This document shows positions 1-39,070 of a stretch of DNA of 39,070 nt, piece by piece. Position numbers and translations under genes: made by a program. Numbering within the stretch: position 1 is the first letter of the stretch; the number at the start of each line of letters is the position of its first letter. Under the pieces are notes generated by a model that saw nothing but the letters and a program-made list of their open reading frames with translations, did not search any database and had not been told where the DNA came from. Source of the DNA: a virus; the IMG/VR virus record IMGVR_UViG_3300023174_005200, positions 1-39,070 of that record. One strand, given 5' to 3'.

Positions 1-1237
1 CCTTGGCCACTGCATCAGGATCCTGGCTCAGCAATGTGTTGGTTTCACGATCAAACATTCCGTTGATGCCAACTTTTAAGCCCACGGTTTTGGCTATGCT
101 ACTCATTAACACAGCACGTACCAGCCCTTTGTAAGCAGTGTCAGCGCCTTGATTGTAGAAGAATGTGCCCCAGTCAACATTGGGCAAGAACATAAAGTCT
201 GTTTGTACATAACCACGCTTGGGGTCACCGGCTATGGGGGTACGTAGATGTACTTCCCCTGCTTTTTTTACATATTGCTTTGGGTCAAGTCCATGGCTTT
301 GCGCCCACTGTGTAAGACGTGCGGCCATTTGTTCTTTGGAGATCTCATTGGCATCAATGGCAATGTCAAGATCGCCCGATGTGGGGACTTTGCCGGTTGA
401 TCCTAGCCAACGCTCACGTGGCAAGTCTATGCCAATCAGTTGTTCTAACCACATCACTGTGGCTGGGATATCACTTTGATTGATACGTTGGGTGAGTGGC
501 TTACCATCAGCATCTTTAAACACATTGCCACCTTCTGCCAGCATGGCACGTGGTTTGCGACTTTCGTTGTAACCTCGAACAACATTGGGGTCGTTCATAT
601 CAACATCGGGTTGGGTCGACCCTTTTGTGACTTTTTCCATGGCTGATGCTATCATGCTTTGCATTTGACGGGCACCGGCCTTGTCTCCGGTCACAGGGTC
701 CACAAAGGCAGCGGTAGTAGAATCCCACTCATACTCGGTTTCAGATCTTTGCCCATTGGCCGCAATAAAGATGCCTTTTTCCTTGTGTCCATCAGGTATG
801 GTGTACACAGGATTGGTCATTACTCGTTGGTACTGTGGAATAAAATGTGTGATCATGTAGTCACGCACCAGTTTGGGATCTGTGGCAGTGACCATGGCTT
901 GAATTTGTGCCATGTTGGGCTTGGTCTTTGTTTCACGGGCAAGCCAGGCCGCAAATGTTTTTTGATATTCTGCCAGATCCATGGCTTCGCCAGGACCTTT
1001 GGAATCATTGATTTTACGAGCCACTGCTTCCCACGATTTTGTAAAGGAGTCAGCCACAGGTACTATATTAGAACTTTGTTTGGCACCAGAGGCAGCGGCA
1101 GCGATGGACTGGGCCCAAGACTTGGGATCTTTGCCAAGCTGTATTTGCCCACCGCTCCAAGTACCGCGCTGGGCGGCCTGGCCAATGGTTTTTAAGTCAC
1201 TCAGCAGACCTTCGCGAAATATATCATGAATTTTCAT
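1..1237 (-). CDS. Putative nucleotidyltransferase-domain protein (3' end outside window)
   Basis: The first 412 residues are visible; the stop lies beyond base 1. Around residues 279-291 there is a Gly-Ser pair followed by SGDLDIAID, which fits the pol-beta-type nucleotidyltransferase signature (GS, then DxD). A third possible carboxylate follows in QTDFMF. Residues 1-270 are a long Ala/Gln/Lys-rich region without a recognised domain. The ATG at 1237 overlaps the end of the small gene upstream by 14 bases, so it is the last visible member of the operon that starts at 8645. The N terminus MKIHDIFREG resembles the short, Glu-ending leader of T4 capsid-targeted proteins, so this could be a packaged enzyme, but that is inference. 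The acceptor substrate is unknown. Confidence 0.6.
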   Translation of the reverse strand, partial: MKIHDIFREGLLSDLKTIGQAAQRGTWSGGQIQLGKDPKSWAQSIAAAASGAKQSSNIVPVADSFTKSWEAVARKINDSKGPGEAMDLAEYQKTFAAWLARETKTKPNMAQIQAMVTATDPKLVRDYMITHFIPQYQRVMTNPVYTIPDGHKEKGIFIAANGQRSETEYEWDSTTAAFVDPVTGDKAGARQMQSMIASAMEKVTKGSTQPDVDMNDPNVVRGYNESRKPRAMLAEGGNVFKDADGKPLTQRINQSDIPATVMWLEQLIGIDLPRERWLGSTGKVPTSGDLDIAIDANEISKEQMAARLTQWAQSHGLDPKQYVKKAGEVHLRTPIAGDPKRGYVQTDFMFLPNVDWGTFFYNQGADTAYKGLVRAVLMSSIAKTVGLKVGINGMFDRETNTLLSQDPDAVAK

Positions 1238-1472
1238 CAGTGCGCCTTACAGTGCGTGTGAATTTGGATGGATCACGCATCTTTATGGCGTTGATCAACT
1301 TTCGTTGTAGGTTGTCGGACTGCTCGCTGTCGTAGGTTTCTTCAATTTGCTCTAGCAAACGAATGGCGCTGGCAATAACATTGGAGGCACGAGTTTCTAT
1401 CACGTGTCTACGATCATGTTCGATGTACATGGCATCGAGTTCTTCTAATATACTACGAGTCTTTTTTTGCAT
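1224..1472 (-). CDS. Small conserved helical protein, unknown function
   Basis: An 82-residue, highly charged protein, predicted by eye to be almost entirely alpha-helical, with no Cys and no membrane segment. It lies in the operon directly before the nucleotidyltransferase gene and overlaps it by 14 bases, which suggests translational coupling. The start is the ATG at 1472, about 17 bases after the preceding gene's stop. I recognise no domain. The charge pattern would suit a small adaptor or a coiled-coil partner protein, but nothing in the sequence proves this. Confidence 0.6.
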   Translation of the reverse strand: MQKKTRSILEELDAMYIEHDRRHVIETRASNVIASAIRLLEQIEETYDSEQSDNLQRKLINAIKMRDPSKFTRTVRRTDENS

Positions 1473-1489
1473 GGTCCAAAGCCTTTTTA

Positions 1490-2032
1490 TTATTTATTGC
1501 TTGGAGCATGTATTTCTATCAAAGGAATCTCACACGGATGTTGCAAAATCCACTGTATTGTTTGTGCTATATGGGTTAAATCCAGCCAATCACTGTGTTC
1601 TGGCAGTCCGTCATTTAACCCACCAGCTGTGATATGAGTGGTTTTTATACCATTTTTTTCATTTAATTGCAGACTGCGATCTCTGAGAGCTCTTTTCTGG
1701 ATGCTGTAGCGAGCATATCGATTATCAGCGATGTCAAGCCCTAGGTGCTCTGACACACTGCCAATATTAAAAATGTGGCCTTTTATTTGATTTTCGCTCC
1801 AGACTGTATGCACTGTTTCTAACAAGGCCAACTGTCCGTTGTCGCAGATAAAAGAACTGTTAATAAAAATACTGTAGTTTGCAATTTGTTGTTTGAAGTG
1901 CTCCTCACTGCCCGGGATATGAAATCTAAGATCGTAGCCAGTGGCTCGGCTGGCAAATTCAGCCTGAGGAAATATCTTTTTAACAGCTGACGCCACTGTG
2001 GTATCGTCTGGGTTTCCAGTACACAATATCAT
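1490..2032 (-). CDS. Short-chain dehydrogenase/reductase-like protein, compact
   Basis: At 180 residues this is shorter than the usual 250 or so of the SDR family. Features that fit SDR enzymes are a start with a hydrophobic strand and a TG turn (ILCTGNP), an Asn in the position of the NAG motif (N58), Ser92 after a strand (NIGSVSE), and Y109-x3-K113 (YSIQK), which matches the catalytic Tyr/Lys pair. The Gly-rich nucleotide loop is degenerate (TGNPDDTT), so cofactor binding may be altered. It overlaps the radical SAM gene upstream by an ATGA junction. A role in sugar or nucleotide-sugar reduction would fit the glycan genes elsewhere in the window, but the substrate is unknown. Confidence 0.6.
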   Translation of the reverse strand: MILCTGNPDDTTVASAVKKIFPQAEFASRATGYDLRFHIPGSEEHFKQQIANYSIFINSSFICDNGQLALLETVHTVWSENQIKGHIFNIGSVSEHLGLDIADNRYARYSIQKRALRDRSLQLNEKNGIKTTHITAGGLNDGLPEHSDWLDLTHIAQTIQWILQHPCEIPLIEIHAPSNK

Positions 2033-3168
2033 GTTAATAATTTACTCCATTCAGGACAAAGGCTGTGAAAATCATTTCCTCGAACAGCATCTAATTTTTT
2101 TATATAGTTTAAAAATCCCGTAGGAACTGTGTTATCAATCTTTAAACTTTGTACTAATGCAATGAGTTCAGGATAGTTTTTAAATTTCTCCATTAGAGTA
2201 GCATGAGCACGAGGATTCAAACTGTGGATCTGACATTCAGAATGCGCTTTTTGAAAGATCAATTGCACTGGGTCACCGTACCGATTGGTTTTAAAATTGG
2301 CCTGGTACCAATCATACAACTCGTCTAGATAATATAAATTCAAACAACTCCATACACAGTTAATATTAAACATGTGATTGTGTGGCATATTTTTATAAAA
2401 CCAAGTCATAGTATCAATCACATGATTCCAAGTTGATCCAGGCCGTTGATATTCAAATCTTTCACCCACATCATCTATGCTAAAGTAAATTTCTACTAGC
2501 TTGCATTCTGCCCAAATGTCCAGCACTTCTGTGCTAGGGCGCACAGTGGCATTGGTATTGTAAAATATCCGTACATCACCCAGTCCTTTGACTTGCTTTA
2601 TTTTCTTTAACAACGTGACATGATTATCACTCAACAACGGCTCGCCACCACCGTGGAAATGCACTGTTTTTAACCCACTCAACAGTTCAAGATTTTCTAT
2701 CTCCATCTGAGTGTGTTTGTCATATCTGTAAATTTCTATACTCTTGTGAGGGTGCATTTTTTGATAGTCTGGAATCCAAGCAGTGCTGGCCAATGGACTG
2801 CATATCACGCATTTAAGATTGCAAAGATTGCCCACTGAATAGTCTATGGCTGTGGGACTGGCACAGTCTAATTCTGTGTCGCGATGATATGTTTCGTATA
2901 GTTCTTGAGATGTTTGTCGACGACTACGGATACCATTGGCTTCAAGATCATAACAAGGTTGACACCCAGGTATAGGTTGGTCATTTTCAACCATGATCTT
3001 GAAGGTTTTGTGTTCTGGACCGTTCCAATAATCGTCGAGACGGACAGAATCAAATGGTTTGCCAGTGCCACGATAAAAACTACAGGGCGTATAATCTACT
3101 CCGCTTGGTCTAGACCAAACTGCCATGTTTTTGTAGATCTCATAGCAAAAGTATTTTCGATCTTTCAT
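2029..3168 (-). CDS. Radical SAM protein, twitch/SPASM-like
   Basis: A 379-residue protein with the radical SAM [4Fe-4S] cluster motif CNLKCVIC (C116, C120, C123). It is followed by a GGGEPLL motif typical of the SAM-binding strand. The N-terminal 110 residues carry further Cys (C29, C69, C72, the last two as CxxC), which may ligate a second cluster or zinc. This arrangement, with the extra Cys before the core, is shared with two other proteins in the window (at 15933 and 27443). The gene follows gp41 with an ATGA overlap and precedes the SDR-like gene with another. The substrate is unknown; related enzymes modify peptides, sugars or nucleosides. Confidence 0.8.
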   Translation of the reverse strand: MKDRKYFCYEIYKNMAVWSRPSGVDYTPCSFYRGTGKPFDSVRLDDYWNGPEHKTFKIMVENDQPIPGCQPCYDLEANGIRSRRQTSQELYETYHRDTELDCASPTAIDYSVGNLCNLKCVICSPLASTAWIPDYQKMHPHKSIEIYRYDKHTQMEIENLELLSGLKTVHFHGGGEPLLSDNHVTLLKKIKQVKGLGDVRIFYNTNATVRPSTEVLDIWAECKLVEIYFSIDDVGERFEYQRPGSTWNHVIDTMTWFYKNMPHNHMFNINCVWSCLNLYYLDELYDWYQANFKTNRYGDPVQLIFQKAHSECQIHSLNPRAHATLMEKFKNYPELIALVQSLKIDNTVPTGFLNYIKKLDAVRGNDFHSLCPEWSKLLT

Positions 3169-4562
3169 GTCTGTTTGATTTGGCCCAGGAGTTGTTTGAG
3201 CTTGTTGCTGTTGACATCAGCTGTGACTTTGCTGACCTCTCCTGTGTCTTCATCGACTGTGTTGTTTACTGTGCTCTTGGCTTTGATGGAATCATAGATG
3301 CTGGGTTTTTTGACAAAGCCCGAACTCTGTTGCTGATCTTCGCCTAGGTCACGAATACGCAGAGTTTCAAGGTCAAACTCTAGATCTACTTTTTGTCCAA
3401 CACCGGCACTGGATCGAGTTTTCATTAACTGGATCTGATAACGTCCACGTTCACGCATGGCTCTGCTTGTAAAGATACCAAACACGTTGTCTGCTGTGTT
3501 GATCTTTGAAATACCACCTGAAATATGACTGTGATCAAACTCAATTTCTTCCACAGCCGCACGATTCAACTGACTCGCTGTGACAAACAGCACATTGAGT
3601 TCTTTGGCCAGGTTGCGCAGTTCTTCTGACACATACTTGTCTTTGACGAACAGGTCATTGGGACTGACTTTGGCGCTCACTGGCATGATCAAGTCCAAGT
3701 AGTCCACACACAAAAAGTCCACACGCTTGCCTGTTTTTACTTGTAGTTCTTTCAAATATGCACGAATGTCATTGACTGTGCTCTGTGCTGGCATGTATTT
3801 GATCTGTAGTGCGCCAGCTTTCTTTTGCATCATCTTGACTTTCATTTCCACTGTGTCAATGTCTTTGAAAATTTCTTTGCTGGATGTATTGGTCATCATG
3901 GAGTCAATACGCATACTACACAGCCCTTCACTGAGTTCCAGTGTAAGATAACAGCCATTGAGCCCGGCTTGCGCCCAGTTCACTGCCAAGTTCTGCATGA
4001 ACAATGATTTTCCTGAACCCGATCCTCCAGCAAAGATCTGTAGTTCACCTCTATTAAATCCGCCATACAACAATCTATCTAAAGCTGGCCAGCCTGTGGA
4101 GTTTTGTCCGTTGTTGTTTTTCAATGCCATGAGTCGAGCTCTAGGATCATCAAAGTAGTCTGTGCCCAAGTCCTTGGTCAATGAAATCTGTACAGCATCT
4201 TTGATCAACTTTTCCACCGGATCAAAGTTGCCTTTTTCCAACAAGTCTGCTGACTTTAATATGGCACGTTCTAGCTCTTGGCGTCGAGTAAAGCCTTCAA
4301 ACTCTTCCATGAACCAATCAAGATGTCCATCATTTAGTTCTGGAATTTCTTCTAGACTGATGTTTGTAACTGCTGATACTTGCCGGCGATCTGGCAGAGT
4401 TTTATGCTTGTCTGCATGTTCTTTGATAAACTTGGCCGCTGAACGCAGACTGCGATCAAAGTTTTCTTCATTGTAGATATTTTGCACTCGCACAAAACTC
4501 TGTGCGTCTTGCATCATTATTTCTAAAAACAGTCGTTGTACTTCTACTGAATAGTCTTTCAT
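3165..4562 (-). CDS. 41: Replicative DNA helicase, T4 gp41-like (DnaB family)
   Basis: This is the hexameric 5'-3' helicase of the T4-type replisome, which works with primase. The RecA-type core starts near residue 150 and has a Walker A GGSGSGKS at residues 179-186. It also has a Walker B strand ending in DYLDLI, and TASQLNR, a typical DnaB motif. At 465 residues it is close to T4 gp41 (475). An in-frame ATG exists at 4589, but that start would overlap the upstream gene by 31 bases. The ATG at 4562 forms an ATGA junction with that gene's stop, so it is preferred. The C-terminal 60 residues are polar and low in complexity. The primase gene is three genes upstream in the same operon. Confidence 0.92.
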   Translation of the reverse strand: MKDYSVEVQRLFLEIMMQDAQSFVRVQNIYNEENFDRSLRSAAKFIKEHADKHKTLPDRRQVSAVTNISLEEIPELNDGHLDWFMEEFEGFTRRQELERAILKSADLLEKGNFDPVEKLIKDAVQISLTKDLGTDYFDDPRARLMALKNNNGQNSTGWPALDRLLYGGFNRGELQIFAGGSGSGKSLFMQNLAVNWAQAGLNGCYLTLELSEGLCSMRIDSMMTNTSSKEIFKDIDTVEMKVKMMQKKAGALQIKYMPAQSTVNDIRAYLKELQVKTGKRVDFLCVDYLDLIMPVSAKVSPNDLFVKDKYVSEELRNLAKELNVLFVTASQLNRAAVEEIEFDHSHISGGISKINTADNVFGIFTSRAMRERGRYQIQLMKTRSSAGVGQKVDLEFDLETLRIRDLGEDQQQSSGFVKKPSIYDSIKAKSTVNNTVDEDTGEVSKVTADVNSNKLKQLLGQIKQT

Positions 4563-5257
4563 TTGCGTTCTCTCGTTGTATCTATGCATTCGATTATCAT
4601 GTCTGCAATTTTTCTATGTGTCATGGAGCCTGGGTGGTCGTCCAGTGGGGCATTGTCTTCTTGTATGTCTCTAATACTGTGCCAGGGATTTATCCATTGT
4701 TGCCAATCGATGAGTTCAAGATTGTTGCGTAATCTTTCACTGAAATCCTGTGTTTCTTTGTGGTCAAGACCCTGGTATAAACTTTGGGCATAGTCACTGG
4801 GTTCACTGCCTGTGAGCATGTCTTCGGTCCAGGGTACCATACCGTTGATGAACCAAATATCTCTACCAGCATCATCGGCCATTTGTTGCAGTATCCTTGT
4901 GTAGTCTATCAATGACATTATATTACCATAGTCATGATTGAGCAATTGATATTGAGCCACAAAGTTCTTGTCCGCCAAATTTTGATCTGTGTAACTGCCT
5001 ATGTAGAATCCGTGTTTGGGGCTAGGGTATACCCAGTGCCGATGTAGCGCACTCCATTGTACAAAATAAACATCATGCTGTCTGTCCAACAAGGCCTTGG
5101 CCGCACGAGTAAAAATTTTAAGATTGCTGGATCCACCTTCGGCACAGTTGTCTGCGTTGCCAATTAAGTTTGGATAGATTCTAGAATCTTGTTGTACATC
5201 ATCAAATCCTGCTCCCATGGTTATGCTACATCCGCCAAAGTAATTTTTTAAACCCAT
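4559..5257 (-). CDS. SGNH/GDSL hydrolase-like protein (1 of 5)
   Basis: A 232-residue protein with SGNH-fold marks: block I GGCSITMG near residue 10 with the nucleophile Ser, a GGSSN segment near residue 42 as block II, and DDHPG near the C terminus as the Asp-His block V. The usual GxND block III is replaced by QWSALHR. It is most like the SGNH-type gene at 15137, sharing FxN..xPW and HPGxxxxxK patterns, so the two look like paralogues. SGNH enzymes are usually esterases or acetyl-transfer enzymes acting on acyl or acetyl groups of sugars and lipids. No signal peptide is present, so it acts in the cytoplasm or on virion parts. Confidence 0.7.
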   Translation of the reverse strand: MGLKNYFGGCSITMGAGFDDVQQDSRIYPNLIGNADNCAEGGSSNLKIFTRAAKALLDRQHDVYFVQWSALHRHWVYPSPKHGFYIGSYTDQNLADKNFVAQYQLLNHDYGNIMSLIDYTRILQQMADDAGRDIWFINGMVPWTEDMLTGSEPSDYAQSLYQGLDHKETQDFSERLRNNLELIDWQQWINPWHSIRDIQEDNAPLDDHPGSMTHRKIADMIIECIDTTRERK

Positions 5258-5958
5258 TGTAATTCCTTTAACTTGGGTAGAATCGCTGTGTCAAACCAAT
5301 GTTGATTTCCCAATGGCCCTTGGTGGCCAAACCATTTGTGCGTTTCAAAATCTGCTGGTTGATTTACATTGTAGTTCACAGAATAGTAAGTGTTTTGATC
5401 TAACAGTATTCGTGGATCGCTGTAGGCTTGTTTTTGTACACTATTTAGAGTAGACCAACCTGTGATTGGCTGAAAGGGCTCAGACAAGTTTAGTATCAGT
5501 ATACGGTTGGTAATTTTTTCTAGATACGCAATCAAGGTTATCAATTGACGTAGTATCTGTGCTTCTTGCCAACTGCGATTCCATTGATCAACGTCTTGTC
5601 TACCAAGCTGGTGGCGAGTCAATTGTTTTAGTCCGCTGTGGCAGGGTACTTCTTTCCGTATAATTTCATTGAGATTATTATCAAACTTAATGTAGTTTTT
5701 TAATCTAGCATCATTTTCAAACACAGTGAGTCGTTCAATGGGAGGTACTCCAATGACCACATAGTCATCTGGGTTGAATAGGTTTGAGTTAGCGACAATG
5801 ATATGAGCGATGCTGTCTATGTTGTTTCCAGGCCAACTAAAGTTTTCAACGCCTTCAATGTCAAGTTTATTGGCCAGTAACCCCCACCACGAATCTCTGG
5901 GTTCAACGCAGAAACCCGGAGTGCTGTAACTGTCACCGTAGATAAACAATCTAGACAT
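5248..5958 (-). CDS. SGNH/GDSL hydrolase-like protein (2 of 5)
   Basis: 236 residues. Block I is FIYGDSYS with the nucleophile Ser at residue 9, the most classical GDS motif of the five SGNH-like proteins here. Block II is WPGNN and block III VIGVPP. The C-terminal DxxH is not obvious; GPLGNQHWF may supply the His. It overlaps the next SGNH gene by 10 bases and the primase gene by 8, so three genes of this fold flank primase in one operon. It lacks a signal peptide. The substrate is unknown. Confidence 0.68.
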   Translation of the reverse strand: MSRLFIYGDSYSTPGFCVEPRDSWWGLLANKLDIEGVENFSWPGNNIDSIAHIIVANSNLFNPDDYVVIGVPPIERLTVFENDARLKNYIKFDNNLNEIIRKEVPCHSGLKQLTRHQLGRQDVDQWNRSWQEAQILRQLITLIAYLEKITNRILILNLSEPFQPITGWSTLNSVQKQAYSDPRILLDQNTYYSVNYNVNQPADFETHKWFGHQGPLGNQHWFDTAILPKLKELQWV

Positions 5959-6910
5959 TGAGTTTCCTTAACAAATTCTTCTTGGCCATCTCTATCTTTA
6001 TACGACTGGTATTTCTAGATTCAAATATGCTCAACATGGTCGCGGCTTTGCCATAGCGGCGAACAGCATCATTGACATCTTTGACATCGGCGGGCCAGTT
6101 GGGCATGCTCACTGCCCAGCCCAGTTCCAGGGCACGGTCAACCAGTTTCATTCCAGCTTCATCATGATCAGGCACCACAGTGACTTCTCGTTCCAGCGAT
6201 CGTATCAAGCGCACCTGTGCATCATTGATTTCAGCGTGTAGCACTGCCAGGCCGCTGACGCACAATGCATCAAACACACCTTCCATGACCAACACATGCT
6301 GCCAGCTGTCTCGTTGCAGGTCTGTGCCAAATACATAGCCATGTTGTATGTCTTGTATGTACTTGGGTGTTCTATCGTCTAGGAATCTAGTGGTATGTCC
6401 TACCACTTGCCCGTCATGTGTAAAAGGAATCACGATACCCGGTCTAGGCATGGTTTTATAAAACAGTGGATAGTCTGTGGGTATGCCACGAGCATTGAGA
6501 TATTCCACAGCTGATTCATTTAGGGGTTGGGTGTCTGCTGGCAAGTCACGGTCTTCAAACTCAATGCCCTGTAACTTATTGATTACCTGTTGACGATCAC
6601 TGAGTATGCCTTCGATGTTCTTGTGCTTGAGACTTTCAAGATTGATACGTTCAATCTCGTTGCGATCTACATTGAGCCAACCCAGTAGCTTTCTAGCTTT
6701 GAACGACAAGTTACGACCCAACACAAAGCTGGCAGTGAATCCGCAGTTGAAGCAATGATAGCTCCAGTCTTGATTTGAGATTTTGATACCGCCACGCTGT
6801 CTACGATCTGCACTCTCTCCATTGTGTACGCAACAGGGTGCATTGAAACTTACCCAGCCCGAACTGGTGCTTTTGCGTTTGCCTGGCAAGTAAGAAAGTA
6901 TGTCTATCAC
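5951..6910 (-). CDS. 61: DNA primase, gp61/DnaG-type with zinc finger and TOPRIM
   Basis: A 319-residue primase that makes RNA primers for lagging-strand synthesis with gp41. The N-terminal zinc-binding domain is visible as CCVH near residues 26-29 and CFNC at 53-56. The TOPRIM domain has EGVFDAL near residue 210, then VPDHDEAG, then DVKDVNDA, which supply the acidic metal ligands. Its length is close to T4 gp61 (342). The start codon is GTG at 6910, which overlaps the preceding stop as GTGA. It lies between SGNH genes rather than directly next to helicase gene 41, which differs from compact replisome clusters. Confidence 0.9.
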   Translation of the reverse strand: MIDILSYLPGKRKSTSSGWVSFNAPCCVHNGESADRRQRGGIKISNQDWSYHCFNCGFTASFVLGRNLSFKARKLLGWLNVDRNEIERINLESLKHKNIEGILSDRQQVINKLQGIEFEDRDLPADTQPLNESAVEYLNARGIPTDYPLFYKTMPRPGIVIPFTHDGQVVGHTTRFLDDRTPKYIQDIQHGYVFGTDLQRDSWQHVLVMEGVFDALCVSGLAVLHAEINDAQVRLIRSLEREVTVVPDHDEAGMKLVDRALELGWAVSMPNWPADVKDVNDAVRRYGKAATMLSIFESRNTSRIKIEMAKKNLLRKLNV

Positions 6911-7647
6911 ACTAGCATTTTAGCATACTTTATGTGTTCAATCAAGTGGTCTGCTATGAGTTGATGGCCTTTTTCATTGGGATGTCCTCCACGAGCAAAA
7001 GGTTCAACATCCAAATCTCGTTTCTTTTGGTTGAGTATGTCTCGGAAATTGGTGCCTGAATAGATAAGACTGGGTGCTGTGACACCATACCGATTTTCCA
7101 ATACTGAAAACTGTACCACAGGTATGCCATACCGGCTCTGTGCTTGGTCAAACAAGTTAATGGTTTGTTGGAAGTTGTATTCGGCCCAGTCAACATGATA
7201 ACTCATGCCCATCCATGTTTTCTGTAGTCGAAACCAATTGTCATCGATGTCTGGGTTGGGCTGTGTGAGCCAGGTACCGTGCATGTGTCGATTCCACTGT
7301 GGATCTTTGCGGCTTACTTCATGCAAGGGATTAAACCAACTTTGTCGAGTGGCATCTGTTAACCCCACTACAAAGATAACATCATCTGTGGGCATGCCAT
7401 TACGCAAATACCACATGAGATTCCAGCGCATGCTTTCCAAACTTGAGCCCGGAAAAGCCATGTTGTCTAATTCTAATCCGTAGTGGTCGGCAATGCGTCC
7501 AGCATAACAATTGGCCAGTCGATAAGGCCTGTTTTCATCATAGTGATCACGGAATTCAGCTTCCGTGAGATCACGGAATTCAGGGGCTACAAGTTCATCG
7601 CCATAGGTCCAACTACAGCCAAATGCCACTAACTTCTTTATCTTCAT
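6907..7647 (-). CDS. SGNH/GDSL hydrolase-like protein (3 of 5)
   Basis: 246 residues. Block I is FGCSWTYG with Ser near residue 11, block II is FPGSS, block III is VVGLTDAT, and block V is GGHPNEKGHQ, in which the His is clear but the catalytic Asp is replaced by Gly. The HPNxxGH ending is shared with the SGNH protein at 9016, forming a second subgroup apart from those at 4559 and 15137. It overlaps both neighbours by ATGA junctions. A GDSL-type esterase acting on an acylated glycan is the best guess. Loss of the Asp leaves activity uncertain. Confidence 0.72.
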   Translation of the reverse strand: MKIKKLVAFGCSWTYGDELVAPEFRDLTEAEFRDHYDENRPYRLANCYAGRIADHYGLELDNMAFPGSSLESMRWNLMWYLRNGMPTDDVIFVVGLTDATRQSWFNPLHEVSRKDPQWNRHMHGTWLTQPNPDIDDNWFRLQKTWMGMSYHVDWAEYNFQQTINLFDQAQSRYGIPVVQFSVLENRYGVTAPSLIYSGTNFRDILNQKKRDLDVEPFARGGHPNEKGHQLIADHLIEHIKYAKMLV

Positions 7648-8645
7648 CTATAAGCGATTGATGTAATGAATCCGTTGTTGACTGCGGCATTGGGATTGTT
7701 GACATAACCTTCACCAGCTGTAACTACCACAGCACCTGTCAGTGTGCCAGCAGATGCAGTGGCATAGGCAGTGGCGCCGGTACCTTCACCTATGATATCA
7801 ATGTTTGGAAACGGTGTAGAAATCCACTGACTGCCTTGATTGTTTATGGTAACGTTGGTTATTTCACCACCGCTGACCAGCACGTTGCCAACCTTGGCCT
7901 TGTAACCGTATTGGTTGACTTCAAAACGAAGATAGTTGTGATATCCTTCTACATTGAAGTGGTCACGTTCGACTTGATTGATATACTGTTTTTGATTGCC
8001 TACATCATACCATGGGCCCAACTGTGTGCTTGAACCCTGGGCTTTGACGTTGCCCGAAAAATTATCAAAGGTCATTTGGAAAGTGACCAGGGGACGACCT
8101 TGTACATACACTGCTGAAGTGTGATTGCGGTTAGGGTTGCTGGCACTGATTTCTGGCTGTGTGGGCACTGTCATTATTTCGCTGGGCACAAATGCAGGAT
8201 ATACTGAATCCACTACATCTGCCGTGCCACGTCCGCCGGAGTAAGCGTTGGTAAACACAGGCTCATACAGCTCGCTGGTCACGGTGTTACGATCCAAACT
8301 CCAGCCCACTGGCTGTGCATCAATGTCGTCTAGTTCAGTGCTGAGCAGGGTGATTTTGGCTCGTCCTGTGGTGGCATTCAGGATTTCCAAATCTTTGCTC
8401 AATAGCAGTATATCGCCGTTGGTACTGATCAGTCTAAATGTAATGGTACTGCCTGAAATGTTTACAGGTTTCTCATCTTGATTAACAAACTCGAATAATA
8501 TGACGTTGTCCACGCCACGATGTATTTTTAAATTTTTTGCGTACACAGGTTGCCACCTCCGTTTGAATGTGTCACCCACACCTGAGGTATCAATCAATAA
8601 TACCTGTTGCTTTTGCTGATATAAATAGGCAGTGGTTGAATACAT
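7644..8645 (-). CDS. Virion structural protein, probably baseplate or tail-fibre associated
   Basis: 333 residues, rich in beta-strand, Thr, Val, Asn and Gly. The N-terminal part (about residues 35-110: hydrophobic strands, FEFVNQDEKPVNISG, FRLIS) resembles the N-terminal sandwich of phage upper baseplate proteins. The C-terminal 90 residues carry a repeat around GEGTGATAYATA and VVVTAGEGYVNNP, a motif common in tail-fibre and appendage proteins. A Shine-Dalgarno AGAGGA lies 8 bases before the ATG, and a late-type box CATAAATA lies just upstream (8670-8663). It heads an operon whose other members are replication and enzyme genes, which is unusual for a virion protein. Confidence 0.6.
   Translation of the reverse strand: MYSTTAYLYQQKQQVLLIDTSGVGDTFKRRWQPVYAKNLKIHRGVDNVILFEFVNQDEKPVNISGSTITFRLISTNGDILLLSKDLEILNATTGRAKITLLSTELDDIDAQPVGWSLDRNTVTSELYEPVFTNAYSGGRGTADVVDSVYPAFVPSEIMTVPTQPEISASNPNRNHTSAVYVQGRPLVTFQMTFDNFSGNVKAQGSSTQLGPWYDVGNQKQYINQVERDHFNVEGYHNYLRFEVNQYGYKAKVGNVLVSGGEITNVTINNQGSQWISTPFPNIDIIGEGTGATAYATASAGTLTGAVVVTAGEGYVNNPNAAVNNGFITSIAYR
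8620..8627 (+). promoter_or_regulatory. T4-type late promoter box for the gene at 8668
   Basis: A perfect TATAAATA on the plus strand. In T4 the start of transcription lies about 6 bases after this box, which gives a leader of roughly 34 bases before the ATG at 8668. The box sits inside the first codons of the divergent gene that starts at 8645. Confidence 0.6.
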
Positions 8646-8662
8646 TTATAATTTCCTCTAGA

Positions 8663-8670
8663 TATTTATG
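8663..8670 (-). promoter_or_regulatory. Late-type promoter box for the operon starting at 8645
   Basis: CATAAATA on the minus strand, one base off the T4 late consensus, followed by AGAGGA (8659-8654) and the ATG at 8645. It overlaps the start codon of the plus-strand gene at 8668, so the two divergent promoters cross each other. Confidence 0.5.
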
Positions 8671-9045
8671 GGCACAGAAATCTTTGCAAAAATAGCAGAA
8701 CGCTACCCCTTTATCACCTTCTGTACCTACGCTGGCAACGAATACATAGGCGTGGTGCAAAATCGCGACGATGCTGTAACAACTATCTACGATTTTGGAA
8801 ATATACAACATGCAGAGCTCAAAAAGCTATTTCTTGAACTGGCCAATCAATGGTGGTGGGAAAGCAACCGTAGCATACCTATAAACATATTCTTGAAAAA
8901 CGATTGGGAAATTTTCCGTCCGTATTTGCGCACTTTTGTCAATAAAGATCTAGAAATCTTGCATGGTCCTGCAACCAGTTTGGCTGATATTGCCCGCAAG
9001 AAAAGCAAAAGAAAATCAATAACTCTGGTACGTAGAGTCGATTAA
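8668..9045 (+). CDS. Conserved phage protein, unknown function
   Basis: A 125-residue protein and one of only four genes on the plus strand in the window. It has a mixed alpha/beta composition, a Trp-rich segment (QWWWESNR) and a basic C terminus (ARKKSKRKS). A perfect late promoter box lies 40 bases upstream, so late expression is likely. Its 3' end overlaps the convergent SGNH gene by 30 bases. The basic tail could bind nucleic acid, but I recognise no domain. Confidence 0.7.
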   Translation: MGTEIFAKIAERYPFITFCTYAGNEYIGVVQNRDDAVTTIYDFGNIQHAELKKLFLELANQWWWESNRSIPINIFLKNDWEIFRPYLRTFVNKDLEILHGPATSLADIARKKSKRKSITLVRRVD

Positions 9046-9717
9046 CTGAGTTAGTATCTTGGCAATTAACTCGTGCCCAGCAGTGTTTGGGTGCCCAATT
9101 TCTCCAGCCTGACCGTTGGCATCATAGAAGTAGTCTCCTGGGGTCAATTCTGCAAACAAACTATCATTGAGCAAATCCATTACAGCAGGATCTTTGCGTA
9201 ATTCATAGCATAAAGATGTTGCGGCAAGTTCCTGACGTTGTTGAACATCCTCAACCAGCGATGGAAAAGCATAGATCAAATAGCTGATGCCTTGTTGTTT
9301 GAAATACGATGCCAACATCAGCACGTCTGAACTTAATGCAGTAAACTCGGCCCTGGCATCAAATTGATTGACAAATGCTGTCATAAACTCGCCACCTTCT
9401 TGTGGTTTGATAGACTCATGATAGTCTTCTCTATCAAACTTCCAACTGTTGTTGTCATTGACTGCAGAATACTGTTCAGTGCGATGTAAGAAAGTCAACT
9501 GTATCAACGCCAAGGTATTGGGTGGAAAATCTATAGCATCTCTTACTGTGCTTCTAATAATGCGTCTGTTACAGGAGTTGGGTTTGCCAGCATTTTGCAG
9601 GGTGGCATTGTAGTGCTTGGCTACGAGATCTCCATAGACCACTTCACCACGATCTCTTCGGTACCAGTCTCCGGTAAACGAACACCCATTGGTGTAGACA
9701 TGATCAAACTTTTTCAT
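9016..9717 (-). CDS. SGNH/GDSL hydrolase-like protein (4 of 5)
   Basis: 233 residues. Block I is TNGCSFTGD with Ser near residue 13, and block V is EIGHPNTAGHE, with the His clear but no Asp three residues before it. It shares the HPNxxGH ending with the protein at 6907. It is the last gene of the operon that begins at 17060, and its 3' end overlaps the plus-strand gene at 8668. Upstream it overlaps the miniature polymerase-like gene by 14 bases. The substrate is unknown; no signal peptide is present. Confidence 0.7.
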   Translation of the reverse strand: MKKFDHVYTNGCSFTGDWYRRDRGEVVYGDLVAKHYNATLQNAGKPNSCNRRIIRSTVRDAIDFPPNTLALIQLTFLHRTEQYSAVNDNNSWKFDREDYHESIKPQEGGEFMTAFVNQFDARAEFTALSSDVLMLASYFKQQGISYLIYAFPSLVEDVQQRQELAATSLCYELRKDPAVMDLLNDSLFAELTPGDYFYDANGQAGEIGHPNTAGHELIAKILTQLIDSTYQSY

Positions 9718-10273
9718 TGATCAAGTTCATGTGCAAGGCTACCAACGATGCATAGCTCACAGCATGGGCTTTTTTGAACGTATACCCTCGGCTGTCGTCA
9801 CCATCCCACACTGAGTCAAACACTTCCGCCCAGGGCTTGTGTTGTAAGTGTGCTTTGCCTGGACGAATAATAGATATAAAAGCTGCCATCCTGGGTATCG
9901 AGTCTGGCTTCATTGAGGCCAACAGATCCACATAGTTACCCACGTGTACCAACTGAGAGGCCCAGGGTTGGTCAGTCCACAGCCGTTGCCATGGAGGCTC
10001 CTGCGTCAGCATTTGTTCATAATGCTCAGGATTTTGAATCAGTTTATAAACACTCATGTTCAGCAGATCAATCTTGAAATACCCACGTTGTTCTGCTTCA
10101 CGATAATCTACACTGGAACAATTTAGCAAAGGATCTCTAGGAATGTCTGTGACATAGATTCCAGAGTTATGCAAACGACTTTGCCCATCGTTGTCCTGTC
10201 TTGCCGGTGTATGCTTTATTAACTTTAAGATGATATCTCTATCAGCCAAGTCAATGTCAATATCTGCGCTCAT
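9704..10273 (-). CDS. Miniature family-C DNA polymerase (DnaE)-like palm/fingers protein
   Basis: 189 residues carrying, in the right order, motifs that match bacterial DNA polymerase III alpha. ADIDIDLADRD at 3-13 matches PDFDVDF, which holds the first two catalytic Asp; here these would be D4 and D6. LHNSGIYVTD at 34-43 matches the HAGGVVI segment. FKIDLLNM at 66-73 matches the KFDFLGL that holds the third Asp; here D69. AFISIIRPGK at 131-140 matches the LxxLFRPGP segment, and GYTFKKAHAVSYA at 163-175 matches GYGFNKSHSAAYA in the fingers. The PHP, thumb, OB and clamp-binding parts are absent. It overlaps its neighbours by 4 and 14 bases. Whether it polymerises is unknown. Confidence 0.6.
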   Translation of the reverse strand: MSADIDIDLADRDIILKLIKHTPARQDNDGQSRLHNSGIYVTDIPRDPLLNCSSVDYREAEQRGYFKIDLLNMSVYKLIQNPEHYEQMLTQEPPWQRLWTDQPWASQLVHVGNYVDLLASMKPDSIPRMAAFISIIRPGKAHLQHKPWAEVFDSVWDGDDSRGYTFKKAHAVSYASLVALHMNLINEKV

Positions 10274-11445
10274 GATTTGTCCGCGGTTAGTAAAATATTA
10301 TACAGTATTTCACTACTCTTTGCATGTGTTACGGTTGAAAAACATTGTCTATAGTTGCTTTCCAAAATTTGTCTAGCATGGTCACTTTGGAAAACTTCTG
10401 GGTTATCATAGAGCCATTTTACTGCATCAACAAACCCATGATATCGTTGTTGGTGATCTTCAATTTGGTCAAACTGTTTTAGTGAGTCGGGCAACAGGTC
10501 CCAGGCAGTGGCTAGCCCCAACTGATTATAAAGATAGTAAATGTTGGCACCACCCAATGGCATTGGAATATTGCCTGTAAAAAAGCATTTCCAGGCTTTT
10601 TCAGTCAACGCCAATTCGTTATTTTGCCAAGTGCTTTCTGGGAAAATAACACACCGATACTCATAGTATTCGGGCATCAACAGATAGCCCGGTAGTATCT
10701 CACCAAATTTACCGTCACTGCCAAGAGGTATACCTTCTTGATAATAGTTGGTGTGGTCACGGCCTTGTCCGCGAGGTTGATATTGTTCTTGATATCGATC
10801 GTTTACCCATTTCCGAAAAGCAGTGTCTTTGGAACTTTCAAAAAAACTATCCACGGTGCGAACCAGTCTATTGTAATTTGAAATAACAGGAAGATCTGGT
10901 ATAGCATGTTTTAACATATCAACAGAATGATGTCGCCATGATCTATTGGCACCGTTGATATAGATCATATTTTTATCGCGTACAATATTTTTATAGTGCT
11001 GTGGTCTGTAGGCTGTGGGATATCTTGAATCTAACCAATATTCTTTTACAGCATAGTGATCTTGAAACACTGGTATGTATCGTTGACTGTAGGCATGATC
11101 AGAGTGTAGATACGAATCAATCACTATGTAGGCATGATCAAATTGTTGTAAAATCTCAACAGCATGTTCACTTGAAGTGACCAAAGGATCAGCGTGATTA
11201 TCTAAAAAAATTAAATCGTATCTATCAGCATTGTCTAGTTGTTCTCGGGGAAAAGGGTCAGACAGTAGATCTATATACAGTATATTTAGATAATCCTGAC
11301 GGAAATCACCAGGGTCTGTTATAATCCAGGAAAGATCTGGACCTTGTTCCCACTGATTGTTGTGATGCCATGCTTGTAAAAAATCAAAAATCATCAGTCC
11401 CACTAGATCTTTTTTTGAACTCTGTACGTTAAGCTTCATTACCAT
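10270..11445 (-). CDS. Putative glycosyltransferase-like protein
   Basis: 391 residues of alpha/beta type with many Tyr, Asp and His. The region around residues 275-300, ALTEKAWKCFFTGNIPM, matches a TEKxxK....P pattern also present in the protein at 25977 (ITEKTFKAMAWYQFPL). In GT-B glycosyltransferases of the fucosyltransferase type, a similar segment binds the sugar nucleotide. The N-terminal half shows Rossmann-like strands (RYDLIFLDNHAD, AYIVIDSYLH). A nearby ATG at 11439 would give a TAATG junction with the upstream gene and is an equally good start. The acceptor is unknown. Confidence 0.5.
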   Translation of the reverse strand: MVMKLNVQSSKKDLVGLMIFDFLQAWHHNNQWEQGPDLSWIITDPGDFRQDYLNILYIDLLSDPFPREQLDNADRYDLIFLDNHADPLVTSSEHAVEILQQFDHAYIVIDSYLHSDHAYSQRYIPVFQDHYAVKEYWLDSRYPTAYRPQHYKNIVRDKNMIYINGANRSWRHHSVDMLKHAIPDLPVISNYNRLVRTVDSFFESSKDTAFRKWVNDRYQEQYQPRGQGRDHTNYYQEGIPLGSDGKFGEILPGYLLMPEYYEYRCVIFPESTWQNNELALTEKAWKCFFTGNIPMPLGGANIYYLYNQLGLATAWDLLPDSLKQFDQIEDHQQRYHGFVDAVKWLYDNPEVFQSDHARQILESNYRQCFSTVTHAKSSEILYNILLTADKS

Positions 11446-12137
11446 CCTGCTTTCTTTAAAATCTCTTTGGCATATTCTTGGTCTGCTGGGTAATCACGAA
11501 ACTTCTTTTGCCAAAACTCAGGATCGATCCAAGGCCACACAATTTTAGTTTGGTCTGGATCCATGTTTTCTAACCAGGCTTGCCCACTGTCACAGTTATA
11601 CAATACCCAGGCGCTGATACGTCCAGTACTGACAGCATAGGCTATGGTATTGTCGTTGCCATAACGCAGGAAATCGTGTGCAGGATGATTGTGTGTTTCT
11701 GCCCAAGTAATAGAATATTCTACAGCACGAGACAGAGCATCAGTCACTGATTCTCGGCGTAGATAGTCTGTGAGATATTCGGTATAGATTGCATCGCGAC
11801 ACCAGTGATCAATCTTTTTATTTTTTTCCACTACCCAATCAATGAACCTTGCTGTATTGACAGCATTGATAGCCACACAGTGACGTCCAAATTTTACAAA
11901 AGCACGATAGTAAGGTGAGCGAGCAAAGTCATCAAATGTTTTGAGCTTGGCACTGCCTTGAGTCATTGTGTAAAAACGTAGATAGGCCTGTAATCCTAGT
12001 TGTACTCCACGATCATTTTGACTTTGGTAACGTTGTTTTTGTTCGCATACATGCACAGCAAGACTGGTCTCTCGCTGGAACCCTTTCTCGCAGTACTGGC
12101 ACACATACTCAGTCTTTATCTGCGTGGCCGTGCTCAC
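11439..12137 (-). CDS. Zinc-finger phage protein, unknown function
   Basis: 232 residues. The N terminus has a C2H2/C2HC-type finger: CQYC at residues 14-17, a Phe/Leu spacing typical of fingers, then HVCEQK, with His and Cys as the second ligand pair. The remaining 190 residues are helical and rich in aromatic residues (for example FDDFARSPYYRAFVKFGRH), without a known domain. The start is a GTG at 12137, overlapping the upstream gene by 29 bases. It could bind DNA or a replisome component; co-location with UvsW and the putative clamp loader suggests a part in replication or late transcription, but this is inference. Confidence 0.6.
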   Translation of the reverse strand: MSTATQIKTEYVCQYCEKGFQRETSLAVHVCEQKQRYQSQNDRGVQLGLQAYLRFYTMTQGSAKLKTFDDFARSPYYRAFVKFGRHCVAINAVNTARFIDWVVEKNKKIDHWCRDAIYTEYLTDYLRRESVTDALSRAVEYSITWAETHNHPAHDFLRYGNDNTIAYAVSTGRISAWVLYNCDSGQAWLENMDPDQTKIVWPWIDPEFWQKKFRDYPADQEYAKEILKKAGW

Positions 12138-12555
12138 GTTGATACTCCTTGATATCTTTCTTTGTTACAAAGTTGGCTAGAGTTTCAATGTCTGATATTT
12201 TCATTGCTGGGAACTGATCTAACAAAAACTTTTTGACTTCGTTACTGCCTGCTTCTTTTTTCTTGGGAGCAATCCATTGATGACGATGCGTTCCCATGCC
12301 TGGGCTTACTGATGTAGCGGCCAGCCATTGTAGTTTGGGATGTTTGTTTATGGCAAAGAAATGTTTGTTTAATCTTTCGTTGGTAGCAATGAGATAAAAC
12401 TCTTGCAGTTCTGATGATCCGTGTACTGCTGAGCCCCAGCGTATCATGAGATAGTTTGAGAACTTCTTGCGCTCTTCATCTGTAAGGCTGTCATAGAATC
12501 CGCGATTCTTCTGATCAAACTGCATCATCTCATTTTGTATACTCAGCTTTTCCAT
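12109..12555 (-). CDS. Possible clamp-loader small subunit (gp62-like)
   Basis: 148 residues, starting at the ATG at 12555, which overlaps the preceding stop as TGATG. The pattern of a short helical protein with a YLMIRWGS segment, several N/L-rich helices, a basic KKKEAG stretch and a C-terminal VTKKDIKEYQREHG resembles the phage clamp-loader A subunit family that works with gp44 to load the sliding clamp. The resemblance is loose and judged by eye. No gp44 or gp45 is in the window; the AAA protein at 17180 is not a convincing gp44. Confidence 0.4.
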   Translation of the reverse strand: MEKLSIQNEMMQFDQKNRGFYDSLTDEERKKFSNYLMIRWGSAVHGSSELQEFYLIATNERLNKHFFAINKHPKLQWLAATSVSPGMGTHRHQWIAPKKKEAGSNEVKKFLLDQFPAMKISDIETLANFVTKKDIKEYQREHGHADKD

Positions 12556-13055
12556 CACCAGGCCTTGTTGTAATCTATGACTTCACAGTTGCGTGAAATA
12601 TCCTTGACAAAATAAACACAGTCGGGTTCTGGATCATTGCTCAATGGAATACACAGTATCTGTCCATTTTTAAGTTTGGGCGCATACCAGGCCACATCAT
12701 GATAAACGTCTACAATTTCTATGTCAAGGAAACTGGGTCTAAAACTGGTCAAGGGATTGAACTGGAATGCTTTGAATCCTCGATCGTTGATTGATGTCAA
12801 GGGGAGCATTTCCAAGTCGCCAAGGTCGGGCTCGCCTATGAGTATTTGCCAGTCTATGGGCATGCGTATTTTATTTTGACCAATCTGTAGTACCAGAGCC
12901 GGCGAGTTAAAACTTTCCAAGAAGATCAGCGGAATGTAATGATAGTCTGGATCCGACGGATCTGAATTATCCAGGATAGCAAAACGCATGTCGTCCACTT
13001 CTTCGGGTAGCGTATCTAAATCGTAAGCAGTATTATCTAAAGTCAGTATTTTCAT
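12555..13055 (-). CDS. Conserved hypothetical protein
   Basis: 166 residues from the ATG at 13055; an alternative ATG at 13070 adds five residues but overlaps the upstream stop. The protein is acidic and beta-rich, with repeated hydrophobic-proline turns (YIPLIFLES, EMLPLTS, CIPLSNDPEPD). I recognise no domain. It lies between a methyltransferase and the putative clamp-loader gene in the operon starting at 17060, and its TGA overlaps the next start, so it is probably translated together with it. Confidence 0.6.
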   Translation of the reverse strand: MKILTLDNTAYDLDTLPEEVDDMRFAILDNSDPSDPDYHYIPLIFLESFNSPALVLQIGQNKIRMPIDWQILIGEPDLGDLEMLPLTSINDRGFKAFQFNPLTSFRPSFLDIEIVDVYHDVAWYAPKLKNGQILCIPLSNDPEPDCVYFVKDISRNCEVIDYNKAW

Positions 13056-13062
13056 AGTATTA

Positions 13063-13668
13063 TTATACAATATAATTTTTGTAGCCGCGACCTAATATTA
13101 CACCATTGTCACGACTTTGTAGTAATCCAAATCCATGCATAAGCAAGTAAGGCACAACCGTTCCTCCTTTGCCAATGTACACTCCATTGTATGTGTAGGT
13201 ATCGTCAACACAAATCACGCACTGGTCACTCATGCGTGGTAGTAGATTAGCCATCTGGATTAAATGACTAATCTGACTATTCATATTGGACATTGTCAAT
13301 CCATAACGTTGATACCAGGTCTGTTGCTCCTGGATCATAGTAGATGTTTTTGTTGTTTCCCAATCCCAATCAAAGTTGTCCAAATATAACACTTTGATAT
13401 TTTCAAGCAAGGTGTTTTTAGTCCACTCCACTGCTTCAGCACAATGAAACTCACAGTTGTTGTGCCAATCTTGTGGTATATTCCTTTGTGCTCGTTGTAT
13501 GGCCATGTGGTCAAGATCCACAGTGGCAAATTTCATTCCGTGTTGTTGAGCAAGGTCTGCAAAATAGTAGGTAGAGCCTTCAAATCGATCACTGCCAATT
13601 TCTAAAACAACAGCGTCTGGATGTTGTCCTTGAACATGCTCTCCCACACGGGTAAACAAATTGCCCAT
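13063..13668 (-). CDS. Class I SAM-dependent methyltransferase-like protein
   Basis: 201 residues. Motif I is VVLEIGSDRFEGST near residues 20-34, the glycine-containing loop that binds S-adenosylmethionine. FATVDLDH follows as the acidic strand-2 end, and KVLYLDNFDWDW lies in the motif IV position. I start it at the ATG at 13668, which gives a TAATG junction with the uvsW stop; an upstream GTG at 13683 is possible. No target-recognition domain or DPPY-type catalytic motif of DNA methyltransferases is visible, so the substrate may be a glycan, protein or small molecule. Confidence 0.6.
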   Translation of the reverse strand: MGNLFTRVGEHVQGQHPDAVVLEIGSDRFEGSTYYFADLAQQHGMKFATVDLDHMAIQRAQRNIPQDWHNNCEFHCAEAVEWTKNTLLENIKVLYLDNFDWDWETTKTSTMIQEQQTWYQRYGLTMSNMNSQISHLIQMANLLPRMSDQCVICVDDTYTYNGVYIGKGGTVVPYLLMHGFGLLQSRDNGVILGRGYKNYIV

Positions 13669-15140
13669 TAGGTTGTCATCCACTCTAGTTTTTCTTGTGT
13701 GAAAGGATAACGTGCTTCTTTGTAAAACTGTTTGCGTTTGGTCAAGTGACGTTTGGCAAACTTACAGGTCGACGTTATGTCCCAGATTTGGACGTGGTCT
13801 TTGTCTTCAGCTTTTCTAATACCTCGCCCAATGCTCTGTATAACTCGGACAAAGCTCTTTCCGGGTTCCACAAGCACCAAATTGAAAATCCTAGGAATGT
13901 TAATACCAACAGCAGCCACACCATAGGTAGCAACAATAATTTTATCAGTGGCCTCAGCCACTTCGTCATATTCATCCTGTCTGTCCTTTGCTTTGGTTGC
14001 GCCCGATACAAACACAGCTCGATCGCCTAGTCGTTTGACCAACTCCTGTCCTGCTGTGATACGATCCACTAATATCAACGTGTTGCCAGTTTCATTTACT
14101 TTCTGTATTAGACTGGCCATGGTATCTAGTCTACCCGACTCCTCTAACAGATACTTTAATTCGCTTTGGTAGTTATTGTACTCTACATGATCAACCAACT
14201 GCACAATGTTCACGTGGCACTGTGCCAACACACCTCGATCTTGCAATTCAGCGGCTGCCAATCTTGACACTACCGGACCAATGCTGACATGTATGGCCTG
14301 GTATTCAAAATCTTCTTTGGGTATAGTTCCTGTCAATCCCCAGCGAATTGGCACTTCCGACATTACACCGGTAAGCAGAGTTTTAAGTGCATCTGCTTTG
14401 GCCATGTGTACTTCATCCACTATCACGCAGATCACACCTTCTAAGAACTCACCTATGGTGCAATCTTCTGCGGCTGATCCTGCTTTGGTATTCTTAAGCA
14501 ATACATTTAAACTCTGCCAGGTGCAGATGGTGTGTTGACGACCCCATTCTTTACGGTCGCCAAAATATACACCCACATCCAGTTCCATGTTGATGTAGTC
14601 TTTTTCTGTTTGCGTTACCAAGCTCTTGTTAGGAACAATCACTATGCTCCGTCCATATGGTGTCACTGCATGGCTCAAGGCCGCTGTCATGATAGTCTTA
14701 CCTGCTCCTGTGGCCACTTCTTGCAGGCACTGTGGGTTGGATAGAAAATTGTTTACTATGTCAACTTGGTAGTCACGCATCATGATAGGTTCACCAGCTT
14801 GTGGATGTCCTTTGGGCCAGGAGATATCTTTAAATGTATCTTCTTTGACTTGTTCAAAGTCAAAGGTAGTAGAATACTCGCGTTGATCATCAAGTTCAAT
14901 GTCGTAGTTGTACTCTTCCAAGATAGGAATAATCTCGGGTAGCAGATTTACATAAGTGCTACCGCCCAATTGAAAATAACTTACCTTACCATCCCATCGC
15001 CCCAGGCGTACCGCTGGAAGATACCTGGCATACGGAACATCGTATTTGAACTTATTGACCAATGCTCGTCGAGCATCCAGTTCCAGTCCTTCAATTTTGA
15101 CGTTGACTTCGTCTCTTATGATCAATTTAGCTAGTTTCAA
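13668..15140 (-). CDS. uvsW: UvsW-like DNA/RNA helicase (superfamily 2)
   Basis: In T4, UvsW unwinds branched DNA and R-loops and drives the switch from origin-dependent to recombination-dependent replication. This 490-residue protein is close to T4 UvsW (503). An N-terminal domain of about 115 residues (with ARYLPAVRLGRWDGKVS) precedes the helicase core. The core has a Q-like MRDYQ, Walker A ATGAGKT at 143-149, DEVH as motif II near residue 240, LTGTIP as motif III, and QSIGRGIRK as motif VI. The start is a TTG at 15140 overlapping the previous stop as TTGA; no better ATG is near. Confidence 0.92.
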   Translation of the reverse strand: MKLAKLIIRDEVNVKIEGLELDARRALVNKFKYDVPYARYLPAVRLGRWDGKVSYFQLGGSTYVNLLPEIIPILEEYNYDIELDDQREYSTTFDFEQVKEDTFKDISWPKGHPQAGEPIMMRDYQVDIVNNFLSNPQCLQEVATGAGKTIMTAALSHAVTPYGRSIVIVPNKSLVTQTEKDYINMELDVGVYFGDRKEWGRQHTICTWQSLNVLLKNTKAGSAAEDCTIGEFLEGVICVIVDEVHMAKADALKTLLTGVMSEVPIRWGLTGTIPKEDFEYQAIHVSIGPVVSRLAAAELQDRGVLAQCHVNIVQLVDHVEYNNYQSELKYLLEESGRLDTMASLIQKVNETGNTLILVDRITAGQELVKRLGDRAVFVSGATKAKDRQDEYDEVAEATDKIIVATYGVAAVGINIPRIFNLVLVEPGKSFVRVIQSIGRGIRKAEDKDHVQIWDITSTCKFAKRHLTKRKQFYKEARYPFTQEKLEWMTT

Positions 15141-15922
15141 TTTGGTTCCATTTTTGTTTTTAAAATAGGAGAGAGATATTCAACATATTTTTTTTGACTA
15201 AGATATCCTGGATGCCGATCAGTTTCTGATACATGGTCAATTTGCATTGATCTCAATGATTGATAAAGATTTAACCAATGGGATTCTTGAATTCCACCAG
15301 CTTGGGCATACTGAGAATGTATCATGTTATAAAGATCGAGAACTTCTGCATCATCTCTTGTTTCGGCTTGCAATAAATCCTGTTCATACTCTGTAAGATC
15401 CGAGGGTAACGTAATTTTTTTCTGATCAAAGTATCCCGGAGACCATGGCAACAGTGTGTTTACAAAAAATATTTTCCCGCCGCTGGTTTGTTGACAACGT
15501 GTTAATACATTGACATACTTAACTAAATCTAATGTGTCCCAATGATCGTTGTGTATTCTGCGCAGATTATCGCCAATTTGATTTAACCAACTGGCTTTAT
15601 AAGTAACTCCAGGATTGACATTGACATCCACAGATCTTTCTAACCTAGTTAGTACAGGGTATAATTCTAGTCCGGCATGAATATTAAACCTAGGAATAGC
15701 AGACCAGGCCACTAGCACAATGTCATAATGATTTTTTGTGATTTCAGTTAGAGTTTCTAAAAAAATCCAATGGTTGTTTCTAGCAGGCTTTGCAATATTT
15801 TTTACTGTTCCAAATGATTCAAAAATGGCATTCGTCCAAAGTTGCGGATCATCTTGTTCATATTCCAATCCATGACCTTGTGTCATTGAACAACCAACTG
15901 CTAAAATTTTTAGATCTTTCAT
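15137..15922 (-). CDS. SGNH/GDSL hydrolase-like protein (5 of 5)
   Basis: 261 residues. Block I is VGCSMTQGHG with Ser at residue 11, block II IAKPARNN, block III VAWSAIPR, and block V ETDRHPGYLS, with Asp and His present. It resembles the protein at 4559 throughout (similar spacing, FFVNTLLPW against WFINGMVPW), so the two appear to be paralogues now placed in two different operons. It directly follows a radical SAM gene with a 10-base gap and precedes uvsW with a 4-base overlap. Confidence 0.72.
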   Translation of the reverse strand: MKDLKILAVGCSMTQGHGLEYEQDDPQLWTNAIFESFGTVKNIAKPARNNHWIFLETLTEITKNHYDIVLVAWSAIPRFNIHAGLELYPVLTRLERSVDVNVNPGVTYKASWLNQIGDNLRRIHNDHWDTLDLVKYVNVLTRCQQTSGGKIFFVNTLLPWSPGYFDQKKITLPSDLTEYEQDLLQAETRDDAEVLDLYNMIHSQYAQAGGIQESHWLNLYQSLRSMQIDHVSETDRHPGYLSQKKYVEYLSPILKTKMEPN

Positions 15923-15932
15923 GTAGGCAATC

Positions 15933-17060
15933 TCATAGATATTTTTCTAGTTCTGGAAAAGTCAGTTCAAAACTAACTTTCCTATACTGATCGTGTTGTT
16001 GTAATCTTGTTTTAAATATTTCAAAAAGATCACTGTCGTCTTCGTTACTCAATAACTGTGCCCAGGTTCTAACATCTTCGTGTACGCTGTGATTTAGATG
16101 TTTGGCAATCTCCTGGCGTGCCATTTCGGGCCAAACAGTTGGTCTCATATAATCTGGATTGTGTACTCTGCCCATCCAAGGCTTGGGCAGTCCTATAGTA
16201 TGACACCATGACACAAAATTGTCAAGATAATAGATATTATAGGCGCTGACGGTATGACTGACACTGATCCTAAAGTTACTTAATTTTTTTTCTGCTTCGA
16301 TGTATTTTTCTATGTGATTGTGTACTTCATTCCACACAGCTGGATAACGTATATATTCGTATCGCTCGCCAGTGCCGTCAAGGCTGAGTTGTAGATCAAT
16401 TTCTTTAAACTGTGTCCAGATATCCCACCATTCTTGGTCAGGAAATATGGTAGCATTGGTAGTGTAATGCAGTGTGACGTGTTTGGCCTGTCCTTGATCA
16501 ATATAGTGTTGTAAGAGTTGTTTTTGTTCTTTGACACCACTTAAAAAAGGTTCGCCTCCTGGGATGTCGATGTGTATGACACTGGGTGCTGACTTGATAA
16601 AGTCTGTTACAAAATTTTGTTTGTAGAATTTAAAATGCTGGATATCAACATGATAGATGTCCTGATATTCTTTACGCCATTGACTAGATGAATAGGGATT
16701 ACAAGTGATACATTTTAAATTGCAGGTGTTTCCAAACGCCAAACTGGCAGTGATAAAATTCTCTTCTGCTAGTTTATATTCCTGATAGTGTTCTTGCCAT
16801 CGGTCGTAGTCTAGTATACGTTTGCTTTTGATGTTGTTTTCTTCTTCAATGCGACAGCGTTCACAGCCTTTGGGCCATTGTCCGTTTTGGAATTCTTGTT
16901 TGACATCCTTTAAAAATTCGCTGTTGGCATAGTCCGATATTGACTGTGCCTGGATATTGAATTTTTGATCGTAGTATTTGGTCTGGAATTTACAGCAAGG
17001 GGATATGTCTCCCAACGGGCTGATGTCAATATTGGTCCAGGGTGAATAGCAAAAAGGCAT
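15933..17060 (-). CDS. Radical SAM protein, twitch/SPASM-like
   Basis: 375 residues with the cluster motif CNLKCITC (C113, C117, C120) and the SAM-binding IPGGEPFL. The N-terminal 100 residues carry SPCCK (C22, C23) and GCERC (C66, C69), consistent with an extra metal or iron-sulfur site placed before the core, as in the two related proteins in the window. It is the first gene of the operon that runs to 9016. A sigma-70-like promoter (17066-17095) ends only 5 bases before the ATG, so the transcript may have almost no leader. The substrate is unknown. Confidence 0.8.
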   Translation of the reverse strand: MPFCYSPWTNIDISPLGDISPCCKFQTKYYDQKFNIQAQSISDYANSEFLKDVKQEFQNGQWPKGCERCRIEEENNIKSKRILDYDRWQEHYQEYKLAEENFITASLAFGNTCNLKCITCNPYSSSQWRKEYQDIYHVDIQHFKFYKQNFVTDFIKSAPSVIHIDIPGGEPFLSGVKEQKQLLQHYIDQGQAKHVTLHYTTNATIFPDQEWWDIWTQFKEIDLQLSLDGTGERYEYIRYPAVWNEVHNHIEKYIEAEKKLSNFRISVSHTVSAYNIYYLDNFVSWCHTIGLPKPWMGRVHNPDYMRPTVWPEMARQEIAKHLNHSVHEDVRTWAQLLSNEDDSDLFEIFKTRLQQHDQYRKVSFELTFPELEKYL

Positions 17061-17065
17061 GATTT

Positions 17066-17095
17066 AGTATAGCATACTTAGTAAAACAAAGTCAA
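17066..17095 (-). promoter_or_regulatory. Sigma-70-like promoter for the 17060-9016 operon
   Basis: On the minus strand, TTGACT (17095-17090), an 18-base spacer, then TATACT (17071-17066), preceded by TG one base upstream as in extended -10 elements. The -35 box partly uses the T-run of the terminator just upstream. Transcription would start at or next to the ATG at 17060. Confidence 0.6.
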
Positions 17096-17125
17096 AAAAA
17101 CAGGCACCTTTTTAGGGGTGCCTGT
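17094..17125 (-). terminator. Rho-independent terminator after the AAA ATPase gene
   Basis: A 9-bp perfect stem (ACAGGCACC paired with GGTGCCTGT, 17125-17100) with an 8-base loop, followed on the minus strand by six T (17099-17094). Confidence 0.85.
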
Positions 17126-17132
17126 GTCAAGA

Positions 17133-17171
17133 TTGGAACGTCTAGGAGCTAGACTATTGATGACGTTCCAA
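17133..17171. other. Inverted repeat (10-bp stem) in the 3' region of the AAA gene
   Basis: TTGGAACGTC at 17133-17142 pairs with GACGTTCCAA at 17162-17171, with a 19-base loop. It lies between the gene's stop and the terminator, so it would form a hairpin in the transcript end. Confidence 0.55.
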
Positions 17172-17173
17172 CG

Positions 17174-17199
17174 ATACTGTTAGTGTTTCATAACAGTAT
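17174..17199. other. Inverted repeat (8-bp stem) covering the stop codon of the AAA gene
   Basis: ATACTGTT at 17174-17181 pairs with AACAGTAT at 17192-17199. With the two hairpins further left it forms a row of three stems at the end of this transcript. Confidence 0.45.
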
Positions 17200-18202
17200 T
17201 TTCGGCTAGTGCTCTCCAGTTGGAGCTCACTTTGGTCAGGTCCGCAATCTTCAGAGCCATACGCAGGCTCATTTCGCGGAGTCGTTCTTTGTTCTCGTCC
17301 ATAAAGTTGAGAATCTCGTCGCCCTGTTCAGGAGTAAAATCATAGTCCTGGAACAAGTCACCTTTGCGGAAGATCTGCTTGATGCGTAAAATCTTGTCAC
17401 GCATGGTGTCCAAAGTCAAGTCCAAGAAGTGACAACGACTCTGCAGAGCTTCAAGGTGATCTTGCAGTTTCTTTGACTTGAGGTTTTCAAACTTCAAATT
17501 GGTAATGAAGATCGCTGAACCTTTGAATTCAAATGTGTCTGGCACACCTTCACGGCGCAACATGGCTGAGTCTGAGTTCCAGCAGATTCTACGCTTCTTG
17601 CCTGAGTCCAGTGCGGCCTTGAGAATGTTCAAGGCAATGTCATCCTGGAATACGCTGTCACAGTCGTCAAACACCAAGACGCTGTTGCGATCTGAATGTC
17701 GATACAGAGTGCAGTACAAACCGATGGGAGTCATTGCACCTTTGACCACTTCGTACTTGATCTTGCGACCTGACAGCTGATCAAACAAGCCGGCCTTTTC
17801 CAGTTGAAATTCAACGCCGTAGGATTTGCCTACACCTGGAGGGCCAACCACAATCATTGCACGGATGTCGCCAGCAATAGCGGCCTTGGTCATGTCGTCA
17901 AGGATGTTGAATCGTTGTTCAATTCTCTCCATGACTTCTTCGTCTGTCTCTACTTTGACAGGCTTTTTAAACTCAACAATTTTGTCTACTTTGCCCATGG
18001 GCTCTCCATCTACAAATTCAATGTCATTGATACTGTCAACTCGAACACGGATTTCTTCAGGGAAACCCGGAAAATAATCACCATTGGCCACGGTAACAAA
18101 ATTGCCCTTGCCACTGGTTTGGAAATCTTTCACCAATGTAAAAGTTGCATTGGTAACTGGCTGATTGCGATATACACCGCGAATGATACGAACTGTGCTC
18201 AT
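17180..18202 (-). CDS. AAA-family ATPase of T4-like phages
   Basis: 340 residues. The N-terminal 85 residues form a small beta-rich domain. The AAA core follows, with Walker A GPPGVGKS at 120-127, Walker B SVLVFDDCD near 172-180, and a sensor-like AIFITN segment near 230. It differs from T4 gp44 in lacking the clamp-loader SRC box; it has LQSRCHF, but the surroundings and extra N-terminal domain do not match. The AAA family includes remodelling and chaperone-type ATPases; its target is unknown. Translation has a strong AGGAG (18215-18211), 8 bases before the ATG. It is a single-gene unit behind three tandem promoters and before a terminator, suggesting strong early expression. Confidence 0.75.
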   Translation of the reverse strand: MSTVRIIRGVYRNQPVTNATFTLVKDFQTSGKGNFVTVANGDYFPGFPEEIRVRVDSINDIEFVDGEPMGKVDKIVEFKKPVKVETDEEVMERIEQRFNILDDMTKAAIAGDIRAMIVVGPPGVGKSYGVEFQLEKAGLFDQLSGRKIKYEVVKGAMTPIGLYCTLYRHSDRNSVLVFDDCDSVFQDDIALNILKAALDSGKKRRICWNSDSAMLRREGVPDTFEFKGSAIFITNLKFENLKSKKLQDHLEALQSRCHFLDLTLDTMRDKILRIKQIFRKGDLFQDYDFTPEQGDEILNFMDENKERLREMSLRMALKIADLTKVSSNWRALAENTVMKH

Positions 18203-18236
18203 TTAGTCTGCTCCTAAAATGATGTTACAAAACAAT

Positions 18237-18265
18237 ATTGTATGTTAGTGCTCTTTTTGTGTCAA
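18237..18265 (-). promoter_or_regulatory. Sigma-70 promoter, proximal of three
   Basis: TTGACA (18265-18260), a 17-base spacer, then TACAAT (18242-18237). It lies 34 bases upstream of the AAA gene's ATG. Confidence 0.75.
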
Positions 18266-18306
18266 CTGGCACTATTTACTACAACCTTTTTACTTACTAT
18301 ACCATT

Positions 18307-18335
18307 ATTATAGCAAAATGGGTATTTCTGGTCAA
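18307..18335 (-). promoter_or_regulatory. Sigma-70 promoter, middle of three
   Basis: TTGACC (18335-18330), a 17-base spacer, then a perfect TATAAT (18312-18307), reading toward the AAA gene. Confidence 0.75.
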
Positions 18336-18416
18336 CCCCGGATTTTTATTGGGTTTTTTGGTGTTGTTTTTGCACAACATCTGCTTTTTTGCCCGTTTTT
18401 GCTAGTGAACAGAGTT

Positions 18417-18445
18417 AGTATAGCATTTAATGACTTTTGCGTCAA
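18417..18445 (-). promoter_or_regulatory. Sigma-70 promoter, distal of three
   Basis: TTGACG (18445-18440), a 17-base spacer, then TATACT (18422-18417), placed directly after the terminator at 18450-18477. Confidence 0.72.
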
Positions 18446-18449
18446 CCAT

Positions 18450-18477
18450 AAAAAAAGGGCTATTTCTAGCCCTTTTT
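18450..18477. terminator. Bidirectional rho-independent terminator
   Basis: GGGCTA (18457-18462), loop TTTC, TAGCCC (18467-18472), flanked by a run of A on the left and T on the right, which extends the stem to 11 bp. On the minus strand it ends the transcript of the gene at 18494 and shields the promoter array that follows. Confidence 0.85.
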
Positions 18478-18493
18478 ATTTGATAAAATTATA

Positions 18494-18958
18494 TCAAGCC
18501 TTTGGAGGTGGTACTGGAACAGTATATGTGTAAGTCATCGATTCGCCAGCACTGAGTTCAAAAAACCAACCTTGCCAGTCTGGATTGGATTCTGTGCCGC
18601 CTGGCATTGGGTCAACTGGAGTAGCAGGCCAAGCTGGTAGTGATCCGTTGACCAGGATATTTTCTCTCAAATCATCGCCGACGCCATCTGGACCGGTTAA
18701 CAAGTAAGCCTGATCTCCGTTGTCAAATACGACTTGTACATCGCCGGCTGTGATCACACCTGATGTCACGGACATACTAACTGAATACTCTGCCGATGTG
18801 TTAGCGGCTGGTTGAGCTAGTGTGGTTGAAAACAAGTTTAATTCTGTATCCAATGGTTGTCCAGAGCCAACTTGGCCTGAAAAAATCTCGGTACCGTTTT
18901 GCACGATTGTTACAGCGGATGGTGTTGCAAAAACACGCCCTTTAAAAGTAAGTTGCAT
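18494..18958 (-). CDS. Putative virion protein with possible carbohydrate-binding fold
   Basis: 154 residues, beta-rich, without Cys, with a Pro-rich C terminus (TVPVPPPKA). The first half looks like a small immunoglobulin-type or sandwich domain. The middle, VVFDNGDQAYL then GVGDDLRENILVNG, loosely recalls calcium-dependent xylan-binding modules (CBM36/60 type), which end in a DRNL-like strand and VNG; this is weak. It is a single-gene unit: a perfect late box lies 140 bases upstream and a terminator lies directly downstream. A small decoration or fibre-tip protein is likely. Confidence 0.5.
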   Translation of the reverse strand: MQLTFKGRVFATPSAVTIVQNGTEIFSGQVGSGQPLDTELNLFSTTLAQPAANTSAEYSVSMSVTSGVITAGDVQVVFDNGDQAYLLTGPDGVGDDLRENILVNGSLPAWPATPVDPMPGGTESNPDWQGWFFELSAGESMTYTYTVPVPPPKA

Positions 18959-19097
18959 AATAATCTCTCTTTAGTTTTTTTATTGGATTTATTCCAATAT
19001 TTAAATTCTTACACGACATCAGGCCAGCCGCTTGAGAGCCAAAGCACAACCCGGTCTAAAAATAGTGCAAAACAGTCGTGTCCGAAATGCACGTAGA

Positions 19098-19105
19098 TAT
19101 TTATA
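19098..19105 (-). promoter_or_regulatory. T4-type late promoter box for the gene at 18494-18958
   Basis: A perfect TATAAATA on the minus strand, just after the stop of the upstream glycosyltransferase gene. The stretch 18959-19097 holds no gene that I can see, so the leader would be about 130 bases long. Confidence 0.6.
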
Positions 19106-19108
19106 CAA

Positions 19109-19813
19109 TCACACCCAATGTCGTAAGATCACAGGATCTGTTACTTCATGTGGTTTTGGACTGCCATGAAAAACAGCAATACTAGTGGGAGGCAACAACA
19201 TTGCTGTTGCACCAGGATTTTTGTGTTTTTTTGTTTTAAAATCATACCCGCCTTCTTGCAATTCCCAGCGCCAGCTTTTTACTCGATTTGTATCAAAATA
19301 CCCAACGCTAGTACGAGGTATTTGTTCTTGTATAAAATCCTGATCTCCGTGCCAGGCGCTACGTCGGCGAGCAACTTCTTCGTAATCAAACGCTTGATAC
19401 ACATGATTCCACTGTGCTGGATCAAACCACATTACAGAGCTGTTGATAGCTTGACGCCCAGGGCGGAATAGATACTTGAAATCTCGCACTGCCCAAAAAC
19501 GGTCTGTGGGCAACTGCCAAATCCAGTCAATGTTGCCCGTGATAACTGTGTCCAAATCAAAATACATCATGGGTCCTGAATGATGTCTGGGATCAAACAA
19601 CTGTATTTTATACCACCAAGATCGTTTGGGGCCACGTATGCCAGGCCATTCCTGCAGTTCATGGTGTATCATGTGTGCTGGTATTATTCTGTGTCGTTCG
19701 GTGTACACATGCATACGCACCTGCGGAGTAAGGTTTCGACATAAACTGTTGTAAAGTCGGTCAACATACTCCCATCCGTACTGTATGTCATGTATAAGGC
19801 AAGCACAATCCAC
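19109..19813 (-). CDS. Glycosyltransferase, GT-A type
   Basis: 234 residues from a GTG at 19813, chosen because it overlaps the upstream stop by one base (TAGTG). An ATG at 19909 adds 32 basic residues but would overlap the upstream gene by 97 bases. The motif MMYFDLDTVITGNID contains the DxD that binds the metal and sugar nucleotide, and HGDQDFIQ follows as in GT8-type enzymes. The N terminus (CACLIHDIQYGWEYVDRLY) resembles the start of this fold. It is paired with the GT-B-like gene at 19813. Sugar and acceptor are unknown. Confidence 0.72.
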   Translation of the reverse strand: MDCACLIHDIQYGWEYVDRLYNSLCRNLTPQVRMHVYTERHRIIPAHMIHHELQEWPGIRGPKRSWWYKIQLFDPRHHSGPMMYFDLDTVITGNIDWIWQLPTDRFWAVRDFKYLFRPGRQAINSSVMWFDPAQWNHVYQAFDYEEVARRRSAWHGDQDFIQEQIPRTSVGYFDTNRVKSWRWELQEGGYDFKTKKHKNPGATAMLLPPTSIAVFHGSPKPHEVTDPVILRHWV

Positions 19814-20670
19814 TACATCGGGTGCAGTGCTGGTTCTATTCGTTTTAGCCACATTCCCTCTTGGATTTCTTTTACTGTGTATTCTGTATGACAAATTTCT
19901 ACCAGCCACTGATCGCGATCCACAGTGTAAGGTTGTTCAATGCTGTCCATGGATATACTTACCGGATACGCTAGACTGCTGACATCAACCATGGGCCTGG
20001 TACCAGCCAGCGCGGCCTGTATGCCTGGCCCTGAGTTATGATTGACCATGGCATGGCAATCAAAGGCCAAGTTGTAGCTGTCATAGGTGTTGGCTACCTT
20101 AACAGGTTTTTCTATCACAACGTCCTTGGGCAAGTGTACTAACCCAGCCCAATTCAAGGCACTGCGAGGATGTGGGCGCACCACAATAGGACGATCAGTG
20201 ACTCGGCGTAATTGTTCTACTTGTTGTACCACCCACCCTTCTATACTGACCAACCCTACTACCTGCAGACTGCGAGCATGTTGTGCGGCTACGACAATCC
20301 TGGGATTGCGGCTGATATTGATGGCCTGGCTGATGCCTAATTTCTTGGGACGATTCCAATCTAAGTTTTCAGTGTGTCCATAGTAGCCGTTGGCTGTGAT
20401 TGAGTTTACAGCTATCTTCCAGGTGTCGCCGCGATAAAGAGCACCTATGTCAATAATTATGACTGGTTTACCTGCGGCTCGATAATGACTCCAAACTGCT
20501 TGATTGGCAGCCATGCGTCCAGACCACAGCACTGACCATACCACAGCCGCATCGGCATCCATGGATTCTTTTACTGTGTCAATGCCGTGGGTTCTACAGC
20601 CATCTAGAAAAGCAGACAGTACAGTAGACCCATTTTGGGCAATATAGTTTGGGAAATAGGCTATACGCAT
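19813..20670 (-). CDS. Capsule-type glycosyltransferase-like protein (GT-B)
   Basis: 285 residues. The N-terminal half starts MRIAYFPNYIAQNGS. The C-terminal half has RPIVVRPHPRS and NHNSGPGIQAALAGTRPMV, a pattern of capsular polysaccharide and teichoic-type transferases, where the His and the Ser-rich loop bind the nucleotide sugar. It is related to the protein at 21431 (RPIMIRMHPG and LNSTPNVVAAIEGVP), so the two are probably paralogues. It is divergent from the gene at 20689; between them is a 14-base palindrome. Confidence 0.6.
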   Translation of the reverse strand: MRIAYFPNYIAQNGSTVLSAFLDGCRTHGIDTVKESMDADAAVVWSVLWSGRMAANQAVWSHYRAAGKPVIIIDIGALYRGDTWKIAVNSITANGYYGHTENLDWNRPKKLGISQAINISRNPRIVVAAQHARSLQVVGLVSIEGWVVQQVEQLRRVTDRPIVVRPHPRSALNWAGLVHLPKDVVIEKPVKVANTYDSYNLAFDCHAMVNHNSGPGIQAALAGTRPMVDVSSLAYPVSISMDSIEQPYTVDRDQWLVEICHTEYTVKEIQEGMWLKRIEPALHPM

Positions 20671-20673
20671 AAG

Positions 20674-20687
20674 GTTAAATATTTAAC
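20674..20687. repeat. Perfect 14-base palindrome between divergent glycosyltransferase genes
   Basis: GTTAAATATTTAAC reads the same on both strands and so places a late-like TTAAATA on each strand, 7 bases before the plus-strand ATG (20689) and 9 bases before the minus-strand ATG (20670). It could be a shared promoter or an operator. Confidence 0.5.
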
Positions 20688-20688
20688 T

Positions 20689-21462
20689 ATGATCATACCA
20701 ACCTGCAACGGAACTTGCACACTGACCTCTCCTTTTATCTACGCCGCGTGTGACAGCGAATACTTTGATGAGTTTGGTCGTGAGTTCATAACCAGCATAC
20801 AACAACACACCGCGTTTGGCATACACATCCATATTTTTAATCCGACATCAGCACAACTTGATTTCTGTCAAAGTCGTGCAGTCAGTGTGACACATGAATC
20901 TGTGCCATTTGAATGGTTCACTGCTGTGCCAACTGTCAAACTAACTCCCAAACAACTAGAGCGCACACACACTGCCATGGAAAAAGGGCACGATCAATCC
21001 ATCGCCGAACGATTGAGAAAAACCTATTATGCTTGTGTGAGATTCATTAGGTTGCAAGAATTATTTTCTGGATCCTCTACAGTATTCGCAGCCGACATAG
21101 ATGCTGTGGTAAGACTTGCCATTCCCGACTTGCCTGACACAAAAGATTTTTACATACACCATATCACAGGAAAGAAAGCAAGATTTCTTGCCGGAGGGCT
21201 ATGGCTGAATCCTACTCAGGGTTCTAAGAATTTTTTACAGGATTATGCTCAACAGCTTCGCTCAAGCATTGAGCAGGACTACATATACTGGGGGCTCGAT
21301 CAAGATATTCTAGACAATATCGTACCCAAATATCAATGGGGCCAATTGCCCATGGAATTTATCGATTGGGAAATGCGTGAAAGTAGCTTTATCTGGACTG
21401 CCAAAGGCACTAGGAAAGATCTAGAGATCTTTAAGGACGAGCAGAAGAAATATATTTTTTAA
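20689..21462 (+). CDS. Glycosyltransferase-like protein, GT-A type
   Basis: 257 residues from the ATG at 20689; an in-frame TTG at 20635 is rejected because it runs into the divergent gene. The motif VFAADIDAVVR near residue 140 holds a DxD, and GLDQDILDN near residue 205 matches the second conserved region of GT8-like enzymes. A GGLWLNP segment resembles the NAGVxxxn strand of this family. The gene overlaps the convergent gene at 21431 by 32 bases. Sugar and acceptor are unknown. Confidence 0.65.
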   Translation: MIIPTCNGTCTLTSPFIYAACDSEYFDEFGREFITSIQQHTAFGIHIHIFNPTSAQLDFCQSRAVSVTHESVPFEWFTAVPTVKLTPKQLERTHTAMEKGHDQSIAERLRKTYYACVRFIRLQELFSGSSTVFAADIDAVVRLAIPDLPDTKDFYIHHITGKKARFLAGGLWLNPTQGSKNFLQDYAQQLRSSIEQDYIYWGLDQDILDNIVPKYQWGQLPMEFIDWEMRESSFIWTAKGTRKDLEIFKDEQKKYIF

Positions 21463-22342
21463 TCTGCTTCCAAAGTTTACCAGTTGTAACTTCGTCATTG
21501 CTCCAATGGATATTAGCGATTTTGTGTATCCAGTCAGAACGGTCTGGCAGGGGTGGATTCTCAATCAATGATAGGTCTGTAAATGCAATACCATTGGCCC
21601 AACTGTGTACTGGATCCTCAATGTATCCAGGTACTCCTTCAATGGCAGCCACTACGTTGGGCGTAGAATTTAATCCGACGGTACACCAACAATCAACCAA
21701 TGCTTCGCGTATGTTTTCATGCACAGATATAGAAACAGTACTGCCGTATTTCTTTTGTATCTTGTGTATTTGTTTTTCTCTTGTTCCGTCACCAGGGTGC
21801 ATGCGAATCATGATAGGCCGAGAACTGTATTGACGAATTTTAGCGATAGTATTGTCTAGCCAGACTTCTTGATCAGTAAACATATTAAATCCTTTGGGAC
21901 GCTGACATAAAATCAGTATGTGTCGACCTGAGGAACGCCAGGGCTTTAGTTCAGCATTATGCCAGGTACTGTAAGTTTTCCATTTGGTTTTGTCTATGTC
22001 ATCAAAGAAGTATGTTCCTGAATCAGGATATACACTTCCTAAGCTATATCTATGCCATTCGTGTTCTTTTCTTGCATAATGCAAAATATTGCTGTCAACA
22101 AAGATTGAATGTGTTTTTTGATTTCGCAAGCAGTTGATAATTTTTTTTCTAAAATTATCTTCAAGTGTGTATCCTAAAACAAATCCTGCATCCAAGGGTT
22201 GGTCTGGCAGACGGTTATCCTTGAACTCAACTACATTGTCTCCGTTGGCTAAAACTCCAGCTTTGAAGTTGTCCATCAGCATTACTTTGTTGGAAAACTT
22301 TGCAGGGTTACTGATCGAATTGTAAAAAATTCCCACTCTCAT
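21431..22342 (-). CDS. Capsule-type glycosyltransferase-like protein (GT-B)
   Basis: 303 residues, related to the protein at 19813: an N-terminal MRVGIFYNS, RPIMIRMHPGDG near residue 180, and LNSTPNVVAAIEGVP near 225 in the nucleotide-sugar binding half. It is the last gene of the long operon starting at gp32 (31055) and directly abuts the GT25 gene. The 3' end overlaps the convergent plus-strand glycosyltransferase gene by 32 bases. Confidence 0.58.
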   Translation of the reverse strand: MRVGIFYNSISNPAKFSNKVMLMDNFKAGVLANGDNVVEFKDNRLPDQPLDAGFVLGYTLEDNFRKKIINCLRNQKTHSIFVDSNILHYARKEHEWHRYSLGSVYPDSGTYFFDDIDKTKWKTYSTWHNAELKPWRSSGRHILILCQRPKGFNMFTDQEVWLDNTIAKIRQYSSRPIMIRMHPGDGTREKQIHKIQKKYGSTVSISVHENIREALVDCWCTVGLNSTPNVVAAIEGVPGYIEDPVHSWANGIAFTDLSLIENPPLPDRSDWIHKIANIHWSNDEVTTGKLWKQIKKYISSARP

Positions 22343-23094
22343 TACCAGTCCTTGGCCTTGGTCATGGATATGTTACCTTCTTCGGGCAAGGTATTGCGGC
22401 CCATAAGATATGTACTGATTTGCATAGGAACTACAAATTGATTGATCGCGTTGTCCGCTGGATACCAGTAAGGACGATAAAATTTAATCAGCGACCGAGC
22501 GGCGTTGGGTGTAATAGCGTACCCGCTGGCACCAGGCATGCTAAAGTTCTGCCAGCGCCTGGCCTTGGGAGTACCCGTGGGATTTTCAAGATAGGTTTTT
22601 TGTGGCTCGCTCATAAAAGAACTTTTGCCCAAACTTAAAATAAGAACACCATCAAACTCAACAGGGTGATACCCTCTATAAAACTTGACATCGTCTTCAA
22701 AAATCATTATGGGCTCATTGATATCTACACAGTGCTTCCATAGATTGTAGTGACTGTAAAAACATCCAATCACTCCCGGCCTGCTCATTTTTGCTCGTTC
22801 AGTTTCGTCAATCAGTTGACGTTCAATGATTTCGTAACGATGTTTCTTTTTGAATTCTTCGTACAATTCAGGACGTATTAACTTTTCAATGTCGTGATCA
22901 TCTAACACACGATTTTTAATGCTGTAAGGGTATAGAGTTTTTTCAGCCTTTGTTGCCATGAGTACTGCTTGATCCCCTGGCGTTCCTTCAAACAATTCAG
23001 CATCGATCTTGTAACTTTTTAAAGCATCGATCATTGACTGAGAAGATGCCACACTATGCGGCCTACTAGGAAGATAGATTACAAATGCTTTCAT
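22342..23094 (-). CDS. Glycosyltransferase family 25 (LPS-type)
   Basis: 250 residues. It starts MKAFVIYLPSR, followed by GVIGCFYSHYNLWK near residue 108 and IMIFEDDVKF near residue 130, the typical GT25 sequence with its acidic metal-binding motif. PGASGYAITPNAAR follows near residue 190, also characteristic. GT25 enzymes add galactose or other sugars to lipo-oligosaccharide or proteins. It has ATGA overlap with the FkbM gene. It probably builds or alters a glycan on the host surface or virion. Confidence 0.82.
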   Translation of the reverse strand: MKAFVIYLPSRPHSVASSQSMIDALKSYKIDAELFEGTPGDQAVLMATKAEKTLYPYSIKNRVLDDHDIEKLIRPELYEEFKKKHRYEIIERQLIDETERAKMSRPGVIGCFYSHYNLWKHCVDINEPIMIFEDDVKFYRGYHPVEFDGVLILSLGKSSFMSEPQKTYLENPTGTPKARRWQNFSMPGASGYAITPNAARSLIKFYRPYWYPADNAINQFVVPMQISTYLMGRNTLPEEGNISMTKAKDW

Positions 23095-23744
23095 ACAGAA
23101 AAAACTGCTTCGTGACGATATCGGTCTATGATCTTATATCCAAATTGTGCCAAGTAATTTTCAACTTCAGGAAACGGTTTATCGTAGCGTAGTCCATGGC
23201 CAGCTTCTTCAACTGCTATAACGGGCAAATATTTTTTAATTGTTTGTTCTGCACCATTCAGCGCAAACCACTCAAAGCCTTCTATGTCTAAGTGTATGTA
23301 AGAACATGCATCAAGATTCAAATCGTCAATCATCAAGGTAGGTATCTTGTCATCTTGTTTGCCTTTCTTGGCCATCTTGACAAGGTCCTGACCCCCGGCT
23401 ATGTGATTCTTGCCGCGATCATCCTCTCGCCAGGTCACGCTGACTAAATTGCGCTCATTGCCAATGCAGGCTTGATACTTCATGACATGTCGTTGAGGAT
23501 TGTTTAAAGTCAAACAAAGGAAATTAACATTGTCAGGTTCAAATACATACACTCGCTCAAACTGCCGAGCATAGATCTGTGTGAACCAACCCATGTTTCC
23601 GCCGGCCTGCACTATGACTTTTTTGTCAGGAACATGTGTCATTAAATGCTCAGGCAAGTCTGATTCTTTCTTGGTCCAGTTAAAACATCTGACTTCACTT
23701 TTTGGCCACCACAGGCCTTCTCGCATTTCCAGTTGATCTATCAT
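23091..23744 (-). CDS. FkbM-family methyltransferase
   Basis: 217 residues. IVQAGGNMGWFT near residue 45 is the SAM-binding loop, YVFEPDNVNF the strand-2 acidic end, and PTLMIDDLNL followed by YIHLDIEGFEWFALNGA the FkbM signature. FkbM enzymes O-methylate sugars or natural products, which fits its place between two glycosyltransferases. It starts with ATG at 23744, one base after the preceding gene's stop. Confidence 0.82.
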   Translation of the reverse strand: MIDQLEMREGLWWPKSEVRCFNWTKKESDLPEHLMTHVPDKKVIVQAGGNMGWFTQIYARQFERVYVFEPDNVNFLCLTLNNPQRHVMKYQACIGNERNLVSVTWREDDRGKNHIAGGQDLVKMAKKGKQDDKIPTLMIDDLNLDACSYIHLDIEGFEWFALNGAEQTIKKYLPVIAVEEAGHGLRYDKPFPEVENYLAQFGYKIIDRYRHEAVFSV

Positions 23745-23745
23745 T

Positions 23746-24432
23746 TTATATGTTCCTTTGTTGACAATATTCGGTTAGTATACGCTCTCTGTGCCACTCT
23801 TCGCTTTGAGGTGTATCAGCAAATTCGTGAAAACATGGAGTACCCAAGGTATAATGTAAGAGCTTGGCGTTGGTGTTTGGCCCGTATTCATCGGGCAACC
23901 AGTTCCATTCAGGAGGTAGTTCACCTATGCGTTGATCATCTATCCACGAGAAACGGTGGAGGAAACTCCCTGTGGACTGTTGAACAAACTCAGGGGTAAG
24001 TTTCCGGTTAGGAAAGCTACTACAATTCCACAAAATAACACTACTCCAATTTTTTCGAGGATAGTCTTCATTTTTTGATCCTAGGTATTTGACAGGCATG
24101 CGTGTTTTGTAGTCGTGCTTGACTACCATGACATCTTTGTCTGACTCTCGTTGATTCCATAGTTTGGTTATATCATCGCGCACAATCATATCACCATCTA
24201 TGAATATGGCCCAACCTTGCCAATGCATGAGGTATGGAACTAAAAATCTTGTGTAGATAAAATGATTTGATCCATCAGTATGAGTTTCAGTGTAGTCTTT
24301 GAATAGATTCAGTGCCACAGGATGTATAGCCACCGGTTGTGTAGCATGACGTATGATTGAATTCACGCAGGTATGAAACGCAATGGCTTCTCGAGGATCG
24401 TATCCTACAAAGATAGGGATGATATCACTCAT
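23746..24432 (-). CDS. Glycosyltransferase-like protein, GT8/GT-A type
   Basis: 228 residues. The start IPIFVGYDPREAIAFHTC and the segment AIFIDGDMIVRDDI, with a DxD, fit the GT-A fold of GT8-like enzymes. SSVILWNC and WIDDQRIGELPPEWN lie in the positions of the conserved acceptor-side regions, and LLHYTLGTPC lies near the C terminus with the expected metal-binding His. It overlaps the nucleotidyltransferase-cupin gene by an ATGA junction. Sugar unknown. Confidence 0.78.
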   Translation of the reverse strand: MSDIIPIFVGYDPREAIAFHTCVNSIIRHATQPVAIHPVALNLFKDYTETHTDGSNHFIYTRFLVPYLMHWQGWAIFIDGDMIVRDDITKLWNQRESDKDVMVVKHDYKTRMPVKYLGSKNEDYPRKNWSSVILWNCSSFPNRKLTPEFVQQSTGSFLHRFSWIDDQRIGELPPEWNWLPDEYGPNTNAKLLHYTLGTPCFHEFADTPQSEEWHRERILTEYCQQRNI

Positions 24433-25193
24433 TGTCGTTCTATATCTGTTTCATCGCAACGATCGCCGTACTGTATTTCTATCACTTTCAGTGGAGTATC
24501 GCTTTCATTGGCCAACTGATGCCACTCACGACGGTTGATAACTATCATTTGATTCTGTGGATATCGACCGTGTAGCTCTGCATCTGATTTTCTGTTTATG
24601 GTATAAAGCGTGGCTTCACCTTCGCTGACAAACCAAAGTTCGCCGCGATCTTCATGTCGTTGCATACTCAATGTTTTACCTGGGTCCACTGTGAGCTCTT
24701 TGAGCTTGACTTTGCGATTGGGTTCGTGCAACACACGATAGTAGCCCCAGGGACGTATGGTTTTAGGAGCTCGCCATTCTTCTAAGATCCAGCTACTTGA
24801 ATTGGTTTTGTCAAATCCGCCTACACCAAACACAAATTTGAGATTGGTATCGTTGACATCCATTTCAGGAATATTTTTATCTGTGCGATCGCCACCATTG
24901 GCAAATATCAATTCACTGTTTGGATAATGAGCTCGCACCTGTTGTATGAAATGACGGGCAGATCCATCGTCGTCGTTGAATGTATAAACTTCATCTACCA
25001 TGGCGAGATTGTTGATGACGCACAGTCTTTCGTTCCATGGCATGAAAGCACGGCCTTTTTTACGCTCTAACCATTCATCAGAGTTGAGCCCGACTATGAG
25101 CATGTCGCCTAGTGTTCGAGCGGCTTTGAAATAGGCAATGTGCCCTGAATGTACGGGATCAAATCCCCCGGTGACTAATACGATTTTGTTCAT
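24429..25193 (-). CDS. Cytidylyltransferase-like plus cupin fusion protein
   Basis: 254 residues from the ATG at 25193; in-frame starts also exist at 25199 (ATG) and 25214 (GTG). Residues 1-140 are a nucleotidyltransferase of the HxGH type (GGFDPVHSGH, then GLNSDEWLERKKG), as in RfaE C-terminal, TagD or Pan/CoaD-like enzymes that join a nucleotide to a phosphorylated sugar or alcohol. From about residue 145 a cupin follows (RPWGYY, PGKTLSMQRHEDRGELWFV, GEATLY), matching the C-terminal half of type II phosphomannose isomerase/GDP-mannose pyrophosphorylase. The fusion suggests one protein that both isomerises and activates a sugar. It is followed by glycosyltransferases. Confidence 0.75.
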   Translation of the reverse strand: MNKIVLVTGGFDPVHSGHIAYFKAARTLGDMLIVGLNSDEWLERKKGRAFMPWNERLCVINNLAMVDEVYTFNDDDGSARHFIQQVRAHYPNSELIFANGGDRTDKNIPEMDVNDTNLKFVFGVGGFDKTNSSSWILEEWRAPKTIRPWGYYRVLHEPNRKVKLKELTVDPGKTLSMQRHEDRGELWFVSEGEATLYTINRKSDAELHGRYPQNQMIVINRREWHQLANESDTPLKVIEIQYGDRCDETDIERQ

Positions 25194-25198
25194 GTGCA

Positions 25199-25206
25199 TA
25201 TTTATA
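25199..25206 (-). promoter_or_regulatory. Late-type box next to the start of the nucleotidyltransferase-cupin gene
   Basis: A perfect TATAAATA on the minus strand, ending 5 bases before the ATG at 25193. With T4 spacing, transcription would begin at the ATG itself. It may be chance, because the gene also lies inside an operon. Confidence 0.35.
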
Positions 25207-25231
25207 ATAGGCACATATTACGAACACGGTA

Positions 25232-25990
25232 TTATTGATGCCCCATCCAAGATAGACTTTTATCTATCCAGGGCAACACAAGCTCGTGTTGTTTTACATA
25301 GCCATATTTGTTGATTGACTCTTCAGCGGAAGCAGGTAACAAGCCTTTTTCAGCGAGACTGTACCAAGATGTGTTGCGAGGATCGCTTGGACCTTGATCG
25401 CTTTTGTAAACTATGGCATGTAACCAAGGATCGTTTGGACGTTTCAGGAAAAATCCTGATCGGCAATCCCATCCTGAGACAGACAACATGTGTATTAAAC
25501 TGACCATGGTATGATTGTAATAGCACCCTGACTGTTGGTCAAATGCCTGCCGATTAAATTCCATGTTGGTAGCTTGAGGCAGTATCAAGACCATCATGCC
25601 ATTGTCAGCGCACAGTCCTCTCCAATTAACCAAACACTGTAAAGGGTTGGTCATGTATTGGAAAGTGTCGTGACACCATACAACATCAAAGGCACGTTTG
25701 GTTTGAGTTATAGTTTCTAAATCACTGCGCTGATATGATATCTTGAGTTCTCTTGCTTCTCGACTGATTCCATCGATTAGATCTATGCCCATGCACTGTA
25801 TGTTTAATGGAATAGGATCATCATCTCTGGTGGTACGGCTTGCCCACCATTGCAGATCTAGGGCATCTGACCCGCAACCAAGATCTACCACACGACCTAC
25901 ACTTTCCATAAAATCATCGTGCTCGTACAAACAGTTTAAGGTTCCTAAACTGTGTTCATAACTTTCTTGAGGATTTTTAAAAGTTGCCAT
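25232..25990 (-). CDS. Class I SAM-dependent methyltransferase
   Basis: 252 residues. Motif I is VVDLGCGSDALDL near residue 34. GIDLIDG marks strand 2, SDLETI the adenine-side acid, and FDVVWCHDTFQYM the motif IV strand. Together they resemble UbiE- or sugar-type small-molecule methyltransferases. No DNA-target motif is visible. It lies between a putative glycosyltransferase and the sugar-activating fusion, so a sugar or glycan substrate is likely. Confidence 0.78.
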   Translation of the reverse strand: MATFKNPQESYEHSLGTLNCLYEHDDFMESVGRVVDLGCGSDALDLQWWASRTTRDDDPIPLNIQCMGIDLIDGISREARELKISYQRSDLETITQTKRAFDVVWCHDTFQYMTNPLQCLVNWRGLCADNGMMVLILPQATNMEFNRQAFDQQSGCYYNHTMVSLIHMLSVSGWDCRSGFFLKRPNDPWLHAIVYKSDQGPSDPRNTSWYSLAEKGLLPASAEESINKYGYVKQHELVLPWIDKSLSWMGHQ

Positions 25991-26999
25991 AAATCAATTC
26001 ATCCAATTTTTCTGTGTGTTGGCTAATAGCCGTTGTATGTATCTCTTTTATTAACTCGGCATTATTTTGAAGACGATGCCAGTGTTGTTTTCTTAATTCT
26101 GTTAAATCTAAATTACAAACTTGTCTAGCCAACAATATTACCTGTGTCATTCTTACCCAGGGATCCTGAATTTGATCGTAGCTGTGATTTTGAAACACAT
26201 CATCAAACACATCAAATCCCATATTTCTCACTTGATCAACCAGACCAGGAACAGCATACCACAGTGGAAACTGATACCAGGCCATGGCTTTGAATGTTTT
26301 TTCTGTGATAAAAATACTGCGCCATGTGTTTGGGTCAACTTGACTGGAGCTTTCCACTACAAGATTCACAGGTGCTCTATAAAAGAAGTCATGATCTATA
26401 CGATGCTGAAACACTTGATCAGCCATGGGACGATCTACAATCATAGGATAAGGTTGTGGCCAAATGAGCTTTTTGATATCGTTGCTGGGTTCAACACCAT
26501 TGGTTCCAAAAGTCATTATAAGTTCGTCTTTGTGGAACTTGGATAATAATCTCTTCGCTACATTACCTCGAGTTATGCTGGGCCTACGCATGAGACATAC
26601 CAACTTGTGTGTGATCTCTAACTCTTTCCAATTGACATGATAGTGTTCTAAATGCATAAACCAGTTACCGTTGTAGATCAATCTAGTAGGTAAGCAAATT
26701 GCTGGGTATGGTAATTGATCCACATCTACCACTGAACTAAACGCCACACGAAACTGTGATGGCGATAGTCCTTGAGAAGTTAAAAACACAAACAGATGAT
26801 CAACGTCATTGTTATCAATGCCTTCGGGCTTTAAGTCAATGATCCAGGTGTATTTTTTGATATCATCAACAGTTAATCCTATCATTGTCAGATCATTGAC
26901 CACTGTTTCATTGATATCTGTTGATCGCAGGATTTCTGATGGTAGATCTCTCCAAGCATCGTAAAAAATAAAATTGTCCTGCAGTCTTGCACGATGCAT
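25977..26999 (-). CDS. Putative glycosyltransferase-like protein
   Basis: 340 residues. It shares the motif FITEKTFKAMAWYQFPL (near residue 240) with the protein at 10270 and with fucosyltransferase-like GT-B proteins, where it contributes to nucleotide-sugar binding. KLVCLMRRPSITRG near 145 matches the start of the C-terminal Rossmann half. The ATG at 26999 comes just after the uvsY stop, so it is in the same operon as the recombination genes. It overlaps the methyltransferase gene by 14 bases. Confidence 0.55.
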   Translation of the reverse strand: MHRARLQDNFIFYDAWRDLPSEILRSTDINETVVNDLTMIGLTVDDIKKYTWIIDLKPEGIDNNDVDHLFVFLTSQGLSPSQFRVAFSSVVDVDQLPYPAICLPTRLIYNGNWFMHLEHYHVNWKELEITHKLVCLMRRPSITRGNVAKRLLSKFHKDELIMTFGTNGVEPSNDIKKLIWPQPYPMIVDRPMADQVFQHRIDHDFFYRAPVNLVVESSSQVDPNTWRSIFITEKTFKAMAWYQFPLWYAVPGLVDQVRNMGFDVFDDVFQNHSYDQIQDPWVRMTQVILLARQVCNLDLTELRKQHWHRLQNNAELIKEIHTTAISQHTEKLDELIYGNF

Positions 27000-27000
27000 G

Positions 27001-27453
27001 TTAAACTTGTATATCTTCCATGCCTGCTGTACGCAGTCGGACTATGTGACCCATCTGCCATTGTTTGGTGTCAAGTCCTTTCATGATACCCAGCCATTTG
27101 TTACGCAACAGAGCTACTTCGTTGATTATGGTTTCAAAGTCAATGACTTCATCTTCGCCGTCCACATACTTCTCAGCATCTCTGCTGGTCAACACTCGTT
27201 GGTATGCTTCTAGATATTTTTGGAAATGGCGGCGGCGTATTTTTCGTAGCTGTATGTTGAGATAGTTTAGAATGGCTTCTATCTCTTGTAGCTGGTTGAA
27301 CCGATGTTCTGTGATGCCTGGTAGTTCTTTGATATTGTTTTCAACATAACCACCAATGCGACATTCGCGACGTGCTTCATCAAGCTCACGTTCGTAGTGT
27401 GCTATGAAATCAGGAATCGCTCCCAAGTTTGCTACTACTCTGCTATACCACAT
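27001..27453 (-). CDS. uvsY: Recombination mediator UvsY
   Basis: 150 residues, close in size to T4 UvsY (137). The protein is almost all alpha-helical and very charged, with ITEHRFNQLQEIEAIL, LRKIRRRHFQKYLE and TSRDAEKYVDGEDEV, a pattern characteristic of UvsY of T4-like phages. UvsY helps UvsX displace gp32 and form filaments on single-stranded DNA. All three partners lie in this operon. It is separated from uvsX by a small acidic protein gene and a radical SAM gene and overlaps the latter by 11 bases. Confidence 0.88.
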   Translation of the reverse strand: MWYSRVVANLGAIPDFIAHYERELDEARRECRIGGYVENNIKELPGITEHRFNQLQEIEAILNYLNIQLRKIRRRHFQKYLEAYQRVLTSRDAEKYVDGEDEVIDFETIINEVALLRNKWLGIMKGLDTKQWQMGHIVRLRTAGMEDIQV

Positions 27454-28699
27454 ATTGTATCTCTTTTTCTATCCAAGGAAACACCTGTTTCCAGTTTGAG
27501 TTTCGTCTACGATCCATCTCATCTAAAAACACAACCAATTGTTCTATTTTTGTGTCACTGCGCTCACAAGAATCAATTTGAGATTTTATTCCCAACATAT
27601 ATTTTCTAGCTTCCTGTTGTTGCCATGTATCACTGGGCATTTCTGCTAGTATAGCATCAAAGTCTGCAGAAAAAAAGCCTGAGCCAAATATTCCTGGGTG
27701 CAAACATTCATGTGTCATGACCACGGTTGAAAAGTAATGCCCAATCTCTCGTTGAGCTCTTAGTTTGTTAACAAATTTTAACAGTTCGGGTACAGTTTTT
27801 ATTGTGAGGCATGTTAGAGTCTGATTGATGTTGAGAGTAATCCAAGATTGATCTGCCACCAGTTTGAAATTTTCCATCCACTGCTGTACATCTATACCAC
27901 TGCGAACATATTCTTGCTCAGGACCAAAACAATCAATGCTGGCAGTGAGATCAAATCTTTTAATTTTAGACTGCTTTACTAGATCATGTATTGTGTCTAG
28001 GATTTTTTCTAACTTGTGTCGTGTGACTTTGAGATTTGACACTATATTAAGTTCTAGCTCTGGTGACGGATGTTCTTTTAAAAATTCTAAACAAGTATCA
28101 AACTGTTCTTGATAAAAGGGTTCTCCACCTAGCACATGGAACCGTTTGATTTTATCGTGGTTTGCTGTCATCCATTGCCAAAAGTTTTCTGTCAACTCTT
28201 TTTTAGTGTTATCAAGTAACTTGGCAGAATTATCAATCACAACGCCTTGTTTTTCAAAGCGACCAAACTTGAGATTTTCTGCGTGTATCTGACTGGAGAA
28301 TCCGTCCCAGCAGTACAAACACTTCATGTTACACACATTGTCAAAATACACTTCAACAATTTGTGGAGTGACTTCCGTGGCAGTGGGCGTTGTTTCCAAC
28401 TCCGGCGGAGCCATGTTTGGTATTGACGTATGGAACATACGATCGCTAGAACCGCCTGCATCCTCAATGACTTTGCAATATTCACAACCGCCTTGTGGCC
28501 ATTTACCTTGCAACATCAACTGTCGATCGGCTAGTTTTTTAGGAGTGTTATGAAAATTTTGAAACGTTTCTGGAGTAAGTAAATCCGAATCTACCCTGTG
28601 ACAAGAACTGGTAGTACCATCATACAATCGTATGGTACTCCAGTTCCATTTAAGCTGACATGCTGTAGCTGTTTTGATCGGAAAATACTTTTGTTCCAT
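27443..28699 (-). CDS. Radical SAM protein, twitch/SPASM-like, between uvsX and uvsY
   Basis: 418 residues from the ATG at 28699 (TGATG junction). The cluster motif is CNMKCLYC (C123, C127, C130 in this numbering), with LGGEPFY for SAM binding. The N-terminal 100 residues hold extra Cys (C14, C33, GGCEYC at 71-75), as in the related proteins at 2029 and 15933. It sits between the two key recombination genes. Its substrate is unknown; no evidence links it directly to recombination. Confidence 0.8.
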   Translation of the reverse strand: MEQKYFPIKTATACQLKWNWSTIRLYDGTTSSCHRVDSDLLTPETFQNFHNTPKKLADRQLMLQGKWPQGGCEYCKVIEDAGGSSDRMFHTSIPNMAPPELETTPTATEVTPQIVEVYFDNVCNMKCLYCWDGFSSQIHAENLKFGRFEKQGVVIDNSAKLLDNTKKELTENFWQWMTANHDKIKRFHVLGGEPFYQEQFDTCLEFLKEHPSPELELNIVSNLKVTRHKLEKILDTIHDLVKQSKIKRFDLTASIDCFGPEQEYVRSGIDVQQWMENFKLVADQSWITLNINQTLTCLTIKTVPELLKFVNKLRAQREIGHYFSTVVMTHECLHPGIFGSGFFSADFDAILAEMPSDTWQQQEARKYMLGIKSQIDSCERSDTKIEQLVVFLDEMDRRRNSNWKQVFPWIEKEIQYVV

Positions 28700-28938
28700 C
28701 AATACTCGTCATCGTAGTCGTCGTCTTCTTCTTCCTCTAGTTCTTCTTCTTCTTTGAGGTATTCTGCCAATGCACGTTTGATATCGCCATCGCCTTTGAA
28801 TGCTGACTTGATTTCTTCTGCAGAGACATCGTTATCAATCAACACTGATACCATTGTTTCTGCGGCTTCGTTACGATCTACAGAGTTGATATAACGCTTG
28901 ATTTCTGACCAAATTTCACTTGATAATTCTACTGACAT
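28699..28938 (-). CDS. Small acidic protein downstream of uvsX
   Basis: 79 residues. The first 60 are helical and the last 20 nearly all Glu, Asp and Tyr (an EEEELEEEEDDDYDDEY-like tail), so it may mimic DNA or bind basic partners. It follows uvsX with three bases between the stop and the start, and a GGAGG lies within the last codons of uvsX, suggesting strong coupled translation. The function is unknown; a role in modulating UvsX or gp32 is possible. Confidence 0.65.
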   Translation of the reverse strand: MSVELSSEIWSEIKRYINSVDRNEAAETMVSVLIDNDVSAEEIKSAFKGDGDIKRALAEYLKEEEELEEEEDDDYDDEY

Positions 28939-28941
28939 CCT

Positions 28942-30000
28942 TTATTCCTCCGTGGCTGTGTCTTCAGTACTTACCGTTTCTTTCTGATTTGCAAAGTCAG
29001 CCATGACCTTGTCTAAACAGCCATCTTCGTTGGATTCCCAGGCCTTGCGGAACATTTTTAAGATTTCCCCATCGCTGGTAACAAACATCAAACGATTGCC
29101 GTCTTTCTTAAGAATGCCTTTTTTCTCCGCCAAGTCCACAAGACCACTGTGTGGGCTCATACCTGTGGTATAAGGAATCTTGACTTGAACACCTTCAAAG
29201 GGTTTGGCATAACGTGTTTTCATGATTTTACAAGCGGCACGGATACCGTTGACTTCACTAACCTTGTTGCCATCTTCGTCTTCTTTGAGCTTGAGTTTCT
29301 TCATAGCAACCACAATGCTTGATGCGTAGATGAAGCCTTGACCACCTGAGATCTTGTCGTCTGGATCAAACATGTCTTGGCTTGCGTATGTGTGATTGGT
29401 ACACACCATGCCAATGTTGTAACTACCAAACATGTTTACGCAGTTACGAACCAATGCTGTCAGTGCTTTGGGTTTACGACCCAGGTCACCTTTCATTTCG
29501 CCTGCTTCAAACTGGTTAACGTCTGTGGGTGTCAACAACATGCCCAAACTGTCAATCACAAATAGGACTTTTGGACGTTCACCGTCTGGCAAGGCTTTGT
29601 AGTCACTCATGAATGTTGAGATTGTTTTAGCAACGTCATCAATCATGGCCATTGATAGTTTCAACAACTTGCTTTCGCTGGTGTCAACACCCAGTGCTTG
29701 TAACCATGCTTCATCAAGAGCATTTTCTGAGTCAACTAACACAACAAAGATTCCTTGTTCTTGTGCGTGTTTGACAATATTACCGGAGCAAATGTAGCTC
29801 TTGCCTGCACCAGAGTCGCCAGCAAACACAGTAACCTTGCCCAAAGGAATACCTTTGTTAAAGTCTCCTGAGATAAGATAGTTCAAAGCATAATTGCCTG
29901 TGGAGATCCAATCAGTTGGATCGTTAAAGCCGACTGACAACCCGTCAATCGATTTTGTAATTTCCTTGCGGAATTTTGATATATCAAAGGGTTTACCCAT
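28942..30000 (-). CDS. uvsX: RecA-like recombinase UvsX
   Basis: The strand-exchange protein of T4-type phages. 352 residues, near T4 UvsX (391). Walker A is GDSGAGKS at 61-68, Walker B is VLFVIDSLGML near residue 148, and TNHTYASQDMF and GGQGFIYASS are RecA-family DNA-binding loop regions. The C terminus is acidic (TEDTATEE). An AGGTG precedes the ATG. It lies 65 bases after gp32, with a hairpin in that gap. Confidence 0.93.
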   Translation of the reverse strand: MGKPFDISKFRKEITKSIDGLSVGFNDPTDWISTGNYALNYLISGDFNKGIPLGKVTVFAGDSGAGKSYICSGNIVKHAQEQGIFVVLVDSENALDEAWLQALGVDTSESKLLKLSMAMIDDVAKTISTFMSDYKALPDGERPKVLFVIDSLGMLLTPTDVNQFEAGEMKGDLGRKPKALTALVRNCVNMFGSYNIGMVCTNHTYASQDMFDPDDKISGGQGFIYASSIVVAMKKLKLKEDEDGNKVSEVNGIRAACKIMKTRYAKPFEGVQVKIPYTTGMSPHSGLVDLAEKKGILKKDGNRLMFVTSDGEILKMFRKAWESNEDGCLDKVMADFANQKETVSTEDTATEE

Positions 30001-30025
30001 ATTTCACCTGTTGTTTGAGAAGAAG

Positions 30026-30048
30026 CACAAGGGTCTAGGACCCTTGTG
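30026..30048. other. Perfect 10-bp hairpin between gp32 and uvsX
   Basis: CACAAGGGTC, a 3-base loop and GACCCTTGTG. No T-run follows on the minus strand, so it is not a typical terminator; it may protect or process the mRNA, or set the gp32:UvsX ratio. Confidence 0.55.
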
Positions 30049-30065
30049 TAGAACGCTCGTATATA

Positions 30066-31055
30066 TTACTGCTTGTTCTGACGAGCGCGAATCATTGCCA
30101 AAATGTCCTCAGCCTTCTGAGTTGGTTTGGCTTCAACCGGTGCTGTGGCGGCCGGTGCATCGTCTTCTTCATCAAACGAGCTAGTAGAAGAAACAGGCGC
30201 GGCCTTGGCTACCGGTGCGGCTTGTTCTGCTACAGTTTCAGAGCCTGCGGAAGAACCTTGCGGAGCCGACACACCAGCAGGGCGGAAGTACGCACCCCAA
30301 CGGTCGGGATCGTAAGGTTTGCCATCCACTGAAGCTTCAAACATTTCTTTGATAACTTTGAGTTCAGCCTCTGATGGTTTCTTAGGAAGGAAGTCGGAGA
30401 GCGTAAACAAGCCGTGTGCTTCAATTCCAGCTTGTTCTGCTTCAGTCAATGCACTTTCCTTACGAGCCCATTTACTTGTGGAGTAGTCTGCGTATCCACC
30501 TTTTGATGTCTTGGTGATACGGAAGTCCAGACCACGCATCAAATCAGTTGGCAACTCTTCCAATTCTGGATCCATGAGTGCTGATTTGATTGTTTGGAAA
30601 ATCTGAGGACCAATGATGAATCGGCGAATCGGATTTTCAGGATTCTTGTCATCAGCAAGTGGGTTCTCACGAACAAAACCTTGCATGATGTAACTACGCT
30701 TTTTCCAATACTTACGGCCCATGTCCTCAAGAGCTTTGTCTTTGAACCATGTGCGTACTTCTGCTAGGATTGGGCAAGCCTCACCCCACATCTCAACGCA
30801 AGGAACTTGAACCTGAACTTGTTTAGAGTCCATTTCGCCTTTGATGCCGTTGAATGGGAGTTTGATCATTGCACGTTCTACCCAGAAGAAAGTGTTCTTT
30901 GAATCACCGTCAGGGAGGAAACGAAGTGTTGCACTTGCGCCTTCTGCGATATTCCAATGGGGGTAAATTGCGTTGTCGCCGCCTGCTTGTTGATTACCGC
31001 CTTTGTTAGACTCTGCGGCTTGCAGTCTAGCGCGGATTTCAGATAATGATGCCAT
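30066..31055 (-). CDS. 32: Single-stranded DNA-binding protein gp32
   Basis: 329 residues, near T4 gp32 (301). A basic N terminus precedes an OB-fold core (ATLRFLPDGD, FFWVERAMIKL). The C-terminal 90 residues are Ala/Glu/Asp rich (FDEEDDAPAATAPVE) for protein contacts, ending in a basic KAEDILAMIRARQNKQ. T4 gp32 holds zinc with one His and three Cys; here only C86 and C94 are visible (VPCVEMWGEACPI), so the zinc site appears reduced or lost. An AAAGGA ribosome site and an extended -10 promoter lie upstream. It is first in the operon. Confidence 0.92.
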   Translation of the reverse strand: MASLSEIRARLQAAESNKGGNQQAGGDNAIYPHWNIAEGASATLRFLPDGDSKNTFFWVERAMIKLPFNGIKGEMDSKQVQVQVPCVEMWGEACPILAEVRTWFKDKALEDMGRKYWKKRSYIMQGFVRENPLADDKNPENPIRRFIIGPQIFQTIKSALMDPELEELPTDLMRGLDFRITKTSKGGYADYSTSKWARKESALTEAEQAGIEAHGLFTLSDFLPKKPSEAELKVIKEMFEASVDGKPYDPDRWGAYFRPAGVSAPQGSSAGSETVAEQAAPVAKAAPVSSTSSFDEEDDAPAATAPVEAKPTQKAEDILAMIRARQNKQ

Positions 31056-31118
31056 AATAGAAATTGTCCTTTCAAGAAATTTTAAATTGCCTATATATGC
31101 CTTGCATACACCCTACTG

Positions 31119-31146
31119 AGTGTAGCATAGATATTTAGCATGTCAA
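31119..31146 (-). promoter_or_regulatory. Sigma-70-like promoter for gp32 operon
   Basis: TTGACA (31146-31141), a 16-base spacer, then TACACT (31124-31119) with TG one base upstream. AAAGGA (31072-31067) lies 11 bases before the ATG at 31055. Confidence 0.6.
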
Positions 31147-31201
31147 CGTCAAAAGGTAATTTTTGTTTAGACTTTTGAGTTACCCACTTAAATATCAGCA
31201 T

Positions 31202-31765
31202 ATGACACAGTATAACACATCTGCACAGCAAGTCAAGATATATGACGAAATCAGTTTAGTCGAATCAGTGGCTCCAAACTGTTGGGAAATAGATCAGTGC
31301 TTTTCTCCTGACACACTGAAATGGTTACAAGACATTGTGATCAACGACGGCAACGAGTTTGAAGTAACTAGGCCACATCATAGACTATGGCTCAAACCCG
31401 GAACGGATTACAATCGTTTACAACAGATTGGGTTGGACATTATTCCTGAACTTAACAGGCTCACCGGAAAAGATCTCAACCTTATGATTGTGAAGTACTG
31501 GCTGGATCTCCCCAACTTTGGTTGTCAACCACACTCAGATTCCCTAGACATTGTTGTGACCTATCAAGTCTATGTAGATGTACATTCTGGGTTGGAGCAA
31601 CCCTGCCACGGTGTTGAATTCATGCATGTTGATCCTGCATATGAGATTGCTATAAAACCAAATCACGGCTATATCAATCTCAATGTGGATTCAAAACTGC
31701 ATCAGGTAATCAGAGGATCAGGAACTAGAACTAGTGTTGTGTTTCAGTATAACGTGTGTAACTGA
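31202..31765 (+). CDS. 2-oxoglutarate/Fe(II) oxygenase-like protein
   Basis: 187 residues from the ATG at 31202; a longer TTG start at 31163 is less likely. The double-stranded beta-helix signature is H111-x-D113 (QPHSDS), then H167 (LHQVI) as third iron ligand and R176 (GTRTSVVFQY) for 2-oxoglutarate. These enzymes hydroxylate proteins, nucleobases or small molecules. The gene is on the plus strand, divergent from gp32 and convergent with a related oxygenase-like gene, overlapping it by 35 bases. A CTTAAATA box lies 7 bases upstream of the ATG. Confidence 0.7.
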   Translation: MTQYNTSAQQVKIYDEISLVESVAPNCWEIDQCFSPDTLKWLQDIVINDGNEFEVTRPHHRLWLKPGTDYNRLQQIGLDIIPELNRLTGKDLNLMIVKYWLDLPNFGCQPHSDSLDIVVTYQVYVDVHSGLEQPCHGVEFMHVDPAYEIAIKPNHGYINLNVDSKLHQVIRGSGTRTSVVFQYNVCN

Positions 31766-32306
31766 GCACCAGAACTTCTCTAACTGTGTTGTCTGGAACT
31801 CTTCCAAGCATGCCCACAAATCCACGAGGTTCATTGACATAGATTGAAGCGGAATTGGGTTGATAATGTGCTACGTCTACATCGTGCCTATTGAGTCGAC
31901 GATTGGGTTGATAATCTACTTCTGAAGTTCGATTTACTTCGACTTCATGACAAAAAGCAAAATCCATCATGGCATTTGAAGTCTCGCCTAGCACTATCTG
32001 CACCTGTACATAGATGTCAGGATGTAGTCTATGCATCATGATTGAACTGCCAGCTAGATCAATACTGATATAGGCCACCTGCGGTGACAACGGTTGCCCT
32101 ACTATGTTTGATATTTGATCGGTTTGTTGTTGTACTATTTCTTGTAGTTCAGGAGTGGAGTCCCAAGGTGTCAACAATCTGTTGTCGTACTGCATGGTAA
32201 ATGGCACACGATTGTTGCGATAGAGATTTTTAATCTCCGTAAACCGTTCTGGAGTGAAAAAATTGTCAGTGAGCCAAAGCTGAGAATTTACGCGATAACA
32301 GTTCAT
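31731..32306 (-). CDS. 2-oxoglutarate oxygenase-like protein, possibly inactive
   Basis: 191 residues, of similar size and layout to the convergent protein at 31202: an early helix pair, HRLHPD at 92-97 offering an HxD pair (H95, D97), and a C-terminal REVLVLSYTRY strand with Arg. The distal His expected before the Arg is missing (GFVGMLGR), so iron binding may be incomplete. It follows the unknown protein at 32303 with an ATGA overlap and ends the transcript that starts at gp17. Confidence 0.5.
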   Translation of the reverse strand: MNCYRVNSQLWLTDNFFTPERFTEIKNLYRNNRVPFTMQYDNRLLTPWDSTPELQEIVQQQTDQISNIVGQPLSPQVAYISIDLAGSSIMMHRLHPDIYVQVQIVLGETSNAMMDFAFCHEVEVNRTSEVDYQPNRRLNRHDVDVAHYQPNSASIYVNEPRGFVGMLGRVPDNTVREVLVLSYTRYTETQH

Positions 32307-33697
32307 TGTACCGCGGCAAGTGATCTAATTCTTTCTAGCTCTGTTTTGTTTTCGTACATACCACATTCATTCATGCCATGCACAGGGCACTCTGTTCCTT
32401 CGCGAGTCATGTTGCATGAACTTTCTTTTACTTGTTGTGTGGCGTCATAACTGTTGTCAAAGTCTGCTTGGGCTGTGATATCTGCCATGGGGATTCCCAG
32501 TTCAGTGAATCGACGTTGTACACGGGCATCATCCCAAACATTGGCATCTGGATTGATTTCTGCAATCTCTTCCAAGATGTCAAACAACACATCATCACCT
32601 ACTAGATCATATAATTGTTCTGTGGCATTGGTAGCATCTGGGCCAACAATGAGATCTTTGCTTATTAGGACTTGTAATTTTTTAACTGATTCTGGAGTCT
32701 CTGGCAATGCCCAGGTGCCTTCCATGATGTTGTCTGCCCAAGATGCAAATTGATCAGCTTCTTTCATTGGAGCTTCTTGTAGTTTTGCCAACAGTGGCAA
32801 TGCTTGTTCTATGCGAGGATCCAATGTGTGTTGTACAAATAATTCTCTAATGGTCTCTACTGCTTCGTTCACAGGCGTGATCTCTGCAGGATCAAACTGC
32901 TCACGTGCTTCATGATAACCACGGCGTCCAATCATGCGTTTGGCTTTGGCTTTGAGATCAGTGTAATGACGTATGGCAGACTCTACCATGTGATTGGCAT
33001 CACCATCATAGTTTTTGTTTTTGGATGCTCTCACAAAGTTTGCCAACGTATGCATCTCTTCAACCATTTCGTTGATGTGCTGACCAAATGCATCGTAAGG
33101 ATTGCCACCCTCGGCTACATGTCGTGCTATCATGCGACCGTGCATGAGGCTACGACTAGGTACTTTGAATCTTTCGCCCTGTGAATTTTCAACATAGATG
33201 CTTTCAATGTTGCGATATCGTGCTTCACCTTCATCAAGGTCCTTGCTGTGCTTGATACGCAGTCTTGTTTTCTGTGGCTGGTCGCTGTAGCTGATTTTAC
33301 GAGATCCATAGTAGCCTTCAAAGATACTTTCTTTTACAGCGGCCATGGTCTTCATGTTGTATTTGAGTCTGGATAGATTTTTGAGGCTAAATGTCAGCAA
33401 GTTACGCTTGGCAAACATACGCACAAGATAAAGGAAATCGTACCATTCGCTACGATCATCGCCTTCCATGGCGCGACCCATGTTGTCGCCAAAGTAGATA
33501 TCTAAGTTATTTTCACCGTCCAACACCAATACCACAGCACCGTAGTTTTTTTCATCGGTTTTGTAGTCAAAGCTGATGATTTCAGCATCAGCAGGATTGT
33601 CTGCAGGTTTGCCCGTAGCATCCAGTGCTTCTGGATCAAAATCTCTGCTGACTAGCAAATCGTAAAGTTGTTGGGAGGCTGTGTTGGATTGACTCAT
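32303..33697 (-). CDS. Conserved hypothetical protein, probably virion or packaging related
   Basis: 464 residues; no known enzyme domain is recognised. Residues 35-130 are alpha/beta (FDYKTDEKNYGAVVLVLDG). The central part is helical with many Met and His. The last 45 residues have a Cys/His cluster (SSCNMTREG, ECPVHGMNECGMYE) that could bind zinc. It follows the terminase gene after only 13 bases and would be made late, suggesting a virion, portal or packaging role, but this is by context only. AATAAATA precedes its ATG by 7 bases. Confidence 0.55.
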   Translation of the reverse strand: MSQSNTASQQLYDLLVSRDFDPEALDATGKPADNPADAEIISFDYKTDEKNYGAVVLVLDGENNLDIYFGDNMGRAMEGDDRSEWYDFLYLVRMFAKRNLLTFSLKNLSRLKYNMKTMAAVKESIFEGYYGSRKISYSDQPQKTRLRIKHSKDLDEGEARYRNIESIYVENSQGERFKVPSRSLMHGRMIARHVAEGGNPYDAFGQHINEMVEEMHTLANFVRASKNKNYDGDANHMVESAIRHYTDLKAKAKRMIGRRGYHEAREQFDPAEITPVNEAVETIRELFVQHTLDPRIEQALPLLAKLQEAPMKEADQFASWADNIMEGTWALPETPESVKKLQVLISKDLIVGPDATNATEQLYDLVGDDVLFDILEEIAEINPDANVWDDARVQRRFTELGIPMADITAQADFDNSYDATQQVKESSCNMTREGTECPVHGMNECGMYENKTELERIRSLAAVQ

Positions 33698-33704
33698 AGT
33701 TTAG

Positions 33705-33712
33705 TATTTATT
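33705..33712 (-). promoter_or_regulatory. Late-like box before the gene at 33697
   Basis: AATAAATA on the minus strand, overlapping the terminase stop codon, 7 bases before the ATG at 33697. Confidence 0.35.
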
Positions 33713-35276
33713 AGAATACAGCAACAAAGGGCATGGGTTCTATCATAGTGTCGCTGTGATCGCGCAGTTGTGTATCTAGCTCTGCGTGATAGCTCTGTAG
33801 TAGTTGCATCATACGCACTGCTAGGATTGTGGCCATGACAAGATCGTCTGTTTCACCTGCTTTTGCCGCATATCCTGCTCCGTGTGCAATAAAGCTCTTG
33901 AGCTCTGTGACAAGACTGGCAGAATATATTTTCATACGCCCTGTTTCTATTAGATTCTTGAGCTTGGCGCAGGCCGCTAGTTTGGGCCTATTTGTGGTGT
34001 TGAATCCTTTGCGATATCTGCGACCACTGCCACCGTTGGGTTCGCTGAGGAAATAGCCTTGTATGTTTTCTTCACCGTATTCTGCTATGGATATCAGTGC
34101 GGCTTCTCCAATGGTGTTGTTTTCCACAGTGAAGTAGATACTTTTTGAATCTTTCACCGACTCGTTGATGTGTCGGCAAACGTCGGCAAGAATGCGCACC
34201 TGGCTTGGAATGTCAGTTCTATTGTGGCGCCACTCTGCCACTTGCTCTGTGGTGTTGGCTTCATATACTTGTATGGCTGCAGGATCTCCTCCTGTACCTA
34301 GGCTAGGATCAAGAGCCACTGCATATATGTTACCCGGTTGTGGTCGTTTGAACCAACGCACCTGTCCTGTTTTATACAAGGGATCCTGAGACGTTAGATC
34401 GATCAGCTTGGTAGGAGCGATCAAGGTTTCATCATCAATGATGAATTCACAGTCCATTTCACGTCGGAAACGTTCTTCGCCAAGTATGGCACGTTGTTGT
34501 GACGCCCAGGCATCGTCTCTGTCAGGATGCTCTCTCCAGAATGCACGGAAAGCACGGAATCCGTTCTGTCCCATTTCTGTGGGGTTGCCGTATTCATCTT
34601 CCAGCTTGTTGGCCATCTTCCAAATCAACGCAAACTGATCTTCGTCTGAGTTGGGTGTTGATGTTATAATTGCTTTACCACCTGTTGACAGTGTGGGTGT
34701 GATGGAAGTCCAAAACTCTTTGGCTATGGTGGGCCGCACGAATGCAAACTCGTCACAGTATAGGAGTGTAATTGACATACCACGACCTGTGTTTTCTGTA
34801 GTGGTTTGCGCTACTATTCGACTGCCGTTGTCAAACTCTATGCTTCCTTTGTTGTAACTTGTTACACCAGCTCGGATGTGATCTGGGCAGGCTTCATAGG
34901 CATAGCGAACACGTTGCATGATCTCCTGTGCGCCCAAATACTTGTGTGCGGCAACTAGAATTGTGGAGTCTGGAACAAACATAGCGTACCACAACAAGTA
35001 ACCAGCTGCCGAGGTCGATTTGCCCGTTTGCCTAGGCATCATGGAGATAGAGAATCTATAATTGTGATATGTTTCTATCAGTCGATCTTGGAATTCGTAG
35101 GGCTGGTACAACATCTTGCCATGCAAAGGATGTTGGATGTAGAAGAAATGGCTCATGAAGTATTGCGGACCTGTTGCGGAGTCAGCACAAGCCACAAATT
35201 CATCTATTTGTTGTTCGGTATAAGGATGCCGTCTATGCGGGGCTTTTACCAGTACACCTTCTAAACTCTTTGACAT
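33711..35276 (-). CDS. 17: Terminase large subunit gp17
   Basis: The DNA-packaging motor and headful nuclease. 521 residues from the ATG at 35276; an upstream GTG at 35300 is less likely. T4 gp17 has 610. The ATPase has Walker A PRQTGKS at 81-87, Walker B LLYCDEFAF near 177-185, and a coupling ITSTPN motif near 208. The C-terminal RNase H-like nuclease has ALDPSLGTGG, TVENN and GETDDLVMA, supplying the acidic residues. It is divergent from an HNH gene, a linkage known for phage packaging modules. Confidence 0.95.
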   Translation of the reverse strand: MSKSLEGVLVKAPHRRHPYTEQQIDEFVACADSATGPQYFMSHFFYIQHPLHGKMLYQPYEFQDRLIETYHNYRFSISMMPRQTGKSTSAAGYLLWYAMFVPDSTILVAAHKYLGAQEIMQRVRYAYEACPDHIRAGVTSYNKGSIEFDNGSRIVAQTTTENTGRGMSITLLYCDEFAFVRPTIAKEFWTSITPTLSTGGKAIITSTPNSDEDQFALIWKMANKLEDEYGNPTEMGQNGFRAFRAFWREHPDRDDAWASQQRAILGEERFRREMDCEFIIDDETLIAPTKLIDLTSQDPLYKTGQVRWFKRPQPGNIYAVALDPSLGTGGDPAAIQVYEANTTEQVAEWRHNRTDIPSQVRILADVCRHINESVKDSKSIYFTVENNTIGEAALISIAEYGEENIQGYFLSEPNGGSGRRYRKGFNTTNRPKLAACAKLKNLIETGRMKIYSASLVTELKSFIAHGAGYAAKAGETDDLVMATILAVRMMQLLQSYHAELDTQLRDHSDTMIEPMPFVAVF

Positions 35277-35301
35277 ACAATTACTTACCAAAATATACAC
35301 A

Positions 35302-35309
35302 CATAAATA
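35302..35309 (+). promoter_or_regulatory. Late-like box before the HNH gene
   Basis: CATAAATA on the plus strand, 5 bases before the ATG at 35315; with T4 spacing the transcript would begin at the ATG. Confidence 0.4.
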
Positions 35310-35314
35310 TTCTT

Positions 35315-35851
35315 ATGAGCGATACGCTAATACTAGCGCCGGACTATCAACCGGTCAACTACTTGCCACTTTCAACCATAGATTGGCAAACTGCTATTAA
35401 ACTGTTCTTCCTGGACAAAATCCAAGTGTTGGAATGGTATGATGATTGGACTGTACGCAGTGCTCGACTAGAGATGCGGGTGCCCGCTGTGGCCGTGACC
35501 AAACGAGGTTTTGGTAAAAACGGAGGCATGCGGTTCAGTAGACAGAATCTATATCTACGTGACTTGTTTACTTGCCAATATTGCAATGATACTTTCAACG
35601 GCAAAGAACTAACCATAGACCATGTGCTACCTCGTAGCCACGGTGGTGTTACCAGTTGGGAAAATTGTGTCACAGCATGTAAAGAGTGCAATGCTGAAAA
35701 AGGATCAAAGATCTGGAGACCAAACAAAACTCCAGTGAAACCCAATTACTGGGCCTTGGTTAATTCCGTGAAAAGCACTTATACAGGTGTGCGTCATCCC
35801 AGCTGGAATGCTTACCTAGGCCTTAAAGAATCAAAATCCAAAGTTATTTAA
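35315..35851 (+). CDS. HNH endonuclease
   Basis: 178 residues from the ATG at 35315. CQYC at 87-90 and CKEC at 122-125 form the structural zinc site. IDHVLPRSHGG at 101-111 holds the first catalytic residues, and WENCVTAC, with Asn117, completes the HNH site. The N-terminal 80 residues (LAPDYQPVNYLPLSTIDW) belong to the type seen in free-standing HNH proteins of phages and bacteria. Its place beside gp17 suggests a role in packaging or genome processing, or it may be a homing nuclease. It is convergent with the nuclease at 35844 by 8 bases. Confidence 0.88.
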   Translation: MSDTLILAPDYQPVNYLPLSTIDWQTAIKLFFLDKIQVLEWYDDWTVRSARLEMRVPAVAVTKRGFGKNGGMRFSRQNLYLRDLFTCQYCNDTFNGKELTIDHVLPRSHGGVTSWENCVTACKECNAEKGSKIWRPNKTPVKPNYWALVNSVKSTYTGVRHPSWNAYLGLKESKSKVI

Positions 35852-36548
35852 AAGGAAAACGCATACCAGTGGCCTCTTCCACTGCTGGTAGAGGCACTTG
35901 ATACTTGGGCAAGTCTGCCACGGGTAATGCGGCATTGGGCATCAAGTATGCCATTGTTTGTCCAGATGTCTTTTCGTGTATGACTTTGTATAGGCGTGTG
36001 GGTATGCCCAGACCGTTGCCTGTCACAGGATGGCCAGGATCAAAAATGCCACCAGAGATGATGTAAAAGTCACCGCCTTTTGATGCCCAGTCGCGCTCCC
36101 AAGTTTCCAACTGTTTCCAGATCCCACGGTTATTGTTGGCTACCTGTGCGACCATGTTTGACAAGAAGAAACTCTCACTCATGATCTGATCATTTTGAGT
36201 GTTGTTGCCAGCAGGTGCCATGTGTCCTCGATCGTGTGTGCGACCCACAGTGGCGTAGTCTGCTAGTGTAGCTTGGCACTCAGGATGCACAGCAGGATCA
36301 GCTCGGAAGTTATCCTTGCGTTTGGCTGGTCCTGTCATGGCAGCCACTGTGAGATGTTCAAACACAGCCACAGGCGCTTTGACTGAACAACGATGGATCA
36401 CGGCATAGTTGGTCTTGCATAACTCTTGATCTCCGGGCTGTGCTTGATAAGCAGGTGTGCCATGACTGGTAAACTGTGGGCACTGAGCATTGATCTGTGC
36501 AAACACAGATAACGGAACAAATAGTAGAACAAATAATAGTTTTTTCAT
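35844..36548 (-). CDS. Secreted DNA/RNA non-specific endonuclease (NUC family)
   Basis: 234 residues. Residues 1-17 are a signal peptide (KK, a hydrophobic stretch and SVFA at a likely cut after residue 17). The catalytic DRGHMAPAGN begins with D106-RGH109, and FFLSNMVAQ and NNNRGIWKQLE supply the Asn that holds the magnesium ion. This is the beta-beta-alpha-metal family of Serratia and Anabaena nucleases. Three Cys pairs could form disulfides after export. It starts just after the fibre gene's stop, within a structural block. A role in degrading DNA outside or in the periplasm is likely. Confidence 0.9.
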   Translation of the reverse strand: MKKLLFVLLFVPLSVFAQINAQCPQFTSHGTPAYQAQPGDQELCKTNYAVIHRCSVKAPVAVFEHLTVAAMTGPAKRKDNFRADPAVHPECQATLADYATVGRTHDRGHMAPAGNNTQNDQIMSESFFLSNMVAQVANNNRGIWKQLETWERDWASKGGDFYIISGGIFDPGHPVTGNGLGIPTRLYKVIHEKTSGQTMAYLMPNAALPVADLPKYQVPLPAVEEATGMRFPFK

Positions 36549-36550
36549 TT

Positions 36551-38137
36551 TTATATCTCAAAGAATCCTACATCGCCGCCCAGCTTTACATTGTTTGAAT
36601 CTGCCGTAACACAAACGCACAAAACATCGCTGTTTCCAGCAATAGTTCTACCTATCTGCCAACGGAATAAGTCTCCGGCCAAAGACACAGGTTCACCTTT
36701 GTTTACTACGTATCCAGAACCTAAAACAGTACCGCCTGTAACTGTGACGTTGGATGTTGTTGATTGGGTAAATGTTGTGACATTAGACCAGGTTGGTGCA
36801 ACACTGAATGTAGGGTTGAGTATTAGTCTCCACTGCATGTTTTGATTACTGTCGCTGAGTACGTTGACATTGTCAAGGTATACTACTTTGTTATAGTTTA
36901 TACCGTCAGTGCCCAATCGTAAACTAACTGAGTTATAAAATGTTCCAGCAGTGGACATAGTATAATAAGTCAACCCGCGGCCGGTGAATTGTTGTTCAGC
37001 GGATGGTGCGTATCCGCCCGATGATATAACACTGGAGCAAATCTGTTTCATCGAAGCTCCGGTGGTAGTACCTGTATTTGTTATTTCTAATCTTATACTT
37101 TGTTGGGCACTTTGCATGTAAGTAGAAGTATCTATGTTTGCATGATCAAATCTATGTGCAAAGTAATAGGTTCCTTCTATGATAAATCCGCAGAATACAC
37201 TACCTACACCTAGCCATTCAATGGCTGTGTAAAGTATTTGTACTTTGGAAAGATTGATGTCTATTCCGCTGGGTCCTGCACCATTTAGCGGATCAATATT
37301 CCAGGAACTTTGTTGTACTCGAGTTTCGGTATAGGTTGACGAGCCTGTTTGTTTTCTTATGACCAAATAATAGGTACCGCCATTGTCTTCAAGATACACG
37401 CCGTTGTATGCTGTAAAATATCCTATGCGCTGGCGCAGATTAGGTTGACTATTAGCAAAAGCAAAAGTTTCAAATATCTCTAATGCCTTGCCAGGTTGAT
37501 AAGGAAAAGTTCTATAACTTTGACGCACAACTTGATCTCCAGAGGCTGTGCCTACTGTCATCGAAACTGCACTTGAATATACGTCGTACGATGTAGATCC
37601 AGTACCTGTAAGGGCTGTGTCAAACTTTCCGTTGTCTGCTGATCCAATAAATGCTGAATCAAACAATGTATAAGGTTCAGCAACACGCAAGCGACCAAAA
37701 GCATCTATACTGCCAGCTCCTAACGAAGCACTAATATTGCCACCTGTCACTGACACGTTGCCAGATACGTTCCAAGGGTCTGTACCTTGTACAACTTTTA
37801 CGTTGCCAGTGATACCTGCAATGTTACCGGTGATACCTGCAATATTGCCAACGACTCCAACATTGCCCGATGTAACTACCACATTGCCTTCGACCATCCA
37901 GGGATCTGTGCCTTGATATACCGTGACGTTGCCTGCTTCTACTGTAACAGGCAAAGTATTGCCTGTTAAATCAACATTGCCCAGGGCACCAATGGAAACG
38001 TTACCCACTGAGACGTTGCCAATCAGCGCGGCATTAGTCCGGACAAATACATTGCCTGTGGCTTCGTCAAGTTCCAGGGCCTGCGTTATATTACGCAGGT
38101 ACCATGGTGCGACTTCTGTGGGATTTGGTGTTGCCAT
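36551..38137 (-). CDS. Virion fibre/appendage protein with Gly-Asn repeats
   Basis: 528 residues. Residues 28-140 contain many short repeats around GNV and GNI (for example GNIAGIT occurring twice in tandem, and two copies of QGTDPW), a pattern that would form a beta-helix or fibre shaft. The rest is beta-rich with a SIDAFGRLRVAEPYTLFDS segment at 150-170 that begins a folded domain, probably a jelly-roll. No Cys-rich or enzymatic motif is seen. It starts with a TAATG junction after the paralogous small protein gene. It probably belongs to the tail fibre, neck or whiskers. Confidence 0.7.
   Translation of the reverse strand: MATPNPTEVAPWYLRNITQALELDEATGNVFVRTNAALIGNVSVGNVSIGALGNVDLTGNTLPVTVEAGNVTVYQGTDPWMVEGNVVVTSGNVGVVGNIAGITGNIAGITGNVKVVQGTDPWNVSGNVSVTGGNISASLGAGSIDAFGRLRVAEPYTLFDSAFIGSADNGKFDTALTGTGSTSYDVYSSAVSMTVGTASGDQVVRQSYRTFPYQPGKALEIFETFAFANSQPNLRQRIGYFTAYNGVYLEDNGGTYYLVIRKQTGSSTYTETRVQQSSWNIDPLNGAGPSGIDINLSKVQILYTAIEWLGVGSVFCGFIIEGTYYFAHRFDHANIDTSTYMQSAQQSIRLEITNTGTTTGASMKQICSSVISSGGYAPSAEQQFTGRGLTYYTMSTAGTFYNSVSLRLGTDGINYNKVVYLDNVNVLSDSNQNMQWRLILNPTFSVAPTWSNVTTFTQSTTSNVTVTGGTVLGSGYVVNKGEPVSLAGDLFRWQIGRTIAGNSDVLCVCVTADSNNVKLGGDVGFFEI
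37740..37990. repeat. DNA repeats encoding the Gly-Asn fibre shaft
   Basis: A tandem 21-base unit (GTGATACCTGCAAT followed by a 7-base remainder) and two imperfect copies of the segment for QGTDPW lie here. They follow the protein repeats and are not a CRISPR array. Confidence 0.6.
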
Positions 38138-38523
38138 TATCGTGGGTATCCCTTAAATGGTTTGATTGGACTTACTTTGTCAACAAATGCTGGTTCGTCG
38201 CTCTGTGGAGTGCTAACTAGCTTTTTGCCGCCGGGTGTCTTGGTCATCCTCAATGCTTGGTCAATGATGGGATCTACAGTGTTGTTGAATCCTGCTATCA
38301 CACCATTTTCACCAAAAGCTGTTTCTGATGTCCACTCAGGGCGATTGGGATTTACGGTGTCAGGCTGTGCATCACTGCGGGCTCTGGCTATGGCCACACC
38401 AAAGCGATAATTCTTGTAAGGATCGGCTGCGCTGAGCCCAGGTATTATGTAAGTGTAGCGCATGGGATCTGCCTGCTCAGGTGGCAGATCTTTTTGTTCG
38501 GTTATAAACTCACGAGCTCTCAT
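38137..38523 (-). CDS. Small protein with possible capsid-targeting leader (paralogue A)
   Basis: 128 residues. The N terminus MRAREFITE is the same as in the neighbouring protein at 38520, and both end in SP(I/V)KxFKGYPR. The middle parts differ completely. MRAREFITE is like the short targeting leader of T4 internal proteins (MKTYQEFIAE), and FITE fits the (I/L)xE cleavage pattern of the T4 head protease. If so, the protein would be packaged in the head and processed. It overlaps the next gene by a TAATG junction and the paralogue by an ATGA junction. Confidence 0.6.
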   Translation of the reverse strand: MRAREFITEQKDLPPEQADPMRYTYIIPGLSAADPYKNYRFGVAIARARSDAQPDTVNPNRPEWTSETAFGENGVIAGFNNTVDPIIDQALRMTKTPGGKKLVSTPQSDEPAFVDKVSPIKPFKGYPR

Positions 38524-38939
38524 CGTGGATATCCTTTAAATGCTTTGACGGGACTTTTTATATTGGTATCAGTGGGTTCCTGGCTACCCGGAGGAGCTAT
38601 GTTGCGTATTCTACCGCCTAAGCGTTTGGCCGCGTATTTGATTTTCTCATCATCTTCGTCTGTGTAACCAGATAAGATAGGACTGTTAGCGATGTATGAC
38701 TCCTCATCGGCTATATCTTGTGTGGGGCCGCCTGCCATGATCATACCCATACGATACAGGTCATAGTATTTGTCAAGATTATCTATGGCCATGGCACCTG
38801 GACTAGTAGCCACGTACCAGTTGTCAGGATGACCTTTGTGGTGCTTGCCACGTGATCGTCTACGGCCAGTAGACTGATCGTGGTCAAGGGCATCGAAACT
38901 CTGACCACCATCCTCAGTGATAAACTCACGTGCTCGCAT
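38520..38939 (-). CDS. Small protein with possible capsid-targeting leader (paralogue B)
   Basis: 139 residues. It shares the MRAREFITE N terminus and the SPVKAFKGYPR C terminus with the protein at 38137. The middle is basic at first (GRRRSRGKHHKGHP) and then acidic (YTDEDDEKIKYAAKRLGG), unlike that of its paralogue. The basic stretch could bind packaged DNA. The head-protein reading is inference from the N terminus; no known enzyme domain is seen. It is preceded by the end of a virion protein gene, with ATG two bases before that gene's stop. Confidence 0.6.
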   Translation of the reverse strand: MRAREFITEDGGQSFDALDHDQSTGRRRSRGKHHKGHPDNWYVATSPGAMAIDNLDKYYDLYRMGMIMAGGPTQDIADEESYIANSPILSGYTDEDDEKIKYAAKRLGGRIRNIAPPGSQEPTDTNIKSPVKAFKGYPR

Positions 38940-38941
38940 GG

Positions 38942-39070
38942 TTAGAACACGCTTTCTTGAGCCGAGCTTGCTGTTCCTAATTCAAGTGCAGTGAATGGGG
39001 TTCCTGTCACAGTGACTTTGTTTCCAGCACCGGCATAGACTTCAAACACAGTGTTGGCTGGTATGTTGAT
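38942..39070 (-). CDS. C terminus of a virion protein (5' part outside window)
   Basis: Only the last 42 residues are visible (INIPANTVFEVYAGAGNKV, then a Thr/Ala-rich stretch ending SAQESVF). They read without a stop to the edge of the window. The composition is typical of a beta-rich structural protein, but the piece is too short to name. It is followed directly by the paralogue B gene. Confidence 0.6.
   Translation of the reverse strand: MNIPANTVFEVYAGAGNKVTVTGTPFTALELGTASSAQESVF

Follow-up and report, generated by a model that had tools for sequence, protein, structure and literature searches.

A family of paired small proteins with a T4-like leader and a shared tail, probably internal head proteins of jumbo T4-like phages

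The closest described counterparts of the proteins studied here are the internal proteins of phage T4. Capsid targeting by the T4 leader depends mainly on residues 4 and 7 and processing on residues 8 and 10, with the gp21 protease cutting after L/I-x-E (PMC9026906). IPII and IPIII are encoded by two adjacent small genes that start with the same leader, MKTYQEFIAE, which is annotated as removed. The phiKZ-type jumbo phages (e.g., SPN3US) also have internal head proteins whose N-terminal propeptides are removed by the prohead protease (PMC10052503), but these propeptides have 20 to 254 residues and another cleavage motif. In cyanophage S-RIM12, gp134 (109 aa) starts with the leader MKSYNEFISE and is encoded directly upstream of a phrog_1645 gene.

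The two genes that we analysed, A and B, are similar to those of IPII and IPIII in that they are small, adjacent and start with one short leader that ends in EF-I-x-E and contains the [L/I]xE protease motif, in a group of phages whose genomes encode a gp21-type protease. The sequence-only reading from which we started had proposed that this leader resembles T4 capsid-targeting sequences and has an [I/L]xE cut site, and the match to the annotated IPII/IPIII propeptide bears this out. The differences are nevertheless substantial. The leader of A and B has nine residues, begins with MRAxEF and lacks the aromatic residue found at position 4 in T4 (Tyr4). The mature proteins have no homology to IPII/IPIII (hhalign aligns only the EFI.E stretch of the leader), are near neutral whereas T4 internal proteins are basic (a typical rather than strictly defining property), carry a conserved C-terminal tail and have cores homologous to each other. 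The T4 leader is found on unrelated bodies; here, similar leaders are also borne by a DUF6321 protein and by two neighbouring families of unrelated proteins. As for S-RIM12 gp134, it shares with A and B the leader type and the position before a phrog_1645 gene, but its mature part is unrelated and lacks the SP...FxGY tail.

A conserved gene pair in jumbo phages

Both genes are on the minus strand of the window, by which we mean the whole 39-kb IMG/VR virus record that was analysed, a fragment whose relatives are T4-like jumbo phages (~340 kb). The features are the following:

36551..38137, minus strand: gene C, virion structural protein (phrog_1645, head and packaging; E 1.8e-93), directly downstream of A
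38137..38523, minus strand: protein A, 128 aa, with leader, two-helix core and tail (open reading frame present; 79 related loci; AF2 model)
38140..38172, minus strand: tail of A, SPIKPFKGYPR (sequence, family alignment)
38404..38418, minus strand: core motif YKNYR of A, residues 36-40, in predicted helix 1 (alignment and AF2; Tyr in 99% and Arg in 100% of members)
38497..38523, minus strand: leader of A, MRAREFITE, with a predicted prohead-protease cut after E9 (family alignment and T4 comparison)
38520..38523, minus strand: ATGA, the 4-nt stop/start overlap of B and A (open reading frame coordinates)
38520..38939, minus strand: protein B, 139 aa, with leader, two-helix core and tail, directly upstream of A (open reading frame present; AF2 model)
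38523..38555, minus strand: tail of B, SPVKAFKGYPR (sequence, family alignment)
38751..38765, minus strand: core motif YDLYR of B, residues 59-63, in predicted helix 1 (alignment and AF2)
38913..38939, minus strand: leader of B, MRAREFITE, with a predicted cut after E9 (family alignment)
38942..39070, minus strand: 3' part of the small gene that precedes B and is truncated where the window ends (product of ~92 aa in the related record G002)

The order on the minus strand is thus B (38939 to 38520), A (38523 to 38137) and gene C (38137 to 36551). A family search placed a T4-type large terminase near A and B in the window. Between gene C and the terminase there is a DNA/RNA non-specific endonuclease with a signal-peptide-like start (35844-36548, minus strand; PF01223, E 1.1e-37; phrog_14168), which is retained in G002. 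Elsewhere in the window (4559-15922), the open reading frames at 4559, 5248, 6907, 9016 and 15137 start with motifs like GDSYS, GCSWTYG, GCSFTGD or GCSMTQG, which by eye suggest SGNH-hydrolase-like proteins.

The common start and end of A and B, from which the sequence-only reading had set out, were recovered: the first nine residues do not differ, and the last 12 agree at 9 positions. Five leader codons differ between the two genes, all synonymously, and in the last 12 codons three differences are synonymous and three change the residue. Since the leader differences are all synonymous, selection acts on the protein and the shared ends are not a recent copy of DNA, which rules out recent duplication or gene conversion of the ends. 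Nor are they due to chance, since both ends are kept in 244 distinct relatives and the leader is enriched over shuffled sequences in G002 (see below).

The nearest relatives of the window are a 75-kb record (A 91% and B 96% identical) and G002, of 343,632 bases (A 75%, B 81%). Searching IMG/VR with A returned 79 loci, and an alignment-based search extended the family to at least 573 relatives, in contigs of up to 524 kb among the matches listed. The sequence-only reading had proposed looking for proteins that combine leader and tail. In IMG/VR this was fruitful, as the 244 distinct relatives attest, but tblastn against the cultured phages of INPHARED with A, B and members of the B3, T, marine, D-type and KYGV-tail groups gave no relevant match. 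A and B have no match in Pfam, PHROGs or PADLOC, among the family members scanned no two matched the same PHROG, and the literature on capsid targeting in combination with cyanophages or metagenomes has nothing on this family. We conclude that the A/B family is real, widespread and undescribed, and that it is a variant of the T4 internal-protein plan.

The pairing of the two genes is part of this conservation. Among the 77 A loci with upstream sequence, the stop of B overlaps the start of A by 4 nt in 57 and by 1 nt in 15. The pair is split in only three (L034, L035 and L037), by a leader-bearing DUF6321 protein of 97 aa that sits ~100 codons before A; in the last two (L077 and L079), A runs off the contig end. 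The nine large records have two members each (three in one of them), always in a single place and none elsewhere in the record.

Leader, core and tail

The layout of leader, core and tail can be read directly from the alignment of the 244 members: the columns of leader and tail have a mean entropy of 0.76 and 0.86 bits, those of the core one of 2.49 bits. Position 6 of the leader, which corresponds to position 7 in T4, is Phe in 243 members, position 7 is I, V, L or M in all 244, and position 9 is Glu in 238; the aromatic of T4 position 4 has no counterpart (Ala or Ser at residue 3, residue 4 variable). The six members without E9 (L059, L066, L071 twice, L072 and L076) keep MRAxEF, followed by four extra residues and then KITE, VLSE, NLKE, KINE or NLGE. 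These insertions fall exactly between the part of the leader that serves targeting in T4 and the part that serves processing (PMC9026906), and count as at least two or three independent cases because some of these members share ancestry.

In G002, 6 of the 447 open reading frames have the strict leader pattern, whereas 2000 shuffles gave 0.08 on average and never more than 2; one of the six matches is weak (MSGEYVFE). Four leader-bearing open reading frames lie within 4 kb, A and B among them. The other two code for proteins unrelated to A and B, one of 200 aa that starts with MKTFAEYLTE and weakly matches phrog_14802 (virion structural) and one of 224 aa that starts with MKTLREYITE. The arrangement is repeated in most of the other large genomes. 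In bacterial genomes, the DNA pattern of the leader was found only as chance stretches, all without the tail. The leader is thus very probably a capsid-targeting propeptide that is cleaved off, judging from these patterns and from its likeness to T4.

Other proteins have leaders of this kind. Two in G002 start with MRAxEFV[SA]E, lack the tail and match no family (L100:6662-7189, 176 aa; L099:16260-16574, 105 aa); they are possible further head cargo. The DUF6321 protein (96-97 aa, basic; PF19846, E 7.8e-11) has an MRAxEF[IV]xE leader without the tail and is also found in L137 and L163; a stretch similar to it ends gp135 of cyanophage S-RIM12. Just downstream of A, an unrelated protein (L008:4384-4764) has a leader-like MRASEF start and no [IL]xE cut site.

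The middles of A and B had been described as different, which holds for their sequences but not for their origin. When leader and tail were removed, hhalign gave probabilities of 97 for B1-T, 93 for A-B3, 90 for B1-B3 and 90 for B1-B2, all comparisons between separate subfamilies. The direct A-B1 comparison is weak (14%), so that the homology of A and B rests on intermediates. Through these, the cores are homologous, and A and B are diverged paralogues rather than one frame with exchangeable payloads; this profile comparison rules out a swap of unrelated payloads. Some core positions are as fixed as the ends, namely the YxxxR motif (Tyr 99%, Arg 100%) and the S-x-E before the tail (98% and 100%). 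The AF2 models have two helices each, at matching positions: 35-52 and 83-94 in the A precursor (mean pLDDT 86.6, pTM only 0.57), 58-68 and 94-106 in B (mean pLDDT 70.4). Mature net charge is +1 in A, -1 in B and +0.6 on average in the family, i.e., near neutral. The PDB has no relative of A or B, by sequence or by fold. The length of A is matched by the predicted fold of A0A6J5KNQ7 in BFVD (TM 0.67, E 8.5e-4). This protein comes from an uncultured Caudovirales phage, is uncharacterised and probably belongs to the family.

The tail had been noted as conserved and not accounted for by the T4 model, which stands, but it is not a fixed FKGYPR: relatives end in SPxxFxGY, which may or may not be followed by other residues. 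S, P, F, G and Y are the fixed positions, and the final PR is dispensable, since several members end in FxGY or FxGYK. A scan with the core motif found relatives that agree in core and in leader type but have other tails (SPVAKPKKNKYGV, SPVADWMKK and others). The tail thus varies by clade (FKGYPR, KNKYGV and others), and as only its SP(V) start is general, it seems to be an arm of the family whose form depends on the clade. That paralogues of roughly 25-40% identity retain it would be explained most simply by a head partner in common, and whether the tail docks on such a partner seems to us, from the sequences, an evenly balanced question. In most of the nine genomes, GVNTKSP or a sequence close to it forms the end of a gp67-like core protein that is encoded directly upstream of gp21 (L107:11473-12309, L210-L217). 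This end resembles the first half of the family tail, a weak hint that is suggestive only because the pattern was picked after being seen.

Internal head proteins and the alternatives

Of 13 related records, nine encode a gp21-type protease (Peptidase_S77, PF03420), and every record above 150 kb is among these; the four without it are fragments of 39-128 kb, and none was found in the window, itself a 39-kb fragment. In the major capsid protein gp23 (PF07068, E 4e-99 in G002), an invariant YL(K/R)E followed by N precedes the mature region in each of the nine large records. By the sequences of gp23 and gp21, these phages are T4-like.

Our favoured explanation, which we regard as probable, is that A and B are diverged paralogues serving as internal head proteins of ~13-14 kDa in jumbo T4-like phages, with a cleavable leader and a docking tail. 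MRAxEF would bind the prohead core during assembly, and the gp21-type protease would then cut after the Glu of [ILV]xE, freeing the mature protein inside the head. The latter is predicted to be a small two-helix domain (YxxYRxGxAxA, then the second helix) with extended arms, of which the near-invariant C-terminal S-x-E...SPVxxFxGY would dock all paralogues on one conserved head component. Mature A and B would remain in the head as constitutive parts, not as swappable effectors. The location alone, i.e., that the mature proteins reside in the virion, is likely. The sequences argue strongly for targeting and cleavage; retention in the head, docking and any ejection into the host are inferred.

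The sequence-only reading had suggested that A and B could be packaged proteins, injected into the host, with interchangeable payloads, which we take here as a shared leader and tail around unrelated effectors. There are precedents for this, since T4 internal proteins carry one leader on unrelated bodies, and similar leaders occur here on unrelated neighbours and on the inserted DUF6321 protein. Yet the interchangeable payloads do not survive the comparison of the cores: A and B are homologous, nearly always adjacent and present together in all nine large records, unlike swapped anti-host effectors, and the tail is confined to their family. We thus regard injection of such effectors as unlikely. 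A role in the prohead core or scaffold, with the proteins being cut and largely lost on maturation like gp67 and gp68 of T4, would fit the [IL]xE propeptide and the tail-like end of the gp67-like protein just before gp21, but a single N-terminal cut site marks retained proteins in T4, where core proteins are cut into several pieces (PMC9026906), and this makes it improbable. The genes around A and B include tail and neck as well as head genes, so one could also imagine that the leader is an uncut peptide docking on the neck or tail of the virion. The [ILVM]xE site is perfectly kept even when shifted by insertion, and gp21 coexists with a gp23 that has LxE sites, which leaves very little room for an uncut leader.

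Fusion proteins and wider significance

When the B model was compared with BFVD by Foldseek, nothing stronger came up than weak matches to parts of larger phage proteins, of which two are named cytidyltransferase-like; this led us to search for fusions. In three contigs, a larger open reading frame has the module at its C-terminal end: L268 (8680-12099; 1140 aa), L300 (9914-11206, minus strand; 431 aa) and L344 (2186-3541; 452 aa). At the joints, MRANEFIKKQLSE and MRAQEFIRKQLAE are each followed by GD, and QIYE by AKA, so that the [IL]xE site is kept though no longer N-terminal. The partner in L344 is cytidylyltransferase-like, weakly and below the cut-off (PF01467, E 0.0012), that in L268 resembles FAD synthetase at E 0.01 only, and that in L300 has no Pfam match. 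These fusions may be lost stop codons or assembly errors. Speculatively, and with rather low confidence, the two-helix module and its SP...(FxGY or KNKYG) tail could form a domain for head docking in general, which brings its own sorting signal at the C-terminus and is joined to other proteins (nucleotidyltransferase-like ones included) as polyproteins whose joint [IL]xE would be cut by the prohead protease inside the head.

The family described here is unnamed, occurs in hundreds of contigs of uncultured phages and is common among giant T4-like phages from lakes and seas. With it, capsid targeting in the manner of T4 is extended, at the strength given above, to jumbo phages of fresh water and sea, and M[RK]..EF[ILV]xE provides a simple rule by which candidate head cargo may be listed from sequence alone. 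The tail of A and B, in turn, raises the testable question of whether a C-terminal signal works beside the N-terminal one.
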